From a virus, in IMG/VR virus record IMGVR_UViG_3300025647_000002, positions 1 to 57,671 of that record: a stretch of 57,671 nt of DNA, one strand, 5' to 3'. The position numbers were made by a program, and so were the translations under genes. Positions 1 through 57,671 of the stretch are shown here, in pieces (position 1 is the first letter of the stretch; every line of letters starts with the position of its first letter). Under the pieces are notes generated by a model, which saw nothing but the letters and a program-made list of their open reading frames with translations, did no database searches and was not told the DNA's origin.

Positions 1-56
1 CTACCAAAGCAGATTGACAGGAAGGTGCGGCGGGAGATCGCCGCCCTCACCCGATC
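1..56. repeat. Terminal direct repeat, left copy (56 bp)
   Basis: Bases 1-56 are identical to 57616-57671. One small gene reads in frame through the joint when the copies are superimposed. The simplest explanation is the overlap left when an assembler closes a circular or circularly permuted genome; 56 bp is shorter than typical phage direct terminal repeats (inference). Confidence 0.95.
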
Positions 57-192
57 GTGGGAGATAGTCAAAAAGCGCGACCACTACTTCTTAAAGGTTG
101 AGGGTAGCCCACTGATCTGCGTGGCGGACAACTCATCCAAGGCAAACGACTGGCAAGTAAACAAGACACTCGAAAGGTTGAAGAAACTATGA
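1..192 (+). CDS. Small HicA-like hypothetical protein (3' part; gene crosses the window joint)
   Basis: This is the 3' part of a short gene whose ATG lies at 57604 at the other end. Joined across the 56-bp repeat it encodes about 67 residues. The reading frame is open from base 1 to a TGA at 190-192, which overlaps the ATG of the deaminase gene (ATGA), so the two are translationally linked. The C-terminal half (KKRDHYFLKVEGSPLI, later TLERLKKL) has the layout of small HicA/dsRBD-like phage proteins: a His in a beta-hairpin followed by a closing helix. That resemblance is weak. A toxin role is not implied, since no HicB partner is adjacent. Confidence 0.7.
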   Translation, partial: LPKQIDRKVRREIAALTRSWEIVKKRDHYFLKVEGSPLICVADNSSKANDWQVNKTLERLKKL

Positions 193-653
193 ACCCATTA
201 GACACTGGACGACTGCAGAACTGGGCAGTCGGTATGGCGGACCACGTGGCCAAGCTGAGTAAGGACCCAAGCACCAAGGTAGGTGCGGTGGTATTCGACG
301 AGAAGCGGCGGCTTGTATCCGCTGGATACAACGGGTTCGCCCGTGGTGTACGTGACACGCAGCAACGCCTTACTAAACGGGACACTAAGCTGAAGCTCAC
401 CCTCCATGCCGAGAAGAATGCCATACTCTTTGCTACCAAGGCGTTGGATGGGTGTACGATCGTGGTGACTCACCCCTGCTGCGCCCAGTGTGCAGCCCAT
501 ATCATCCAAGCAGGTATCAAGTATGTGGTGTGGCCCCGCCCCACACAAGAGTTTGCGATGAGGTGGAAGGACGACCTTTTACTGGCATACGAACAGTTCA
601 ACGAGGCAGGTGTAACTGTCACCGAGATCGACAGGGGGACACCACATGAGTGA
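189..653 (+). CDS. Deoxycytidylate (dCMP) deaminase
   Basis: This 154-residue protein is a zinc-dependent dCMP deaminase, converting dCMP to dUMP to feed dTTP synthesis in the cytoplasm. The zinc-binding and catalytic HAE motif is at residues 73-75, and the second motif PCCAQC at 96-101 supplies the two Cys ligands (C98, C101). The GYNGF segment near residue 46 is typical of the ComEB/dCMP deaminase group rather than of cytidine deaminases. Length is normal for the family. It overlaps the upstream gene by ATGA and the downstream gene by 8 nt, so it sits inside a tightly packed operon. Together with the dGTP diphosphohydrolase-like gene at 57171 it would reshape the host dNTP pool. Confidence 0.92.
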   Translation: MNPLDTGRLQNWAVGMADHVAKLSKDPSTKVGAVVFDEKRRLVSAGYNGFARGVRDTQQRLTKRDTKLKLTLHAEKNAILFATKALDGCTIVVTHPCCAQCAAHIIQAGIKYVVWPRPTQEFAMRWKDDLLLAYEQFNEAGVTVTEIDRGTPHE

Positions 654-906
654 CATAAGCGCACGGTTGCGTTCCCTAAACAACCATTCTGGAACCACCA
701 CCCGGGCAGCCGCCGACCACATCGACGCCCTTGAAGCCAGCAACAAGGCGCTGGTGGAGGCGTTGGAACGCATTGCCTACGCCTCTGATGTTTATGGGGT
801 TGAGGCAAACGCAGAGGATCAAGGCGCTGACAGACTGGCATATGCACACAGGTCCATATGCAACCTTGCCCGCGCCGCCATCGCCGCAGTAAAGGAAACG
901 GCATGA
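646..906 (+). CDS. Hypothetical protein, coiled-coil (Ea22/Ead-like layout)
   Basis: 86 residues. It begins at an ATG overlapping the end of the deaminase gene by 8 nt and ends in an ATGA overlap with the next gene. A predicted coiled coil spans residues 20-45 (RAAADHIDALEASN...), followed by a second helix rich in Ala. The RAAADHIDALEA stretch is common in short accessory proteins of many phages, often named Ea22- or Ead-like, for which no firm biochemical role is known. The coding call rests on operon packing and acceptable codon use; no function can be assigned. Confidence 0.75.
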   Translation: MSDISARLRSLNNHSGTTTRAAADHIDALEASNKALVEALERIAYASDVYGVEANAEDQGADRLAYAHRSICNLARAAIAAVKETA

Positions 907-1076
907 CCATCCAGAGAGGCATGTGGGCCACGCACAACGGTGTCATCCCGATCCAAGACATGATCGATGAACACCTGCTGAACGCATACAAGACGTGCGT
1001 TCGGCACAGGAATTACGACAAGTCGGAGGAACTTATGAAAGAAATTGAACACCGCAACATTGACGGGAGAATATGA
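903..1076 (+). CDS. Hypothetical small protein
   Basis: 57 residues, starting at the ATG that overlaps the upstream TGA (ATGA, 903-906) and ending in another ATGA overlap at 1073-1076. The longer upstream reading from 858 was rejected because the overlap start fits operon style. The sequence is helical and charged, with the pattern NAYKTCVRHRNYDKSEELMKE; I see no zinc site, membrane segment or known domain. Probably a cytoplasmic accessory protein of the early operon. Confidence 0.7.
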   Translation: MTIQRGMWATHNGVIPIQDMIDEHLLNAYKTCVRHRNYDKSEELMKEIEHRNIDGRI

Positions 1077-1426
1077 TGGCGGGAGATACCCTCGCAATAG
1101 TAGCAGAATTACTCGCTAAGAATTACCAGCGTGCACAGATTTCAGAGGAGACGGGCCTTTCTCCAACCGCGATTGCAAGACTTGTCCGTAAGGGGCGTGA
1201 ACTTGGCGTAATACCACCGCGACAGCCGGCAAGCACTCGGTCAAAAATAAAAACAATACTCAAAGCGTACGATGTGCAGCTGGGGAGTATCCAAAATATG
1301 ATTGAAGCCCTTCCCGAAGAGATACGTTTCTGGCTTTTGAATAGTATGCCAGAAGACGTAACCCTCGCAGAATTTACCGCGTCAATCATCGTTGACGCAT
1401 ATCACGATGAAAAAGGAGCACAGTGA
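1073..1426 (+). CDS. Helix-turn-helix DNA-binding protein
   Basis: 117 residues. Residues 5-40 form a helix-turn-helix of the resolvase/sigma type: a first helix (AIVAELLAKNY), a second (QISEETG) and a recognition helix after the turn (SPTAIARLVRKG). The remainder is helical. It overlaps both neighbours (ATGA upstream, TGATG downstream). Base composition is visibly more AT-rich than the flanking deaminase and exonuclease genes, a possible sign of later acquisition. Its position just before the nuclease and polymerase genes suggests a regulator of early transcription or a DNA-loading factor; the sequence cannot separate these. Confidence 0.78.
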   Translation: MMAGDTLAIVAELLAKNYQRAQISEETGLSPTAIARLVRKGRELGVIPPRQPASTRSKIKTILKAYDVQLGSIQNMIEALPEEIRFWLLNSMPEDVTLAEFTASIIVDAYHDEKGAQ

Positions 1427-1944
1427 TGCACGTAATGGTAGACCTTGAGACTATGGGCACCCGACCCAACGCACCGATCATCGCCATCGGCGCGGTTATG
1501 TTTAATAGCAACGCTATACTCGACGAGTTCTATATAAACGTCGATCTTGAGAGCGCAGTGAACGACAGCCAAGCCGTGGTCGATCCCAAGACTGTACTGT
1601 GGTGGCTGGAGCAGAGCGGTGAAGCGCGCTCGGCCCTGCGCACTGACAAGAAGAAGATATGCACTGCCCTCTACGACTTCCGTGAATGGATCAAGCCGGT
1701 GGACCCTGACGGTGTGTGGGGTAATGGTGCCAGCTTCGACAACACCATCCTGTCCGAGACCTACCGGCGGATGAACCTGACCCCACCGTGGTACTTCTGG
1801 CAGGACCGCTGCTACCGGACGATGAAGGGGATGTACCCGCAGATCACGATGGAGCGCAGCGGTGTGCATCACAACGCTTTGGACGACGCCAAGTCACAGG
1901 CACTGCACCTCATCAAGATTTGGCGTGAAGGGATGAATCGCTGA
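1426..1944 (+). CDS. DnaQ/ExoVIII-like 3'-5' exonuclease (DEDDh)
   Basis: 172 residues. The DEDDh exonuclease fold is shown by D6 and E8 in VDLETMG, the WGNGASFDNTIL segment in the middle (Asp of motif II) and HHNALDDAKSQA near residues 148-159 (His and last Asp of motif III). The domain fills the protein, as in ExoVIII/RNase T-like phage enzymes. I chose the ATG at 1426 over the GTG at 1423; it overlaps the upstream TGA. The next gene, a DNA polymerase with its own exonuclease domain, starts on the last base of this one (TGATG). A role in end resection, recombination or host DNA degradation is likely; a proofreading role is less likely because the polymerase carries that domain. Confidence 0.88.
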   Translation: MHVMVDLETMGTRPNAPIIAIGAVMFNSNAILDEFYINVDLESAVNDSQAVVDPKTVLWWLEQSGEARSALRTDKKKICTALYDFREWIKPVDPDGVWGNGASFDNTILSETYRRMNLTPPWYFWQDRCYRTMKGMYPQITMERSGVHHNALDDAKSQALHLIKIWREGMNR

Positions 1945-3800
1945 TGGACATCGTGACCATAGACTTTGAGACCTACTACGCCAGTGACTACAGCCTGTCT
2001 AAGATGACGACCGAAGCCTACATCCGTGACCCTCGCTTCGAGGTGGTCGGCGTGGCGGTCAAAATCAACGACCAAGAGGTGGACTGGTACTCCGGCAAGG
2101 ACACCGCAGGGTTCCTCAACGCCATTGACTACAGCGATAAGGCTATACTCTGCCACAACACAGCCTTCGACGGGGCGATCCTGTCGTGGCACTTCGGTAT
2201 CAGACCCAAGTTCTGGTTCGACACGCTCAGCATGGCGCGTCCACTACACTCGATGACAGTAGGCGGCAGCCTCAAGGCATTGGCCACGTACTACCAGCTG
2301 GGGCAGAAGGGTGACGAGATACTGCGCACCCTTGGTATGCGGCGTAAGGACTTCACGCCCGAACAGATGGCAGCGTACGCTGACTACTGTATTCAGGACG
2401 TGAACCTTACATACCAGCTGTTCAAGAAACTGGCACGGCAGTTCCCAAAGGAGGAACTGCTGGTCATCGACCAGACGCTGCGCATGTACACGGAACCGCA
2501 GATCGAACTCGACCCCGTTGTATTGGAGAGCCACCTCGCCGCAATCCACGAGCGCAAGCGCAAATTGATGGAGAAGCTGGGCGGGGAGGAAAAGGCCAAG
2601 AAGTTCCTCATGTCCAATAATAAGTTCGCTGACCTGTTGCGGGCGCTGGGTGCAGAGCCGCCGATGAAAACCAGCCCGACCACAGGCAAGCAGGCGTATG
2701 CCTTCGCCAAGAACGACATTGCGTTCAAGGCCCTGCTCGACCACCCGAAGGCGACAGTGCGTACGGTGGTCGAGGCGCGACTGGGTACCAAGTCCACCCT
2801 TGAGGAGACACGCACCAAGAGGTTCTTGGAAGTAGCGGAGCGCGGCCGGTTGCCCATCATGCTCAACTACTACGGGGCGCACACCGGCCGCTTTTCGGGG
2901 GGTGACAAGCTGAATCTACAGAACCTGCCGAGGGGCGGCGCTCTACGCAAGGCGTTGGCTGCACCGGATGGGCACTGCGTTGTGGCGTGTGACTCCAGCC
3001 AGATCGAGGCGAGGCTGGTGGCATACCTCGCTGGTCAGGACGACCTTGTCCAATCGTTCCGTGATGGGCGGGACGTGTACTCCGAGTTCGCCACTGATGT
3101 CTATGGTAGGCCGGTGTCCAAGTCCGATAAGGTCGAGCGCCACGTTGGTAAGACCTGCATCCTCGGACTGGGTTATGGTATGGGGGCACCGAAGTTCCAG
3201 CACTCGATGGCGACCGGGTTCATCAAGGTGGATATGGAAGTCGACGAGGCGCAGAAGATCGTGACGCTGTACCGGAACAAATACCACCGCATCCAGTCAT
3301 TCTGGAATAGGTGCAACCACGCTCTCCAAGGGATGGCCGCTGGCGAGACAGGTAATATGTGCGACCTCATTACATATGACAGCGAGGGTATCATACTCCC
3401 GAACGGTTTGAGGCTGCGCTACCCTGCCATGCGCCGTGGCCCTGACGGCTTCGAGTACATCAACGACGCGCGTACCTACCGTAAGTATCGGGACGCTGCG
3501 ATCATGGGCGCGGATCGCCCAGACCTGTCGTGGACCAAGCTGTATGGTGGTAAGGTGGTGGAGAATATCACCCAAGCTGTCGCACGTATCGTTGTGTCCG
3601 AGCAGATGGTCCGCATCGGACGGCGCTACCCTGTCGCTTTGCAGGTACACGACGAGATTGTTTGTGTGGTGCCAGAGGATCAGGCCGACGCCTGCAAAGA
3701 CTTTATGGTGGGCGTCATGTCCACGCCGCCCAAGTGGGCACCCGACCTGCCTGTTGCCTGCGAAGCAGACATCGGCATCAATTATGGAGACGCCAAATGA
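1944..3800 (+). CDS. Family A DNA polymerase with 3'-5' exonuclease domain
   Basis: 618 residues; this replicates the phage genome. The N-terminal proofreading domain (about 1-190) carries D7 and E9 in VTIDFETYY, an NTAFDGAIL motif and the YADYCIQDVNL motif of the DEDDy class. The polymerase domain shows motif A (CDSSQIEARL, catalytic D350), motif B (KTCILGLGYGMG) and motif C (QVHDEIV, HDE near 569-571). There is no 5'-3' exonuclease domain, and the length is close to the compact phage Pol I type (T7 is 704). The start overlaps the exonuclease stop by one base; the end overlaps the nuclease gene by ATGA. No thioredoxin-binding-loop signature is evident. Confidence 0.96.
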   Translation: MDIVTIDFETYYASDYSLSKMTTEAYIRDPRFEVVGVAVKINDQEVDWYSGKDTAGFLNAIDYSDKAILCHNTAFDGAILSWHFGIRPKFWFDTLSMARPLHSMTVGGSLKALATYYQLGQKGDEILRTLGMRRKDFTPEQMAAYADYCIQDVNLTYQLFKKLARQFPKEELLVIDQTLRMYTEPQIELDPVVLESHLAAIHERKRKLMEKLGGEEKAKKFLMSNNKFADLLRALGAEPPMKTSPTTGKQAYAFAKNDIAFKALLDHPKATVRTVVEARLGTKSTLEETRTKRFLEVAERGRLPIMLNYYGAHTGRFSGGDKLNLQNLPRGGALRKALAAPDGHCVVACDSSQIEARLVAYLAGQDDLVQSFRDGRDVYSEFATDVYGRPVSKSDKVERHVGKTCILGLGYGMGAPKFQHSMATGFIKVDMEVDEAQKIVTLYRNKYHRIQSFWNRCNHALQGMAAGETGNMCDLITYDSEGIILPNGLRLRYPAMRRGPDGFEYINDARTYRKYRDAAIMGADRPDLSWTKLYGGKVVENITQAVARIVVSEQMVRIGRRYPVALQVHDEIVCVVPEDQADACKDFMVGVMSTPPKWAPDLPVACEADIGINYGDAK

Positions 3801-4459
3801 CTAGACTCAGCCACTCTTTCTCAGCCATCAAGATGTATGAGAACTGCCCGAAGAACTACTTCCACCAGCGCATCGAGAAGTCCGTCAAGGACAGCGGCAA
3901 TGCCGTCACTGCCTACGGTGAGCGTATCCACAAGGCGTTGGAGCTACGCCTCGCCCCTGAGAAGGACGAGTTGAGCCGTGAAGCCGAGAGGTACGAGGCT
4001 ATCTGTACCAGCATCGAGAAGGTCGCGGCGGGCGGGGTACTCACCGTTGAGGAGGAGATGACCCTGAACCAGAAGCTGGAACCGACTGGCTGGTGGGACA
4101 ACGACGCATGGCTACGCTCCAAGATCGACGTACTGGTTCGCAAGGGACCGGACGCTGTCATGTTCGACTGGAAGACAGGCAAGCGCCGCCCTGACTTCGA
4201 CCAGCTGGAGATGTTCGCAGCGCAGGTGTTTGCACACTATCCCGAAGTGGAGCGCGTCAAGACCACGTTCGTCTGGCTCAAAGAGATGAAGATGGACCAC
4301 GAGACGTACACAAGGGACCACATGCCAGCTATCTGGCAGCGTATCCTCGGTAAGATTACGCGGATCGAAGGCTCACTGGAGCACGAGAACTGGCCAGCTA
4401 AGCCGAGCGGTTTGTGTGGGTGGTGCCCATGCAAAAACTTCTGCGAGTTCGCAAAATAA
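3797..4459 (+). CDS. PD-(D/E)XK nuclease, Cas4/RecB-like with Fe-S cysteines
   Basis: 220 residues, started at the ATG overlapping the polymerase stop (ATGA). The nuclease core has H45 (GERIHKALE), D111 (SKIDVLV), D124 and K126 (FDWKTGK) and Q136, the order expected for RecB/Cas4-family enzymes. Four cysteines at C17 (ENCPKNY) and C207, C210, C216 (CGWC...C) are placed like the iron-sulfur staple of Cas4 and AddB. It is expected to be a single-strand exonuclease acting in replication-linked recombination. It is followed by a 42-nt gap, one of the larger gaps in this operon. No Cas1/Cas2 or repeats are present, so it is not CRISPR-related. Confidence 0.9.
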   Translation: MTRLSHSFSAIKMYENCPKNYFHQRIEKSVKDSGNAVTAYGERIHKALELRLAPEKDELSREAERYEAICTSIEKVAAGGVLTVEEEMTLNQKLEPTGWWDNDAWLRSKIDVLVRKGPDAVMFDWKTGKRRPDFDQLEMFAAQVFAHYPEVERVKTTFVWLKEMKMDHETYTRDHMPAIWQRILGKITRIEGSLEHENWPAKPSGLCGWCPCKNFCEFAK

Positions 4460-4501
4460 TAACTTTACATAGTTGACATAGCTAACACAGGGGGTGTATC
4501 C

Positions 4502-4924
4502 ATGGCTACAACACCAGAGGGTAAGATCAAACGCTGGCTGGACAAGATGCTGAAAGAGGAAGGCGTTTGGTTCTACAGTCCACAGGCTGGCCCGTTCGGG
4601 GTGGCAGGTATACCAGACAGGATGTGCTGCGCAGCAGGTCACCTGATCGGCGTAGAGACGAAGGCGGACAAGACGAAGAAACCTACGGCACTACAGATGA
4701 AGTGCATGAGGGACATAGAAGCGGCGGGGGGCAAATGCTTTGTCGCCTACGACAAAGAAACAATCGAGACGGTGAGGGAGTATATCCGTGCTTGTAATTC
4801 CGAAGGCCAAAGCGCTGGCGTTGAAGCTGAAGAACCCGGAGCGGGTGATGGCGACGATACCGACCGCCAAGGCGATCTCTTTTCGTGGGCAGCCGCTCGT
4901 GGCAGTGCCCCACAAGATAGCTGA
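4502..4924 (+). CDS. VRR-NUC domain nuclease
   Basis: 140 residues. The compact VRR-NUC fold spans about residues 1-95, with the catalytic D39 (GIPD), E52 and K54 (VETKA) and Q65 (TALQ). This family, related to Holliday-junction resolvases, commonly sits next to an SNF2 helicase in phages, as here. A run of G residues (agggggt) about 8 nt before the ATG supplies the ribosome site. The last 46 or so residues, acidic and low in complexity, lie in a 137-nt overlap with the helicase gene read in another frame, and look overprinted. Likely role: junction or branched-DNA cleavage during replication or packaging. Confidence 0.9.
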   Translation: MATTPEGKIKRWLDKMLKEEGVWFYSPQAGPFGVAGIPDRMCCAAGHLIGVETKADKTKKPTALQMKCMRDIEAAGGKCFVAYDKETIETVREYIRACNSEGQSAGVEAEEPGAGDGDDTDRQGDLFSWAAARGSAPQDS

Positions 4925-6341
4925 AGTCCAGCAGCTGCGGTCTCTCGGGATCGCAGCGCCCTCCCCGATCCTGCATTATTACCAGTGGCCCGGCCAGTTC
5001 ACACCATACGACCACCAGCGTATGACCTCTGCGTTCCTTACCATGCACAGCAAGTGCTTGGTGCTTAATGAGATCGGTACCGGCAAGACGCAGAGTTCCC
5101 TGTGGGCTGCGGACTACCTGATAAAGATAGGTGCCGTGAAGAAGGTGTTGATCCTGTCGCCTCTATCTACACTAGAGCGGGTGTGGGGTGACGCTATCTT
5201 CAAGCAGTTCTTCCATCTCAAGCATGTCGTGCTCCACGGTACGGCAGCGCGACGGAAGAAGCTGCTCAATACAGAGGCTGACTTCTACATCATCAACCAT
5301 GATGGGTTCAACATCATCGCTGAGGATGCCATCGGTAAGTTCGATCTGGTCATCGTGGATGAGGCAGCTGTGCTGCGGAACCCATCGACCAGCCGGTACA
5401 AGCACTTCAAGAAGTGGATGGGCCTCAACCCTGACACCCGCCTGTGGCTCATGACTGGGACGCCGACACCGAACGACCCCACCGATGCGTGGACCCTGTC
5501 GCAGCTGGTCGATAGCCCTTACACACCGCGCACCTACACTGCGTTCCGTGAGCAGGTTATGATGAAGATTGGTCAGTGGAAGTTCGTGCCGCGCCCAGAG
5601 AGCGTGGACATTGTGAAAAACATTCTGCAGCCAGCTGTCCGCTATACACGGGATGAGTGCTTCGACCTACCGGATACCGTGGTCCAGACACGTCGTGTGG
5701 AACTGACACCGGTACAGAAGCAGCACTACCAGACCATGCTAAAGAAGCTAGTCATCGAGATGGATGGTGGGGCAGGGAACATCAGTGCTGTCAACGAGGC
5801 AGTCAAGGTGCAGAAGCTGGTCCAGATTGCCTGTGGTGTGGCGTACACCGACGACGGGCAGGACTTTGAGATTGATTGTTCACCACGGGTGAACGCAGTG
5901 AAGGAGGTAATTGAAGAAGCAGGTGAGAAGGTAATCGTCTTCGTCCCCTTGACAGGGACGCTGAACATGTTGGAGCGGGAACTATCCAAGCGGTGGAGTA
6001 CAGCAGTCGTCAACGGTGCTGTGTCATCCAGCAAAAGGAACCAGATTTTCCATGACTTCCAAGAGCACAAGGACCCACGTATCCTGATCGCTCACCCTGC
6101 CACGATGGCACATGGCCTGACCCTGACCTCGGCTTCGACCGTGGTATGGTATGGACCCATAACCAGCAACGAGCAGTATGTTCAGGCAAACGGACGTGTA
6201 GAGCGTATCGGGAAGCGGCATGTCAGTAACGTGGTACATATCGAGGCGACTGACCTTGAGTACAAAATGTACCACCGGCTGGAGAACAAGCAAAAACTAC
6301 AGGGCCTGCTCCTCGACATGATCCAACAAAATATGGAGTAA
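4788..6341 (+). CDS. SNF2-family DEAD/DEAH helicase
   Basis: 517 residues from a GTG preceded by gagggag. Two RecA-like domains are visible: Walker A NEIGTGKT at 94-101, Walker B DEAA at 191-194, a GTPTPN motif III, and the C-terminal motif VI region QANGRVERIGK. The N-terminal segment before the helicase core (PERV, AVPH, APSPI, YYQWPG) matches the conserved start I know for this phage SNF2 group, so the early start inside the VRR-NUC gene is real. It probably remodels branched DNA together with the VRR-NUC partner. The next gene begins 4 nt after its stop. Confidence 0.93.
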   Translation: MLVIPKAKALALKLKNPERVMATIPTAKAISFRGQPLVAVPHKIAEVQQLRSLGIAAPSPILHYYQWPGQFTPYDHQRMTSAFLTMHSKCLVLNEIGTGKTQSSLWAADYLIKIGAVKKVLILSPLSTLERVWGDAIFKQFFHLKHVVLHGTAARRKKLLNTEADFYIINHDGFNIIAEDAIGKFDLVIVDEAAVLRNPSTSRYKHFKKWMGLNPDTRLWLMTGTPTPNDPTDAWTLSQLVDSPYTPRTYTAFREQVMMKIGQWKFVPRPESVDIVKNILQPAVRYTRDECFDLPDTVVQTRRVELTPVQKQHYQTMLKKLVIEMDGGAGNISAVNEAVKVQKLVQIACGVAYTDDGQDFEIDCSPRVNAVKEVIEEAGEKVIVFVPLTGTLNMLERELSKRWSTAVVNGAVSSSKRNQIFHDFQEHKDPRILIAHPATMAHGLTLTSASTVVWYGPITSNEQYVQANGRVERIGKRHVSNVVHIEATDLEYKMYHRLENKQKLQGLLLDMIQQNME

Positions 6342-6344
6342 CTT

Positions 6345-6740
6345 ATGACCCTTACAGTAGACAAGGTCATCCAGACCTACATGAAATTGCGCTCCAAGAA
6401 GGAGGCAATCGAGGCTGAGGCCAAAGAGAAAGTCGCTGACGTCAAGGCCAACATGGCCAAGATCGAAGCATGGTTGAAGGAGAAGGCAGACGCCGATGGT
6501 GTTACGTCGTTCAAGACAGACCACGGTACTGCCTTCCTTACGACCACAGACTTTGCTAATGTCGCGGACTGGGATGCCGTACTCGACTTCATCCGCAAGG
6601 AGGAAGCGTTCGACATGCTGGAGAAGCGCATCAGCAAGACTGCCGTTCGCGGCTACATCGACACGAACAAAGAAGTTCCGCCGGGTGTCACGTATGGCAC
6701 CAAGCTGGACATCAACATTCGCAAACCGGCAGCGAGGTAG
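6345..6740 (+). CDS. Conserved phage hypothetical protein (Gam-like layout)
   Basis: 131 residues. Residues 8-50 form a strongly charged coiled coil (KKEAIEAEAKEKVADVK...), followed by a mixed alpha/beta part containing DHGTAFLTTTDFANVADWD and RISKTAVRGYID. A coiled coil followed by this type of C-terminal domain recalls Mu Gam/host-nuclease-inhibitor proteins, but I cannot establish the family by eye. It sits 4 nt after the helicase gene and 3 nt before the next gene, in the recombination/replication operon. A DNA-end-binding or nuclease-inhibiting role is speculative. Confidence 0.8.
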   Translation: MTLTVDKVIQTYMKLRSKKEAIEAEAKEKVADVKANMAKIEAWLKEKADADGVTSFKTDHGTAFLTTTDFANVADWDAVLDFIRKEEAFDMLEKRISKTAVRGYIDTNKEVPPGVTYGTKLDINIRKPAAR

Positions 6741-6742
6741 GT

Positions 6743-7039
6743 ATGAACTGGTTCAAGAGAGTGATCCTCAACTGGTCGTTGGACAACCAGAAGGCAGAGG
6801 TGGCGGGCCTATCACCTGTTAACCCACTGCTGCTTATGCTCGGTCAAAGCAGTGACCACCACTACATCACCGTCCCTGTGGAGAATGGGTTCGCATTGAT
6901 TACGCGCACCGTCGAGGACCCCCACTTGCCGTACAACCCGATTGGGCAACGTGCAACAGTGACTTTCTGTCCATCGGCTGAGAACCTCAGCCAAACCATC
7001 ATCGCCAAAATGGCACAACATAAACTCGCCGCTCGTTAA
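6743..7039 (+). CDS. Hypothetical protein
   Basis: 98 residues, start ATG preceded by gaggtaggt. No transmembrane segment or metal site is apparent. It has a central strand-rich portion (HHYITVPVENGFALITRT) and a helical C-terminus (SQTIIAKMAQHKL). Flanked by the Gam-like gene and the Acb2-like gene within the replication operon. Not recognised. Confidence 0.72.
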   Translation: MNWFKRVILNWSLDNQKAEVAGLSPVNPLLLMLGQSSDHHYITVPVENGFALITRTVEDPHLPYNPIGQRATVTFCPSAENLSQTIIAKMAQHKLAAR

Positions 7040-7049
7040 GGAGGACCCT

Positions 7050-7289
7050 ATGAGCATGACCAAAGGAGAATACCGTGTCGGTATCGACTTCAACCCCAGC
7101 AGCGACGACATGGTTGGGCAGATCAAGCGCAAAGCTGCTGACCTGATCGACCTGATCGAGACGATCGCCAATGACGGTGAGACGGATCAGTATGTAGAGG
7201 TCTCGCGCCTCAAAGCATTGGCACAGTATGATATCGAAGACGGCGCAATGTGGGCCGTCAAAGCCGCAACCAAACCCCAACCCGAGTAA
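7050..7289 (+). CDS. Acb2/Tad1-like hairpin protein, candidate anti-CBASS/anti-Thoeris sponge
   Basis: 79 residues behind a perfect AAGGAGG site. Seen: a short N-terminal segment GEYRVGIDFNPS (7-17), a helix IKRKAADLIDLIETIA (25-40), a loop, then a second helix ending EDGAMWAVKAATK (63-75). Known: Acb2/Tad1 proteins are helical hairpins with a short N-terminal strand region, a first amphipathic helix and a C-terminal helix ending in an A-MW/F-AV-KA-like signature; they oligomerise and sequester cyclic (oligo)nucleotide signals, so CBASS and sometimes Thoeris effectors are not activated. Inferred: this is a member. It lies among replication genes, so would be made early. It could instead be a paralogous family with another ligand. 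Confidence 0.6.
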   Translation: MSMTKGEYRVGIDFNPSSDDMVGQIKRKAADLIDLIETIANDGETDQYVEVSRLKALAQYDIEDGAMWAVKAATKPQPE

Positions 7290-7300
7290 GGAGAAAACTC

Positions 7301-8284
7301 GTGAGCAACATCGTACCTACAAACATCCAAGTCCCCGCGCACCTCGCAGGTAAAGTCGGCCAGCCATCGGCGCTGTCGCAGAGCATCTCTGCTGGCATCT
7401 CTGCTGGTCAGTCGTTCCCGCGTATCTCGCTGAAGGGCAGCCGCTTCCGTATCGTTGAAGATGGTACCGAAACTGTACTGGATACCACGGCCCTCGACAT
7501 TGTGATCGTCGGCGCAAACCCCAAGCTGTCCAAGACATTCTACGCCAAGGCGTGGGACAAGGACGCAGAGCCAGCGGCACCTGACTGCTATTCTCTGGAT
7601 GGTACCAAGCCGCACCCTGAGAGCGAAGCCCCGCAGAACGACCTGTGTGCATCGTGCCCACACAATGCTTGGGGTTCCAAGATCGGCCCACAGGGCCAGC
7701 AGTTGAAGGCGTGTACCGACCAGAAGCGCCTCGCTATCGTATCAGCTGACGATCCGGAAGGTCCAGTTTATCTGTTGCAGGTTACACCTGCTGCACTGAA
7801 GGGCTTGAACGCTTACCACAAAGAGCTCTCCATGCGTGGTATCCCAGCCGAGGTGGTCAAGACCAAGATCAGCTTTGACACTGATGCGTCCTTCCCCAAA
7901 CTGAAGTTTGGCTTCGGTGGTTTCCTCGACGAGGATACGTACGGTGCGGTCGAGCCCCTGTTCGGTGCCGATAACGTGATGGATATTACCGGTGAGCAGC
8001 AGCCAGAGGTAGCGGCGGCACCATCCACCCCTCGTATGGCAGCCGTAACGGCCAAGCCTGCGCCTGCGCCTGCGCCAGAGCCAGCGCCAGCGCCAGCGCC
8101 AGAGCCAGAGCCCGTGGTTGAGGAGAAACCAAAGCGTGGTTTCGGTGCAGCCAAGGCAGCGGATAAGCCCAAGGCAGCTACCAAACCAAAAGCGGAACCC
8201 AAGGCAGCGGCCGAGGTGGATGCTGATGTCGCCAGCTTGGCAGACGATATTGCCGCACTGGTGGGGATGGCCGATGACGACTAA
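7301..8284 (+). CDS. Zinc-binding, SSB-like phage replication protein
   Basis: 327 residues from a GTG preceded by aaggag. Residues 40-200 form the conserved part, with four cysteines (C96, C116, C119, C138; signature CASCPHNAWGS) that probably bind zinc. Residues 250-310 are a Pro/Ala/Lys linker, and the protein ends in an acidic-hydrophobic tip (DIAALVGMADDD). An acidic C-terminal tip after a flexible linker is the hallmark of SSB, T7 gp2.5 and T4 gp32, which recruit partners through it. Its place between the recombination genes and the primase also fits a single-strand-binding role. That function is inferred; the cysteine-containing core is not a classical OB-fold signature. Confidence 0.78.
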   Translation: MSNIVPTNIQVPAHLAGKVGQPSALSQSISAGISAGQSFPRISLKGSRFRIVEDGTETVLDTTALDIVIVGANPKLSKTFYAKAWDKDAEPAAPDCYSLDGTKPHPESEAPQNDLCASCPHNAWGSKIGPQGQQLKACTDQKRLAIVSADDPEGPVYLLQVTPAALKGLNAYHKELSMRGIPAEVVKTKISFDTDASFPKLKFGFGGFLDEDTYGAVEPLFGADNVMDITGEQQPEVAAAPSTPRMAAVTAKPAPAPAPEPAPAPAPEPEPVVEEKPKRGFGAAKAADKPKAATKPKAEPKAAAEVDADVASLADDIAALVGMADDD

Positions 8285-8558
8285 TCCGCTCGACTTTGAA
8301 AAGGTAGAGCTGGTCCGTGAACGCATGGCCCTTACAGTCAAGGACATGTGCGCTTTGCTGGGCGTGTCACGGATCAGCTACTACAAGTGGGTCGGAGGCG
8401 GACGCATCCGTGAACACAATGAGAACAAGGTAAAGGCTGTCCTGCGGCAGCTTCTACCCCTTCTGAAAGATGGTTCTTGGCCCCCCGCAGGGGCCAAGAG
8501 TTGGCCAAGTGACCAGCGTATGAACGCGTTACTTGAGATTTTAGGTCCGACCGAGTAG
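8274..8558 (+). CDS. XRE-like helix-turn-helix protein
   Basis: 94 residues, starting at an ATG 11 nt inside the upstream gene. Residues 15-50 contain a helix-turn-helix of the Cro/XRE kind (MALTVKDMCALLGVSRISYYKWVGG), with the SRISYYKW recognition helix. The C-terminal half is short and helical. Unusually, its own coding sequence contains a perfect 10-bp inverted repeat (8475-8499), and another 9-bp one lies just after the gene. It could be an autoregulator of the primase gene downstream; that is inference from position only. Confidence 0.82.
   Translation: MTTNPLDFEKVELVRERMALTVKDMCALLGVSRISYYKWVGGGRIREHNENKVKAVLRQLLPLLKDGSWPPAGAKSWPSDQRMNALLEILGPTE
8475..8499 (+). other. Perfect 10-bp hairpin inside the HTH gene
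   Basis: Bases 8475-8484 (tcttggcccc) pair perfectly with 8490-8499 around a 5-base loop. No T-run follows on the plus strand, so it is not a standard intrinsic terminator. It may slow translation or serve as a protein-binding or RNA-stability element. Confidence 0.6.
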
Positions 8559-8570
8559 CGTAATAAAACA

Positions 8571-8593
8571 GGGGAGGGTGTCAGACCCTCCCC
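8571..8593. terminator. Perfect 9-bp hairpin upstream of the primase gene
   Basis: GGGGAGGGT (8571-8579) pairs with 8585-8593 around GTCAG. On the plus strand it is followed by gcaacc, not T residues. On the minus strand it is followed by tgttttatta, so it would act as an intrinsic terminator mainly for leftward (antisense) transcription. It may also be a processing or stability element between the replication operon and the primase. Orientation and function are uncertain. Confidence 0.5.
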
Positions 8594-8617
8594 GCAACCA
8601 CAGTAAGGCGTGATACA

Positions 8618-11485
8618 ATGGATACGTTGGAATTTTTCCAGCGCGTCCTACCAACGGAGGGGATGTACTGCAGGTTCACACTGACCGGTAAGCGTAACCG
8701 GTTCTACGGCAGCATTGCCGAGATGGTGACTGAAGTACAAAACATAGACCAACGTGGGCAGGATGCGTATTTCGCTATCTCCAGTTTCGTGGACGATAGC
8801 AGCCGCAAGAACACAAACGTACAGTTTACCAAGGTCATATCAGTCGATGTAGACTGCGGACCAGACAAGCCATTCCCCACATGGAAGGAAGGGCTCAAGG
8901 CGTTCGGTGGTTTTGTAGCAGAGATGAAGCTACCCAAACCACTCATAATCCGGTCGGGCAATGGCCTGCATATCTACTGGATCATGGAGCGCGATCTTAC
9001 GCGCGAGGAGTGGACACCACTGGCCCGGGCTATGAAGGATGCGGCCGAGGGGCAAGGGTTTGAGATTGACCCTACCAAGACGGCCGAGCCATCGGCGGTC
9101 CTACGACCTGTCGGAACCCACAACTTCAAAGACCCGACCAACCCAAAGCGCGTTCAGCTGTTGCTCGACGGTGGCGATACCACGGTTGAAGTAATGAAGA
9201 AGGCATTGGCCTATTACTATAACGCGGCCAACGCACCTATAAAGCGGAAGAACAATGGGCTGCTGGATAGTCTCGCAGCGCGCACTGAGATGCCTCCTGC
9301 CGTCGGCCACCTCGTGGCTGAGAAGTGCCAGCAGGTAGAGTGGGCGGTCACCAACCAAGACAAAGTGTCGGAGCCGTTCTGGTACGCACTGATAGGACTG
9401 GCTGCCTTCTGCGAGAACCCAGAGGAGACAGCCAAGCGTTGGAGCGAGGACCACCCAAGCTACTCCGAGAGCTCTACACTGAGGAAGATGCAGCAGTGGC
9501 GGGAACAGGCGACTGGACCCTCGACCTGTAGCAAGTTCGAGAACGAGCGTCCTGCGGGGTGTAAGGGCTGCCCGTTTGCAGGTAAGATCGGCAGCCCAGC
9601 ACGACTGGGTGTGCGGTACGCAGAGATCGACACCAGTGATGAGGCACCTGAAGAAGTAATCACAGAGCTTCCGATACCTAAGCCGTTCAAACGGACAGCC
9701 AACGGGATCATGGCTACTATCGACGACACTGATATCGAGGTGGCACCCTTCGACATCTACCCACTCAGCTACGGTTATGACGAGCACCTTGGTTATGAGG
9801 TCGCCCAGTTCATGTGGGACAGGCCTCATGTGGGGTGGAAGGTTCTGACCATGCGGCAAGCCTACCTCGCTGACGGTACCTACCGTGAGTTCGTGGGCTG
9901 CGTGGCAGACCAAGGCATCGTACTACAAACGAAGAGACAGACGGAGTATTTCCAGATCATGCTACGCTCATACATGAATGAGTTGCGTAAGGTGCGGACC
10001 GTCACAAACCTGTACTCCACAATGGGTTGGAAGGAAGACAACAAAGTCTTCGTCCTTGGTGATGATCTGTACCGGCGCGACGGCAGTGGTTCCGTGACAC
10101 ACGAAACGATACGGCTGGCCTCCCACGTCAACCGCGCCGGTAGTGATATGTTCACGACCAAGGGTAACTTCGCCACGTGGAAGGCTGGCAGTGAGATACT
10201 GCGGCGGGGCAAGCTCTACGCCCACCAGTATTCCATCGGGCTGGCATTTGCGTCTATCCTCATGCAGTTCTCCGGCCTCAAGGGTGTGACTGTATCGCTC
10301 TATGGTGAGTCCGGTAGCGGCAAGACGCAGGCACAGTTCATACAGCAGTCTGTCTGGGGCGACCCAGAGAAGATACACTTCCAGTCGCAGTTCACGGCCA
10401 ACTCTTTGTTCGACAAGTTCGGTCTCCATGGCAACATGCCAATCACGATCGACGAAGCGACACAGATGTCAGACAAAGATATGGGCGACTACCTGTACTG
10501 GACCAGCCAAGGACGGGACAAGGCCCGCCTGACACGCAGCGCAGAGGCCCGGGCACCCAGAGAGTGGGCGCTTATCTCCACGCTGTCTACGAACAAACCG
10601 ATTGGCGGTAAGCTGTTGTCGGCGGGGCATGAGAACGAAGCGCAGATGGCGCGTCTGATCGAACTCAAGGTAGCCAAGTCACCAATATACCGTGACGGTA
10701 CGGACGCTGGTCGCCAACTACATAAACTGTTCACAGAGAACTATGGGTGGGCAGGCCGTGCGTTTATAGAACGCCTTATGAAGATGGACGAGCACAGCAT
10801 CCGCGTACTGATGGCCGCCGCTATCGACCAGTTCAACGACAAGTATGGGTACAAGTTCTCCGGCGTCGAGCGTTTCTGGGAGGTGGGCTTTGTGCTGCCA
10901 GAACTGTGCCTCAACCTTGCCCATGGCTGGGATATCACTGCGTTCGACGGGCGCGAAGCAACTGTCTGGGCGACGTCTAACATATCCGAGATGCGGGATG
11001 CAGCTGCGGACAACCAGCGTGATATGTTTGACCTGATCGCAGAGTACATGAACGAGCATCTGTCTGAGACGGTGCAGGTGTTCCACAACGGTGACGCGTC
11101 CCCACTGGTGGATTACTCCCGCCTACCACGGAACAGTGTGCATGTACGCATCGACGCCTACCGCAAGGGCGGCAGCACGGATATCAAGAAAGCAACGATG
11201 TTGCTGGACCGCACACACTTCCGCAAGTGGTACGCATCCAAAGGGCAGAACCCACGGGAAGTATTGGGCGCGCTAGAACTCGAAGGTGCGAACGCTACAC
11301 CGTCGTCGCAGAAGGCATCGCTTGGCAAGAACACCACGCTGTCGATCCCGCAGACCTATGTTATCGGGGTTGACTTAACACACTCACGCATGGCGGGTGT
11401 GTTGGATGATGTGGTGACTGCCAGCATAGAGGCTGAAGCCCGCAGCCAAGACGACACCGTGGTGTCGTTCAAGCCTAAGACCTAG
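8618..11485 (+). CDS. Primase-helicase (AEP primase fused to DUF927-type ATPase)
   Basis: 955 residues. The N-terminal 230 residues look like an archaeo-eukaryotic primase: D77 and D79 in VISVDVDCG provide the metal site, and RSGNGLHIYW carries the SxH-type motif. A cysteine cluster at C304, C315 and C318 is a possible zinc or Fe-S site. The C-terminal half is a DUF927-like helicase with Walker A GESGSGKT at 563-570 and arginine-rich ARLTRSAEARAPREW as a candidate arginine finger. It would unwind DNA and prime both strands. It is the last gene of the plus block and its stop shares CTAG with the stop of the converging virion gene. RBS aagg precedes the ATG. Confidence 0.9.
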   Translation: MDTLEFFQRVLPTEGMYCRFTLTGKRNRFYGSIAEMVTEVQNIDQRGQDAYFAISSFVDDSSRKNTNVQFTKVISVDVDCGPDKPFPTWKEGLKAFGGFVAEMKLPKPLIIRSGNGLHIYWIMERDLTREEWTPLARAMKDAAEGQGFEIDPTKTAEPSAVLRPVGTHNFKDPTNPKRVQLLLDGGDTTVEVMKKALAYYYNAANAPIKRKNNGLLDSLAARTEMPPAVGHLVAEKCQQVEWAVTNQDKVSEPFWYALIGLAAFCENPEETAKRWSEDHPSYSESSTLRKMQQWREQATGPSTCSKFENERPAGCKGCPFAGKIGSPARLGVRYAEIDTSDEAPEEVITELPIPKPFKRTANGIMATIDDTDIEVAPFDIYPLSYGYDEHLGYEVAQFMWDRPHVGWKVLTMRQAYLADGTYREFVGCVADQGIVLQTKRQTEYFQIMLRSYMNELRKVRTVTNLYSTMGWKEDNKVFVLGDDLYRRDGSGSVTHETIRLASHVNRAGSDMFTTKGNFATWKAGSEILRRGKLYAHQYSIGLAFASILMQFSGLKGVTVSLYGESGSGKTQAQFIQQSVWGDPEKIHFQSQFTANSLFDKFGLHGNMPITIDEATQMSDKDMGDYLYWTSQGRDKARLTRSAEARAPREWALISTLSTNKPIGGKLLSAGHENEAQMARLIELKVAKSPIYRDGTDAGRQLHKLFTENYGWAGRAFIERLMKMDEHSIRVLMAAAIDQFNDKYGYKFSGVERFWEVGFVLPELCLNLAHGWDITAFDGREATVWATSNISEMRDAAADNQRDMFDLIAEYMNEHLSETVQVFHNGDASPLVDYSRLPRNSVHVRIDAYRKGGSTDIKKATMLLDRTHFRKWYASKGQNPREVLGALELEGANATPSSQKASLGKNTTLSIPQTYVIGVDLTHSRMAGVLDDVVTASIEAEARSQDDTVVSFKPKT

Positions 11486-14400
11486 TCGTTATACATACCG
11501 GTGTACGCCTCGATGTAGGGGCGTACACTCAGCGAAGTCGAGTTGATAAACCGTTCGCTTGCGAGTTGCTTTTGTGCCTTCAACGCCCGTTTCACCTTAG
11601 CCCGCATGTCGCCCATCTCCAGACCAGTACCGGCAGCATAGCGGTTCCACTCCGCGACACGGTCGTACAGGTACGCCACCTGCTCACGATCACCGCGGGC
11701 TTCGGCCTTCACAATCGCATCACGATACGCCGTGGTGTAGCTGCGCTGGTACTGCTCGCGGCGCATACCGACACGGACGACGTCGTATTCGGATGAAGCA
11801 CCCAGAGGGTACAACCCGAGTGCCCGCATGATGGCGACTCCGCTGTTGTAATCCTCGCTCACTACGTATCCGCGGCGATCCACGATGGCACCACTCCGCT
11901 CGTATGCGTACACGTCACCCAAGGCGCGCAGCATACTGATCGGAGACTCGCGGACTGTCTTTTCAATATCACCGGGCATACCGCCGGGCGCGAAGTCCAG
12001 TAGGTTCCCGATAGTCTTCATGCTGTTCGCAGCGAAGGAAGCCATTGGACCACCGACCTCTGTGATGACACGCGATGTCTCTGCACCCGGGAGGAACATT
12101 TCTGTACCGGGCACGATGTTGCCGAGGCCAGTACGCGAACCGACGTCGCTCCCAAGCATGTTGTTGAACGCACCGCTCATAAGTGCCGAGCCGAAGCCGG
12201 GCATGAACTCGTTGCCCTTGTCCACCATGTACTGCCTGATACTTGGTACTGGGATACCGAACTTGAACGCCAGTGTGTCGACAATATCCTCAATGTCTTC
12301 CGAGAACGGTACACCACGGAGGCCGGACAGCAGCAGGAGGCTGCCGAGCATGATGATCCGCCCGTTGTTATTGAGGTTTGCGATGAGTGTGGCACTGTTG
12401 ACGACGAACTGTTTGAACATGAACGCGAACTGCTGGATACCGCCGCGGAAGAACGCTGGCCGGTTGCCTGTCGTGTAGTCACCCAAGGTACTGTTTACCA
12501 GTGTCTCTGCAAAGGCAGCAGCATCCTTCGCTGCATCCACGTTGTTGGCACCAGCTGCTGTGCGGCGGCGGAACTCAAGGCGGAACGCGGCGAGTGCTGC
12601 TGCACGGCGCGAGTGTTGCTCCGTGGAGTTGAAGGGGGCCATGAAATACTGGACAAACGTCTGCTGCGCACCCGTTGTGACGCGGCCACGGGCTGACCCT
12701 GATAGGGAGTTGAACTGGGCCGCATCCAAGAACCCGCCCTCGATACCTTCGACAAGGAAGTCGGCCTCCGCACGTGTCATACCGCGCTTGGCGAGGTCGG
12801 CATCTGACATTTCCTCTTTGCTCCAGAACGCAGCTGTGTCCGCACCGGAGTTTGGCTTGAGGCTGAACCCAACCGAGAACGCAGCGTTCTTGATCTCGAC
12901 AAAAGCATCCCACCCGAAGCCGCCGCCGAATCCGTTCTTGGCATTGTAGGTAGCCAGTGCTGCAGGCACGTTGGTACCAAGGCCGACAAGGTTCAATGCA
13001 CCCGAGGCTACAGACCCCCCCAAGAACGACATGGCTGTCAACGTGCGTATAGCACCGACGGTTTTGCCGGATGCCATGTCTGTCTCCAGAACCTGCTTCT
13101 GCTGGTCCAAGAATGTCACGAGCTTGCGGAACTCGTTGTAGTGCTGGTTGCCCCGCTTTGGTGCTTCGTTGGTGACGAACCAGCTGTGGTACTGGTCAAA
13201 CTTGCGGCGGGCTTCCACCTTGGCTTCCTCGTTCATCGTCGTGTCAGTCAACGATGCCTCGTACTCAGCCTTCAGCGTGTTGTATTTCTCTTGACTACCC
13301 TTCCACAGCGCATCCGATTCCGGGTTGCTGCGGTCCAGTATGTTCGCCAGCTCCACGCTGGTTTTATTCCGCGCGATGGTAGATGCACGGGACTCGATGT
13401 GCTGCGAGATAGCCTGCGACAGATCGTTCTTCGCACCCGGTGCGAACGAAGCCTTCAGCTGGCGCAGTACGGAGAAGTCGTTCTGCGATGTGAGTGCGAG
13501 GATGATCTGCTCTGCCCGCGTCGGGTCGAGGTTGATACTGAAACGGCGCAGGAACCGCATCGCCTCGTTCATGTTGATCTCTGGGTCTGTCGACGCTGTC
13601 TGGATCACCGCTTCCGACTTGGATATGAGCCGCAGTTTCTTGAGCACGTTACCACCAAGGCCGTTGTTGGCCTTTGGGTCGAACACCTCGACCTCATGCG
13701 TACCCTCACCAAACAGTTCGGTCATGCTCGCCGCTGCCGTATCCGCCTCGCTCTGGGTCTCGAACTGCATGTACACAGTCTGGTCCCGATACCGGTCGGT
13801 CATAGCAAACTCAGTACCGTTCTCATCCACGGCCGCGATGCGTGCGTGCCAGCTACCCTCACGGGTGAACGGGACGTAGTTTGTCTCGATGTCACGGACG
13901 GCCTTGATCTCTGCGTCCCGCGTACTGATGAGTTCGTTGGCGAGGCTGCGCACTTCCTGCTGCACCACGAAACTCTCGGGTCCACGCTTCTCGTTGCCCT
14001 TTGGCTTCAACGGTGTGTACCGCGTACGGAAGTCGGTGATAGCTGCCTCAAGGTCAGCCCGCTCGTTTGTGTCAAAGAACGCTTTACCTCCAGCGCCTTC
14101 AGTCGCCGGGTCAAACAGCGCGTCGATGCGATCCGTACCTGTCCCTAGTAGCGCCTTGTTGACAGCAACCATGAGCGCTTCGGCACGGCGCATGTCGATG
14201 GAGCCACGCAGGCGGATACCATTCTCGTCAAACTCTGCATCACCGGTGGCCACATCCACGAACTTGTTGGTCAGCTTCTGCACCAGCTTGCGGTCACCAT
14301 CAGTCATCGGCGCATTCATCGCCCGCTGGATGCGTTTGTAGGTGGTGTCCTGCTCCTCGTTGTACCGGGTCAGTGTACTCTCCAGCAGGGCCACGGAAGT

Positions 14401-17400
14401 CTCAGCCATCGCATCCAGTTCGCCGTTGAAGCCGGCCCACTCTGCATCTGTGAAGTCGTGGGTGAATGTCTCGGTGTACATCCCGGTGTAGGAGTTGTCT
14501 TTGATCCGCTTGTCGTAAGACTTGGCGATCAGCTTGCCAGCCTCGGGGGTAGGGGCGGCTGCCACGGCAACGTCCCGCTCCGCTACCAGCTGTGCCCGCA
14601 TCTCTACAGTCAACGGCTTGGTCTGCGGCAGTTTGATCTCGATACCATCCCTGAACTGCTGCCGCGTCGGGCGGTTCTGCTTCAGCTTGGCGACGACATC
14701 CTTTTGCAGCTGGAACTCGCCGGAGGCCGCGATGTACTTAAATATCTTTGGCGGGTTTGGCTTCGCCTTGTACCCGACAGAACGCAGGATACGGGCAGCC
14801 TTCAGCGCCTTACCCACATCGCTTTTCTGCGCCTCGGTGAGACCATCCGAGAACTTTATCCCGAAGATTTCCACCGCTGGACGCAGTGTCTTTTTGCGGA
14901 GTACCTGCATCTGGTTGATATGTGTACGCGAGATATTGTACCGCCGGTTGATCGCACCCCAGACAAGACTACCACCCTCACTACGGATTGACCGCCACAG
15001 CGTGGGGGTAAACACCTGAGACTTGAGTGTGTCGTAGGCGTTCCCGAAGTCCACCTTGACCTTACGCTTTGCAAAGTCGTTGAGTATAGCCAGAGCGCCT
15101 TCGAGCTTCTTGGGTGTTGGACCGCCCGCGAGTTCGATCGTACGCCCCAGACCCAGCACGCTACCATCTGCGATGGAGGCGGCCGAGGCGAAACGCCCCG
15201 TACCGGTGGGCTCAATGCCCTGCTCAAGTGCCTGTGTCCTGCGACCCATCAGCTCTGCATCGAAGAACGTGGAGCGCTGACCGGTCACGACGTACCGGCG
15301 CGCTTGGCTGAGAAGGTAACGTGCCTGCTCGTCACCGAACCGTACGCCGATCTTGTTCAGCGCGTTCTTGACCTTGTTCCACCAGAGGGAAAGGATGTTG
15401 TTCTCAATGCGTGCAGCATAGTCAGACAGGTATTCTTCCGTCGCCTCGGCGCGGCTCATACCACGGGCTTCGACTGCCGAGTCGATGAGGGTGCGGGCCT
15501 CTGGTGTGCTGTTCTTGTAGACAGAGTTCATCACGCTGTCGAACTCAGCGTTACCCACGATCGCACGCATACCGAAGTGGCCCATTGTTTCGTGGGCAAG
15601 GACTGCGTTCAGGTGCCCGGTGTTCGCGATCCGGTTGGAGAAGACGATGACGGTGTCGCCGTCGAAGAAGTAGGCAGCTGCGTTGACTGTGTCGAAGTCA
15701 CCTTGCGGCCGCGCCGCGGTAGCGCGTGCGTAGAGCTTTGGGTTCTTGGTCCGCAGGTCCGCTTGGTCCTTGAACACGTGGGACTTTGGCTTAACGGCGA
15801 TGTTACGGAAGAACGACTTCACAGTAAGCTGCAACTTACCAACCGCCATGGGCTTCACGGGGTTCTTGTTCTCATCTGCGAGGCCGTTGAGCGTGTTGTA
15901 ATCTGCCAGCGATGTGCGGCCGGCTTGGACCTTGGTACCAAGGTCACGCCGCTCAATCCTACCTTTGACCACGTTGGGGAAACCTTTGGGTGTGACGTAA
16001 TCAAGGGCATCGCGGGGCTGGCCCTCCTTTGTCCCGTCCTTGATTATTTGCGTCAGCTGGACGAACGTGTCTTGTTCTGTGCGATTTGGCCGTTCGTTTC
16101 TTGTGTTTATCTCGGCTACCATACGCAGCAGTTCTACGGCTGCCACATCGGCCTTTGCTTCGGGGGTATTAGGGGCCCGCTGGCCGGACTGCGCACGCCA
16201 GCGGGCCTGCGCCATATCACTGATCTTAGAGAGTTGTTGGCTGGTCAGGTTTAGCTCTAAGGCGTTCTGAGCTGCCACCTTGGCCTCTGCCTTATCGCTT
16301 GCCTCGGCTATCTCTTCTGTACTGGGCTTCGCCTTGAGTTCTACGTCTGGAGCATTCGCAATGTTGTACAGCTCGATACCAGCGTTGATCTCGTCCGACG
16401 ACAAGGTCTTACGCTTCTTCGCACCGAGGATGTCTTGTTCAAGGTCAGCGACAAGCTCCATTTCGGGTGATAGCTCACCTACGGCGCGCTCTGCCTTCAG
16501 CGCTTCCATACTGACCTTCTTCGGTTTCTTCGGTTTCTCAGGCGCAAGTGTTTCCGGCGTCTGGTCTACTTCGGTTTCCGTTTCGGCTTCACCTTCTCCG
16601 GCAGTTTCTTGCCCTTTGGTGTCTTGGCCTGAAACTCCTTTGCCAGCTTTGGTTCCTTGGCGTAGAGCGCCCGCCTTTGGGCTTGGCTCTTGAACGGCAT
16701 CCTTCTTCCCTCTCTTGAGTTTATCCCCTTTGGGTGCAGTAGGTGGCGTGGGTGGTGTAGTATCCGGGGACAACGCCGCAAGTGCCTGCTCCTTGGTATC
16801 ACCAAGATACGTCGTCAGTTCACCAGCATCCATAACATCAAGGTTATGCCAGCCAGTGATATCCCCGGAACCTACTGTCCGGGCGATGCGTACGATCTCA
16901 CCATCGGGGGTAGCAACCTCATAGACTGTCAGCCCATCGGCGTCCTTCGTACCACGGGCGGATACGGACTGCGCTTTACCGGTCTTCGTGGCCTTTCTTA
17001 TTGCCTCACCGCGAGCCGCCGCTTTAGCTTGCGCAGCGAGGTCCACCTTGGCAGGCGCAGCTTTGGGCGTAGGCTCAGGTGCGCCGCGCCGCGCCGCCAG
17101 ATAGGCTTCGCCCTCCTCAAGTACACGGTCGCGCTGGACGTTAAGGCGTTGTCCGAGGGCCTGCAGATTTGCTGCCTGTCCCTGCAGCTGCTGGCGTTCT
17201 GCCTCAGCTGCGCGTGCGGCTTCGACCTGTTGGCGCATGGTATCTACGTCTGTCTTCGCTGGCGGCTCAGCCCCGCGTGTCGCCGGTGTGTCTACCAGCG
17301 GATCGGCTTTCCCCTTCGCGCTCTTCCTAAGACGCTGGAGCAGCTCGACATCTGCTTTCTCTGCGCGGACAGCGTTTATCCACTCCAGCTGTGACTTCTT

Positions 17401-19446
17401 ACTCAGCTTGGCGAATGTCGGCACGCCCTCTGGGTTTCTAACCAGCGCGCTCTCGTTACCCCATACAGCTAAGGCACCGAGGTAGTCGTTCGGTGTGACG
17501 TCTTCTGCACGCAGCGGTGCCCGCTGTGCTTCGCGCGCTGCCCGTACTTGTGCGGCCTGTTCTTGTTGTGCAGCCTGTCCTTGTTGGGCGGCCTGCTGTG
17601 CGGCCTGCTGTGCGGCCTGTGCCTGCTGCGCTTGGGCACGTGCCTGCTGCTGTTGCTGCAGACGATTCATCTGTTCAGCCATGGCAGTGGGCTGCGCACT
17701 GAGTTCCATCCGCTGCTGACCAGCGGCTTCCAGTTCAGCCTGTGATACAGGAGGTGCTGTGACCTCCGGGCGAGGGGCACCCGCCAGCTGTTGGCCTGTG
17801 AGCCGTGCCTGCGTGGCCACGTCAACACCCATCTCCGCGGGTGTGAACGCCTCGGCCTGTCCGGGCTCTGCGCGTTGCTGAGGCTGAAGTGTAAGCGGAG
17901 GCGGTGCCGGCGACCGAAGGTCCATAGAGAGTTGCGTCTCTGTTGGTGCCACGGGGGCAGGCTGCGGGCCTGCATATTCTCTATTAGGTGCTCGCTGTAC
18001 GGTGGGTATAAACAACCCCGGCTGCTCCTGACCGAAGTCAAAACCCAGCTGTGTGTCGCCGGAAGCCGCGGGTGCCACGGGTGCAGGCTGCTGTCCCATA
18101 TTCGGGTCGGTGCCCAGATCAGCCCCGGGGAACATCTCCGCCTGTGCGTTCGGCTCCAGCGATGCGCCGCTGAGCATGTTAGTCGGGTCACCGGAGTCGA
18201 CGTCACGGTTCGGTGTGGGCGGTTTGGCCTTTCCTTCAAAAGGTATGGAGGCAGCACGGAAGCCACCACCAAGCAAGAAGCCAGCGCCTGCGGCAACAAG
18301 CCCTTCTTCACCATACTTGTCGATGATAAGCGGCGCGAGCGCAGCCCAGTCAGCCTCGTTGAACTCGGCGCGGAGCTCTGGGTCAAACATAACGCGGTCA
18401 GTCAGGGTGGCGGTTGCCTCCGCAGCACCTTCCAAAGCACCAGCGCCTACAACGCGCCCGAGATTACCACGGAATGTGCGGCGAGCAGCGTCATCAACGG
18501 CGGTACCAAATGCGCGGCTGAAACCACCGGCAATGATCGCCTCTGGTACGGTCTGGATAACTGTCTTGAACAGCGCGGACCGCCAAATATCCTGCTGTAC
18601 CTCTGGTGAGCGTACGTCGGGCCCGCCTTGCTCGGCTGCCTGCTCCGCTGCCTGCCACGAGGACTGGAGTTCCATCGGGAAAATAGAAGTGGCGACACCG
18701 CCTAGTTGACCGGCGCGCGCAGCAGCCCCGCCTGCGGCAGCGGCCCGGAGGCCACCGGCCAAAAGAGCACCGCCACCGACGCCACTAGCGACCGACAAGC
18801 CGATCGTTGGGATACTGCGTGTGGCAGCTGTAAGGATTTTGCCGCCGATCCCTTGCTGCTTAGCGATCAATGCGTCACGTGCTTGGTCAGCAGCAGTTGG
18901 GCCGAGGAACTCGCCCGCACTCACAAGTGCCTGTCCCGCGCCTTCGGCCCCAAGCATCTGCAGACCACGGCCTGTACCGCCGACGACACCCTGACCCACA
19001 TCGCGAAAGCCCATTCCGACATTGCCAAAGAAGCCACGCCCTTCACCGATAGAGCTGAGGTACTGCTGGTACTGTGTAGGTGCAATACGCCGCCAGTCAG
19101 CGGCGTTCGCCGGCATGGGGTTAGGTGCTTCGAGGTTACCCGCGCTTTGTAGCGCGACATCATAATCCTCACGGCCAAACTCGACACCACCGACAGAAAA
19201 GCGGTCCATGCCCGGGCTATAGTAGATATCTCCGCCGGGACGCATAGACGATTCTGGTGGAGGTTGGATACGCGGTGCTTCCGGGGCCCCAAGTCCTGTA
19301 ATACGATCCAGCGCCTGTTGGCGCTGGACTTCTACATCCGCAAGGCCGGACCGCACGCCGCCGACGCCCATCTCCGGCAAGTTGCTATATAGATCAGAAC
19401 GTGGCGTTTGTAGTCCAGCGCCGTACCGAAGATTTTGGTCTGCCAT
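11482..19446 (-). CDS. Giant internal virion / DNA-ejection protein (gp16-like) with zincin motif
   Basis: 2,654 residues, the largest gene here, started at an ATG behind gaggtga. By gene order it corresponds to T7 gp16. Residues about 205-250 are Gly/Ala-rich and hydrophobic (membrane-active?), a Gln/Ala-rich coiled region lies near 590-640 and Lys/Glu/Pro linkers near 870-970. HETMGH at 1285-1290 is a zinc metallopeptidase (HExxH-like) motif that could cut envelope or virion proteins during ejection. The C-terminal third has hydrophobic stretches (TLTAMSFLGGSVASG; IIMLGSLLLLSG) that could form a channel through the inner membrane. No lysozyme-like SLT motif was found by eye. A separate small gene is nested at 16566-16700 in another frame. 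Confidence 0.92.
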   Translation of the reverse strand: MADQNLRYGAGLQTPRSDLYSNLPEMGVGGVRSGLADVEVQRQQALDRITGLGAPEAPRIQPPPESSMRPGGDIYYSPGMDRFSVGGVEFGREDYDVALQSAGNLEAPNPMPANAADWRRIAPTQYQQYLSSIGEGRGFFGNVGMGFRDVGQGVVGGTGRGLQMLGAEGAGQALVSAGEFLGPTAADQARDALIAKQQGIGGKILTAATRSIPTIGLSVASGVGGGALLAGGLRAAAAGGAAARAGQLGGVATSIFPMELQSSWQAAEQAAEQGGPDVRSPEVQQDIWRSALFKTVIQTVPEAIIAGGFSRAFGTAVDDAARRTFRGNLGRVVGAGALEGAAEATATLTDRVMFDPELRAEFNEADWAALAPLIIDKYGEEGLVAAGAGFLLGGGFRAASIPFEGKAKPPTPNRDVDSGDPTNMLSGASLEPNAQAEMFPGADLGTDPNMGQQPAPVAPAASGDTQLGFDFGQEQPGLFIPTVQRAPNREYAGPQPAPVAPTETQLSMDLRSPAPPPLTLQPQQRAEPGQAEAFTPAEMGVDVATQARLTGQQLAGAPRPEVTAPPVSQAELEAAGQQRMELSAQPTAMAEQMNRLQQQQQARAQAQQAQAAQQAAQQAAQQGQAAQQEQAAQVRAAREAQRAPLRAEDVTPNDYLGALAVWGNESALVRNPEGVPTFAKLSKKSQLEWINAVRAEKADVELLQRLRKSAKGKADPLVDTPATRGAEPPAKTDVDTMRQQVEAARAAEAERQQLQGQAANLQALGQRLNVQRDRVLEEGEAYLAARRGAPEPTPKAAPAKVDLAAQAKAAARGEAIRKATKTGKAQSVSARGTKDADGLTVYEVATPDGEIVRIARTVGSGDITGWHNLDVMDAGELTTYLGDTKEQALAALSPDTTPPTPPTAPKGDKLKRGKKDAVQEPSPKAGALRQGTKAGKGVSGQDTKGQETAGEGEAETETEVDQTPETLAPEKPKKPKKVSMEALKAERAVGELSPEMELVADLEQDILGAKKRKTLSSDEINAGIELYNIANAPDVELKAKPSTEEIAEASDKAEAKVAAQNALELNLTSQQLSKISDMAQARWRAQSGQRAPNTPEAKADVAAVELLRMVAEINTRNERPNRTEQDTFVQLTQIIKDGTKEGQPRDALDYVTPKGFPNVVKGRIERRDLGTKVQAGRTSLADYNTLNGLADENKNPVKPMAVGKLQLTVKSFFRNIAVKPKSHVFKDQADLRTKNPKLYARATAARPQGDFDTVNAAAYFFDGDTVIVFSNRIANTGHLNAVLAHETMGHFGMRAIVGNAEFDSVMNSVYKNSTPEARTLIDSAVEARGMSRAEATEEYLSDYAARIENNILSLWWNKVKNALNKIGVRFGDEQARYLLSQARRYVVTGQRSTFFDAELMGRRTQALEQGIEPTGTGRFASAASIADGSVLGLGRTIELAGGPTPKKLEGALAILNDFAKRKVKVDFGNAYDTLKSQVFTPTLWRSIRSEGGSLVWGAINRRYNISRTHINQMQVLRKKTLRPAVEIFGIKFSDGLTEAQKSDVGKALKAARILRSVGYKAKPNPPKIFKYIAASGEFQLQKDVVAKLKQNRPTRQQFRDGIEIKLPQTKPLTVEMRAQLVAERDVAVAAAPTPEAGKLIAKSYDKRIKDNSYTGMYTETFTHDFTDAEWAGFNGELDAMAETSVALLESTLTRYNEEQDTTYKRIQRAMNAPMTDGDRKLVQKLTNKFVDVATGDAEFDENGIRLRGSIDMRRAEALMVAVNKALLGTGTDRIDALFDPATEGAGGKAFFDTNERADLEAAITDFRTRYTPLKPKGNEKRGPESFVVQQEVRSLANELISTRDAEIKAVRDIETNYVPFTREGSWHARIAAVDENGTEFAMTDRYRDQTVYMQFETQSEADTAAASMTELFGEGTHEVEVFDPKANNGLGGNVLKKLRLISKSEAVIQTASTDPEINMNEAMRFLRRFSINLDPTRAEQIILALTSQNDFSVLRQLKASFAPGAKNDLSQAISQHIESRASTIARNKTSVELANILDRSNPESDALWKGSQEKYNTLKAEYEASLTDTTMNEEAKVEARRKFDQYHSWFVTNEAPKRGNQHYNEFRKLVTFLDQQKQVLETDMASGKTVGAIRTLTAMSFLGGSVASGALNLVGLGTNVPAALATYNAKNGFGGGFGWDAFVEIKNAAFSVGFSLKPNSGADTAAFWSKEEMSDADLAKRGMTRAEADFLVEGIEGGFLDAAQFNSLSGSARGRVTTGAQQTFVQYFMAPFNSTEQHSRRAAALAAFRLEFRRRTAAGANNVDAAKDAAAFAETLVNSTLGDYTTGNRPAFFRGGIQQFAFMFKQFVVNSATLIANLNNNGRIIMLGSLLLLSGLRGVPFSEDIEDIVDTLAFKFGIPVPSIRQYMVDKGNEFMPGFGSALMSGAFNNMLGSDVGSRTGLGNIVPGTEMFLPGAETSRVITEVGGPMASFAANSMKTIGNLLDFAPGGMPGDIEKTVRESPISMLRALGDVYAYERSGAIVDRRGYVVSEDYNSGVAIMRALGLYPLGASSEYDVVRVGMRREQYQRSYTTAYRDAIVKAEARGDREQVAYLYDRVAEWNRYAAGTGLEMGDMRAKVKRALKAQKQLASERFINSTSLSVRPYIEAYTGMYND
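16566..16700 (-). CDS. Small basic protein nested in the giant virion gene (alternative frame)
   Basis: 44 residues: ATG at 16700, TAG at 16566-16568, preceded by gagggaagaagg. It begins MPFKSQAQRRALYAKE and continues with AKTPKGKKLPEKVKPK. I recognise this pattern (MPFKS-AQRR at the start, TPK-KLPE-VK at the end) from a widespread family of tiny, very basic phage proteins of unknown function. It is read in a different frame on the same strand as the 2,654-residue gene. There the host frame (about residues 916-961) is only a low-complexity Gly/Glu/Thr/Lys linker, as expected if the linker is the secondary reading. Length and basic charge suggest nucleic-acid binding; that is inference. Confidence 0.75.
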   Translation of the reverse strand: MPFKSQAQRRALYAKEPKLAKEFQAKTPKGKKLPEKVKPKRKPK

Positions 19447-19457
19447 TTGTCACCTCG

Positions 19458-21425
19458 TTAGCGGACCAGTGTCTGGTCAACCGGAGTCGCAATCAACTCC
19501 ACAGTTTCGTCACCCGTCGCTGGGTCTTTCGTAACGCTTTCAACATACACGAACTGCATCGGGGTGCCATTGATAACAGACTGAAACACCACCTGCCCAC
19601 TGGCTGTCTCTCCGACACGCGTGATCTGACCGTTATTTTCGTACCGGTCGATATCTGCTTGGTTGTTGGCTACGGCGATTTCACGCTCACCGCGGAGCAT
19701 CTCAGTGGTCTGCAATGTCCATAGTTCAGCGGCGCGATCACGTGCTGTCTGTGCGGTCAACTGTTGTTGCTCAATAAACCCACGGTCATATGTCGACTGC
19801 AGATTTGTAGCCATGTCGTCCCAAGTAAGGCGAGCTTCGCTTTGCCCATCAAGGAAGATTTCCACAGTGCCATCCGTATACGGCCGGACTTCCACCTGCT
19901 GGCCGGGGTAACGCTGCTGGAGTATCTGCTGCGCAGGCCCGAAGTTCTCCTGTTGGATACCGACGATAGCCTGCATACCGTCAAGGTACCGCTGTTCAAC
20001 GTCCAGCTCGTCAAGTTGCCCGAGCACGCCTGTAAGGCCCTGCAGATTGTTAGTCTGCTGGTAGTAGTTGGCCAAAAGGTCCAGCCGCTGCCGCTGCCGC
20101 GCAACAACTTCTGCATCCGCAAATATACGTTCTGGTGCCGCAACATATGCCTTGCTACCGTTACCCTGTGTCTCCCCAAACGTAAGTTGCACAGGCGTAC
20201 CGAAGTCGAGTTGAAGTCCACCATACGGTGTCTCTACCGCGGGCGCGGCTTCTTCTGCAGTTGTTGGCTGCTCGGCTGCCGCCGCTGCCGCGTTTGGGGG
20301 TTCAATACCGGTCTCCGCGCTGAGCGACTGACGCAACACGAAACCGACTGGGTCTGTTGCAGCCTGCGCAATCAGGTCTGGGTTATCGCGCAGGAGGCGT
20401 TCGTTCTCCGGGGCGTTGAACCACTGCGTGGCATTGCGCACGGCACTGCGCCGTGCAGATTCTTCTGGACTATCAGTGAAATAGCCGACTGCGCGTCCCA
20501 TAGGACTACCCATGGGGCCGAACTCACCTGTGGCCAACCCAACTTGGAGGCTGCTGATAGCACCTGCGATGTCGTTCTCGCGTAGGAGCCCCTGTACGTC
20601 CTGTGTAAATTGCGACGCTTGTGGGTCTACTTGGCGCGCACGGAACCCCGTATCTCCGGTCTGCGGTGCGGAACCCACGCCAGCTTGCTCGGTAAGCATT
20701 GAACGCAGCGCATCGTATTCACCCGTCGCTGGTAGCTCAGTACCGGAGCTAGCGTTGACGATGCGCCCGTCGGGGTAAATGTCGAACGGGATACCGCTAT
20801 ACTCCGCGCGTGTGGGTTGCCCTTGCGGGGTAGCAGCCTGTGCGGCCGGGGCCGGGATACCTGCAGCCTGTGGTGCCGGAGCCTGTACTGGCGATGCAGC
20901 AAAAGACAAACCTGCAGCACGCATCAGCCCGGGGTCTACCTGTCCAGCGCCATACCCCCCAGAGTATGTCCCGAGCACATCAGTGCCGAGGTCACCGGCA
21001 ACACTACTGACACCCCCGCCACCGCCTACTGTGCCCGGTGTTGGTACGGTGACAGTCCGCGAAGGCGGTGCAGCTGGTACCACGCTTGTGGGCGCAGCCG
21101 CAGGCGCACTTGCACCCGGAGTCCGAAGCCCAGCTATTAACTCCGATGTGGCTTGCCGTTGCTGACCTGCCCGCGCTGCGGCTTGCGCTGCCCGCGCTTG
21201 TTGCTGCCGCATTGCTTCTTGGCGCATCTCCAGCTCTGTCTGCGCACGTTTGTCGGCGTTCTGGGCAAGACGTGTTGTCTCCCCCCGAGCTGCCATAACG
21301 CTGCGCGCGTCCTGACGACCGAGGTTGGCCTGTAGACCAGCTTGGAACTGCTCGGCTACACCGCTGCGAGGAGGTGCGATACCGCTGACGGTGTAGCTAC
21401 CTTGGTTGAAGACGCTGGTCGCCAT
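19458..21425 (-). CDS. Internal virion protein (gp15-like by position)
   Basis: 655 residues, ATG behind aaagga. The N-terminal 100 residues form a long Gln/Arg/Ala-rich coiled coil (ELEMRQEAMRQQQARAAQAA). The middle is Pro/Gly-rich, and the C-terminal half is helical, ending with a strand-rich tail (ITRVGETASGQVVFQSV). It sits between the gp14-like and gp16-like genes, the T7 position of gp15, a component of the ejected trans-envelope tube. Sequence similarity to gp15 cannot be shown by eye; the call rests on synteny, size and absence of enzyme motifs. Confidence 0.75.
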   Translation of the reverse strand: MATSVFNQGSYTVSGIAPPRSGVAEQFQAGLQANLGRQDARSVMAARGETTRLAQNADKRAQTELEMRQEAMRQQQARAAQAAARAGQQRQATSELIAGLRTPGASAPAAAPTSVVPAAPPSRTVTVPTPGTVGGGGGVSSVAGDLGTDVLGTYSGGYGAGQVDPGLMRAAGLSFAASPVQAPAPQAAGIPAPAAQAATPQGQPTRAEYSGIPFDIYPDGRIVNASSGTELPATGEYDALRSMLTEQAGVGSAPQTGDTGFRARQVDPQASQFTQDVQGLLRENDIAGAISSLQVGLATGEFGPMGSPMGRAVGYFTDSPEESARRSAVRNATQWFNAPENERLLRDNPDLIAQAATDPVGFVLRQSLSAETGIEPPNAAAAAAEQPTTAEEAAPAVETPYGGLQLDFGTPVQLTFGETQGNGSKAYVAAPERIFADAEVVARQRQRLDLLANYYQQTNNLQGLTGVLGQLDELDVEQRYLDGMQAIVGIQQENFGPAQQILQQRYPGQQVEVRPYTDGTVEIFLDGQSEARLTWDDMATNLQSTYDRGFIEQQQLTAQTARDRAAELWTLQTTEMLRGEREIAVANNQADIDRYENNGQITRVGETASGQVVFQSVINGTPMQFVYVESVTKDPATGDETVELIATPVDQTLVR

Positions 21426-21436
21426 GGTCGTATCCT

Positions 21437-22501
21437 TTACGCGATGTTGCCGTACATGCTCGAGTTGGTCGATTTATTCGAGTCGTTGTTTGAGGGTACG
21501 CCACCAAGTAAGTCGCCGGATGCGCGGGCTAGGTCCCGTGTATAGTCGTAGCGGCGGTCCTCTAGGCTTTGCCAGATCGGCATAGACAGTCCAGCGGCAC
21601 CCTGCGGTGCCTGCGATGGTAGCATACCGTACGCAGCTTGCGCAGTCTGGGTTTGCGCCTGTGTACCACGGGCTTCCTCTGCCGCAGCTGCGGTCGCACC
21701 TGTCTGCGAACTACGGATACCGGCTTGACGCCGTGCGTAAGCTGCCTCGTCGCTCCCCATGCCACGGGTGTTTTCAGCCAACTGCCGCTCAGTGGCGATC
21801 TTGGTCTGTGCAAACGCCTGCTCTGGGTTTGGTGCCTGTTGCCGCGCCATCTGCATCATCTCGTTTGCCTGCATAACCTTCTGGTCGAACAGCTCACGGT
21901 TTGTCTCAGCCAGCCCCTTGAGTTCTTCGAGGTTTGCCAGTTCTGCTGGGGTCAGTTCTTGTGGTGTCGCACCGTAAACAGTCATAGCCAGCTGAGCCAT
22001 ACCCGCTGGGTTGTTTAGGATACCGGTACCAATCTTGGACAAGAACCCGCCCACGCCGCCAGCGGCACCCGCTGTACCTGCCGCTGCACCTGTGGCCTGC
22101 GCCGCCGTCGTCGTAGCCCCGGGTAGGAGACTTGCTCCGCCCCCTTGACCCACCGTGAGACCTGCGCCGGTCGTTTGGCCGGTCGCAAGTGAGCCCGTAG
22201 AGGCTTGGCCCGGGAGTGTCTGGGCTCCACCGAACATATTATTGAACCCGCCACCGCCAGCGAACCCGCCGATACCGCCGAAGATAGCACCTCGAAGCGG
22301 GTCACCTCCGGTCGCAGCCGAAGAAAGTCCCCCTAGAGCTGCACCTGTGAGGGCTGATCCACCCGCGGTACCGAGAAACGTTCCGAAACCGGTACCAGCC
22401 AAGGCCGCACTTGCCCCCAGCGCGCCCGCAATCATTGGTGCTGCAAACGGGATAGCAATTGCAGCGACGATCCCGAGAACTTTTTTGATGCCTTTTGACA
22501 T
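21437..22501 (-). CDS. Internal virion protein (gp14-like by position)
   Basis: 354 residues, ATG behind a perfect AGGAGG. The N-terminus is a hydrophobic, Gly/Ala-rich segment (VLGIVAAIAIPFAAPMIAGAL), followed by glycine-rich repeats and then a helical C-terminal region rich in Gln and Arg (EMMQMARQQAPNPEQAF). T7 gp14 inserts in the outer membrane during ejection, and a hydrophobic small ejection protein in this position fits. The gene is 12 nt upstream of the gp15-like gene. Confidence 0.78.
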   Translation of the reverse strand: MSKGIKKVLGIVAAIAIPFAAPMIAGALGASAALAGTGFGTFLGTAGGSALTGAALGGLSSAATGGDPLRGAIFGGIGGFAGGGGFNNMFGGAQTLPGQASTGSLATGQTTGAGLTVGQGGGASLLPGATTTAAQATGAAAGTAGAAGGVGGFLSKIGTGILNNPAGMAQLAMTVYGATPQELTPAELANLEELKGLAETNRELFDQKVMQANEMMQMARQQAPNPEQAFAQTKIATERQLAENTRGMGSDEAAYARRQAGIRSSQTGATAAAAEEARGTQAQTQTAQAAYGMLPSQAPQGAAGLSMPIWQSLEDRRYDYTRDLARASGDLLGGVPSNNDSNKSTNSSMYGNIA

Positions 22502-22510
22502 AGTCGCCTC

Positions 22511-22948
22511 CTACAAAGCCATTCTGACTAGATGGCAAGCGCGGTCAAATCCGAACTTGCTGGTGTATATTTTTGCTAAGCGATCATTTGCATAAGCATC
22601 GAGAAACTCGCAACCGTTTACCTTTAACCAATCGAGGATCAGGTTCCAGTATGCGTTTTTGAATTGCATGAGGCGCTCGCCACCCATAGCGATGACGTCT
22701 GCGCCTTTGTGCCCGTTGGTATCATTGAACTGAATGGCTATGACAACTTTTACTTTACCATTATCGCGGCCCAGAAACAACACGCACATACCAGCCTGAG
22801 CCAGCTGCCGAATATCATCGGGGGTAATGTCCATGGAGCCGATGTCGTTGCTCTTACATGACGCATCGAGGATGGGTTCGATATCTGCCCACCCCTCATC
22901 CACCTGCTCCGGTGTTGCCATCTCAATGGTGAGTTTAGTCGTCATCAT
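22511..22948 (-). CDS. GNAT-like internal virion protein A (gp13-like)
   Basis: 145 residues. The pattern is GNAT-like: strands in the middle (MCVLFLGRDNGKVKVVIAIQF), a helix (AYWNLILDWLKVNG) and the typical acetyltransferase end (YTSKFGFDRACHLVRM). T7 gp13, of nearly the same length and in the same place between gp12 and gp14, has this fold and is needed for assembly of internal proteins. Whether it binds acetyl-CoA is unknown. Its ATG pair at 22945-22948 lies inside the end of the upstream gene (14-nt overlap), preceded by gagaagg. Confidence 0.8.
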   Translation of the reverse strand: MMTTKLTIEMATPEQVDEGWADIEPILDASCKSNDIGSMDITPDDIRQLAQAGMCVLFLGRDNGKVKVVIAIQFNDTNGHKGADVIAMGGERLMQFKNAYWNLILDWLKVNGCEFLDAYANDRLAKIYTSKFGFDRACHLVRMAL

Positions 22949-23735
22949 CTGCCTTCTCAGCGTACTGCTCCAACATCCGATCGAAGAACTCGCGACCCTT
23001 CATATCGACCACCCGCTTGGGGATGACATATTCCCCGGTGTGGGCTTCGATCATGATAGGCTCACTGTTCTCGCCGCGTACGCGACCGCCGTCCTTGAGG
23101 GACTGTACGGGGGCTCCGGGCATCTGGGCCCCGGCCATAGCTGGGTTACCGCCAGCCATCATATCCTGCCCGCCTGCGTCCGCTTGCGCCGCGCGTGCTG
23201 CGATGAGGATCGCTACGATCAAACCTTGGTCGTATTGTGGCGACAAGTCCTGCTCGGTGGCGATGCCCTGCTGGATGGCGAACTGGCGAATCTGCGGGTA
23301 GAGTGCAGGGTTACGCATCACTGTCGTTGCCAACTGCACCATTATGTTCAGTTCTTGCTGTGTCAGCTCACCGGACATCATGGCTTCGCTGATAGCCTGC
23401 TTGATCTGCACAAGGACCTGCGGGTTCCGCGAAACCATGTCTTGAATCTGCATCTCCAACATGTCCGGGGACATAGGTTGTTGTGGATCAGCCTGCATCT
23501 GGAGTCCTGCGGGACGTAAGGGCTGGCCGTCGGGGCCAATCGCACCACCCATCTGGTAGGAAGGAGGCTGACCAAAACCGGCGGCCGGTGTCATACCCGA
23601 CAACGATGGCATTGCACCCGCAAGGCCACGGCCAGAAGCCATAACCGGCGGCGATGGTACTGTGGACATGAGCCCTTGTAGGACAGGTGGTACCGCGCTG
23701 CGCGGTTTCGTGTTGGCGGTAGGAGTGCGTGCCAT
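22935..23735 (-). CDS. Hypothetical virion-associated protein
   Basis: 266 residues, ATG behind gagggg. Disordered Pro/Ser/Gly-rich N-terminus, a helical core (MLEMQIQDMVSRNPQVLVQI; QELNIMVQLATTVMRNP), and a C-terminal segment EAHTGEYVIPKRVVDMKG. The latter motif (GEYVI-P--VV---G) recurs in many phage proteins encoded next to ejection or tail proteins, where the function is not known. It ends in an acidic tail (ADDDD). Probably a minor structural or assembly protein. Confidence 0.8.
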   Translation of the reverse strand: MARTPTANTKPRSAVPPVLQGLMSTVPSPPVMASGRGLAGAMPSLSGMTPAAGFGQPPSYQMGGAIGPDGQPLRPAGLQMQADPQQPMSPDMLEMQIQDMVSRNPQVLVQIKQAISEAMMSGELTQQELNIMVQLATTVMRNPALYPQIRQFAIQQGIATEQDLSPQYDQGLIVAILIAARAAQADAGGQDMMAGGNPAMAGAQMPGAPVQSLKDGGRVRGENSEPIMIEAHTGEYVIPKRVVDMKGREFFDRMLEQYAEKADDDD

Positions 23736-23737
23736 GG

Positions 23738-24094
23738 TTATCCCCTCAGTTGCGTGATGAGCACTTCCACGGTCGCCCGTAGGTTAGCTACGTCGTTTGC
23801 AAGCGTTTGTATATCAGTAAGCGCTTGGTTGTAATCCTCAAGTATCGGGACATTCGCCCCGCCGAGTGTGACACCGCTGCCCTGTGCTTTTATACGGGCC
23901 AGCTGCTGTTCTGGTGGTACGGCCACGTTAAGACGGGACCGGTTTATCGCCACGCTGGCGAAATCAGGTTCACCGCGCGTGCCGGTCAACAGTTCGACAT
24001 TCTCTTTGAGCGCATTCAAAAGCTGCGACTGCCACTCCTCGACCCCAACAAGTGGGACCGTTGGTATTGCTGTATACCTAGTGCGTAATGCCAT
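23738..24094 (-). CDS. Hypothetical tail-region protein
   Basis: 118 residues. Its ATG overlaps the stop of the nozzle gene (TGATG at 24094), and its end is 2 nt before the next gene. N-terminal helix (EEWQSQLLNALKENVELL), a strand-rich middle and a C-terminal coiled coil (DYNQALTDIQTLANDVANLR). Not recognised. Translational coupling to the nozzle gene suggests a tail or assembly role. Confidence 0.8.
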   Translation of the reverse strand: MALRTRYTAIPTVPLVGVEEWQSQLLNALKENVELLTGTRGEPDFASVAINRSRLNVAVPPEQQLARIKAQGSGVTLGGANVPILEDYNQALTDIQTLANDVANLRATVEVLITQLRG

Positions 24095-26487
24095 CAGACG
24101 TCCCTCAAACCAGTGGGTGTCTCAGCTATACGTATAGCCCTAAGCCGTACAGAACCTTCGACGCCCACCTCGAATGTATCGGAACGGTAGCCGTGTGGCA
24201 AACGAAACACTTTGCGACTGTCAAGAAGTTGTGTCGCGACAAGCTCGCCGTCCACCCAAAACTTAAATACGATACCCCCGTCGGCATCCCACTTCAGGTC
24301 CGCAAGGTCCCAGCTCTCGGTTACATCATTCCATGCCGGTGAAACCGGCGCATAGTCTGCATCCACTTGTCCGGCCCCGATGTTGATCGGGTTCGGTGTC
24401 ATGATAACTTTGGACTTCCACTCGAAAGGCTGCGCTGGTTGGTCCAGATCGTCCCATAGGTACACATCACCGGTGGTTCCTGTTGCGTAGTACAGGTTGT
24501 TCGTAAGCGAATCGTACCAAGTGGCTTCAGGTTGCAGCGCCGTTGATAGATCGACGAAGAACCCGCCAACTTTATCATCCCGCTCGAAACTGATCCCGCC
24601 ACTAGAGTGCCATGCGAGGTACGTGTCTTTGTAGGCTGTACCTATGAGCGTGGATGGGTCGAGGTCTGCGTTCCATGTGTCACTGTTGTACAGCAAGCGT
24701 GTGGCCAGCTGGGGTCCAGTCGTGGTGGAGTACATAGCGAGCCCATCATGAGTTGTGTACATGACACCGAACCCCATGTTGGCGATGCTGCGTTTGTTTA
24801 GGCAGGGGTACTGGGCATCCACCCGCGTCAGCGCAAGTACAGCAGGGTCATTACCCTGTGCGAGATACGGATAGCTGTCGGTGGCGATAAGCAGGTACCC
24901 CGAGAACACTGTTAGCCCTACAATGTTGTAGGGGATTTCTTTCTTATATGTCCTTGGCCACGCGTGGTATTGGCCCGGCTCCGAGAAGTATATCTCGTTG
25001 CCCACGAAACCGACGAGGATATTGTTGTTGTACAGTGTGAGCCCCTTCAACCCAACGGGCGGGGGGACGTAGTCGTCTGTGACCAACGCGTTGAGGAGGC
25101 TTGCGACATTGAAGTCGTCGATAAAATCATAGGAGCCGTCACCCCAATACCGTGGTGTGCTCGTGCCGGGGTTCTCAGATATGTCGTGGTAGAGTGTGCC
25201 GCCAGTACCGCCGGAGCCAGTACCACCGGTGTATGTGAAGGTGAAATCATCCGTCACATCCGTGACCTCGCCGCCGGTCACGCCGGTGCTGATCTTGAAG
25301 TAGTTGCCGACTGACAGGTTATGAGGCTCCGCAGTCGTTACGGTGGTGCCAACCACGCTTACGACATCCACAGGGAACCACAACGTGGCGAGCCGCAGGT
25401 ATTCTGTGTCGGCCACAGTGGAGAGCGTACGGTACAGCCGGATACCACGGATAAAGTTATTGCCTGCAGGCCGCTCAATCGGCAGGTTCCCTACGGTGAC
25501 GACCTGCCCCTCTTTGATGTACAGTTCATCCGACGGCAGTGACCCGATGGATTCTTCTTCCCATGGTGTGAACCACGTGTAGAGATAGGTCCGCGCCTGC
25601 GTACTACCCGAAAGGTCTACACGACCCACGTCGCTTGTCGATGTACCGACCTGAAAACCCGGGCTGTTGTATGTGAACGTGTTGCTGCCAGTGACTGTCA
25701 CCTCGACCGATAACGCATTTAAGCTCGTGAGGTCCAGACGGACATTACCCGTAGTATCACCGGACTCCGGTGTCGTGATAGTAAACGTGTTGGTGGTAAT
25801 GGCCGTTATCGTGTAGATGTTGTCTTGATCGTCCGCCTCGCCAGATGTGAAGCGGAGCAGGACCCGCGCACCGACCGCGATGTTGTGGTCAGCGATCGTG
25901 ACTGTAACGGTCGTGTTTGTACGGGAGTATGTACCCGCAATATCGACGAATCCGCTGATCGAGACGAACGCTCCGCTCTTGAGTGTATGAGGCTCACTCG
26001 TCGTCATTGTGACGAGACCGCCGACATCACGCGCGTATGAGGCTGTCGTCTTGGTGGTGAACGTATCTGCCACAGCAGTCGGTGTCAGGTCTGGCAGTGG
26101 TAGCCCTAAGTCATACGACGTGCTTGGGTACGGTGGTACCCCCTTTATAGCCATAGCGTAGGTAGAGACCTTCGGTGCGCCGTCACCGGTGTAATAGAAC
26201 CGTTGCTCGTCGGCGTTGTCTGATCCGGCAGGCGTGGCGATATCCACATCCGTGTCCCAGACCATCCACTCAGGATCGCCGGTCGCAGGGTTGCGCAGAG
26301 CATACAGCGTCTGCGGCGCTACGCCGGTCAATCCATGGTTACCCACGACGGTAGGCCGGGGGTAAGGAATCAAGTCACCGGAATACAGTTTCACATTCGT
26401 CGCAACCTGCGCCGCTGTATCGGGTAGGAGCTCCGGCGCAATGCGTGGAGCCTTCCCTAGAAACTTCTGGAACTTGATCGCTGGCAT
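24094..26487 (-). CDS. Tail tubular protein B / nozzle (T7 gp12-like)
   Basis: 797 residues. The N-terminus (KFLGKAPRIAPELLPDTAAQ, then YSGDLIPYPRP) is the conserved start of gp12-like nozzle proteins, which begin with a strand listing surfaces of the tail hexamer. The rest is beta-rich, with inserted Ig-like segments (residues about 150-330) rich in Thr/Val. T7 gp12 is 794 residues, so size agrees. It forms the distal tube of the short tail and gates DNA release. It overlaps the following gene by one base. Synteny with gp13-16-like genes downstream strengthens the call. Confidence 0.88.
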   Translation of the reverse strand: MPAIKFQKFLGKAPRIAPELLPDTAAQVATNVKLYSGDLIPYPRPTVVGNHGLTGVAPQTLYALRNPATGDPEWMVWDTDVDIATPAGSDNADEQRFYYTGDGAPKVSTYAMAIKGVPPYPSTSYDLGLPLPDLTPTAVADTFTTKTTASYARDVGGLVTMTTSEPHTLKSGAFVSISGFVDIAGTYSRTNTTVTVTIADHNIAVGARVLLRFTSGEADDQDNIYTITAITTNTFTITTPESGDTTGNVRLDLTSLNALSVEVTVTGSNTFTYNSPGFQVGTSTSDVGRVDLSGSTQARTYLYTWFTPWEEESIGSLPSDELYIKEGQVVTVGNLPIERPAGNNFIRGIRLYRTLSTVADTEYLRLATLWFPVDVVSVVGTTVTTAEPHNLSVGNYFKISTGVTGGEVTDVTDDFTFTYTGGTGSGGTGGTLYHDISENPGTSTPRYWGDGSYDFIDDFNVASLLNALVTDDYVPPPVGLKGLTLYNNNILVGFVGNEIYFSEPGQYHAWPRTYKKEIPYNIVGLTVFSGYLLIATDSYPYLAQGNDPAVLALTRVDAQYPCLNKRSIANMGFGVMYTTHDGLAMYSTTTGPQLATRLLYNSDTWNADLDPSTLIGTAYKDTYLAWHSSGGISFERDDKVGGFFVDLSTALQPEATWYDSLTNNLYYATGTTGDVYLWDDLDQPAQPFEWKSKVIMTPNPINIGAGQVDADYAPVSPAWNDVTESWDLADLKWDADGGIVFKFWVDGELVATQLLDSRKVFRLPHGYRSDTFEVGVEGSVRLRAIRIAETPTGLRDV

Positions 26488-26619
26488 TTACTTCTTACCC
26501 ATCTTCTTCATGCACTTCCCGGCCGACTTACACTTCGCCGGGGTAGGGCAGTTGGTACAAGGTTTGAACACCATACCGCCTTTTTTGTAGGTCATTGGCT
26601 TTTTCTTAGTCATTGACAT
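26488..26619 (-). CDS. Cys/Lys-rich small phage protein
   Basis: 43 residues from the ATG at 26619 (gaggga upstream); a longer reading from 26688 is rejected. Composition is Lys-rich, with four cysteines in two pairs: PCTNCP and KCKSAGKC. The KKGGMVFKPC-NCP-PAKC pattern occurs in small proteins of several marine and freshwater phages near tail genes. Metal binding by the cysteines is plausible but unproven. It starts 10 nt inside the o-spanin gene and stops directly before the nozzle ATG. Confidence 0.7.
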   Translation of the reverse strand: MSMTKKKPMTYKKGGMVFKPCTNCPTPAKCKSAGKCMKKMGKK

Positions 26620-26807
26620 AGTCTGTCCCTCACTTCGTTGTGTGTCGTCACATCGACCAGCAGCTGCCGGTCGTTCTCGATTAACCAATCGACGCTACTC
26701 TGACTGCCGAGCGGTATGGTGCGTGTCCAGTCGCACTCAGGGCTTCTTAGACACCCACTTAGAAGCGCGATCAGCGAGACCGTTATTATCAAGCGCACCG
26801 ACCTCAT
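26610..26807 (-). CDS. Outer-membrane spanin (Rz1-like lipoprotein)
   Basis: 65 residues. A short signal peptide (RLIITVSLIALLSGC) ends in a lipobox, LLSGC, so residue C19 would be lipidated. The mature part has a pattern I know from phage lysis cassettes: ECDW at the start, RQLL followed by HNE near the end, then a C-terminal Cys. It begins 71 nt inside the neighbouring membrane protein gene in another frame, exactly like Rz/Rz1 pairs. It would join the inner-membrane spanin to fuse inner and outer membranes at the end of lysis. Confidence 0.82.
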   Translation of the reverse strand: MRSVRLIITVSLIALLSGCLRSPECDWTRTIPLGSQSSVDWLIENDRQLLVDVTTHNEVRDRLCQ

Positions 26808-26955
26808 CCCGCACCTCCTCTGCTGTTTCCATATCTTTCAACCGCTGTTCAAAACGCTTGGCCTTGTCACCGTTGGAGTGGGAGCGGTACCCGAAGAAGT
26901 ACATCACCAGTCCGCTCAGCAGGCCGACCACGAGCGGCAGGATTGCATCAGTCAT
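26737..26955 (-). CDS. Inner-membrane spanin candidate (Rz-like)
   Basis: 72 residues. One N-terminal transmembrane helix (ILPLVVGLLSGLVMYFFGY) is followed by a charged coiled coil (AKRFEQRLKDMETAEEVRDE). Topology (N-in, C-terminal coiled coil in the periplasm) matches i-spanins, though it is short for the class. It overlaps the endolysin gene by ATGA and contains the start of the o-spanin gene in another frame. It could alternatively be a small holin-like protein, but the overlapped lipoprotein favours a spanin. Confidence 0.72.
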   Translation of the reverse strand: MTDAILPLVVGLLSGLVMYFFGYRSHSNGDKAKRFEQRLKDMETAEEVRDEVGALDNNGLADRASKWVSKKP

Positions 26956-27584
26956 TTGCGGCTCCGTCTATACAAGAGGTATCCGATCAGCGTCGCGGCG
27001 ACAATCAGTGCAACAACCTGTGCGGCCGGGGCCAAGGTCCCCAGCAGGGAACTGGCGGCAGGAATGTGTTCTGCCGCGACGGCAATACCACCGGCAACAC
27101 CGACTCCTGCCGCGGCCTGTGCCTCTTTGTCCTCGGTTAGTGTTTCTGGCTGGCGTGGCGGCTCGATAGGCCACTCGGTTTTGCTATCTGGCCAAGGCTT
27201 TCCCCAACTGCGTGCGGGCCCTGTGTCGATGTGCATGAAGCCTGATTTGGGGTAGTACCCAAAGCCAGTGAACCCGACAGCCCGCGCTGCCTGCTCGAAC
27301 TTGTGCGGATCGTGGTTGTCCATCCGCACGTCGAAGGCGATCGCCTCCATGTGCTTGGATGCCTTAGCGCCCCCAACCGCGCGGTTGTGCTCCGGCGAGC
27401 GGTACGCTGATGTGATAATGAGGGGCTTACCCAGCATGTCGCGGAGAGCTTGCAGCTTGTCCATCGCATTTCCGTCGACGACCAGCTTACCGGTACCTTT
27501 ACAGGCCATCTCGCGCGGGCTGAATGACAGCCAAGTCCAGACCGATTCTGGAACTGCCTTGTAATTTGTAAATGAGCGTTTCAT
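26952..27584 (-). CDS. Endolysin: M15 D-Ala-D-Ala carboxypeptidase with C-terminal membrane anchor
   Basis: 210 residues, ATG behind gaggaag. The Peptidase M15A domain (about 15-130) has the zinc ligands H78 and D85 (SKHMEAIAFDV) and H118 (GFMHIDTG), with the SAYRSPEHN motif before them. It should cut peptidoglycan peptides in the periplasm. A linker (130-180) leads to a C-terminal transmembrane helix (AAQVVALIVAATLIGYLLY) ended by basic residues RRSRK. There is no N-terminal signal peptide. A tail-anchored M15 endolysin is unusual; the anchor may hold it at the membrane until the holin acts. It is flanked by holin-like and spanin genes. Confidence 0.87.
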   Translation of the reverse strand: MKRSFTNYKAVPESVWTWLSFSPREMACKGTGKLVVDGNAMDKLQALRDMLGKPLIITSAYRSPEHNRAVGGAKASKHMEAIAFDVRMDNHDPHKFEQAARAVGFTGFGYYPKSGFMHIDTGPARSWGKPWPDSKTEWPIEPPRQPETLTEDKEAQAAAGVGVAGGIAVAAEHIPAASSLLGTLAPAAQVVALIVAATLIGYLLYRRSRK

Positions 27585-27585
27585 A

Positions 27586-27810
27586 TCACTTCCTCATGTG
27601 CCGCTCGATATTATCGAGCTTCTCTAGTACAGTCTTGAAGCTGTCCTTCACTTCTTTGTACTCGCGATCGTGCGCCTCTTTGTTCGCAGCTTGCGTAGCT
27701 TTTAGCACCGCAATATCTGTTATGTTGGTCTGCGTCTTGCTGTGTAGTACCCATACAAAAGCTGCCACAGGTGCAACAATCCACTGCATGATGGTGTTAA
27801 TAACGTCCAT
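27586..27810 (-). CDS. Small membrane protein, holin candidate
   Basis: 74 residues, ATG behind aaaggag, 14-nt overlap with the upstream gene. One hydrophobic segment near the N-terminus (IMQWIVAPVAAFVWVLHS), then a long charged coiled coil (AANKEAHDREYKEVKDSF...). It sits directly before the endolysin gene, the usual holin place. A single transmembrane helix plus coiled coil is compatible with class III holins or XhlA-like proteins. Function is inferred from position. Confidence 0.65.
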   Translation of the reverse strand: MDVINTIMQWIVAPVAAFVWVLHSKTQTNITDIAVLKATQAANKEAHDREYKEVKDSFKTVLEKLDNIERHMRK

Positions 27811-28312
27811 CTGTACGCTCCTTTATCTCGTCCATGATAGCCAAAAGGCACCCGAACGTCTCCCGCGCTGACGGCGTAAAGTGGACTTGGGTCCTAGCCT
27901 GCGCAATCCAGTCTTTGGCTTTTGCGCTTTCTATATATGAAATGTGTCCGCACGGCAGGCCGCGCTTCACCAAAATGGGGGCCATCACGCGGCCGCCCGA
28001 CCGGTGCGCGCCGTGCAGTACGTAGGCCGCGCCAGTCACGTCATGCCCCACAAGGCTGGCCGCAAAGGTCAGGGCCGCCGCACTGGGACGGGCCGCGGGC
28101 AGGACAGAGAGGTCCGCATTGAGCAGTCCGTCACGCGCCATGTGCGCCGGTAGCGATTGGTCCACCACGCTGTGCAGGCAGCGAAAAGCCCATAACCAGT
28201 CCGCCCATTCCTGCGGGGTGACGTTACCCTTGGACATGCGCCCGCCGACCGGGTGTTCCTCGCAGGCGTGGTGCATGTCCTTGGTCGCGTCGTATAGCGT
28301 CGTCATACCCAT
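27797..28312 (-). CDS. Heme-oxygenase-like protein
   Basis: 171 residues, all-helical, ATG behind aaagga. Two stretches resemble the heme oxygenase fold: the N-terminal LYDATKDMHHACEEHP (6-21), where HO enzymes have the proximal heme His (H14 or H15 here), and YVLHGAHRSGGRVM (97-110), aligned with the distal YV-EGS-LGG helix that covers the heme. Known: phage heme oxygenases occur in cyanophages. Inferred: heme binding or cleavage to biliverdin/iron. Against it: the distal Glu-Gly-Ser is His-Gly-Ala, and no ferredoxin-dependent reductase is nearby. It could be a non-catalytic relative. The gene lies between the fibre cluster and lysis genes, the slot for accessory genes. Confidence 0.55.
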   Translation of the reverse strand: MGMTTLYDATKDMHHACEEHPVGGRMSKGNVTPQEWADWLWAFRCLHSVVDQSLPAHMARDGLLNADLSVLPAARPSAAALTFAASLVGHDVTGAAYVLHGAHRSGGRVMAPILVKRGLPCGHISYIESAKAKDWIAQARTQVHFTPSARETFGCLLAIMDEIKERTDGRY

Positions 28313-28372
28313 GGTTTCCTTTTAGGCGAGTTTGTAGGTCATAAAGTGTTCCTTACATTTTACATCGTATAT

Positions 28373-29668
28373 TTAAACACGAGCTTTTACCCGAAAGCTC
28401 CACTGCGAATAGTTAACAGGGAATATCTCAGCAGAGTTGTCTTTTCTCAGAAGTATAAGAGCATCCCCAACAATAAGCTTTACGGTGTTTGCGTTTACGA
28501 TATTAAAAATAAGACCTCTCTGAGAGTCATTAGGGGTGGCAGGAAGTTGCAACACATCCCCTACAGAGTAACTATTATTATCCACTATACACTGAACTTC
28601 TAAAAGAAGTAGGGGGGACGTTGTGTTTAACGAGTGGGTAAAGTCTGTCTGGCTATCTGTCGACAAAGAAACTAAAGAACTACTATAAGTCCATCCTTGA
28701 GCGAAGTTAACAGCAGCCTTAACCTTAGCAGGAGATACAAGGCTTTCTGTAGTAGAAGTCCCCGCCTGCCAGACCGCAGTGTCCAACGTGGTGTTGCTGC
28801 CCTGCGGGCCGGTCGGCCCTGTAGGACCAGCTTCATCGCCAGCTGGGCCGATGGCCCCCGTGGGTCCCGTAGCACCTAAGCCGTCAACACCAGCGGGGCC
28901 GGTCGGGCCTGTCGGGCCGGTCGGGCCGAGTGTTCCAGCTGGGCCGGTAGGTCCACTCGCGGGGCCAGTCGGGCCCGCTGCACCCGTGGGTCCTACGACG
29001 GAGTTGCCTTGCGGGCCAGTCGGGCCTGTACTGCCATCGGTGCCGGAAGGCCCCGTCGGACCTGTAGGTCCGCTGGCAGGGCCAGTAGGACCTGTGATCG
29101 AGGGACCCTGCGGGCCGGTCGGCCCTGTAGGACCAGCTTCATCGCCAGCTGGGCCGATGGCCCCAGTCGGACCTGTGGGTCCTACAGCGGTGCTATCCGC
29201 ACCCTGCGGGCCGGTCGGCCCCTGCGGGCCTACAATCTGCCCGACGTTGTCCCACAGCGCTCCGTCCCATACGTACAGATCACCGTCGGCGGTCACGATG
29301 TAGGCATCGTTGATCGTATTGCCTAATGCAGGGAGGTCGCCGACCGTAGCAACCGTGCCTATGAAGTTGATGGACACACCCTGCGGGCCAGTCGGGCCTG
29401 TCGGGCCAACGACTGTAGAGTCCGCACCTGCGGCCCCAGTCGGGCCGGTGGGACCAAACACACCGGACGGACCTGTCGGGCCTGTCGGGCCGCTACTATA
29501 GGGCAGGTCTAGGTACGCATCTGCACCGTTACCGATCTTGTATTTGCCGGTGTCTGTTTCCAGCACGAGTTCCCGGTCCGCGAGGATCGGGTTGAACTCG
29601 GTCCAGCGGGCCAAGGTGTCGCCACGTAATGCAAAGCCGATTGTCGAGGATGGTGTGGGTCCGGGCAT
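28373..29668 (-). CDS. Collagen-like tail fibre with Mtd_N-type head (fibre 1)
   Basis: 431 residues. The N-terminal 60 residues ([36 protein letters not shown]) match the Mtd_N-type virion attachment domain. Gly-Pro-Thr triplets form a collagen-like shaft around a small globular insert (residues about 95-150: [18 protein letters not shown]). The last 100 residues are a different domain ([20 protein letters not shown] to the end) with strongly AT-rich codons, presumably the receptor-binding tip. A paralogous fibre (34078-35553) shares the head, insert and shaft but not the tip. Its ATG overlaps the end of the glycosyltransferase gene region (TGATATG). Confidence 0.88.
28800..28858. repeat. 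59-bp direct repeat in the fibre 1 shaft (copy 1)
   Basis: Bases 28800-28858 recur exactly at 29106-29164. The offset of 306 bp is 102 codons, so recombination between the copies would shorten or lengthen the collagen-like shaft in frame. Confidence 0.85.
29106..29164. repeat. 59-bp direct repeat in the fibre 1 shaft (copy 2)
   Basis: Exact second copy of 28800-28858; identity breaks at the base after each end. Both lie in Gly-X-Y coding sequence. Confidence 0.85.
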
Positions 29669-29669
29669 A

Positions 29670-30734
29670 TCAGGCCGCCTTGTCTGCGGAGTAGAACTCC
29701 AAGTTACGTTTCAACCGCTCATCACCGGGCTCGAGCCCTACTGCGAGCTTACCGTGTTCTACGGCTTCCCCTGACTTACCGAGGTGGTGGGCCGCCAGCG
29801 CAAGAAGATCATGCGGCTTTGCCCCCCAGACACTCGGGTCCATCGTGTAGACCAAGGCTTTGTCCTTAATCGTCAAAGCCTGTTTAGCACAGTCGTAGCT
29901 TAATTGCCACTGGTCTGTCTTACGCGCGAGGTCAGCCAGCTCTACCCAAGGCTCACGGGTGTTCGGGGCTTCCTCGGTGGCTTTCTGGAGCCAGACCTGT
30001 GCCTGCTCACGGTCGCCCAGCGCCTCGTAGGACTGCGCCATCACGCGCATCGCGTAGCACCGCTCGTTCGCCCAGTCGGCGTTCGGGTTGTCCAGATATT
30101 TATTCAGCGCCACGATGGCGTCGATCCAGCGGCGGCTGAACGTCAGCTCGCGGGCGTAATAGAACGCATTGCGCGGGCAGTGTGGGTCTTCCTTGACTGA
30201 CAGCTCCAGCAGGTCGAGGTATTGCCCCCGGCTCTTGGTAGGATCAGGGTGGTGCGTCACCAAGAGCATGTCCGTCTGGGCATAGAACTCATTGGTCCGC
30301 GCATCCGGGCGCGGGTACTCGTGGCACGGGTGGTGCCAGTGATAGCCGTGGCGCGCGTGGATTTTCTCGTAGTAGAACAGGATGCCTGCGCCCCAGTCGA
30401 ACTTGTAGCGCAGCCGGGTCGTCTTGCCCAGTTCCCAAACACGCTCGATCTCCTCGCGCCAGCCGGGTTCCAGCCGTTCGTCGAGGTCGAGGCTGATACA
30501 CACGTCGATGTCGCGGGGGATGAGGGCAAGCGCCGCGTCCCGGGCCTTATCGAACCGCCAAGGGGTGATGCAGATTTCCGGTACAGTCGCACCGCAAGCA
30601 CGGGCCAACTCGACTGTCTCATCGGTGCTGCCTGTATCCGCGATGAGGATCAGGTCCGCATCCTCGGCAGACTCACAGAACTGCTCGACAAACGAAGCCT
30701 CGTTCTTACTGATGGCGTATACGCAAATCTTCAT
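29670..30734 (-). CDS. GT2-family glycosyltransferase with TPR repeats
   Basis: 354 residues, ATG behind gggag. The N-terminal GT-A domain (1-170) starts with [16 protein letters not shown], has ADTGSTDET (32-40) for nucleotide-sugar binding and the metal-binding DLD at 83-85 ([12 protein letters not shown]). The C-terminal half carries tetratricopeptide-like helix pairs (residues about 180-330; [18 protein letters not shown]). This GT2-TPR layout is frequent in phages near tail fibre genes. Possible substrates are host surface glycans (blocking superinfection) or the phage's own fibres. It sits between the fibre 1 gene and the tail assembly chaperone. Confidence 0.88.
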
Positions 30735-30737
30735 GTG

Positions 30738-31187
30738 TTACTCTCCCAGTTTGGTTGGCCAAGTGATGCTCCACGGAAAGCCAGCTTGGTCTGTGACATC
30801 GCGCAGCGACTGACGGTATGCGGCCCACTCTGGCGTCATCGTGTTGTCGCTCAAGGCCATCCAGTCAGTCTGTTGCAGGAGATAGTCCCGCTGCGAGCGA
30901 ACAGATTGCGCCTCGTTGTCGGTGCGCTGCGCGATCTCTTCGGGCGTTGCGTCCGTCACGTCCCAGACCTGCGTCCACTCTCCGTCGGTCAGGACAGCCG
31001 TGCCCTCGGTGGCATTCTTCGTGTAATCCACCTCCGGACGCGGTGTCAGCGTCAGCGGGAATACATCCCAGCTTGCCAGAAGCTCGTCGCTGGGACGCTT
31101 CGGGAAGGACGTGTTCGGGTTGTCATGACGCAGTTGCCCGATTGAGTAATTCTCAGGCTGGCCGTTTGTGATCTTCAGGTGTGGCAT
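30738..31187 (-). CDS. Tail fibre assembly chaperone-like protein
   Basis: 149 residues, started at the ATG at 31187 because of the GGAGG 8 nt upstream; a longer reading from 31349 is rejected. The C-terminal part has the pattern RDYLLQQTDWMALSD, then EWAAYRQSLRD and GFPWSITWP, typical of phage tail assembly chaperones (APC/Tfa-like). The N-terminal part is strand-rich. Such proteins help trimerise fibre tips and may remain bound. It lies within the fibre cluster, directly after propeller 2. Confidence 0.75.
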   Translation of the reverse strand: MPHLKITNGQPENYSIGQLRHDNPNTSFPKRPSDELLASWDVFPLTLTPRPEVDYTKNATEGTAVLTDGEWTQVWDVTDATPEEIAQRTDNEAQSVRSQRDYLLQQTDWMALSDNTMTPEWAAYRQSLRDVTDQAGFPWSITWPTKLGE

Positions 31188-31198
31188 ATAAGCCTCCG

Positions 31199-32017
31199 TT
31201 ATGCAGTGGAGTATTGGTACAGTTTGTTCGTGGCGTCTCCAATAGCGTACATTTTTGTGCCATCGGGTTTGAAACTGACGCCTTTTATAAATGTGTCTTG
31301 GCCCGCCACGCTGAACCTCTGCACATATGTTGCACTCGAAACGTCCCAAGGACTGCCGAGAGCGTACTCACCGATAGAGTCACTCCCGTCGCTGACCACA
31401 TACATGGCCGTTCCGTCCGGCTTGAAAAATATCCCGTCCGCAGTTGGTGAGTTTGCACCAACGCTAACATTCTGGAAAAATACAGCCGTAGAGACATTCC
31501 ACGGAGTACTTAAATTGTACTCATGCACTCGGTCATTCAGCCAGCCACACATGTACATTTTTGTACCATCAGGCTTGAAGAAAAGACCTGTTGGAACTGG
31601 TTCTTGACTTCCGACATATATGCTTGTTTGAACGCCCCAGAAAGGCATGTTCCACGCATCGGAAGTCGAGTTGTACTGCCAAACACGGTCGGAACCTCCG
31701 CCCGTGACATACATCACCAAACCATCAGGTTTGAAGAATACCGCAGCAGGATTGTTTTCTTGGGCTGCGGTCGAAAAAGAACCAGATGCGAGAGCGGTTG
31801 ATAAGTCCCACGGCGTACTCAAAACGTACCTGTAAATCCGGTCTGTGTTGTTCCCTGCGATAAACATCATCGTGCCGTCGGGCCTAAAAAACAGCCCGTT
31901 TGGTGTGGTGTCTTGCGTACTAAGGCTGAAACTGACCCCATCATAAACGGCGTCTGTCAGGTTCCAGCCTCCGCCACCACCCGTCCCACCTGCGCCCGCT
32001 GCCTTTGCCCACAACAT
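31199..32017 (-). CDS. Beta-propeller tail protein 2 (FKPDGTKMY repeats)
   Basis: 272 residues from the ATG at 32017, which overlaps the upstream stop (TAATG). After a glycine-rich start (AAGAGGTGGGGG) come five repeats of about 50 residues with the core (G)-FFKPDGTKMY-G and an end EYxLSTPWxxST. This is the repeat style of NHL/YVTN-like beta-propellers. In this position it is likely a fibre-tip or baseplate-associated adhesin for host glycans. Its first residues and its junction with the upstream gene copy those of propeller 1 at 33167-34078, pointing to a duplicated module. Confidence 0.82.
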   Translation of the reverse strand: MLWAKAAGAGGTGGGGGWNLTDAVYDGVSFSLSTQDTTPNGLFFRPDGTMMFIAGNNTDRIYRYVLSTPWDLSTALASGSFSTAAQENNPAAVFFKPDGLVMYVTGGGSDRVWQYNSTSDAWNMPFWGVQTSIYVGSQEPVPTGLFFKPDGTKMYMCGWLNDRVHEYNLSTPWNVSTAVFFQNVSVGANSPTADGIFFKPDGTAMYVVSDGSDSIGEYALGSPWDVSSATYVQRFSVAGQDTFIKGVSFKPDGTKMYAIGDATNKLYQYSTA

Positions 32018-32376
32018 TACGAGCCGTCCCCTACGAGAGCACCATAGAGCGTCGAGCCGACTTTCCAAAGTGCGACGACTGTGTCTGCATCAGTGGCTAG
32101 ATCAGGTGCTGCGGCTGCGTTGTTGATCCACGTCATCGTTGGCCACGTGACCGCGAACCCTGTACCGTCGTCGATCATGAGCGTGATGCCCTGACCTGCG
32201 GAGAACCCGTCGGTGTATGTGGTGGCTCCCGTCAGGGTGTGCGTCTGCACAGAGCCGTTGTCCGGCTCGAGCGCAACACTCGTCCCAGTGATCGCGTACA
32301 CATCCTCGGTGATCGTGCCGCTGGTCACGACAGGGCTGGTGCGTCCGAAGTTGGCTAGGTCGCGTGCGTTGGTCAT
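32017..32376 (-). CDS. Stand-alone copy of the fibre 2 C-terminal domain
   Basis: 119 residues, ATG behind ggag. From residue 25 onward it parallels the last 95 residues of fibre 2 (34078-35553): both contain [27 protein letters not shown] and end [10 protein letters not shown]. The first 24 residues are unique (MTNARDLANFGRTSPVV). It therefore looks like a detached tip or trimerisation domain that can associate with a fibre or with the propeller encoded next. The one-base overlap with the propeller (TAATG) is the same as at the fibre 2/propeller 1 junction. Confidence 0.82.
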   Translation of the reverse strand: MTNARDLANFGRTSPVVTSGTITEDVYAITGTSVALEPDNGSVQTHTLTGATTYTDGFSAGQGITLMIDDGTGFAVTWPTMTWINNAAAAPDLATDADTVVALWKVGSTLYGALVGDGS

Positions 32377-32379
32377 GGG

Positions 32380-33165
32380 TTACTCCAGTTTTGATAGCGA
32401 CATAAATTCAGGCTTGGCGATGCTCTCGACACCGAACATCCGCTGTGTAACTTCTGTCGCACAGTGCTCGTATTTTATAGCCATCTGGTCAAGAAAATCT
32501 TCAAGGTCCGCCGCTGTGGGTCGGGCACCGTTGATGATGCGCTCGTCGGTCGCTGCAATGTAGCCGGCAACTTCGCGCAGGGCGATCTGGATATGGACCC
32601 CGAACTGCTGGAGGTATTCAATCGACGCCTCTTTGCCGCGACCCAACTCTACCAAGTTGCGGTAGAGAAGTTCAAATCCGCGCCGGACGTGAAACTTGTT
32701 CTCGTGGCGCTCGAAGTCTTCCTCGGTCCAGTCCTCCATGCCGTGCGTGGCGACAAGGTTGTCGTAGGCGGCGATCAGGATCGCGATGTCTTTGACCGCG
32801 CCGGAGATGTGGTTCTCCATCTGCTGCAACTGGAACGCCTTCTGCCGCTGCTTGGCCTCATGCAGTGCCTCGGAACAGTCCGGATCAGGCTCTTTCTCGG
32901 TAAGCTCGACGTAGCTGACTTGCGCTTCGGACAGCGCAGCTTGGCGCTTGGCGATCTCCGCGAGAACCTGACGCACCTGCCGGTGTGGCGCTTGGCCCGT
33001 GAGCATCGTGAGGCTCATCAGGCTGGTGGTCGTCTGGCTGTTGCTGCGCCCGAAGGACTGCGTCTTGGCTACCATTTCAGGAAGCCGCGCAGACGCCAGC
33101 TCAACCGCCTTGGCGGGGGCAAGTGACGCGAAGTTGCTCTGTGTGGTTGTGATTTCGTTGCTCAT
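32380..33165 (-). CDS. Helical hypothetical protein in the fibre cluster
   Basis: 261 residues from the ATG at 33165 (aggtgg upstream); a GTG at 33174 is an alternative. Mostly helical: QVRQVLAEIAKRQAALSEAQ and EAKQRQKAFQLQQMENHI look like coiled coils, with an acidic middle (GMEDWTEEDFERHENKFH) and a C-terminal helical region. No adhesin or enzyme motif is seen. Among beta-rich receptor-binding genes it stands out, and may be a fibre assembly chaperone or an intracellular protein carried with the module. Not recognised. Confidence 0.8.
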   Translation of the reverse strand: MSNEITTTQSNFASLAPAKAVELASARLPEMVAKTQSFGRSNSQTTTSLMSLTMLTGQAPHRQVRQVLAEIAKRQAALSEAQVSYVELTEKEPDPDCSEALHEAKQRQKAFQLQQMENHISGAVKDIAILIAAYDNLVATHGMEDWTEEDFERHENKFHVRRGFELLYRNLVELGRGKEASIEYLQQFGVHIQIALREVAGYIAATDERIINGARPTAADLEDFLDQMAIKYEHCATEVTQRMFGVESIAKPEFMSLSKLE

Positions 33166-33166
33166 G

Positions 33167-34078
33167 TTATCCACCTGACGTTGCTGCGAGGGCGGAGCGG
33201 GCGACCGTCAAATCACCGAAGTCAACGGCGTTGCCCGGCGTGGCGATTGTGATGTATTCGATGATGTTGGCATTACCCCCACCCATCACGCCTCTGGTGC
33301 CGTCCGACGTTGCTGCAGCACTAACGCGGGGCAACGGTGAATCTCCAAAATCTGTGGCGTTGCCTGTCGTTGCGATATTTATATAGTCAAGGGTGTTGTT
33401 AAACCCGCCATTATCGGGCACGCCGGGGCTAAAGACCCCGCGAGTTCCGTCAGACATTGCCGAAAGCTGCGACCTTGCGACAGTTAGGCTGCCAAAAAGC
33501 GTCGCGTTTGATGTGGTGGCGATGGTTATATAGTTTATGGTGTTCTGGGCCGACCCAAACGAAGTGGTGGTTTGACCGCCACCAAACACACCTCTGAAGC
33601 CATCACTGGTGGCCGCAAGATAGGATATTGTCCGAGGCAAGTCACCGAAGTCGATGGCATTGCCTGTGGTGGTGATAGTGATATAGTCGATGTTGTTGAA
33701 AGTAACGCTAATAAGTCCTCCACCAAACACACCTCTTGATCCGTCGCTTGTGGCGGCAAGCAGACGTCTGGCTTGACTCAAATCGCCAAAGCCGACAGCA
33801 TTGCTTGGAGTTGCGATGTCGATGTAGTCGAGAGTGCTCACGACGATTGCCGTGATACCCCCGCCAAATACACCACGCGCGCCATCTGACACAGCCGCAA
33901 GCCCAGACCGAGCTTGCGTCAAATCGCCAAAGTCAATGGCATTTCCCGTCGTAGCAATGGTTATATAGTCGATGGCGTTGGTTGTCGGGTTTCCCCCGCC
34001 AAACACACCTCTCGGCCCGAAGAATGCAGGTGCTCCACCAAGCGTCCCGCCTGCACCGATAAGACCGCGCTTTAGCAT
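33167..34078 (-). CDS. Beta-propeller tail protein 1 (kelch-like GVFGGG repeats)
   Basis: 303 residues from the ATG at 34078, overlapping the fibre 2 stop by one base. Six units of about 48 residues carry GVFGGG at the start, IDYITIATTGNA in the middle and FGDL-VARS-LAATSDG at the end. The first GVFGGG strand and the last ARSALAAT strand would close the ring, as in kelch propellers. The blades are unlike those of propeller 2, so the two probably bind different ligands. Likely an adhesin or tip protein working with fibre 2. Confidence 0.82.
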   Translation of the reverse strand: MLKRGLIGAGGTLGGAPAFFGPRGVFGGGNPTTNAIDYITIATTGNAIDFGDLTQARSGLAAVSDGARGVFGGGITAIVVSTLDYIDIATPSNAVGFGDLSQARRLLAATSDGSRGVFGGGLISVTFNNIDYITITTTGNAIDFGDLPRTISYLAATSDGFRGVFGGGQTTTSFGSAQNTINYITIATTSNATLFGSLTVARSQLSAMSDGTRGVFSPGVPDNGGFNNTLDYINIATTGNATDFGDSPLPRVSAAATSDGTRGVMGGGNANIIEYITIATPGNAVDFGDLTVARSALAATSGG

Positions 34079-35553
34079 TACGAACCATCCCCGACGAGTG
34101 CGCCGTAGAGTGTCGTGCTTACCTTCCACAACTGGACAGTCGTGTATCCAGTGGTCGCCAAGTCGGGCGCGGCACCTGCGTTGTTGATCCACGTCATCGT
34201 CGGCCACGTGATCGCCTGCCCTGCTCCGTCGTCGACCATCAGCGTGATGGCCTCGCCGCCCGAGAGGGCGTCGGTGTATGTGGTGGCTCCAGACAGCGTG
34301 TGGGTCTGCACTGTTCCGTTGGATGGATCAAGCGAGGGGGTTGTGCCAGTAAGTGCGAACACCTGCTCGACGATAGCGGCCCCGAAGGTGGCGTCTCCCG
34401 ACATGGTGGTAGTCGACGAGAACGTCACTCCACCACTGAACGTGCCGCCGGACGCGGGGACAACATCTGCGAGCTCCGCTGTCGTCCACGCAAGGACTTC
34501 CACGAGGTCGCCCAACGTAGCGCCCGTTGCCAAAACAATAGATGTCCCGTTGGTGGCCGTGTAATCTGCGGTCCCGAGCTTAGCCCCGTTTAGGAACACA
34601 TCGGCGTAACCTACGGTATAGGCCACAGTAAACGTGGTTTGCGCAGCAGTCGCGGTGAATGTTGCTTTGTTGTAGGCGATGCTTTCACCAATGGGGCCTG
34701 TCGCTCCGGTCGGGCCAGTCGGACCTACTACGGTGGAATCCGCGCCTGTAGGGCCAGTGGGACCAATAGCACCCAGCGTACCATCTGCGCCGGTCGGGCC
34801 CGTTGGGCCGACAACTGTAGAATCCGCGCCTGCCGGACCGGTAGGGCCAGTGGGGCCAGCGACGGTAGAGTCCGCGCCTGTAGGGCCAGTAGGGCCAGCG
34901 ACTGTGGAGGCGTCACCCGGAGCACCTGTAGGGCCAGTGGGGCCAGCGACTGTAGAGTCAGCACCTGTAGGGCCAGTAGGGCCAGCGACTGTGGAGGCGT
35001 CACCCGGAGCACCTGTAGGGCCTGTAGGGCCAGCGACTGTAGAGGCATCGCCTTGTGGTCCTGTAGGGCCAGTGGGGCCAGCGACTGTAGAGGCATCGCC
35101 TTGTGGTCCTGTAGGGCCCGCGACTGTAGAGGCGTCACCCGGAGCACCTGTAGGGCCAGTAGGGCCTGTGAGACCGACCGGACCAGTGGGGCCCGTAGGA
35201 CCAGTGGGGCCGACGATCTCACCGACGCTAGACCAAGACTCATTCCAGACATAGAGCTCGCCATCGGCCTGTACGATGTAGGCATCGTTTGCTGTGTTAC
35301 CCGTTGCAGGGAGGTCGCCAACCGTAGGGACCGACCCGAGCACATTAAGCGACACGCCCTGTGAGCCCGTAGGACCAACGATGCCCCCATAAGCGAGGTC
35401 GAGGTAGTTGGATACCCCGTCACCAACTTTGAACTGGTTTGTGTCCGTCTCAAGGACAAACTCCCGGTCCGCAAGGACTGGGTTGAAAGCTGTCCAGCGC
35501 GCCAAGGTATCGCCGCGAAATGCCAGCTGGAATACGGATGCGCTAATGGTCAT
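34078..35553 (-). CDS. Collagen-like tail fibre with Mtd_N-type head (fibre 2)
   Basis: 491 residues. The Mtd_N-like head (1-60: [28 protein letters not shown]) is followed by a globular insert ([18 protein letters not shown]) and then a long Gly-Pro-Thr collagen-like shaft (about 115-285). Next comes a strand-rich domain ([18 protein letters not shown]-like, as in many phage fibres), and last the module that ends [10 protein letters not shown]. The module recurs as a separate gene at 32017-32376. ATGA overlap with the upstream gene. Shaft DNA is made of near-identical repeats. The head probably docks to the virion and the C-terminal modules contact the host. Confidence 0.88.
34860..35170. 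repeat. Tandem-like repeats in the fibre 2 shaft
   Basis: Units such as cctgtagggccagt and gggccagcgactgt alternate through this stretch. A block of nearly 60 bp (with ctgtggaggcgtcacc) appears at about 34880 and again about 85-90 bp later, and a block with gaggcatcgccttgtggt appears twice near 35040-35105. All encode Gly-X-Y plus AGDASTV-like spacers. Slippage would change shaft length in frame. Confidence 0.75.
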
Positions 35554-35804
35554 GTCTGAGCACTCCCAAGGTCAATCTTCGCACCGCCGGTATAATCGGT
35601 CTCGGCGTTACCGGCATCGATCAGCGTAGACAGCACTGGCGCTAGGCCCACCCAGCTGTCCCCGGTCGAATAGTGCATGAGGTCGTCTTCCCCGGCGACG
35701 ATAGCACCCTTGTAGGCGGTTGCGTCAAGCGCGACTGGCGTAGCGTAGCGCAGAGACTGCCCAACGGTTCGGTCCCTGCCGGATGCAAATTTTACACTGC
35801 TCAT
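35550..35804 (-). CDS. Hypothetical tail-region protein
   Basis: 84 residues, started at the ATG overlapping the upstream TGA (35801-35804), ending in an ATGA overlap with fibre 2. Strand-rich, with [17 protein letters not shown], a pattern seen in fibre-associated proteins that display a repeated label-like motif. No catalytic motif. Probably an adaptor or tip component co-translated with fibre 2. Not recognised as a named family. Confidence 0.76.
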
Positions 35805-36214
35805 GTTATCACCGTGTATTCTTCGCGCTGGTTCAGCACATAGGATAGGCACGCCGTCGCGCCCTGAAAGTTCTCGCACTTGAGTTGCATCCGCTCGCCG
35901 CTGGGGAGGTTCTGCTTCCCTAGCTCGATCAGCGCAAAGTCATTCGGCGGTATGTCCATCTGGTTGAGGATAAGCCACTCCACCCCGCCGCTGTCTACGA
36001 CACGGATCGAAAGCTGTATTGTGTGGGACCCGTTGTTCGCGACAACCAGCGACGTGAGGAGAGCCACCGCCGTCATAACGCGTTGTGGGTTCGGCCCGCT
36101 TTCCGGGATCACATAGCTCGGTACATCAAGTACGGTGGTCCAGAACGAGGGGACATTTATCCGTGATGCCTCGAAGAGATTAAGCGGCGGACGGGGGGTT
36201 GTAATCGTCGGCAT
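35801..36214 (-). CDS. Hypothetical beta-sandwich virion protein
   Basis: 137 residues, ATG behind ggagg. Predicted strands alternate through the middle (VALLTSLVVANNGSHTIQLS, GVEWLILNQMDI), then the phrase FALIELGKQNLPSGERMQL. This resembles a jelly-roll or Ig-like accessory domain of tail proteins. It lies between the spike and the fibre genes, overlapping the next gene by ATGA. Role inferred as structural. Confidence 0.78.
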   Translation of the reverse strand: MPTITTPRPPLNLFEASRINVPSFWTTVLDVPSYVIPESGPNPQRVMTAVALLTSLVVANNGSHTIQLSIRVVDSGGVEWLILNQMDIPPNDFALIELGKQNLPSGERMQLKCENFQGATACLSYVLNQREEYTVIT

Positions 36215-36215
36215 G

Positions 36216-38684
36216 TCAGCCTCCTAATACTTGTATGAGTGGGAGAGCGATGTTCTGCACACCGCGCGAGAACGCCTGTCCCTCGACCGTACCGCGCTCA
36301 AAGTCTACGCGCAGATCGTCACCGAGGTAAGTGTCGCCGAGCTCTGTCGAGAAAGTCGCATAGATGCGGCCTCCTTCCAACTTGAGGTTGGCCTGCGACG
36401 GGTCCACCGCTTCGCCCGTACCGCGCTGGGAGAAGGGCAGGGAGTTGTAGTTCACGCCAGAACCGACGTAGCTGAACTGCTGGCCGGTGGCCTCGACCAC
36501 AGACGGGAACGGTATCGTCGGGGGCGTCTCCACGTTGGTGGTGATGAGCTCGATCAGCGACACAAGCATGTCTTCTGCGGGGGACGTAAGCGCACACCGC
36601 GCGAGGATGCGCGCCTGAATGATCTCCCAGCTGCGCACGAATATGGGGAGGAGCGCCGCAGAGAAATGATACTCTGCGTTCCAGTTGAACAGCCCCTTGA
36701 CGAAGTATTGCGCGCCCCGGTCCTGCCCTGACCGGAAGTCATCGGACAGCTGCTTGAGGAGCGTAGCCGCATCCCGGCGTGTCAGCGCCTCCTGCTCCAA
36801 GCTGAACTCCTGTACCTCTACGAACTCGTCAGCGAGCTGGATGTACATCTCCTCGATGATGGTATCCGACTGCTCGATGATTGCATCTGCAGTCGCCACG
36901 TAGACAGCTCGGGGCTGGTCAGTGGGGTTCTCGATAAGGACCGTGTTGCGAAACCCTGTAGCAACCAGAGCATAGTCGCCAAACGTGTTGTTGGAGTTCG
37001 CGACTGTCACCTGTCCACCATCATGGCACCACAACCCGTAGCGGGTCCAGTTCGTGAACACCGACACCAGCTGTACGAAGGCGTTGCGCCGCATGAGGTA
37101 GGCGTAGCCGTTGGGGTTGATGGACGTAAAGGAGTCCACCACCACAGACCTGAGCGGTGAAGACGGCGCAAGGACTGACCCGTCCGCGTTTATGTTCCCA
37201 GCTCCGCGAGGCATCAGCGGGTTGCCAGCTGCGCGGTCGATGGGCAGTGTCAGTTGGTCCTGCGTAAACTCATGCAGCATCGAGCAGTCGGCGATATACG
37301 GCGAACGCGTTATGAAGGCCCCGGGCTTGAACGCAAACACAAACCCCTTCTGGGGTGGGTAGTCGTGCTCCGGCTGTACCGCGACACCGGCCACGTTGCG
37401 GTACAACACCCCGCCCACGGTGAAGTAGTCCCACACATCCACGGCCGCCAGCCCGAGACCCTCGGTCGCGTACGCGGGCGGGTCCTCGTGCTGCAAGCCG
37501 GTGAACGTGAACCCGCGAACTTTGATGCCGCTGTCCATCAGGAACATGTTGTTCTGCGAAAGGCCCGCGGGCAGGCGCAGCTTGGTCGCCCGCAGATCGT
37601 ACCCGTAGAGCACTACGTTCGGCGGGAGTCCTGTGTCCGGCTGTACGGTATAATCGCCCGGGTGTACGACCACCGCGCAGGGCAGAGCGAGCTCCGCAGC
37701 CTTGGTTAGCGCCGCCCCGATAGTTGCTAGGGACGAACCAAGGCTGGTCCCTGTGTTCGCATCGCTGCCGTTCATCGTCACGTAAAATGTGCGGGCTACT
37801 GTGTACGAGTCTGCAACACCGGCCCCCGCAGGGATAGTGCCTGCAGGCCATTGGAAATCTGGTGGCACAACCACTTCATCTGCGGACACAACCAAAGGCG
37901 TGGGCAGCTCAGTGTGTGCGAGAGCGAGCGTCACAAGGTCTGTCTGGTGCCCCGCGCCGTAGGTCCTGAACCACGGGATGCCGTACCGCGCAGAGCTCGG
38001 GATGTACACGTCGTAGGTCTCGCCGCCGCCAAACCCGACAGAGTAAGAGAACTCCCGGAACAGCGAACTCACCAAGAGCGTGTTGTCCGAGTGGATAACG
38101 GTCTCACCGATTTTGTTGTCGAACCCGTTGTACCAGTCGATACCGGCGGTGATGCCGTCGTTCGCCGGGTCGCCGCTGTCGGTGAACCTCTGGTAGCCCA
38201 CGCGCAGCGTGTACGACTGGGTCAGCTCGAGCGGGACAGAATACTTTGCGGAGGCACTCCCTAGCCCGGTAAAGCGGTACACCTTGCCGTTAAGTCCGAC
38301 ATCCGTGGCCCCGCCGGAGAGAGTGAAATAGCTGGGTGCATCGCCCGGACGGTACTGCCGGGAGAGGCTCTCCGCGCTCGCATCCTCGCGACCCTCGATG
38401 TACGCAGCAGTGACCCGTAGTTCGACAAGACTACCAGCGGCAAAGTCGCGGGCTACGGTACCTTCAGCACCACGAGTGACGGTCAGTGTGTCGCCGCTGC
38501 GCGCGGTGACAGTGACAATCTCGTACCCGCCGTCTGTAGACACCAGTGTTGTGTTGAATGTCTCACCCGTACTGAGCGCCGGGAATACAGCGCCGGTACC
38601 CGTGGTCAAAACGACTGTAGTATCCGTTGGGTCCAAGGCCGCATCCAGATACCCGCGAGCGTTGTTTGTGATCTTGAGTACCAT
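36216..38684 (-). CDS. Beta-helix tail spike / fibre protein
   Basis: 822 residues, ATG behind gaggtagg. Residues 1-80 form a small beta domain (LDPTDTTVVLTTGTGAVFP; TVTRGAEGT) common at the head of phage fibres. A pectate-lyase-like entry motif near residue 310 (TMNGSDANTGTSLGSSLATIG, VVHPGDYTV) leads into a right-handed beta-helix. The last 200 residues are a helical then strand-rich end domain. The GSDANTG / GSSLATI start is typical of spikes that bind or degrade surface polysaccharide; catalytic residues cannot be assigned. It precedes the fibre 2 module in the same operon. Confidence 0.82.
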   Translation of the reverse strand: MVLKITNNARGYLDAALDPTDTTVVLTTGTGAVFPALSTGETFNTTLVSTDGGYEIVTVTARSGDTLTVTRGAEGTVARDFAAGSLVELRVTAAYIEGREDASAESLSRQYRPGDAPSYFTLSGGATDVGLNGKVYRFTGLGSASAKYSVPLELTQSYTLRVGYQRFTDSGDPANDGITAGIDWYNGFDNKIGETVIHSDNTLLVSSLFREFSYSVGFGGGETYDVYIPSSARYGIPWFRTYGAGHQTDLVTLALAHTELPTPLVVSADEVVVPPDFQWPAGTIPAGAGVADSYTVARTFYVTMNGSDANTGTSLGSSLATIGAALTKAAELALPCAVVVHPGDYTVQPDTGLPPNVVLYGYDLRATKLRLPAGLSQNNMFLMDSGIKVRGFTFTGLQHEDPPAYATEGLGLAAVDVWDYFTVGGVLYRNVAGVAVQPEHDYPPQKGFVFAFKPGAFITRSPYIADCSMLHEFTQDQLTLPIDRAAGNPLMPRGAGNINADGSVLAPSSPLRSVVVDSFTSINPNGYAYLMRRNAFVQLVSVFTNWTRYGLWCHDGGQVTVANSNNTFGDYALVATGFRNTVLIENPTDQPRAVYVATADAIIEQSDTIIEEMYIQLADEFVEVQEFSLEQEALTRRDAATLLKQLSDDFRSGQDRGAQYFVKGLFNWNAEYHFSAALLPIFVRSWEIIQARILARCALTSPAEDMLVSLIELITTNVETPPTIPFPSVVEATGQQFSYVGSGVNYNSLPFSQRGTGEAVDPSQANLKLEGGRIYATFSTELGDTYLGDDLRVDFERGTVEGQAFSRGVQNIALPLIQVLGG

Positions 38685-38692
38685 TACCTACC

Positions 38693-39463
38693 TCATGCGA
38701 ACTTCGGGGCAGTGGCACGCATAGTACCACGCACATTTCCTAGATTGGCGCGCGCCCGGCGTTCCGATATTTCACGGAGCGTCTGCTTGGCGTGATACGC
38801 TGCCAACTCACGGTCGGACCAACCCACATTGGGCAGTACCAGCAGGTGCTGGAGTGCGCTGTGTAGGATGGCTTCTTCTAAATCGTTGAACACTACCTCG
38901 TCCATGCCCTCCGCGGTACGCGACGGCTTTAATGCACAGAGCAAACGCAGCGCGTACACCTTGGTGTCGTCTGGCAGGGGGAGGACAATGAACTTGTCGG
39001 GGGTGAGCTGTGTCACAGACCGCGGTTCAGACGCTTCGTCCATAGCGGCATCGGGCATCACAAACGCTGGGTTCTCATTGAACACTGACTCGTTGAACGC
39101 CGATGTGTTGACCGCCCCGGAACCAGTCTCAGCCCACAGTTCCTCTGGCGTCAACCCGCTGTAGAGGTCAGCCCACTGCGGGTACTGGTACAACGCCTGC
39201 TCCAGCGTAAGCCGGTCAAGCGGGCTACCGTTTAGTTGCGCGGCGAACATGACATGGACGTCAGTTTCAGCGGGCTTAACGTAGTTGTATTCATGGACAC
39301 CGGGGGTGAGGTTAAATACTGGGGGTGTGTAACGCCAGCTAAGTGTTCGCTCGCACACGCGAATAGCCGCATCGCGGATGTACTGAATCATTGTGTACTG
39401 GGGACACCCCGGCACACTCGGATTCAGTCTAGGGACCATAGATGCGAACGTACGTGTCGCCAT
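38693..39463 (-). CDS. Head-tail/tail adaptor-like protein
   Basis: 256 residues, starting on the last base of the upstream stop (TAATG). Tracts: IQYIRDAAIRVCERTLSWRY near the N-terminus, FNLTPGVHEYNYVKP as a beta-hairpin, and a long C-terminal helix (AAYHAKQTLREISERRARANL). Layout resembles the neighbouring adaptor (39463-40107) with helical ends around a beta-core, suggesting a second ring in the connector or a tail-tube component. Not a recognised family by name. Confidence 0.78.
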   Translation of the reverse strand: MATRTFASMVPRLNPSVPGCPQYTMIQYIRDAAIRVCERTLSWRYTPPVFNLTPGVHEYNYVKPAETDVHVMFAAQLNGSPLDRLTLEQALYQYPQWADLYSGLTPEELWAETGSGAVNTSAFNESVFNENPAFVMPDAAMDEASEPRSVTQLTPDKFIVLPLPDDTKVYALRLLCALKPSRTAEGMDEVVFNDLEEAILHSALQHLLVLPNVGWSDRELAAYHAKQTLREISERRARANLGNVRGTMRATAPKFA

Positions 39464-40107
39464 TAACTAATTCTCCGCGGGTCAAGCCCTGAGTTCTTAT
39501 CGTCTGTGATCTCGCGCGATTGCAGCGAAACACCCAGACCTTGCGTAAAGGAGTCGAGGAATAGCTTGGCCCGGCCAGAGTTCACGTGCTCATCGTCAAC
39601 CGACTCAGCGAGGTACACCGTACCGTCCACGACTGTTGGGAAATAGGCATCAATCGGAGCAGTGATTGGATCATTAAGCGCATAATCCGTCGGCACCTTG
39701 GCGTATTCTGCAAGTAGTATAACGCCACTTGAAGGCTGAGGATAGAGGAAATAAAGGTTGGGGTTGCGCACGTGCCGCATGAAGTTCACTGGAAAGCCCG
39801 CGGGTTGACTGCGCCAGCCGGGAAACGTCTGGTCAAATGTGTCCCGGTCTACCTCTGTAACCGTGTCACCGCCCTTTATACCAAAGATTTCCACCAGTCG
39901 TATGGAGTCCGCTGGCATGGTCTGCAGCGTCGTATTCGGTGTAGTGGTGATCTCCCCGACCTGAAGAAACAGATCGGGGCGGAACATTGCCATGCGCTTG
40001 AGCGTCTGGTTTACAAAGCCCAGCATGTCACCGTCCGAATACCGCTGCGTTTCACGGACGTCGCTTATCAGCTTGCGGGCTTCAGTGATGACATCTGCGG
40101 GGGTCAT
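39463..40107 (-). CDS. Tail tubular protein A-like adaptor (gp11-like)
   Basis: 214 residues. The N-terminus (ADVITEARKLISDVRETQRY, DGDMLGFVNQTLKRMA) is the helical start typical of gp11-like/adaptor proteins that dock to the portal dodecamer, followed by a beta-rich core (VGEITTTPNTTLQTMP, YFLYPQPSSGVILLAEYA) and a closing helix. Size agrees with T7 gp11 (196). It overlaps the upstream gene by ATGA and the downstream gene by one base. It should form the ring between portal and nozzle. Confidence 0.82.
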   Translation of the reverse strand: MTPADVITEARKLISDVRETQRYSDGDMLGFVNQTLKRMAMFRPDLFLQVGEITTTPNTTLQTMPADSIRLVEIFGIKGGDTVTEVDRDTFDQTFPGWRSQPAGFPVNFMRHVRNPNLYFLYPQPSSGVILLAEYAKVPTDYALNDPITAPIDAYFPTVVDGTVYLAESVDDEHVNSGRAKLFLDSFTQGLGVSLQSREITDDKNSGLDPRRIS

Positions 40108-40370
40108 TCAGGCAAATCCCTTGACGCGTCGGCTTCGATCTCCGGTGCAACATATACTGGTTCTTCGGCGGTGTCATCCGTAGTCAACTCGAGCCCGGCT
40201 TTGCGCTTGCCCTGTGCCCTCTTGGCCTTGGCCACAATCTTCTCGTCGACGAACCGCTCAGGGAAGGCTTCTTCCTCGGTCACTTCCACGCACAACGCGT
40301 TCTTCGCGAGGATGGGGTTCCAGCCGTAGATGAAGCCATCTTTGGTGTTGCGCAGGTATCTCTGTGTCAT
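40104..40370 (-). CDS. Hypothetical head-region protein
   Basis: 88 residues, ATG behind aaggaaag. The start (TQRYLRNTKDGFIYGWNPIL) is strand-rich, followed by a basic helix (EKIVAKAKRAQGKRKAG) and an acidic Pro-rich tail. I have seen the pattern GFIYGW---LA in small head-region proteins of other podoviruses, but no function is known. It overlaps the adaptor gene by ATGA. Confidence 0.78.
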   Translation of the reverse strand: MTQRYLRNTKDGFIYGWNPILAKNALCVEVTEEEAFPERFVDEKIVAKAKRAQGKRKAGLELTTDDTAEEPVYVAPEIEADASRDLPE

Positions 40371-40418
40371 TTCGCTTTCCTTTTCGTGTTTATGCTGTCG
40401 GTAAGATTTGGGTATGGC

Positions 40419-40679
40419 TTACCATTTCACCTTATCTGCCCAGTATGCCGCGGACATCTTACCCTTGGCGATGTTCTTCGCGTGACGCGCCTTGAAGGCT
40501 TCATTACGCTTCGAGCCGTCCGGCGAACCTTTGACGCCCTGCTGCCCGAACCGGATCGTCTTCACCTCGTCGCCGCTCTTAGCGACAACAACGTGGGATT
40601 TGGTAGGGTGGCTCGGCGTGCGCTTGGGTTTGTTGAACCCGGTAACCCCGGCTCGCTCCAGACGTGGGTCTTTTGCCAT
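40419..40679 (-). CDS. Conserved small basic phage protein
   Basis: 86 residues; its start overlaps the stop of the upstream gene (TAATG). The sequence (AGVTGFNKPKRTPSHPTKSH, KTIRFGQQGVKG, FKARHAKNIAKGKMSAAYWA) belongs to a well-conserved small family found in many phages and in some plasmids. It has a basic, possibly nucleic-acid-binding C-terminus. Function unknown; a minor head protein or a DNA-binding protein packaged in the virion are both possible. Confidence 0.86.
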   Translation of the reverse strand: MAKDPRLERAGVTGFNKPKRTPSHPTKSHVVVAKSGDEVKTIRFGQQGVKGSPDGSKRNEAFKARHAKNIAKGKMSAAYWADKVKW

Positions 40680-41527
40680 TACGTGATAACCCCCTTGATG
40701 ATTACAAAGCCCAGCACCACAGCCTCTGAGTAGTCCACTCCAGTGGAGTGGTTGTGCAGATGGATCGCACAGGACCCGGCGGCCACGGCATCGACAGTCG
40801 CGGTGTACGTGCTGGGTGTCGCCCCGGAAACTATGTTAAGGATCACAACATCGGTCGCTGCTATGAAGCTGTTGGTCAATGTGAATGTCGCACCAGAGTT
40901 CCGCGACAACTCCGTGGTGGCCATCGTGATCCGGCCGCTGGGCTTATTGAGGGTGACGCCCGTAGTTTTGTCTGTCAGCTGTGTGACAGTACCGCCTGCG
41001 CCAGCAGTGAACCCAATATCTTCGGTGACTTTAATAGACTGTGATGTGATCGACGTGATGCCCGTGAACGCCCCTGTGAAGTTCACGTCCTGTATGGACC
41101 CGCCTGTGATGGTGACATTGTCAGAGTCCTGCGCCGCCAGCGTACCGACGTCACCGGGCTGCACAGCACTGTCGGCCAGTACGCCCTGCGCGGCCGTGGC
41201 GAAGTCACCTGTGTCGTCCAGTGCCGCTGTGCCGAGCTCCAGTGCGGTCCGGGCTTGCGCTGCGTCAGTAAATGTTACTTTCGGGATAACGACTGCTCCA
41301 GCGCCGTCGGGCGCGAGCGTCAAATCCCCGTCTGTGTTTGTCGTATTGATGGTGTTGCCGTACATACGTACGTTATCGACCGATACAGAGCCGGTTCCTA
41401 CTTTAAGTGCCGTTGCAACGCCGTTCGCGCTGTAGACGGTTTTCTCAGTAGCCGCAGGCCCGCCATCAACGTGCAGAAGCTGCTCGTAGGTGTCTTTGAT
41501 AACTTTGCCAGTAAGGTTGGTAGCCAT
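40679..41527 (-). CDS. Capsid-associated structural protein (head fibre-like)
   Basis: 282 residues. The N-terminus (NLTGKVIKDTYEQLLHVDGG) is a short helical anchor seen in head fibre/decoration proteins. The body alternates short strands with Asp/Thr/Ala repeats (TALELGTAALDDTGDFAT, ADSAVQPGDVG), similar to trimeric fibre shafts, and the C-terminal 90 residues form a beta-domain with HLHNHSTG. It follows the capsid genes, so it probably decorates the head or neck. The start has only a weak ribosome site (taggg). Confidence 0.8.
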   Translation of the reverse strand: MATNLTGKVIKDTYEQLLHVDGGPAATEKTVYSANGVATALKVGTGSVSVDNVRMYGNTINTTNTDGDLTLAPDGAGAVVIPKVTFTDAAQARTALELGTAALDDTGDFATAAQGVLADSAVQPGDVGTLAAQDSDNVTITGGSIQDVNFTGAFTGITSITSQSIKVTEDIGFTAGAGGTVTQLTDKTTGVTLNKPSGRITMATTELSRNSGATFTLTNSFIAATDVVILNIVSGATPSTYTATVDAVAAGSCAIHLHNHSTGVDYSEAVVLGFVIIKGVIT

Positions 41528-41555
41528 GTGCGGACCCTATCCGTGTTGGTGAGGA

Positions 41556-41573
41556 GGGGCCCCGAAGGGCCCC
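41556..41573 (-). other. UUCG-tetraloop hairpin after the decoration gene
   Basis: On the minus strand, GGGGCCC pairs perfectly with GGGCCCC around TTCG, giving a C(UUCG)G loop, one of the most stable RNA hairpins. No T-run follows in the direction of transcription, so it is more likely an mRNA 3'-end stabiliser or a partial terminator than a full terminator. It lies between the strongly expressed capsid genes and the downstream genes. Confidence 0.65.
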
Positions 41574-41579
41574 GCCGTT

Positions 41580-42053
41580 TTAGGTTACGTTTGCGATCGT
41601 ACCCAGATCAGCACCCATGTTGACCACGGCCAACGACACCTTGATGCGTGCAGCATCAATGGCATTGGTGTTAATGGTCAGCAGGACGCCTGTGTCCGCC
41701 GCAGCGTACAAAGCGCCGGTCGTCAGACCAGCAGTTGTACCTACAGCGGCGTTCAGGCTGACGTCGTTGCCCCAAAGAGCAGGGGTACCCGTGACACCGA
41801 GGTCAATAGTACCGGCTGCGCCTTCAGCACGAACAACAGTCACAGCTGCGGACAGTACGTACGCGCCTGCGGGGAGCGTACCGATGACCAGCGTGTCGGT
41901 AGCTGCCAGAGCAGCTGCACTAGCAGCGGCACGGGCGGCAGCGATCTTGGCGAAGTCGAGGTCGATCTCGACGACGCTCACGCGGTCAGTGTAGTTGGCT
42001 GGGAAGCCAGCGGAGTTCTTTGCGAACCCCAGAGAGTCAGTATAAGCGACCAT
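41580..42053 (-). CDS. Capsid decoration-like protein
   Basis: 157 residues, ATG behind aaggagga. Ala-rich helix (AKIAAARAAASAAALAATDT) flanked by beta-strands; the C-terminal part (VTVVRAEGAAGTIDLGVTG, VLLTINTNAIDAARIKVS) fits a compact beta-sandwich. A small beta protein directly after the capsid gene, with a strong ribosome site and a stabilising hairpin behind it, is the profile of an abundant head decoration protein. Family not identified. Confidence 0.78.
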   Translation of the reverse strand: MVAYTDSLGFAKNSAGFPANYTDRVSVVEIDLDFAKIAAARAAASAAALAATDTLVIGTLPAGAYVLSAAVTVVRAEGAAGTIDLGVTGTPALWGNDVSLNAAVGTTAGLTTGALYAAADTGVLLTINTNAIDAARIKVSLAVVNMGADLGTIANVT

Positions 42054-42065
42054 TGTCAGTCCTCC

Positions 42066-42992
42066 TTATGCGAACGAGATGACGGACTGGGCGATAGCTT
42101 CAGGCTTGGTGACCTGATAACCATACACTTGCAGACCGCGAACGATGTTGCCGAAGGTGGACTGCGCACGCAGGGTTTCCATCTCTGTCATCTGTGATGC
42201 AAAGGTGAAGCCCGCTTTATGGCCAGCGATAACGCTGAACTTGCCCGCATCGACGTACAGGTTGTGTGACATGTAGATCGTGAAACGATCGACCATGCCA
42301 AGACGCCCGTTACGGATGATGGAGGTGCTGTCGCCGGAAAGCGAAGCGTCCTTCAGGTCACCCTTCTTGATGAGGCCAGCCGCTTTGGCGGGAATCACAA
42401 TATAACGATCGCTCTCAGGAACGTTCGCTTCATCCAGAACCGTACCCATATCGACGATCAGGTCGAGGATGTTTACAGTCGAGTCAGCGCCGTCCTTGGA
42501 CACAGACAGCGGGGACGCTGTGGTGCCGAGGTTGAACGACTCAGTCTTCGCGCCAGCAGTTGCGCCTTTGTTCAGACCAGAGATACCGGGCAGAATATCG
42601 GTCAGCACGCGCTGGTCGATTTTGATCTTCATCTGCTCGGAAGCGTCCTTCGACCACATATCCATCAGACCAACGTCGGACTGGATGCGATCGACATCGT
42701 CTTCAACGCAGGAGAAGTATTCGCCCTTGTCGATCACGAGTTGTAGCTTCGGCTTGTCGGGGTTCTCCACGACAAGGTTCTGACCTTTGACGTAATCACG
42801 GATCGTGATGTTCGGCTGGGTACGGATGTTGACCGTGTCACCCATGCTGCGAATTTCGCCTTCATAGTCAGTATTCGAGATTGCTGCGAGCACTGTGGCG
42901 TCGTAGAAATTCTCGATCAGTTTGCCAGACCAAATCTCTGGGATGAAGTTCCCAGAATAGTTCGGACGGCCCGGTGCGACAGGATAAGTCAT
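42066..42992 (-). CDS. Major capsid protein
   Basis: 308 residues, ATG behind aaggag. The HK97-like coat signature includes the N-arm (NFIPEIWSGKLIENFYDATV), a GDTVNIRTQP strand, the spine-helix region (VDRIQSDVGLMDMWSKDASEQ) and the P-domain/A-domain strands toward the C-terminus (GMVDRFTIYMSHNLYV; KAGFTFASQMTEMETLR). Size fits phage coats of the N4 gp56/T7-like group. It follows the scaffold gene, as expected, and its product forms the icosahedral shell. Confidence 0.9.
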   Translation of the reverse strand: MTYPVAPGRPNYSGNFIPEIWSGKLIENFYDATVLAAISNTDYEGEIRSMGDTVNIRTQPNITIRDYVKGQNLVVENPDKPKLQLVIDKGEYFSCVEDDVDRIQSDVGLMDMWSKDASEQMKIKIDQRVLTDILPGISGLNKGATAGAKTESFNLGTTASPLSVSKDGADSTVNILDLIVDMGTVLDEANVPESDRYIVIPAKAAGLIKKGDLKDASLSGDSTSIIRNGRLGMVDRFTIYMSHNLYVDAGKFSVIAGHKAGFTFASQMTEMETLRAQSTFGNIVRGLQVYGYQVTKPEAIAQSVISFA

Positions 42993-43008
42993 ACCCTAAC
43001 TCCTTGCA

Positions 43009-44025
43009 TTATGCGGTTACAATGCGACCTTCCCGCTGTGCAGCGAAAATGTCACGTTCGATACGGTCACGCTCGGCCTCTTTCCCCTTGTACTTACCCT
43101 TCTGAACATCGACAAAGAACGTCTTGATGTCAGCTGACGAGTAAGTGCGCGGTTCGCTCTGAGTGGATGAACTACCAGTACGGCCTTTGCCGGGTGCTAC
43201 TTGGCGCTCAAGTTCAGAAGCAGACGTCGCCTGCCGTGTGGTACGAGCTTCCGGTACCCCAGACATTCCCTTCCAAGACGAGAAAAAATTCGCAACACGA
43301 CGAGCATCAAGACTACGCTGGGCGTCGTCCAAATACGTTTGGCGCGGAATACCTGTAAGCGGGTCGGTTTCAAGGAGCCACGATTGGAACCCTTGGTCGC
43401 CGTTAACGTCCTGCCAGTCAGGTACTACTGCCTGTAGGTCCGCCCAGAAACGCTGTTCGTTTGATACTGCTTGGTTCTGCGATAGCTGGTGGACCTGTGG
43501 GACCACGGTGCCTTGCATCTGCCGTACCAAGTTCTTGAGGTCGTCGATTTCGGCATCCTTCGTGTATGCCTCCTCGCGGAATACTCTCCGCATCACCTCA
43601 ATAGACTCGCCGTAATCCTCCACGTCTTGCTCAGTGATGAGCTTCTCAGCGGGGGTCTGCTGTTTAGCAGGAGTGGCGTTCATAGAAGTAATCAACTGCT
43701 CAAGCTGTTGAACACGTTTACCAAGCTCACGCTTTTCAGTGTGGAGCCGGGGGACCTCAGCATTGTACATCCCTTGTAGGGAACGCCAACGCTGCTCGTA
43801 TGTTTCGTCTTCGTCTTTTGTGCCCTCAGCTTGCTCTTTCGCCTTGGGCGCGGGTGCTTGTCCTCCACGGTTGTCGGCTTGATCTTCTGTACGATTATCC
43901 TCAACGGCCTGTTGTACAACCTCGGCAGTGTCGTCACCGCCCTGCTCTACTACATTCTCATTGAGTTCATTGTACAGTTTGTCAACTGCCTCAGCCTGTT
44001 TGCGAACTTGCGCTGGTAGTGCCAT
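43009..44025 (-). CDS. Scaffolding / capsid assembly protein
   Basis: 338 residues, ATG behind gaggag. Highly charged, with an acidic N-terminal third (ELNENVVEQGGDDTAEVVQQ) and a long coiled coil (QGMYNAEVPRLHTEKRELGK). The C-terminal end contains a helical basic region (EAERDRIERDIFAAQREG), where scaffold proteins contact coat. Coiled-coil acidic proteins directly between portal and coat are the standard scaffold gene. Processing is not evident: no protease gene is present. Confidence 0.85.
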   Translation of the reverse strand: MALPAQVRKQAEAVDKLYNELNENVVEQGGDDTAEVVQQAVEDNRTEDQADNRGGQAPAPKAKEQAEGTKDEDETYEQRWRSLQGMYNAEVPRLHTEKRELGKRVQQLEQLITSMNATPAKQQTPAEKLITEQDVEDYGESIEVMRRVFREEAYTKDAEIDDLKNLVRQMQGTVVPQVHQLSQNQAVSNEQRFWADLQAVVPDWQDVNGDQGFQSWLLETDPLTGIPRQTYLDDAQRSLDARRVANFFSSWKGMSGVPEARTTRQATSASELERQVAPGKGRTGSSSTQSEPRTYSSADIKTFFVDVQKGKYKGKEAERDRIERDIFAAQREGRIVTA

Positions 44026-44060
44026 AGTGAACGCTCCTCATCGGTGTGCGTGATCCGCAG

Positions 44061-44285
44061 CTATCCTTGTCTGGATTGTGCCGCCATATCAGGGGACTTT
44101 ACGAATAACTCATGAAGCTCTTTCAAAACCTGACACCGCCCCTGTGCAAGTGCCACGTTCTGTCCAACACTGGGTAGCTGCTCAAGCTCATGGCGGTACC
44201 ACTCCGCGACCCATTTAGGGAAGTCGGGGAACTGGCGGGCCGCCATGGCCACGGCTCTGACTACATCGGGGTCAGGGCGCTTCAT
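44061..44285 (-). CDS. Hypothetical small protein
   Basis: 74 residues, ATG overlapping the end of the portal gene (ATGA at 44282-44285). Helical, with FPDFPKWVAEWYRHELEQLP and a short basic end. This resembles small helical proteins found after portal genes in podoviruses, which may assist portal or capsid assembly. No domain recognised. Confidence 0.75.
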   Translation of the reverse strand: MKRPDPDVVRAVAMAARQFPDFPKWVAEWYRHELEQLPSVGQNVALAQGRCQVLKELHELFVKSPDMAAQSRQG

Positions 44286-46348
44286 CCTGATCCTCCAGTG
44301 CTGCGATTCATTACGGTGTTGGCCTGCTGACCACCGGCGGGCATACCGCCCGGTAGTGTTTCAGTCGGGGCCCCACCGGGTGCCTGCGGAGCAGTGGCCT
44401 CAGCAGCAGCAAGCGAAGCCTGCGTCTTCTGCTGGTGAGCCATCTTCTCACGCGACGGTACAATTTCATCGACCGGCATCTGCAAGCCCTTAGCGACTTC
44501 ACGCAGCAGAGCTGCCCGGCCGCCGGAACCGATGATCTCAATGTCTATCGGGTTGGCTGTGGCGTTTAGGAACTCCACGCGCCGTACGTTGACAGTCTCT
44601 TTGACAGCGAGGTTGATCGCGCCGCGCGGTACAATCTCTACGTCACCCTTGATGGATTCGTCTGGGTCGTACCGCATGTTGTACAGGAACTGCCGCTTGA
44701 CGATACGGTGGATCACGTCGGAGTCGATGTGCATCACGACCTGCCGGATACCCTTACCCGCAGACCCCATCAACATGGATAGGCCCGAGGCTGTGCGCCC
44801 AGCGCCCTGCACGTTGGTGTCGCCGTAGATATAGGCCGGGATACCGCTGTGGTCATCCGCCAAACGCGAGAACCGGTCATACACACCCATCAACTCGTTG
44901 GCACGAGAGTCAGGCTGCGAGAACCGAACAGCAGGTGCGCTCGAACCCAACGGGTCATTGGTCACCTGCCAAATTTTCCATGGTTGCATCTGTGTGATGT
45001 CTTCGTTGGGCGGGATACGCTCAAGGTTGACTTCCACCTGCGGACCGGACGCGATAGCCATGTTGTTGACGAGCGAACGAGCCGCTGCGTTGCATACGTT
45101 CTGCACATCTTCGATGATCTCGGGGATTGCTTTACCCCAAAATGCGCCCGGCTGCTTGATAAACGACGTTTTTGCATAGGGTTTTTCACCTAATGGGTCG
45201 TAATTCAGCACCACTTTGATGGCATAACTACCCACAATCCACGCATTCGCGTCGTATTCGCGGGCCTCATCAGGCACTTCTTCTTCGCTCAAACCCCACT
45301 CACGGAGCATTTTTCCGGAGATTTTACCCCAAAATTCAAGCGCATCGTACATTTCAGTGGGTGAATTGTACGCATAAAAGAGGCGTTCTTGCTCCTCTTT
45401 CTGCAGCTCTACGTCCTCATTGATCCAAGACTGGCCGTTGCCGACCTCAAGGACCTTGCGTATGGCCTCATCGTCGTAACCCGGCACACCAATAAGGTCA
45501 GCCAGCTCCATGCGACTCATGTGATGATGTTCAAACAGGTATCCGTCGTTGATGTGGCGGACACCCGGCTCCGGATATATGCGGAACGGGTCAACCCGCT
45601 CGAACTCTGGGCCCAAACGCTCTGTCGCTTCGACTATAGTCGAGCCGTCTGGTGCTTTGCTGTACCCGAGCACGCGCTGACGCCGGACGACAGGTCCTTT
45701 CAGGAACGCCGCGGGGAATGTGACGATATCCGTGACGAACTCGTTGAAGGCGTCGCCCCAGCCGCCCTGCTCGAACTGGTCTTCGATCTTGTGCTTCATG
45801 CGATCGGCGCGGTTTTGTGATTCCTGCAGTAGACGGAACCTGAAATCTTGGGACACCATCTCGCGCAGCTCGGCCATCTCCGCTTCCGTGGGGGCCTGCC
45901 CCCGCGTCTGCAGCAGCTCGATGACTTTGGCCGAGAACTCTTTCTGGATTTCCATCTCGGTGTCCGGCGGCAAGTCAGGGATCGTCGTCGGGTTCAAATC
46001 CCACGGGGGCATACCTTGGTCGAGCATGATGTCCCGCAGCCAGCTCTCGGCGGCCCGGCACTTCACCTCAGTGAGCATCATGTATACTTCAGACCCGCCC
46101 TGCGAGTTTATCGCCTTCAGCTTATCCGCTTCGTACTGGCCATTACGCTGCCGCATGGCTCTCAACATTATGTGCTCAATAGGTTTTTTGGCGATGCGTG
46201 CTGCGTCCCAACACTGACGTAGATACGCCGTCATACCCAATATAAACGGATCGTTCTGCCGTGCCTGTAGCTCACGATCAACCCGCTCTTGCTCATTACG
46301 ATCAAGAGTGGCGTTATCAACTACGCGTAACAGTGTCAGTCCGGCCAT
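44282..46348 (-). CDS. Portal protein (head-tail connector)
   Basis: 688 residues from the ATG at 46348 (aagaggt upstream); an in-frame ATG at 46375 exists but has a poorer site. It contains the wing/stem pattern of podovirus portals: SWLRDIMLDQGMPPWDLNPT, the clip-region GPVVRRQRVLGYSKAPDGST, HHHMSRMELADLIGVPGYDD, and an extended C-terminal helical part rich in Gln/Ala that may form a barrel. The size is larger than T7 gp8 (536), like portals with an added barrel. It forms a dodecamer at one vertex and docks the terminase. A terminator hairpin lies between it and terL upstream. Confidence 0.9.
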   Translation of the reverse strand: MAGLTLLRVVDNATLDRNEQERVDRELQARQNDPFILGMTAYLRQCWDAARIAKKPIEHIMLRAMRQRNGQYEADKLKAINSQGGSEVYMMLTEVKCRAAESWLRDIMLDQGMPPWDLNPTTIPDLPPDTEMEIQKEFSAKVIELLQTRGQAPTEAEMAELREMVSQDFRFRLLQESQNRADRMKHKIEDQFEQGGWGDAFNEFVTDIVTFPAAFLKGPVVRRQRVLGYSKAPDGSTIVEATERLGPEFERVDPFRIYPEPGVRHINDGYLFEHHHMSRMELADLIGVPGYDDEAIRKVLEVGNGQSWINEDVELQKEEQERLFYAYNSPTEMYDALEFWGKISGKMLREWGLSEEEVPDEAREYDANAWIVGSYAIKVVLNYDPLGEKPYAKTSFIKQPGAFWGKAIPEIIEDVQNVCNAAARSLVNNMAIASGPQVEVNLERIPPNEDITQMQPWKIWQVTNDPLGSSAPAVRFSQPDSRANELMGVYDRFSRLADDHSGIPAYIYGDTNVQGAGRTASGLSMLMGSAGKGIRQVVMHIDSDVIHRIVKRQFLYNMRYDPDESIKGDVEIVPRGAINLAVKETVNVRRVEFLNATANPIDIEIIGSGGRAALLREVAKGLQMPVDEIVPSREKMAHQQKTQASLAAAEATAPQAPGGAPTETLPGGMPAGGQQANTVMNRSTGGSG

Positions 46349-46400
46349 ATGGTACCTCTTGTGCGTAATATACACATCATCATGTTGTACGGCAAGCCTA

Positions 46401-46435
46401 AGAAAAAACCCCCACCAGTGGAGTTCCGGTGGGGG
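46401..46435 (-). terminator. Intrinsic terminator between terL and portal
   Basis: On the minus strand, an 8-bp perfect stem (46428-46435 with 46409-46416; ccccacc-type) is followed by a run of six T residues and TTT-rich sequence (aagaaaaaa on the plus strand). It would stop, or at least attenuate, transcription after the terminase genes and before the portal. Confidence 0.85.
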
Positions 46436-46498
46436 CTAGGTAAGGCGTGAGGTAAAGTCCTATCGGGAGGAGTAGGGGCTTTATAGAACATGATGGTA

Positions 46499-47881
46499 CT
46501 AGGTCCAGCCTATAGATGCAACAGGTTTGATATCCCGGCGCTGAGGTATGGTACTTGCATCACTGACCTGCCCGATATGGAGCATCAGGTACTGCAGCGC
46601 TTCGGCCACGTGGCTGTGTTTGTTCTTGTCGATCCCGCCGTGTTTGTCGAACCGATACCCGCCCATCATGGCGGCTTTGAGCCGGGAGCACCGTGGGTCG
46701 AGCAGGAACGCTGGGTCGCCGTCGACCTGCCGCATTAGGTAGTCGTCCACTGCGTTGAGACGCGCGCTGACCTTGTTGGTCTTGGCCGGGATGACCCGCA
46801 GCCCCTCGGCCTTGATGATGTCGACCGCGGTCCGCTCGTCTGTCTGCGCCCGCTGTGTACCCGCCGGGTCAACCACGATCAGGACAGGCGCACCGGAGAA
46901 CCGTTCGGTAAGTAGGGGTTTTAGCATCGTGCGGACGAACCGTTGAATCCCCATATCGAAGCTCACAAGCTCGTCGAGGATAAGGGCTCGCCCGCGGGGG
47001 TCTTGTTGCCCTATGGCGGCGGCCGGCGTCAACCCCAAATCCATCCCTACGAGGATCGGCCGTACCCCATTGACGATTGGCTTCAGCGTTTGCCCGGCCA
47101 TGTGGTAGTCCGGCCGGAAGTATTGGTATACCGGCTTGCCGTTACTGCTCAGCCCGTACTCACCGTCGATGAAGACGCGCACATACTCTTCGCTCCGGCC
47201 TTGGGTGTCGTAGTACCCATCCGGCAGGTTCTCGATGTTCTCTGCGTAGGGGCTGAGTCCCGACGGCTGCTTGAACACGTCCCATCCGTTATCGTTGGGT
47301 GACACGCCGTCCTTGGGGTCGAGCCCCTCCATCTGGTAGTACCACCACGTATCCATGGTCGGCGGGTTGGTGTCCCCCCACATCCCGTGCCATGTCGGCC
47401 CACCGTCCTTGGACGAGGGGAAACGACCAATACGTTTGGACATCGCATCCACGATCTCAGGGTGGATATCCCGACACTCGTTGAACCACGCGAACGTAAG
47501 TTCCAGTGAGTTCAGGTTGGCCACGTCGTCCGCATCGTCCAACGCGCGGAACATAATCTCGCACTCGATGTCGCCCACCTCGAAGAAGTAGGTCTTTGTC
47601 GTGCGCATGTACCGCCCACACTGCCCCGGCGGGAACCAGTCAAGGAACGTCTTGATGACCGTATCCTGCAGCTGCCGCGCCGTCTCACGGACGATGGCCG
47701 CCCGGGTGCGCCGCTTACCTGTGGCGTCAGGCTCCTGCATCGCCGCCCGGCGGATGATCTCGAAACTGGAGGTCACCGACTTACCCGACCCGACGGGGCC
47801 CATGAGCACGCGCATCTTGGCGTCCGACTCCATGAACCGCTCGCCCGTGGCCGGCGGCGTATAGTTGATATCAACTGCCAT
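46499..47881 (-). CDS. Terminase large subunit
   Basis: 460 residues. The ATPase half has Walker A GPVGSGKS at 28-35 and Walker B within LTFAWFNECRD. The nuclease half starts with GMDLGLTPAAAIG (first catalytic Asp), with VVDPAGTQR and HVAEALQYL toward the end supplying later acidic residues. This motor pumps DNA into the prohead and cuts it. Its start overlaps the small gene 47871-48071. The presence of small and large subunits in order with a compact portal argues for pac- or cos-type packaging; which one cannot be seen. Confidence 0.94.
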   Translation of the reverse strand: MAVDINYTPPATGERFMESDAKMRVLMGPVGSGKSVTSSFEIIRRAAMQEPDATGKRRTRAAIVRETARQLQDTVIKTFLDWFPPGQCGRYMRTTKTYFFEVGDIECEIMFRALDDADDVANLNSLELTFAWFNECRDIHPEIVDAMSKRIGRFPSSKDGGPTWHGMWGDTNPPTMDTWWYYQMEGLDPKDGVSPNDNGWDVFKQPSGLSPYAENIENLPDGYYDTQGRSEEYVRVFIDGEYGLSSNGKPVYQYFRPDYHMAGQTLKPIVNGVRPILVGMDLGLTPAAAIGQQDPRGRALILDELVSFDMGIQRFVRTMLKPLLTERFSGAPVLIVVDPAGTQRAQTDERTAVDIIKAEGLRVIPAKTNKVSARLNAVDDYLMRQVDGDPAFLLDPRCSRLKAAMMGGYRFDKHGGIDKNKHSHVAEALQYLMLHIGQVSDASTIPQRRDIKPVASIGWT

Positions 47882-48071
47882 GTTCTACCCTCGTACTTAT
47901 CAGCTGCAGGACTATCTCCCGCGGCCGCCGTTTCGCTTTGGCAGGAACCACTTTGGTTTTGTATGAGTAACCCGCTGCCACGACTTGTTTGCGAAACGCT
48001 TCGTATTCTTGAGCTGATTCAAAACGCGCCGCCGGTAATCCCTCATAGCTACTGTCGAACCTATTCAGCAT
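47871..48071 (-). CDS. Small hypothetical protein between terS and terL
   Basis: 66 residues from the ATG at 48071 (11-nt overlap with terS, and 11 nt over the terL start). Sequence: RFESAQEYEAFRKQVVAAGY, then a strongly basic KAKRRPRE. Likely expressed by coupling. It could be a packaging accessory protein. Not recognised. Confidence 0.66.
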   Translation of the reverse strand: MLNRFDSSYEGLPAARFESAQEYEAFRKQVVAAGYSYKTKVVPAKAKRRPREIVLQLISTRVEHGS

Positions 48072-48534
48072 CGAGTTCAATGGCTTCGCCCTCCACGTCC
48101 GCGGTTAGCGTCATAGGCATGGCGTTACCCCCGAAGTTTATGTTGATCTTCACACCACCGGTACCACCGGCGTTGGAATCTTCCGTCTTGGTCTCCAACC
48201 CCGCCCACTTCACTGTGCTCTTGATGAGGTCAGCTTTCACCGCGGCGGACACATCCGGACTGTGGATCAGCCCCCACGATGTTGTGAGCAACTCCTCAGC
48301 CTGTGCCCGGGCCTTGAGCTTGAACGTGACACCCTTCTCGCGGATGTCCTCGCGGTATGCCTCCACCTTCTTGAGAAATACCGGGTCCTTGTTGAACACC
48401 AGCAGTTCTGTGGAGGTGATGCTGTGCCGCTGTTTGATCTCATCAACAGTTTCACCACTGCCCTCAAGGGCAAGGGCCATGTCAAACGCCAAGCGATCGG
48501 ACCATTTTGTGTGCTGAAGAGGGTATGTATCCAT
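48061..48534 (-). CDS. Terminase small subunit
   Basis: 157 residues. Residues 12-80 contain a helix-turn-helix (ALEGSGETVDEIKQRHSITS; the recognition helix should follow) and then a basic helix (KKVEAYREDIREKGVTFK). Further on are helical oligomerisation segments and an acidic tail. This binds pac DNA and recruits TerL. First gene of the late block: it lies directly downstream of a promoter-like sequence, with almost no leader before the ATG. Confidence 0.85.
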   Translation of the reverse strand: MDTYPLQHTKWSDRLAFDMALALEGSGETVDEIKQRHSITSTELLVFNKDPVFLKKVEAYREDIREKGVTFKLKARAQAEELLTTSWGLIHSPDVSAAVKADLIKSTVKWAGLETKTEDSNAGGTGGVKININFGGNAMPMTLTADVEGEAIELDAE

Positions 48535-48540
48535 GCCGCA

Positions 48541-48569
48541 AAGATAGCGCGCCGTTGGGTGCCTGACAA
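48541..48569 (-). promoter_or_regulatory. Sigma70-like promoter for the late block
   Basis: On the minus strand, TTGTCA (48569-48564), a 17-bp spacer and TATCTT (48546-48541). The expected start point falls at or next to the terS ATG at 48534, so transcripts would be nearly leaderless. Confidence 0.55.
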
Positions 48570-48800
48570 GAGGGTATACAAAGTTTACACGGTGCTATTT
48601 CGGGGGGCTGGATTTTCCGGCAAAGTATACACGTTCCTTTTTTGGGGTCCTGCTTTGCGAGGTTTACTACAATAGAGGGGGGCGTAGATTTTCCATGTCC
48701 ATGTACCCCCCCTCCCCGCTGCCATGGTACGAATCGCGCCGCGCGCCTATCCCGTGGTGGTATACATGGCAAGCGCTGAAGGCCCTATAAATAAGGCTAT

Positions 48801-48829
48801 TTGACATGGTCGCGTTAACTTGCCATAAA
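48801..48829 (+). promoter_or_regulatory. Sigma70-like promoter for the early block
   Basis: TTGACA at 48801-48806, exactly 17 bp, then CATAAA at 48824-48829. The predicted start lies near 48836, about 135 nt before the first plus-strand gene, giving a leader that contains the hairpin at 48911-48940. Confidence 0.65.
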
Positions 48830-48910
48830 GAATCCATCGAACGGCACCCGAGACGCCGGACGGTAGGGCCTCCGAGCCCACGCTCTTTGACATTGTTAAT
48901 CCGCACCTAG

Positions 48911-48940
48911 GGATATGATCCCGATGATGGGGTCATATCC
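48911..48940 (+). other. 12-bp hairpin in the leader of the first early gene
   Basis: GGATATGATCCC (48911-48922) pairs with GGGGTCATATCC (48929-48940), with one G-T pair, around gatgat. It is followed by TTTC. Could be an attenuator or an operator-like dyad that overlaps a TATGAT box. Confidence 0.65.
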
Positions 48941-48971
48941 TTTCAACCTAACGTCTTTGAAAGGACATAAT

Positions 48972-49259
48972 ATGACTAAGCGTAACGCATCCGAACTGAA
49001 CTGGATTCAGGTTGACGAATCGTCCATGGATAAGGCCCTCGCCAAGCGATTGGACGGGCTTCGTGAATTGGATAAGCAATATAAGGACGCCAAGGCGGCC
49101 TTCGAGCTTCAATTCGTTACCGCCGTCCGCAAGGCTGGATCGCTCGATGAAGGCTATACTTTGGCCTTCGGGTACCGCTTCGGTAAGTTGTCGGTCGCCA
49201 AGACTGAGGACAAGCCACGAACACCCAAGGCATCCGCCAAGCCAATGTTCAAGTTCTAA
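48972..49259 (+). CDS. Early small protein 1
   Basis: 95 residues from the ATG at 48972 (gaaagga upstream). Helical and highly charged: DKALAKRLDGLRELDKQYKD looks like a coiled coil, and the C-terminus (RFGKLSVAKTEDKPRTPKAS) is basic. It is the first gene after the early promoter, the usual place for host-takeover or anti-defence proteins. Function cannot be deduced. It is followed by a perfect hairpin (49270-49291). Confidence 0.78.
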   Translation: MTKRNASELNWIQVDESSMDKALAKRLDGLRELDKQYKDAKAAFELQFVTAVRKAGSLDEGYTLAFGYRFGKLSVAKTEDKPRTPKASAKPMFKF

Positions 49260-49269
49260 GCAACGCAAC

Positions 49270-49291
49270 GGCCAGCCCGCAAGGGCTGGCC
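49270..49291 (+). terminator. GCAA-loop hairpin after early gene 1
   Basis: GGCCAGCCC (49270-49278) pairs perfectly with GGGCTGGCC (49283-49291) around a GCAA tetraloop. It is followed by acctttc, a weak T-tract, so partial termination or mRNA protection is plausible. Confidence 0.65.
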
Positions 49292-49314
49292 ACCTTTCAA
49301 CCTAGGATAACGAT

Positions 49315-49566
49315 ATGACTATGCAAGAACTGGCACGCCAAGAAAACTTGGCAATGAAACGCCACTGGGCTATGCCCTATGGTGAATCTGGCGCTCGCGC
49401 CGACGCCGAGATCGCAGCACGAATACCAGAGAACTGGTACGGCCCGGAGAAGAAACCCGGCCCTTTGTTTGGCAAGTCCGGCGGCGTCCGATGTGACGCC
49501 ACGGCGAAGGCTATGCGGAACTGTCACTGTTCCGTATGCGCACCGATCATACGTCACTGGAAATAA
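49315..49566 (+). CDS. Early small protein 2, Cys-rich C-terminus
   Basis: 83 residues, ATG behind taggata. The N-terminal half is helical (TMQELARQENLAMKRHWAMP). The end contains RCDATAKAMRNCHCSVCAPI with four cysteines, which could bind zinc. No database family is evident. Second of three small genes each bordered by hairpins; likely an early host-modifying protein (inference). Confidence 0.72.
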   Translation: MTMQELARQENLAMKRHWAMPYGESGARADAEIAARIPENWYGPEKKPGPLFGKSGGVRCDATAKAMRNCHCSVCAPIIRHWK

Positions 49567-49572
49567 CCAACA

Positions 49573-49596
49573 GGCAGGGCGCTTGCGCGCCCTGCC
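49573..49596 (+). terminator. Perfect hairpin after early gene 2
   Basis: GGCAGGGCGC (49573-49582) pairs perfectly with GCGCCCTGCC (49587-49596) around TTGC. C-rich, not T-rich, sequence follows, so it is probably a stabiliser or pausing element, perhaps partly terminating. Confidence 0.6.
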
Positions 49597-49618
49597 CCCA
49601 ACCCCAAAGGATAATAAT

Positions 49619-49804
49619 ATGAAACGCTCAGAGATATACGACACACTCAACAAGCGCGACCTTGCTGCAATCAAGTTGGGTCAGGCAGAAGCCAAGCGCT
49701 ATCTGCGAACCAAGGAAAAACCACCGACACGCGGCAACATCCGCGCTGGCCTTGCCTTCGCCGCCCTGACGATCATCACGCTGGTGATCGTCCTCTCCCT
49801 CTAA
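49619..49804 (+). CDS. Early small protein 3, membrane-anchored
   Basis: 61 residues from the ATG at 49619, preceded by aaaggataat. The N-terminal 40 residues are charged (EIYDTLNKRDLAAIKLGQAE). The C-terminus is one hydrophobic helix (IRAGLAFAALTIITLVIVLS), so the protein probably sits in the inner membrane with its head in the cytoplasm. Small membrane proteins made early may block superinfection or membrane-linked defences; this is inference. A strong terminator follows. Confidence 0.74.
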   Translation: MKRSEIYDTLNKRDLAAIKLGQAEAKRYLRTKEKPPTRGNIRAGLAFAALTIITLVIVLSL

Positions 49805-49810
49805 CCACCG

Positions 49811-49844
49811 ACCCGTCCAGTGAAAGCTGGGCGGGTTTTCTTTT
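49811..49844 (+). terminator. Intrinsic terminator of the early three-gene unit
   Basis: Stem 49812-49820 with 49827-49835 (9 bp, one G-T pair), loop tgaaag, followed by TTTTCTTTT. Standard rho-independent terminator. Confidence 0.9.
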
Positions 49845-50588
49845 GTCCGCATGTCAGTGCTTGATGGCTGTTAGGTTCTGAAGATTAGGTTCTCGTCGTT
49901 CCTCCTCGCATACGTCGGGGGGAGTAGGAGTATACACGCGGCATAATTGAATAAGTCGAGGGGATTAGGTGTATACTTACCCTGTAAACCGTAACTATAC
50001 AGTGTGTAAAGTGTATACTTTAGAAAATACCTTGTAACCTGTTGAAAACAAACAACTATCTAACTTTACATATCGTTATATAGCGGGTTTTAGGTCTAAG
50101 TTAACATGTAAACCGGGTAAGTTAACGCGTTAAGTATACCAGCAAGTGCCTGTAAAATAAGGGAAAAGTACCAAGGGGTAGTGTAAACCAAGGGTATATA
50201 TATATGTATACTATCTAAATATCTATCTATCTATGTTTTTACCCTTTTCCTATGTCGATTTCCTGTTGGTGAGTAACTCACTACACGTCGAAAAACATAG
50301 CCGCTCTAACGCGAAAACATAGATAGTTAGATAGTTGCAGCAATATCAATGACTTAGCCTGATGTAAACTTAGATAGTTCTAATGATATCAATGACTTAC
50401 GATAGATAGATAAATAGATAGTTGTGGTGTATACTTGGCTCACACTTACGAAAAAACTCAATGGAATCAAGGGCTTAGCCCGAAACTTGACACGGCCCGA
50501 GCCCCATGCTAGGTTGGCTTCGCCGATCGGGTCTGGCAAGCCTGATTGGTAATAATATATAACTTAACACATACCAAAGGGGGGACCT
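49845..50588. other. AT-rich repeat-filled noncoding region, origin or control region candidate
   Basis: 744 bp without a credible gene. It contains six GTATAC palindromes (49930, 49971, 50013, 50134, 50206, 50429), several TGTAAAC(C) copies, and TAGATAG tracts. A 13-bp inverted repeat pairs 50227-50239 with 50314-50326, and atatcaatgactta is an exact direct repeat (50343-50356 and 50386-50399). The AT-rich character and repeated short motifs resemble phage replication origins or iteron regions. A candidate promoter at 50487-50515 would drive the operon at 50589. Confidence 0.7.
50487..50515 (+). promoter_or_regulatory. Sigma70-like promoter for the second early operon
   Basis: TTGACA at 50487-50492, 17 bp, then TAGGTT at 50510-50515 preceded by TGC (an extended -10 pattern). 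It stands 74 nt before the ATG of the gene at 50589. Confidence 0.6.
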
Positions 50589-50927
50589 ATGTCCACCAAG
50601 CAAATGTTCTCGTTCAATAACTTGACACAAGACACACCAACTGAGGTGGTAGACACACCAAAGTGGACACACCTTGCTGATTACTACAACCCAAATGAGT
50701 TCCGTATACTGTCTATCCGACCTCGACGGCGGACCTACCTACGTCAGTCCGATGCTGGTTACGACTGGTGTGCTGGCCACGGTTTCATCGTAACTTCACA
50801 GTCCAGCCCCTACTGCGGACAAGTTGTGGCTATCGACGAGACACGTCACCTCAAGGACATCGGCTACACTCATGTCCACATTCACTACAACCTCGACACC
50901 CCACCACTCAAGCTGGAGCTACGCTAA
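50589..50927 (+). CDS. Hypothetical protein
   Basis: 112 residues, ATG behind aagggggg. Strand-rich, with a Cys-containing centre (YDWCAGHGFIVTSQSSPYCG) and a C-terminal segment YTHVHIHYNLDTPPLKL. No known domain. First gene of the second early operon; the next gene starts on the last base of its stop (TAATG), so they are translationally coupled. Confidence 0.78.
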   Translation: MSTKQMFSFNNLTQDTPTEVVDTPKWTHLADYYNPNEFRILSIRPRRRTYLRQSDAGYDWCAGHGFIVTSQSSPYCGQVVAIDETRHLKDIGYTHVHIHYNLDTPPLKLELR

Positions 50928-51265
50928 TGATTTCTTCCACTACTGAACAGCAAATCCGTAATGAGTGGCAGCGTAAGGCTGACCACATCAACCAAGGTTT
51001 CACTATCGAGATCGACGAGTACAGTCTCGAACAGACAGCTAACGTGTTGGCTGTTATCAACCCCGGTCGTTCTAGTGCCGACCACATACGAGACATGGTC
51101 AGGGCTAACATGTGGGACGGTACTACGTCCCTCGGTACTGCTGGTTGGGAAGCCGCTGGTTTCTTCCCTGACCATAATCCCAACACCATGGTCGTGAGAC
51201 TGTCTGTCTCTGCCTACTCAGTCGCCAAGTATCTCGAAGCACAAGCCAACAAGGAGAGCAACTAA
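50927..51265 (+). CDS. Hypothetical protein
   Basis: 112 residues. Helical N-terminus (SSTTEQQIRNEWQRKADHIN), then a segment with ADHIRDMVRANMWDGTTSLG and a C-terminal helix. Overlaps both neighbours by one base (TAATG). Not recognised; gene order suggests a common function with 50589 and 51265. Confidence 0.76.
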   Translation: MISSTTEQQIRNEWQRKADHINQGFTIEIDEYSLEQTANVLAVINPGRSSADHIRDMVRANMWDGTTSLGTAGWEAAGFFPDHNPNTMVVRLSVSAYSVAKYLEAQANKESN

Positions 51266-52074
51266 TGTTCGGAGCTAACATTGAACTTCCCAACCGTATC
51301 CTCAGCTACAAGTCGGCCCTCGACAAGTACAACGCTATCAAACCGATCCGTGGTCGTTCTACGGATGTTCGTCCTCTGGCGAGGCGATCTAACGACAACC
51401 TGACTATACGTCAGGACCCTACCACTGGTGACGTTACCATAAAACTCTACCAGACCGACATCATCACTTACGACGCCGACGGTGATGGGTACAACAACCA
51501 CATCGAGATCAACCCTTACGCTTCTGTCATGACCAACAGGGTGATGTGGTCGATCCTTGGGCCTCATGTAAACACCCACTGGACAGACCGATACCAAGCC
51601 CCAAACCATATCACTGAAGTGGGTGGTCGGTACTATAACACCCCAGAGTTCGTCACTGTGGCTCCCAAAGAGACAGGTTGGGAGATCATTGCTGGTGATA
51701 GACCCATCGAGGTGTCCTACCTGAACCGTAAAGTGGGACGCCAAGCCCTACGTGATGCCAACTACTATACGTTCAAGCTGTGGTTGGAGACACGGATCAG
51801 ACTGGGACTGTGTGAGTTTGGCCACCGCTGGGGTTCCAACCCCTATGACTGGTCACCACGGGAAGCTATGGGCTACCTGACAGCAGGTGAGAAGGACTGG
51901 TCCGAGATCAGCAAGCGTATGTCTAACAGTGTCCCTATAGAGGCCGAGCTGCGTAGCCTACGGGAAGCCGTATACAAGTCCGAGCTGTGCTACGACACCG
52001 AGACTGTGTCGTACTTCGACGGCTACAACGCCTTCTCCAACGCTATGAACCAGATCAAACGGGTGGGTCGCTGA
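51265..52074 (+). CDS. Hypothetical protein
   Basis: 269 residues, start overlapping the upstream stop (TAATG). A DITTYDADGDGYNN-like segment (about 65-80) resembles a calcium-type DxDxDG loop, but the context is not that of an EF-hand. The rest is mixed, with a helical C-terminal part (EAELRSLREAVYKSEL). Not recognised. It is the third gene of a coupled four-gene set before the MoxR gene. Confidence 0.78.
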   Translation: MFGANIELPNRILSYKSALDKYNAIKPIRGRSTDVRPLARRSNDNLTIRQDPTTGDVTIKLYQTDIITYDADGDGYNNHIEINPYASVMTNRVMWSILGPHVNTHWTDRYQAPNHITEVGGRYYNTPEFVTVAPKETGWEIIAGDRPIEVSYLNRKVGRQALRDANYYTFKLWLETRIRLGLCEFGHRWGSNPYDWSPREAMGYLTAGEKDWSEISKRMSNSVPIEAELRSLREAVYKSELCYDTETVSYFDGYNAFSNAMNQIKRVGR

Positions 52075-52217
52075 TGTTCGGGCCTTATAGAGAATACGCC
52101 ATATACAAGACCTACACCGACGGTCGACGCCCTGTCTGTATCAAGAAGTATGTGACACTGGAGTATGCCCACTCGTGGTGTTCGACCCGTGAGGGATACA
52201 CTTGGGGTCGCTACTGA
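52074..52217 (+). CDS. Small hypothetical protein
   Basis: 47 residues from the ATG overlapping the upstream stop (52074). Aromatic and basic (YAIYKTYTDGRRPVCIKKYV). Followed by a 93-bp gap with a perfect hairpin before the MoxR gene. Not recognised. Confidence 0.65.
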   Translation: MFGPYREYAIYKTYTDGRRPVCIKKYVTLEYAHSWCSTREGYTWGRY

Positions 52218-52249
52218 ACGTCGAAACAGGCTGCCCAGTGCGGCCTGTC

Positions 52250-52272
52250 TGTCATGGGTGGCTCCCATGACA
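52250..52272 (+). other. Hairpin in the leader of the MoxR gene
   Basis: GTCATGGG (52251-52258) pairs perfectly with CCCATGAC (52264-52271) around TGGCT, extendable by one A-T pair at each end. It contains an unused ATG (52254) that would lie in the stem, which argues for the downstream start at 52311. Confidence 0.65.
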
Positions 52273-52310
52273 CTGATGAGACAAGCCAACAACACAAGGA
52301 AATTGCTACT

Positions 52311-53300
52311 ATGAGAGCATCACTTCTGAACACCACACTCCAAGCCCTTATCAACGTCGGTCGATCCGTCGCTATTGAGGGTGCTCCCGGCGGTGGTAAG
52401 ACGACCATTGTCCACGAGGTGGCCGAGGCTATGGGACTGCCCGTTGTGGAACGGCACATGCCGACCATGCTGGTCGAGGACTTCGGTATCCCCTACCCAA
52501 CTGACGCTGGGTTCGAGTACAAGCTGCCCGACTGGTTCCCACTCAAGGGCAAGGCCGGCACCGAGAACGGTGGTGTCCTACTGTTCGACGACCGGAACCA
52601 AGCCAATGCCGATCTACAGAAGGTGCTGGCCAACATCCAGCAAGCCAGAACGCTACATGGCAAGCCGTTGGCCGATGGGTGGACCGTCGTGTCAACTGGT
52701 AACAGACAGTCCGACCGTGCTGGTGCCAACCGTGTCCTGTCCCACCTTCGTAACCGTGAGACAGTGCTTGAGTTCGAGACGCACCTCGACGACAGCACAC
52801 AGTGGATGATCGACAACGGCGTACGTTCAGAGGTCATTGCCTTTACACGGTTCCGCCCCAACCTGCTCCACGACTTCGACCCACAGCGTGACGTCAACCC
52901 GACACCACGGTCATGGGTCGAGGGTGTATCCGCGATACTTGGCAAGGTGCCAGCCGAGGCAGAGTACGAATGCTTCAAGGGTGCCATTGGCGAGGGTGCT
53001 GCGGCAGAGTTCTTGGGGTTCATACGTATCTACCGCAAGCTGCCCAACCCCGATGCTATCCTGATGAACCCAACCACGGCAGACGTACCGACTGATCCTG
53101 CTACGCTCTACGCCCTGTCCGGTGCCATCGCCGAGCGGGCTACAGAGGGTAACATGGAGCGGGTTGTGACCTACACCAGCCGTATGCCAGCCGAGTTCTC
53201 TGTGCTCAGCATCTCACATGCTCTCCGCAAGACACCCGAGTTGGCCAACACAGCGGCCTTCACAAGCTGGGCAGTGAAGCACCAAGATGTACTGTTCTAG
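52311..53300 (+). CDS. MoxR-type AAA+ ATPase
   Basis: 329 residues from the ATG at 52311 (aagga upstream). AAA+ core: Walker A GAPGGGKT at 24-31, Walker B VLLFDD at 89-94 (second acid Asp instead of Glu), sensor-1 Asn in STGNRQ near 131, and an Arg-rich region (RVLSHLRNRE). The P-loop style and the neighbouring DUF3150-like and VWA genes place it with the MoxR/CobS group, chaperones that remodel a protein partner by ATP hydrolysis. Target unknown. Confidence 0.87.
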   Translation: MRASLLNTTLQALINVGRSVAIEGAPGGGKTTIVHEVAEAMGLPVVERHMPTMLVEDFGIPYPTDAGFEYKLPDWFPLKGKAGTENGGVLLFDDRNQANADLQKVLANIQQARTLHGKPLADGWTVVSTGNRQSDRAGANRVLSHLRNRETVLEFETHLDDSTQWMIDNGVRSEVIAFTRFRPNLLHDFDPQRDVNPTPRSWVEGVSAILGKVPAEAEYECFKGAIGEGAAAEFLGFIRIYRKLPNPDAILMNPTTADVPTDPATLYALSGAIAERATEGNMERVVTYTSRMPAEFSVLSISHALRKTPELANTAAFTSWAVKHQDVLF

Positions 53301-53351
53301 GTCTTGTTATTACGACAGGACCTCTACCCACTGGCATTAGGTCAGTGGGTA
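53300..53351 (+). other. Two adjacent hairpins after the MoxR gene
   Basis: Hairpin 1 pairs 53300-53307 with 53315-53322 (one G-T pair). Hairpin 2 pairs 53325-53333 with 53343-53351 perfectly (TACCCACTG). No T-run follows either. They may set different mRNA levels for MoxR and downstream genes. Confidence 0.6.
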
Positions 53352-53378
53352 CACCAACACTCAATAAGGATTTACGAG

Positions 53379-54242
53379 ATGAAACTATCTGACCGCGCAC
53401 TGCTAGTGCAGCTGAACATATCCACATGGTCTGCCAACAAGCTGGACAAGGAGATCAGCACCGAGACTACCCGTAACAAGGGTGCTATCTCCGGCTCCGT
53501 CCGATCCCACAAGAGCCTGCTGCCGATGTGTGACCTACTGGATGATATCAAGAAGAAAGCCGGCCTGATCCGCCAGCAGTTCTACGACAACACCCTGCCA
53601 TGGGGTGTCAAGGGTATCCAAATCCTGCCGACTGCCAACTACCTCGCCTTCATGACCGAGTTCCGCAAGGAGAAGTCTGACTACGAGGCGCTGGTCCGGC
53701 AGTTTGTACCGGCTTACCCCCAACTGGTGCAGGATGCACAGCGGTTCCTTGGTACAGCGTACAAGGTCGACGACTACCCTGACGTAAGTGAGATCGGTAG
53801 CAAGTTCAAGATGGACCTTGGTGTCATGCCAGTGCCCAACAACGACTTCCGTGTGGACATTGCTGATGCCGAACTGGAGCGTATCCAAGAGGAGGTCGAG
53901 GCCCGTGTAAAGCAGGCCTCAACTGGTGCTATGCAAGAGGTATGGCAGCGGCTCTACGACAAGGTGGTCCACATGGCAGACCGTATGGCCAAGCTGGACG
54001 ACCCCAAAGCACGGTTCCACGAGAGCACATTGGATAACATCACCGACCTGTGTGACCTGCTGCCACGGCTCAACGTCATGGACGATCCGAACCTTGAGGC
54101 TATGCGCCAAGAGGTCGAGGGCAAGCTGTCCGGACTGAGCAAGGACAGCGTGGTACAGAGCCCCACGTTCCGGCAGACTAAGATCGACGAGGCAAACGAC
54201 ATCGCTGCCAAGATGGCAGCGTTCATGGGAGGACTGAAGTGA
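53379..54242 (+). CDS. DUF3150-like protein
   Basis: 287 residues from the ATG at 53379 (aagga upstream). All-helical: an N-terminal ALLVQLNISTWSANKLDKEI segment, a region with FYDNTLPWGVKGIQILPTAN, then long coiled coils (ELERIQEEVEARVKQASTGA). This matches the size and layout of DUF3150 proteins, which in phages and plasmids stand between a MoxR-type ATPase and a VWA (CobT-like) protein. It probably bridges or regulates the two. Biochemical function unknown. Confidence 0.76.
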   Translation: MKLSDRALLVQLNISTWSANKLDKEISTETTRNKGAISGSVRSHKSLLPMCDLLDDIKKKAGLIRQQFYDNTLPWGVKGIQILPTANYLAFMTEFRKEKSDYEALVRQFVPAYPQLVQDAQRFLGTAYKVDDYPDVSEIGSKFKMDLGVMPVPNNDFRVDIADAELERIQEEVEARVKQASTGAMQEVWQRLYDKVVHMADRMAKLDDPKARFHESTLDNITDLCDLLPRLNVMDDPNLEAMRQEVEGKLSGLSKDSVVQSPTFRQTKIDEANDIAAKMAAFMGGLK

Positions 54243-54463
54243 CACGACGTGTCGGAGAGATATTCATATTACCCTTGGCATATAGCACTGGGTACTACGA
54301 AGCAAAGAACGGAGAGACACCCCTTTGTTGGGGTGTCTACCGTAAGGGTGACGGGTTTACGGAGAGCGTGAACGAACACACCCTGAGCAAACCAACCACG
54401 TCCAAATACAACACAGAAGTAGAGGCCATTGCGGCTGCTGCAAGAGCAAGACTGAAAGGATAG
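54239..54463 (+). CDS. Small hypothetical protein
   Basis: 74 residues from a GTG overlapping the upstream stop (GTGA). N-terminal hydrophobic strand (GEIFILPLAYSTGYY), then a loop and a short helix (EVEAIAAAARARLKG). It lies between the DUF3150-like and VWA genes, 3 nt before the latter. Not recognised. Confidence 0.7.
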   Translation: MTRRVGEIFILPLAYSTGYYEAKNGETPLCWGVYRKGDGFTESVNEHTLSKPTTSKYNTEVEAIAAAARARLKG

Positions 54464-54466
54464 ACT

Positions 54467-55576
54467 ATGGACCTTATGAAACGACTGAGCAAAGCCAAGA
54501 CCAGCCTGATCTTGGAACACCCCTTCATTGGCAGCGTGGCACTCAACATGCCCATGTCACTGAGCGACGAGGTGCCCACCGCTGCGACCAACGGCAAGCG
54601 GGTGCTGTACAATCCCGACTTCATCGAGCCGCTCACTGACGAGGAACTCAAGTTCCTTGTGGCCCACGAGTGCCTACACCCCATGCTAGAGCACAACTAT
54701 CGACGGGGTGCTCGTGACCCCAAGAAGTGGAACAAGGCAGCGGACTACGTCATCAACCAGCTGCTTGTCGACGAGGGTATCGGCAAGTTCATCGAGGGTG
54801 GCTGCCTTGACCAGACCATCTACAACAACGGCGGCGGCACCAGCGATGGTATCTACAACCTGCTGCCTGATGGCGAGGGTGACGGTGACAGTGACGCCCC
54901 CGGTGGACCCGGTAACGACCTTGAGGATGGCGAAGGTGGCCAAGCAGAGCAGGCGCAAGAGGCTGCCGAGTGGAAGATCAAGGTGGCCCAAGCTGCACAG
55001 GCTGCCAAGATGATGGGCAAACTGAGCGCCAACATGGCACGGCTTGTCGACGAGGTACTCAAGCCCAAGGTGGACTGGCGTGACAGACTGCGCCAGTTCG
55101 TGCAGAAGGCCAAGAACGACCAGCGTACCTTCGCAAGACCCAACCGCCGGTTCCTGTCACAAGGGCTCTACATGCCGACCATCACCGGCGAGGTGCTGGG
55201 TGAGATGGTATTCGCCGTGGATATGTCTGGGTCTATCCAACAGGACGAGTGCAACCAGTATTCGGCCGAGTGTCGTATCGTCCACGAGGATGGCAAGCCC
55301 TACAAGCTGCACCTTATCTACTTCAGCCACGAGGTATGTGCCCACGACACGCTGTCACGGGACGACGAGTTCGAGTTCAACCCCCGTGGCGGTGGCGGTA
55401 CTGCCTTCAGCCCTGTGTTCAAGCACATCGAGGAGCAGGGCATCGAGCCTGCTGGTATCGTGTTCCTCACTGACCTGTACTGCAACGACTTCGGTGACGC
55501 ACCTGACTGCCCTGTGCTTTGGGTGTCAACGGGTGCAGACCAAGCACCCTTCGGTGAAGTGGTGGTGATGGAATGA
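54467..55576 (+). CDS. VWA-like / putative metallopeptidase protein
   Basis: 369 residues. The N-terminal domain has HECLH at 67-71, a zinc-peptidase type HExxH motif. A linker rich in Asp/Gly/Glu (about 140-170) separates it from a C-terminal von Willebrand A domain with MIDAS residues D252, S254 and S256 (DMSGS). This is the DUF2201-type metallopeptidase plus VWA design found beside MoxR ATPases. It probably binds a substrate through VWA and is loaded by the MoxR partner. Protease activity is not proven. The next gene overlaps by ATGA. Confidence 0.85.
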   Translation: MDLMKRLSKAKTSLILEHPFIGSVALNMPMSLSDEVPTAATNGKRVLYNPDFIEPLTDEELKFLVAHECLHPMLEHNYRRGARDPKKWNKAADYVINQLLVDEGIGKFIEGGCLDQTIYNNGGGTSDGIYNLLPDGEGDGDSDAPGGPGNDLEDGEGGQAEQAQEAAEWKIKVAQAAQAAKMMGKLSANMARLVDEVLKPKVDWRDRLRQFVQKAKNDQRTFARPNRRFLSQGLYMPTITGEVLGEMVFAVDMSGSIQQDECNQYSAECRIVHEDGKPYKLHLIYFSHEVCAHDTLSRDDEFEFNPRGGGGTAFSPVFKHIEEQGIEPAGIVFLTDLYCNDFGDAPDCPVLWVSTGADQAPFGEVVVME

Positions 55577-55869
55577 CAGACCTACTCATCATGACGGCGG
55601 CCCTCGTGGCCGCCATTATATGGACCATATACTTACAACGTGTTGTGAGCAGGCTCACAAAGAGATCGGTCAGCATAAACAGGCGGCTTAACTCCGCCCG
55701 TCTGACACTCGCCGAAGTAAGGGATGAGGTAGACTACTACCTTGAGGAGAACCAAACACTCAAGGACATATTAACGGACGTAGCAAAGGGAGAAGTACAT
55801 GTCTGGATCGGAGAAGATGGCCTCGTCAGAGCGGTGCGAAAGCCTGCTGGAGAGACACCGATACATTAA
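55573..55869 (+). CDS. Membrane protein with coiled coil
   Basis: 98 residues, ATG overlapping the VWA stop. N-terminal transmembrane helix (LIMTAALVAAIIWTIYLQ), basic stretch, then a coiled coil (SINRRLNSARLTLAEVRDEV). It could anchor the MoxR-VWA assembly at the membrane. The last 71 nt overlap the next gene in another frame. Confidence 0.75.
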   Translation: MTDLLIMTAALVAAIIWTIYLQRVVSRLTKRSVSINRRLNSARLTLAEVRDEVDYYLEENQTLKDILTDVAKGEVHVWIGEDGLVRAVRKPAGETPIH

Positions 55870-56401
55870 CGTCGAGCACAACGACTGGTACCAGTCTGTC
55901 TATGAGAGCTTCAAGGAGGATATGCGAGAGGTCGGCATCGACGTGCGGCGTATGTACTTCAGCGGGTTCTGGTCGCAGGGTGATGGTGCCTGTTTCAAGG
56001 GCAGGTTTGATAACCTCAAGACCTACCTCGACCACCACCACAAGGACCAGTACCCCATGATCCGCAAGCTGTTGGAGCATGGTGGGTACGTCCACATCGA
56101 CTGCACCCAAAGCGGTAACTACTACCACGAGCAGTCCACCCACTTCAGCGTAGAGCACGACACGTTCTACCGATTGGTCGAGTGTCCGACCGAGTTCCAT
56201 GAGAAGATCGTGGACGCATGGGACAAGCAGCTTGAGGACGAGGTCGAGGCGTTCGAGAACGACGTGACCGAGCAGTGGAGGACCTACATGCAAGACCTCT
56301 ACAGCAAGCTGGAGGATGCACACGACTACCTCGTCAGTGACGAGGCGGTGTGGGAAGCCATCGAGGCCAACGAACTAGACTACGAAATGGAGGATGCGTA
56401 A
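55799..56401 (+). CDS. Conserved phage protein (YFSGFWSQGDGACF family)
   Basis: 200 residues, ATG behind agggagaag; a second ATG at 55817 is possible. The MYFSGFWSQGDGACFKGRF motif (about 48-65) followed by GNYYHEQSTHFSV recurs in a family present in many phages and sometimes labelled an antitoxin of a toxin-antitoxin stability system; that label has weak support. The C-terminus is acidic and helical. No partner toxin is evident. It overlaps the upstream gene by 71 nt. Confidence 0.8.
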   Translation: MSGSEKMASSERCESLLERHRYINVEHNDWYQSVYESFKEDMREVGIDVRRMYFSGFWSQGDGACFKGRFDNLKTYLDHHHKDQYPMIRKLLEHGGYVHIDCTQSGNYYHEQSTHFSVEHDTFYRLVECPTEFHEKIVDAWDKQLEDEVEAFENDVTEQWRTYMQDLYSKLEDAHDYLVSDEAVWEAIEANELDYEMEDA

Positions 56402-57174
56402 TGCTATCAAGCTACGAGGCAGCACAGCTGTACATGAAGAAGGCACGGAACAAAGCCAAGGGACGCCCTATGAAAAGCTCCAGCTGGCGGTTGTTCCAAG
56501 ACGGTGACGAGTACGTTGTCACCGTACACGGCGATCAGCTAGGACGGTTCCTTCCTGACAACACGTTTATGTTTACCACCGACGGGCAGCGGGCTTACCG
56601 CACTGCCAATACCCTGAGCGGTACAATGGCCGCGAACATACCGTTCTACTGGAAGCGTGTTGGTAGTAGGAAGTACAGGGTCGAGCACAGAAACGGGATG
56701 GTGTCCCCTGCGTATGTACATTTTGCGGGCAAGAACAATTCACCGCTGATCTACGACGGGCTCAAGTTCGATCTCTTTACAGGCAAGTGCCTCAACTACA
56801 AGCCGGACCCCGTCAGACAGGTAGACCCCGAGAAGCGCAAGGTATGGCTGGCTGCCAGCCGCGCGTGGAAGGCCAAGCTAAAGGTCGCCGCAAGACTTGG
56901 CGTATTTGACAGCTTGATCGTAGCAGAGCGGAAAAACCGTACTCCATGGATCGACAAACCTAAGTGGGGGTATGACGAATGGCTTGACATACTATACAAA
57001 GCTATCAAAGATAACGATTGCAGCACGGACCTGCTGAAGATGTTCGTGGCCAGTGAGGTATCATGGGCGTGTTCAGAAACGTCGATGGAAATTTACAATA
57101 GTGTGGAGAAACTACTGACTACGTATAGCGTGGAGTTGCGCCAACGGTTTGGCGTATTTTTGGAGGGGAAATGA
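56401..57174 (+). CDS. Hypothetical protein
   Basis: 257 residues, start overlapping the upstream stop (TAATG). The middle is strand-rich (DGDEYVVTVHGDQLGRFLP) and the C-terminal half helical (KAIKDNDCSTDLLKMFVASE). No motif known to me. It lies between the YFSGFWSQGD family gene and the dGTP diphosphohydrolase-like gene. Not recognised. Confidence 0.76.
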   Translation: MLSSYEAAQLYMKKARNKAKGRPMKSSSWRLFQDGDEYVVTVHGDQLGRFLPDNTFMFTTDGQRAYRTANTLSGTMAANIPFYWKRVGSRKYRVEHRNGMVSPAYVHFAGKNNSPLIYDGLKFDLFTGKCLNYKPDPVRQVDPEKRKVWLAASRAWKAKLKVAARLGVFDSLIVAERKNRTPWIDKPKWGYDEWLDILYKAIKDNDCSTDLLKMFVASEVSWACSETSMEIYNSVEKLLTTYSVELRQRFGVFLEGK

Positions 57175-57632
57175 TGGACAACACAGACCAGCGGGTATGG
57201 AAGTACCTGCTTGAGAATAGACAGGCTACCACCGCCGATTTGGTGCTGGAGTGTGATATAACTATTGCCCGAGCCCAAGCATACCTAGATCGTATAGGGT
57301 CACCCGACTGGCGTGAACCTGTTGAGGGTAAGAAGTTTGACACCGGCAAGGTACGGTACGATCTGGTCCCCCCAGAGATCGAGGAGGCTATAGCAAAGGT
57401 ACTGACCTTCGGTGCCAGTAAGTACGGCGACCGCAACTGGGAGCTGGGCATGGACTGGGGCCGCGTGTACGCTGCCATGCGCCGCCACCTGAGCGCCTTC
57501 TGGTCCGGTGAGAAGTATGACCCCGAGACTGGTATGCCCCACACGTGGCACGCCGCGTGCTGTATCGCTTTCTTGGTGACGTACGAGGATAGGGAGATCG
57601 GGGATGATGACCGACCTACCAAAGCAGATTGA
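57171..57632 (+). CDS. dATP/dGTP diphosphohydrolase-like protein with N-terminal helix-turn-helix
   Basis: 153 residues. The C-terminal core (53-140) matches the dATP/dGTP diphosphohydrolase (MazG-like) phage family, with KFDTGKVRYDLVP, FGASKYGDRNWELG and the RRHLSAFWSGEKYDPETG and HTWHAACC metal and helix segments. It would hydrolyse dNTPs to dNMP, tuning the pool together with the dCMP deaminase. The first 50 residues form a winged-helix-like region (LLENRQATTADLVLECDITI), an unusual addition that may bind DNA or only help dimerise. Confidence 0.82.
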   Translation: MMDNTDQRVWKYLLENRQATTADLVLECDITIARAQAYLDRIGSPDWREPVEGKKFDTGKVRYDLVPPEIEEAIAKVLTFGASKYGDRNWELGMDWGRVYAAMRRHLSAFWSGEKYDPETGMPHTWHAACCIAFLVTYEDREIGDDDRPTKAD

Positions 57633-57671
57633 CAGGAAGGTGCGGCGGGAGATCGCCGCCCTCACCCGATC
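57604..57671 (+). CDS. Small HicA-like protein (5' part; continues at base 1)
   Basis: The 5' part of the gene that continues at 1-192: ATG at 57604 (57607 also possible), 29 nt inside the end of the diphosphohydrolase gene. The two parts are in the same frame after removing the 56-bp repeat. Translation begins MMTDLPKQIDRKVRRE. Confidence 0.8.
   Translation, partial: MMTDLPKQIDRKVRREIAALTR
57616..57671. repeat. Terminal direct repeat, right copy (56 bp)
   Basis: Identical to bases 1-56; see the left copy. Confidence 0.95.

Follow-up and report, generated by a model that had tools for sequence, protein, structure and literature searches.

Embedded out-of-frame genes of phages are known from a few well-studied cases, such as lambda Rz1 within Rz and phiX174 E within D. 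The locus described here lies in the window, i.e., the whole 57,671-nucleotide stretch of viral DNA that was analyzed (IMG/VR virus record IMGVR_UViG_3300025647_000002), and it resembles these cases in that a complete small gene is contained in a larger one on the same strand and in another frame. Unlike them, the small family at this locus has members within two or more unrelated virion genes as well as stand-alone and adjacent ones, and the host exceeds the small gene in size by far. The small gene is a conserved embedded dual-coding gene that has so far gone unannotated, and none of the phage records checked has its nested copies annotated. Regarding the host gene, phage polyvalent proteins (Iyer 2017, PMC5512222) are of very large size, consist of multiple regions and have their genes among the late virion genes, all of which holds for the giant host protein as well; no Pfam domain was matched by the full window protein at E values up to 10. 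A term search of the main text of PMC5512222 found no overlapping or alternative-frame gene, and the literature searched on PHROG 1375, its peptide motifs and embedded or overlapping phage genes gave no mention of the small gene.

The embedded gene and its host in the window

The window has the make-up of a podovirus-like genome and encodes a terminase, a portal or head-tail adaptor, a major head protein, tail fibres and an internal virion protein; the features at the locus are compiled in Table 1. Minus-strand translation from 16700 to 16566 gives MPFKSQAQRRALYAKEPKLAKEFQAKTPKGKKLPEKVKPKRKPK followed by a stop. This ORF is present as a single copy in the window record; its stop codon occupies 16566-16568 and its coding part 16569-16700, which is a small correction to an earlier sequence-only reading of this DNA. 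That reading had described a complete 44-residue basic ORF in a second frame of the 2,654-residue gene, preceded by a purine-rich site, and both descriptions hold: the ORF is wholly contained in the larger one on the same strand, as confirmed by translation, nesting and the +1 offset, and the purine-rich stretch is in place. Within this stretch, GAGG at -12 to -9 of the embedded ATG is, by its sequence, a plausible Shine-Dalgarno site. The main frame, which reads KDAVQEPSPKAGALRQGTKAGKGVSGQDTKGQETAGEGEAETETEV at the small-ORF site, had been called just a linker. It is indeed a low-complexity linker, hydrophilic and, as an average over the nested set, net acidic; the word “just” is too weak, because the host frame is itself constrained.

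Table 1. Positions of the embedded gene, its host gene and associated features in the window
Feature	Position	Strand	Remarks
Embedded small gene, 44 aa + stop	16566..16700	(-)	+1 frame relative to host gene; PHROG 1375; AlphaFold2 two helices + basic tail
Host gene, 2,654-aa giant virion-type protein	11482..19446	(-)	Last gene of late minus-strand block, downstream of internal virion protein gene
Purine-rich AGAGGGAAGAAGG	16701..16713	(-)	Immediately 5′ of embedded ATG
Host-frame reading of overlap, DAVQEPSPKAGALRQGTKAGKGVSGQDTKGQETAGEGEAETETEV linker	16569..16701	(-)	Hydrophilic
Internal virion protein gene (phrog_511)	24097..26487	(-)	Upstream of giant gene, same late block

The C-terminal part of the window giant protein matches phrog_11358, and the relative L037 (loci are designated by L and a number) matches the DarB-like phrog_10089. 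Residues 1284-1293 of the window giant, AHETMGHFGM, form an HExxxH-like motif that is conserved in L004 and perhaps indicates a metalloprotease. Elsewhere in the window, two separate tail-fibre-like genes with overlapping PHROG matches (28376-29668 and 34081-35553) may perhaps encode alternative receptor-binding proteins, and a gene located between tail-fibre-like genes (29673-30734) strongly matches the phage beta-1,4-glycosyltransferase family phrog_13126, possibly with a link to host surface or fibre modification.

Distribution and contexts of the small gene family

A main-frame search recovered L004. Overall, its giant protein shares 41% identity with that of the window; its embedded protein is 86% identical, lies at the same place and in the same frame, and is preceded by a matching purine-rich site, GACGGAGGAAGAAGG. 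A search with the small-protein alignment gave at least 368 confirmed relatives in IMG/VR, and further searches led to a set of about 345 loci, which represented 264 distinct contexts after removal of duplicates. These contexts, the proportions of which reflect the queries used and are not natural frequencies, comprise small genes nested in giant ORFs (88 of 264), nested in unrelated ORFs of about 390 aa (65 of 264; 379-429 aa), placed directly 3′ of a giant ORF whose stop abuts or overlaps the start of the small gene (13 contexts, i.e., 12 and L148) and standing alone (about 88 of 264). All 153 nested copies, 88 in giants and 65 in scaffold-type hosts, use one phase; the phase-1 candidates L108 and L112 and the “other” nested ORFs L015, L119, L294 and L318 were left out as evidence, since their ORFs have fewer than about 700 codons and may be spurious.

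The family is held together by a start-anchored MPFKSxAQ motif and an LP motif, which are common to the window protein and other members; M1, S5 and Q8 are invariant in the family alignments, and P2, F3, K4, A7, L33 and P34 nearly so. The phrog_1375 profile is matched by 70 of 108 sampled members (best E 2.3e-7), and the window protein itself matches over residues 3-42 with an E of 0.0079, which is weak alone. PHROG 1375 is listed as a phage protein family of unknown function, and its listing is silent on a nested, dual-coding location. The sequence-only reading had expected that stand-alone homologues occur in many phages, that a homologue search would find them and that related phages keep the small frame open; the census bears out all three, with one nonsense exception (L090). 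As 270 of 4,927 control ATG ORFs in giants are +1 ORFs of at least 40 codons, such a length is not rare, and the evidence for the gene is therefore homology and selection instead of length. A soil subfamily on Acidobacteria and Chloroflexi MAG contigs (L108, L112, L114, L115, L119, L122, L123, L125, L127 and L130) has an additional segment of the ELLVEGKIS type midway along the small protein.

Nearly all giants with nested copies fall in one BLAST cluster, the exceptions being L100 and L323. Searches led by the giant main frame, with the small gene not serving as the query, found the nested gene in all giants covering the site, and a further giant main-frame-led search found it in 10 of 12 loci; divergent versions in L350 and L353/L354, which were recovered in the same way, keep the phase. 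The hosts of about 390 aa are homologous to gp27 of Flavobacterium phage elemo and sit between the portal and a virion structural gene, i.e., at the usual scaffold position; their putative scaffold identity is positional, and elemo gp27 gave no match to a scaffold profile. The elemo phages, which are cultured isolates, also carry the small gene in a giant: gp18 of NC_055853 (3,694 aa) contains an unannotated nested small ORF in the same +1 frame, whose protein includes MPFKSKAQMKACYSQDNPKWDCKKW. The unannotated ORF recurs in the giant structural gene of the elemo records (68; e.g., NC_055853 52379-52495), and it is identical across the four elemo types compared while the flanking sequence differs. 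The giant gene of Podoviridae ctfjg026 (MW202828) likewise has an unannotated nested small ORF in this frame. The nested members of the elemo and ctfjg026 giants thus share the +1 frame with that of the window and differ from it in having the core NPKWDCKKW. The ctfjg026 giant gene (MW202828.1, L359 from 32233) is labelled “reticulocyte binding/rhoptry protein” and is evidently a giant virion gene. A term search of the elemo paper for proteomics found no mass spectrometry, and Maribacter phage Panino showed no copy of the small gene in the stretch examined.

An AlphaFold2 model of the small protein, computed from an alignment from which two database-record-derived rows were left out, has helices at residues 6-15 and 17-26 and a basic tail (pLDDT 87.5), and the net charge is about +7 to +9 over the first 40 residues. 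No significant match was found in Pfam or NCBIfam or, for the model, in a fold search against the PDB, and the BFVD matches are uncharacterised relatives. A PDB sequence search returned repeat-protein false positives only (“Cake” designs with domain E-values above 1,000), which were rejected. Around stand-alone copies, in a sample picked by neighbor length and not at random, the ten upstream neighbors are four portal genes, one terminase gene, one tail-fibre-like gene and four genes without a match; the downstream neighbors include a head assembly/scaffold protein, a head maturation protease, a head-tail adaptor and a virion structural protein.

Codon-position constraint in the overlap

At the embedded ATG, DNA identity rises sharply in both host families, from 0.58 to 0.96 for the giants and from 0.66 to 0.98 for the scaffold-type genes. 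Codon positions were compared in 71 disjoint pairs from the two host families, the pairs being chosen by overlap identity. In the 40 giant pairs, the differences per codon at small-frame positions 1/2/3 amount to 0.114/0.076/0.197 within the overlap, and those at host positions 1/2/3 outside it to 0.396/0.317/0.540; the corresponding values for the 31 scaffold-type pairs are 0.055/0.043/0.118 and 0.233/0.147/0.436. Host position 3, which equals small position 2 and is normally the most variable, becomes the least variable in the overlap, where it takes 20% of the differences as against 43% and 53% in control regions. The binomial p values of this shift in the two families, 4e-24 and 2e-20, are nominal since the sequences are related. 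At equal amino acid identity, small-frame third-position divergence is lower in nested than in stand-alone copies (0.27 versus 0.47 and 0.33 versus 0.55), and this holds in every identity bin, as dual constraint predicts; both frames are accordingly constrained. Host-frame amino acid identity averages 73% within the overlap versus 49% elsewhere. Taken together, the embedded ORF is almost certainly under purifying selection as a gene.

The raised host-frame identity might instead mean that the conserved element acts solely through a linker motif read in the host frame, or through RNA, leaving the +1 ORF as an untranslated by-product. However, the differences fall mainly at position 3 of the small frame and spare positions 1 and 2, conservation sets in at the ATG, and stand-alone homologues exist in which stops usually close the other frames, so that such a reading is extremely improbable. 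Recent horizontal exchange of a dual-coding cassette, instead of long-term dual constraint, is another way in which the overlap could have been kept similar, and it would be compatible with the explanation preferred here. Overlap DNA is up to 96% identical in giants that are otherwise about 30% identical in protein (e.g., L165/L176), and choosing pairs on overlap identity favors the exchange reading; against it, identity drops to background right at the ATG, and the lower small-frame third-position divergence recurs in the all-pairs comparisons. Exchange is accordingly rated an unlikely cause of the conservation.

Regarding the origin of the nesting, the sequence-only reading had offered capture of a stand-alone gene or overprinting. 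Of these, capture is the probable one, because the same protein occurs stand-alone, directly 3′ of giants and nested in an unrelated scaffold-position gene; the small-protein tree, with 49 columns only, does not resolve the direction. Overprinting would mean that the small protein arose de novo in the giant virion gene and later escaped as stand-alone genes. It agrees with the widespread and deep nesting in the giant family, where one ancestral nesting would explain the single phase, and the tree is compatible with it. However, stand-alone copies diverge more widely than nested ones and span more divergent phages as well as MAG contigs, and de novo origin in the giants fits poorly with a small gene that is also nested in the scaffold-position gene and placed 3′ of giants; overprinting is therefore held to be improbable. 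As for function, a regulator or DNA-binding protein tied to a late message had been suggested, in keeping with a product that is basic, small and helical. This suggestion is not upheld by the searches, in which neither a DNA-binding family nor a solved fold was matched, or by the named neighbors, which are mostly head-assembly genes and not regulatory or replication genes, and such a role is considered doubtful. Judged solely from these neighbors, the small protein may act in head morphogenesis, a tentative assignment with somewhat less than an even chance. It could then be an assembly factor that associates with capsid, portal or scaffold, or else a minor internal head protein, with a part in assembly or packaging.

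Proposed explanation, phase and translation start

The overall explanation, i.e., an embedded late gene of PHROG 1375 with a role in the head and an origin by capture, is regarded as having a good likelihood. The embedded ATG and its purine-rich site would most likely permit independent internal initiation on the late mRNA of the giant gene, and the predicted product would be a small, basic, two-helix PHROG 1375 protein. A pre-existing small late gene would probably have been captured into a tolerant linker of the host gene, and the phase retained would be the one in which the Lys/Arg codons of the small gene read as an acidic, disordered host linker. The used phase gives the host frame a net charge per 40 residues of -6 in giants and -10 in scaffold-type hosts, whereas the unused phase would give +12 to +17, and the tolerability of an acidic as opposed to a strongly basic linker is sufficient to explain the phase. 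The single phase within giants can be explained by common descent; counted over two to four independent host families, the phase bias has a p of about 0.02 to 0.06, which is weak evidence alone. Chance frame openness was rejected as the determinant of phase, since fewer stand-alone copies lack stops in the used phase than in the other (24% versus 38%), yet every nested copy is in the used phase.

Regarding the start context, a Shine-Dalgarno match precedes 20 of the 88 giant-nested starts and none of the 65 scaffold-type starts; the window and L004 have an SD-like sequence, which most AT-rich nested copies lack. Among AT-rich starts, those nested in giants are rich in A at -13 to -11 (0.78-0.88 versus 0.35-0.38 in control ATGs), and scaffold-type nested starts are so at -14 and -12, the controls being other ATGs of the same genes. 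At -3, A is enriched in the scaffold set only, not in giants. Initiation regions of Bacteroidetes also have such an A-rich upstream stretch (PMC6847099).

One family is thus nested, in constant phase, in two unrelated virion gene families of cultured and uncultured phages, suggesting that a conserved late protein escapes standard gene calling. The nested, adjacent and stand-alone forms provide a natural series for how genes become nested, and Flavobacterium phage elemo is a cultured system suited to the study of dual coding. A portable dual-coding cassette, in which a basic two-helix protein and an acidic disordered segment are made from the same bases and both are used, is a long shot. If it were true, the amount and the synthesis site of a head-assembly factor would be coupled to those of a virion protein, in giant ejection-type as well as scaffold-position hosts, and the acidic segment might even serve as a docking site for the basic protein with which it shares its DNA.

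A few loci depart from the general pattern. The giants L355 and L356 are without the small gene, and the N-terminal half of the L355 protein gave no convincing alignment to that of L348. In L090, a TGA stands at codon 21 of the small frame and the frame beyond it is intact. In L086, L087, L088 and L091, which are identical at the site, ACG replaces the ATG and the frame is kept; translation might begin at a GTG that lies in frame nine codons upstream. From the TGA and the ACG starts, the small gene can apparently be lost or re-started. L025 has a second nested copy in the same phase, with copies at 8479 and 9001, the upstream one having a degenerate start.

Follow-up and report, generated by a model that had tools for sequence, protein, structure and literature searches.

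We describe three linked genes, with their homologies and invariant catalytic residues, in a viral genome record (IMG/VR IMGVR_UViG_3300025647_000002; the window is the whole stretch of 57,671 nucleotides analyzed). They encode an AAA+ ATPase, a DUF3150-like protein, and a protein that combines a metallopeptidase-like domain with a VWA domain. We put at about even the chance that the three genes encode a complex that remodels proteins at the expense of ATP and contains a probable zinc-peptidase site, with the DUF3150-like protein as its adaptor subunit. The two-gene core is already known from phage N4, and DUF3150 is an almost unstudied third partner that is also found on bacterial plasmids.

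Gene content of the locus

Five ORFs are present on the + strand of the window, in the order claimed for them by a sequence-only reading, which also held that some of them overlap. Overlaps of 4 nt were indeed identified between the DUF3150-like gene and a 74-aa ORF, and between the VWA gene and a membrane/coiled-coil ORF. Judged by sequence comparison, the AAA, DUF3150 and VWA genes are real and strongly constrained, and the 74-aa and membrane ORFs are the weaker two of the five. The three proteins share 70–93% identity with most of their viral relatives and 42–69% with the most distant, and omega, among the pairs listed, is about 0.08–0.17 for the three genes versus 0.26–0.37 for three neighboring genes. 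A mirror-tree test of coevolution was not discriminating, as a control gene (orf56401) gave correlations of 0.76–0.86 versus 0.69–0.81 within the triad.

The AAA+ ATPase (329 aa, 52311–53300, +) is a homologue of N4 gp24 (tblastn, 5e-28) and matches phrog_1297 (9.6e-68). It has a Walker A motif at residue 24 (GAPGGGKT), a Walker B motif (LLFDD), a TGN sensor-like motif, and arginines R149 and R200 that are invariant in the alignment. The Walker A lysine is kept in 80 of 81 AAA proteins (the remaining one has a gap) and the first Walker B aspartate in all 81. The protein had been called a MoxR-type ATPase, which holds in the broad sense only: the score against Pfam AAA_5 (25.8 bits) is above the cut-off of 22, whereas that against AAA_3, which we take to be the MoxR model of Pfam, is 13.4 bits and below the cut-off of 27. 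The closest solved AAA protein by sequence, among the PDB matches listed for the AAA profile, is midasin (2.9e-30), and no RavA, CbbQ or NorQ chain occurs among the 60 listed. All 66 AAA proteins with a Walker B ending in DD come from loci with DUF3150. The DE form is found in 9/9 proteins from loci lacking DUF3150, but also in six loci that have it. The compared proteins are related, so this apparent split is only a lead.

The VWA protein (369 aa, 54467–55576, +) is a homologue of N4 gp25 (tblastn, 8e-29). It matches phrog_1314 (3.7e-101) and the Pfam models DUF2201_N (PF13203; 169.2 bits, cut-off 23.2; 1.8e-49) and DUF2201 VWA (PF09967; 79.5 bits, cut-off 26.4; 2.9e-22). The HExxH motif is HECLH at residue 67, and the MIDAS residues are D252, S254, S256, T312 and D336. 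Loss of these residues among relatives, or a lack of co-occurrence in other genomes, had been named beforehand as an outcome that would sink the sequence-only reading. What we find for the residues is retention: H67, H71, H76 and D93 are kept in 83/83 proteins, as are all five MIDAS residues, and E68 is kept in 82/83. The DUF2201_N domain carries a probable zinc-peptidase site. "HNH endonuclease", the label that databases attach to a large number of the phage proteins of this family, is probably incorrect. The homologue in Atu_ph07 has glutamine in place of the catalytic glutamate; thus, cutting may not be universal. A predicted structure of the gp25-like protein, made from 10 alignment rows, was too poor for use (pLDDT 55.7).

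The DUF3150-like protein (287 aa, ATG at 53379, 53379–54242, +) is so named because its score against PF11348 (20.4 bits) is under the gathering threshold of 24.9. The model matches 18 of 54 relatives of the protein at E ≤ 0.01, and tblastn connects the protein (2e-28) to a MinM2 protein annotated as "DUF3150 domain-containing". Viral relatives number 375. The structure model (pLDDT 80.4, pTM 0.49) predicts an alpha/beta N-terminal half and a helical part. A fold search of the PDB with this model returned nothing at E ≤ 0.001, and the DUF3150 profile, searched against PDB sequences, gave weak matches only (best 0.0094). At E ≤ 0.001, a fold search of BFVD gave eight matches, of which one bears the name DUF3150 and the rest are uncharacterised or unnamed. 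In a structure comparison by VIA, Z reached at most 11.2, almost always for the C-terminal helical part (residues 164–285). The best rows are designed bundles, and Z in this range is uninformative for helical bundles, so we set these matches aside.

The remaining ORFs appear to lie outside the machine. The 74-aa ORF (54239–54463, +) begins with GTG and is preceded by a GGAGG-like site. Pfam and PHROG searches gave no match, and the fetched loci contain no homologue other than copies of the same sequence; it is probably a lineage-specific insert. The membrane ORF (98 aa, 55573–55869, +) contains one hydrophobic 19-mer (mean hydropathy 2.07) and is present in 23 fetched loci, all from the closest phages. 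It is probably paired with the next gene, orf55799, and not with the machine, because the overlap with the start of orf55799 persists while the distance to the VWA gene varies, reaching hundreds of bases in several loci (L003, L008, L013). Omega for this ORF, among the pairs listed, is 0.59–0.77. A role as a spanin was considered and set aside, as the likely lysis region is elsewhere (M15 peptidase at 26952–27584).

Distribution and linkage

The claim that the AAA/VWA pair and the DUF3150 protein act together is backed by their co-occurrence in other phages, plasmids and genomes. In 75 of 80 viral DUF3150 loci, which are related to each other so that the counts are not independent, DUF3150 lies between an upstream AAA gene and a downstream VWA gene, all on one strand; the remaining five loci reach contig ends. 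All three genes are present in 9/11 loci from genome contigs (the other two are at contig ends), and on 12 of the 13 plasmids examined. A Devosia locus (L121) has the rearranged order DUF3150-AAA-VWA. One plasmid (L109) has DUF3150 beside DUF1257, DUF2997 and a classical AAA gene (PF00004), with no VWA gene within about 5 kb. The set is rare in chromosomes, with three full-length matches among 399 genomes from a single order and one among 398 genomes drawn from one phylum. In the annotated loci looked at, no single metalloenzyme neighbor recurs.

Escherichia phage N4 (Schitoviridae) encodes full-length homologues of the AAA and HExxH-VWA proteins, gp24 and gp25, in the same order and on the same strand, and thus the pair is not special to the present phage. 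N4 differs in that its whole record contains no match to DUF3150 and its Walker B has DE, not DD. These are core genes of N4-like phages (PMC7650795, PMC4193335), for which the accessible text of three genome papers gives no function. Our literature search, with most subscription papers and preprints outside its reach, found no functional study of gp24 or gp25 and no paper mentioning DUF3150. In 13/13 named phages searched whole, the VWA gene has an AAA homologue no more than 4.5 kb upstream on the same strand; DUF3150 is found in one of these 13 records. From these comparisons, the core of the machine would be the AAA/zincin-VWA pair, with DUF3150 in only part of the family; we therefore propose that DUF3150 specialises this core. 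The triad is also encoded, in unchanged order, on Burkholderiales plasmids, although with about 30–37% identity to those of the window and with type IV secretion system (T4SS) genes adjoining the set on 7 of the 13 plasmids examined.

Proposed mechanism and alternatives

To judge from NorQD, CobST and midasin, the AAA protein may assemble into a ring ATPase (AAA_5/helix-2-insert type). The ring would dock on the VWA domain of the gp25-like protein, and ATP would power a pull or twist on this protein together with anything bound to it. A carboxylate of a client would bind at the MIDAS site, and the attached HExxH domain would most likely cut the remodelled client or a tether. We infer both the physical complex and the proteolysis. 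DUF3150 is probably a dedicated third subunit that, as adaptor or scaffold, would present one class of client, although no PDB fold match at E ≤ 0.001 hints at an adaptor. Midasin (Rea1) is a single giant eukaryotic chain that acts in ribosome assembly and, to our knowledge, contains no zincin. Midasin, too, acts together with a VWA/MIDAS domain (PMC13036017).

A different outcome of the same architecture, unlikely but worth weighing, would be a non-proteolytic chaperone for maturation of a cofactor or metal center, similar to NorQ/NorD or CbbQ/CbbO, in which HExxH binds metal or client without cutting. NorQ/NorD likewise pairs an AAA ring with a MIDAS-VWA partner, for which a finger-in-pore twisting model is published (PMC13036017), and orf66/orf63 of phage 0305phi8-36 have been described as a MoxR-type metalloprotein chaperonin (PMC2147016). 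However, the NorQ/NorD client is known (cNOR), the published model has no DUF3150, and the accessible text describes no zincin domain in NorD. Retention of the HExxH glutamate in nearly all proteins goes beyond the needs of metal binding alone, NorD, CbbO and MoxR-specific family models were not reached in Pfam or NCBIfam, and the annotated loci looked at offer no recurring metalloenzyme as client. Hijacking of host CobN by a viral cobaltochelatase CobS/CobT, to increase vitamin B12 synthesis, is very improbable. Such AAA/VWA pairs are widespread in tailed viruses, and in cyanophages cobT is frequently labelled a peptidase (PMC8651126), and the AAA protein has a weak PHROG match to a "porphyrin biosynthesis" family (1.3e-05). 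Yet neither Pfam (E ≤ 1) nor NCBIfam (E ≤ 0.01) yielded a match to a CobS/CobT model, the VWA protein has the DUF2201_N/DUF2201 architecture, and the invariant HExxH would be left unexplained. CobN is absent from the record, though host CobN could serve.

Somewhat more doubtful than the chaperone is a function in counter-defense or host takeover, in which the triad would recognize and disable a host protein, with DUF3150 recognizing the target. The occurrence of the set on phages and plasmids, in part beside T4SS genes, and its rarity in chromosomes are consistent with this, as is the analogy to MoxR-vWA-VMAP/iSTAND ternary conflict systems, which also encode AAA, vWA and a third conserved but varied component together (eLife 2020, PMC7159879). 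Those systems have the order VMAP-MoxR-vWA and effector fusions, whereas here the order is AAA-DUF3150-VWA, a zincin is present and no effector was seen fused to the proteins. Pfam matches of the 54 DUF3150 relatives include no VMAP model. PADLOC found nothing above noise (best 19.1 bits, P-loop region only), and the presence of the core pair in N4-like phages (PMC7650795, PMC4193335) fits a role in replication or assembly at least as well. Least credible is the complex of all five gene products at the envelope that was originally suggested. Overlapping or adjacent starts and the hydrophobic segment favor it, but membership of the small gene is not borne out, given its lack of relatives, nor is that of the membrane gene, which is confined to close relatives, overlaps orf55799 and has high omega. 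As the membrane gene probably pairs with orf55799, assembly at the envelope loses its support.

Implications

Should the triad prove to be a single machine, its client could be approached through DUF3150, and the HExxH and MIDAS positions, being conserved, offer exact targets for point mutants. More speculatively, and we think improbably, the triad could represent an undescribed class of ATP-dependent protease/remodelling machines common to phages and conjugative plasmids, acting on host or element proteins during DNA establishment or transfer. DUF3150 would then pick the client, and the Walker B change from glutamate to aspartate would mark a slow-cycling, DUF3150-dependent branch. Phages share the set with plasmids that carry it next to T4SS genes, which hints at a task common to elements that move DNA between cells.

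Gene content and family assignments

The five genes that a sequence-only reading had joined in one MoxR-DUF3150-VWA/HExxH set (52311-55869) are all present on the + strand, in the order it gave. The first (52311-53300) encodes an AAA protein that scores over the Pfam cut-off for AAA_5 and matches PHROG 1297 (9.6e-68). The DUF3150-like protein (53379-54242) is below its Pfam cut-off (20.4 bits vs 24.9), and its gene overlaps a 74-aa ORF by 4 bases. The HECLH-VWA protein (54467-55576) matches DUF2201_N (1.8e-49), DUF2201 (2.9e-22) and PHROG 1314 (3.7e-101), and has an acidic low-complexity stretch N-terminal to the VWA domain (11 D/E in 33 residues). Its gene overlaps a 98-aa membrane ORF by 4 bases. 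This protein is labelled an HNH endonuclease in PHROG family 1314 and in numerous phage records. Pfam identifies no HNH domain, finding DUF2201_N and the VWA domain instead; the name is probably a propagated misannotation in this protein and its phage homologues.

PHROG matches elsewhere in this IMG/VR virus contig of 57,671 bases include terminase, head-tail adaptor, major head protein, internal virion protein, DNA polymerase and helicase. Also encoded, on the - strand, are a 2654-aa protein (11482-19446) that Pfam leaves unmatched at E<=0.01 and an M15 peptidase adjoining an ORF of 72 aa whose N-terminus is hydrophobic (26737-27584), likely a lysis cassette. The set is followed farther downstream by a gene for a 257-aa protein without Pfam or PHROG matches (56401-57174), as it is in many related phages (65 loci, E<=0.01), and the cluster ends with a dATP/dGTP diphosphohydrolase N-terminal domain protein (57171-57632; PF18909, 6.3e-36).

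Association of the three genes

The co-occurrence expected by the sequence-only reading holds for the AAA, DUF3150 and VWA genes. Viral contigs scanned with a DUF3150 alignment yielded 375 relatives; 80 were retained. AAA lies upstream and VWA downstream of DUF3150, on the same strand, in 75 of these; in the remaining five (L036, L037, L049, L080, L081) the contig runs out on the side without a partner. One viral contig has a partial duplication, in which a second, incomplete VWA-protein ORF (L032, 7324-7680; on the contig of L008, 5274-5630; E 5e-53) lies after DUF3150 and before the full VWA gene. Nine of 11 loci from the genome scan have all three genes, and two (L115, L118) end at contig ends. 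The order in Devosia (L121) is DUF3150-AAA-VWA, thus the association survives rearrangement. DUF3150 is rare in chromosomes; it was found in 4 of 399 genomes of one order (one match only a 91-aa fragment) and in 1 of 398 genomes in one phylum draw.

DUF3150 matches were found on 42 plasmids, 13 of which were examined. Twelve carry all three genes (nine via profile search, three via annotation); in L138 the AAA gene, and in L112 the VWA gene, is split across two frames. The exception is a Candidatus Manganitrophus plasmid (L109, 2845-5867), which encodes DUF3150 with a classical AAA (PF00004), DUF1257 and DUF2997, the VWA gene being absent nearby. This cluster is perhaps a second machine using DUF3150. 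Seven plasmids have T4SS neighbours (L029, L110, L137, L138, L139, L144, L145). Downstream of the triad come a gene for a secretion ATPase, named either T2SS/T4P/T4SS family or type II secretion protein E, and then VirB4, with VirB2/TrbC and VirB3 between these in the six plasmids that name them. All seven are from Burkholderia, Paraburkholderia or Robbsia (Burkholderiaceae) and are not independent. None of these secretion genes occurs in the stretch shown on L027, L028, L108, L109, L136 or L146.

The two small ORFs had also been counted as parts of the complex, and we leave both out. The 74-aa ORF has no relatives among the fetched loci apart from copies of the window sequence. Relatives of the membrane ORF occur in 23 loci, from the closest phages; in these it overlaps the start of the downstream gene (orf55799), and its distance from the VWA gene can reach hundreds of bases. 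Its omega, a measure of constraint from pairwise comparison, is 0.59-0.77 in the pairs listed, compared with 0.08-0.17 for the AAA, DUF3150 and VWA genes and 0.26-0.37 for a further three neighbours.

Conserved residues, structure and phylogeny

Conservation was counted over 83 different full-length VWA proteins and 81 AAA proteins. H67 and H71 of HExxH, H76, D93 and all five MIDAS residues are invariant (83/83), and E68 is glutamate in 82 of 83. Given this conservation and the gene co-occurrence, neither of the outcomes named as counting against the sequence-only reading (loss of MIDAS or HExxH residues, no co-occurrence) was found. Agrobacterium phage Atu_ph07 (L126) has Q for the HExxH glutamate and G for N89, with both histidines and the MIDAS residues intact. 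The Walker A lysine is present in 80 of 81 AAA proteins, the one gap being a locus that begins inside the gene. The first Walker B aspartate is present in 81/81; the residue after it is D (66 proteins) or E (15 proteins). At this motif (52578-52592), the 66 proteins with aspartate in place of the catalytic glutamate (FDD) are all from DUF3150 loci; the motif is DE in 9/9 AAA proteins from loci without DUF3150.

Midasin was the best PDB match to the AAA profile (2.9e-30), and RavA, CbbQ or NorQ chains were absent among the 60 matches listed. The DUF3150 model (54-row alignment; pLDDT 80.4, pTM 0.49) predicts a mixed alpha/beta structure over residues 1-150 and long helices thereafter. It had no PDB fold match at E<=0.001; the helical bundles matched by its C-terminal part carry no useful information. 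For the VWA protein, the model is of poor quality overall. In a 44-row VWA-protein tree, with several long branches and an unsure deeper order, the window's clan comprises 22 rows (21 viral and one genome contig, L117; support 100/99), and the plasmid rows and most genome rows fall outside it. Three changes are needed for rows without DUF3150.

Possible mechanism and relation to phage N4

For NorQD, PMC13036017 reports a VWA finger shown in the AAA pore and a proposed twisting of a linker. By analogy, the AAA ring may pull or twist the zincin-VWA protein. DUF3150 would present the client, and the zincin domain, given its conserved HExxH glutamate, would cut. The machine might instead serve metal or cofactor maturation, or be a counter-defence device resembling the ternary systems described in PMC7159879. 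A viral CobST, proposed for other tailed viruses in PMC8651126, fails on the family models (Pfam, NCBIfam), which were not matched.

Of 50,697 phage records, 547 match the VWA protein and 522 the AAA protein by tblastn. N4-like phages make up many of both sets, which include phage N4 itself (gp25, 8e-29, VWA; gp24, 5e-28, AAA). In the sections available of PMC7650795, PMC4193335 and PMC2784036, gp24 and gp25 are N4-like core genes or shared homologues of unknown function; no papers on DUF3150 were found in the literature searched. The whole records of 13 named phages were searched for the three genes. All 13 have an AAA homologue, its best copy on the strand of the VWA gene and upstream of it, at distances from ~0.1 kb (Slickus01, RaK2) up to 4.4 kb (phage G); only cyanophage MinM2 has a DUF3150 homologue. 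Thus, we conclude that the AAA/VWA pair is the core and DUF3150 an addition in part of the family. The window's machine is the known, unexplained N4 gp24/gp25 pair with DUF3150 as a third partner.
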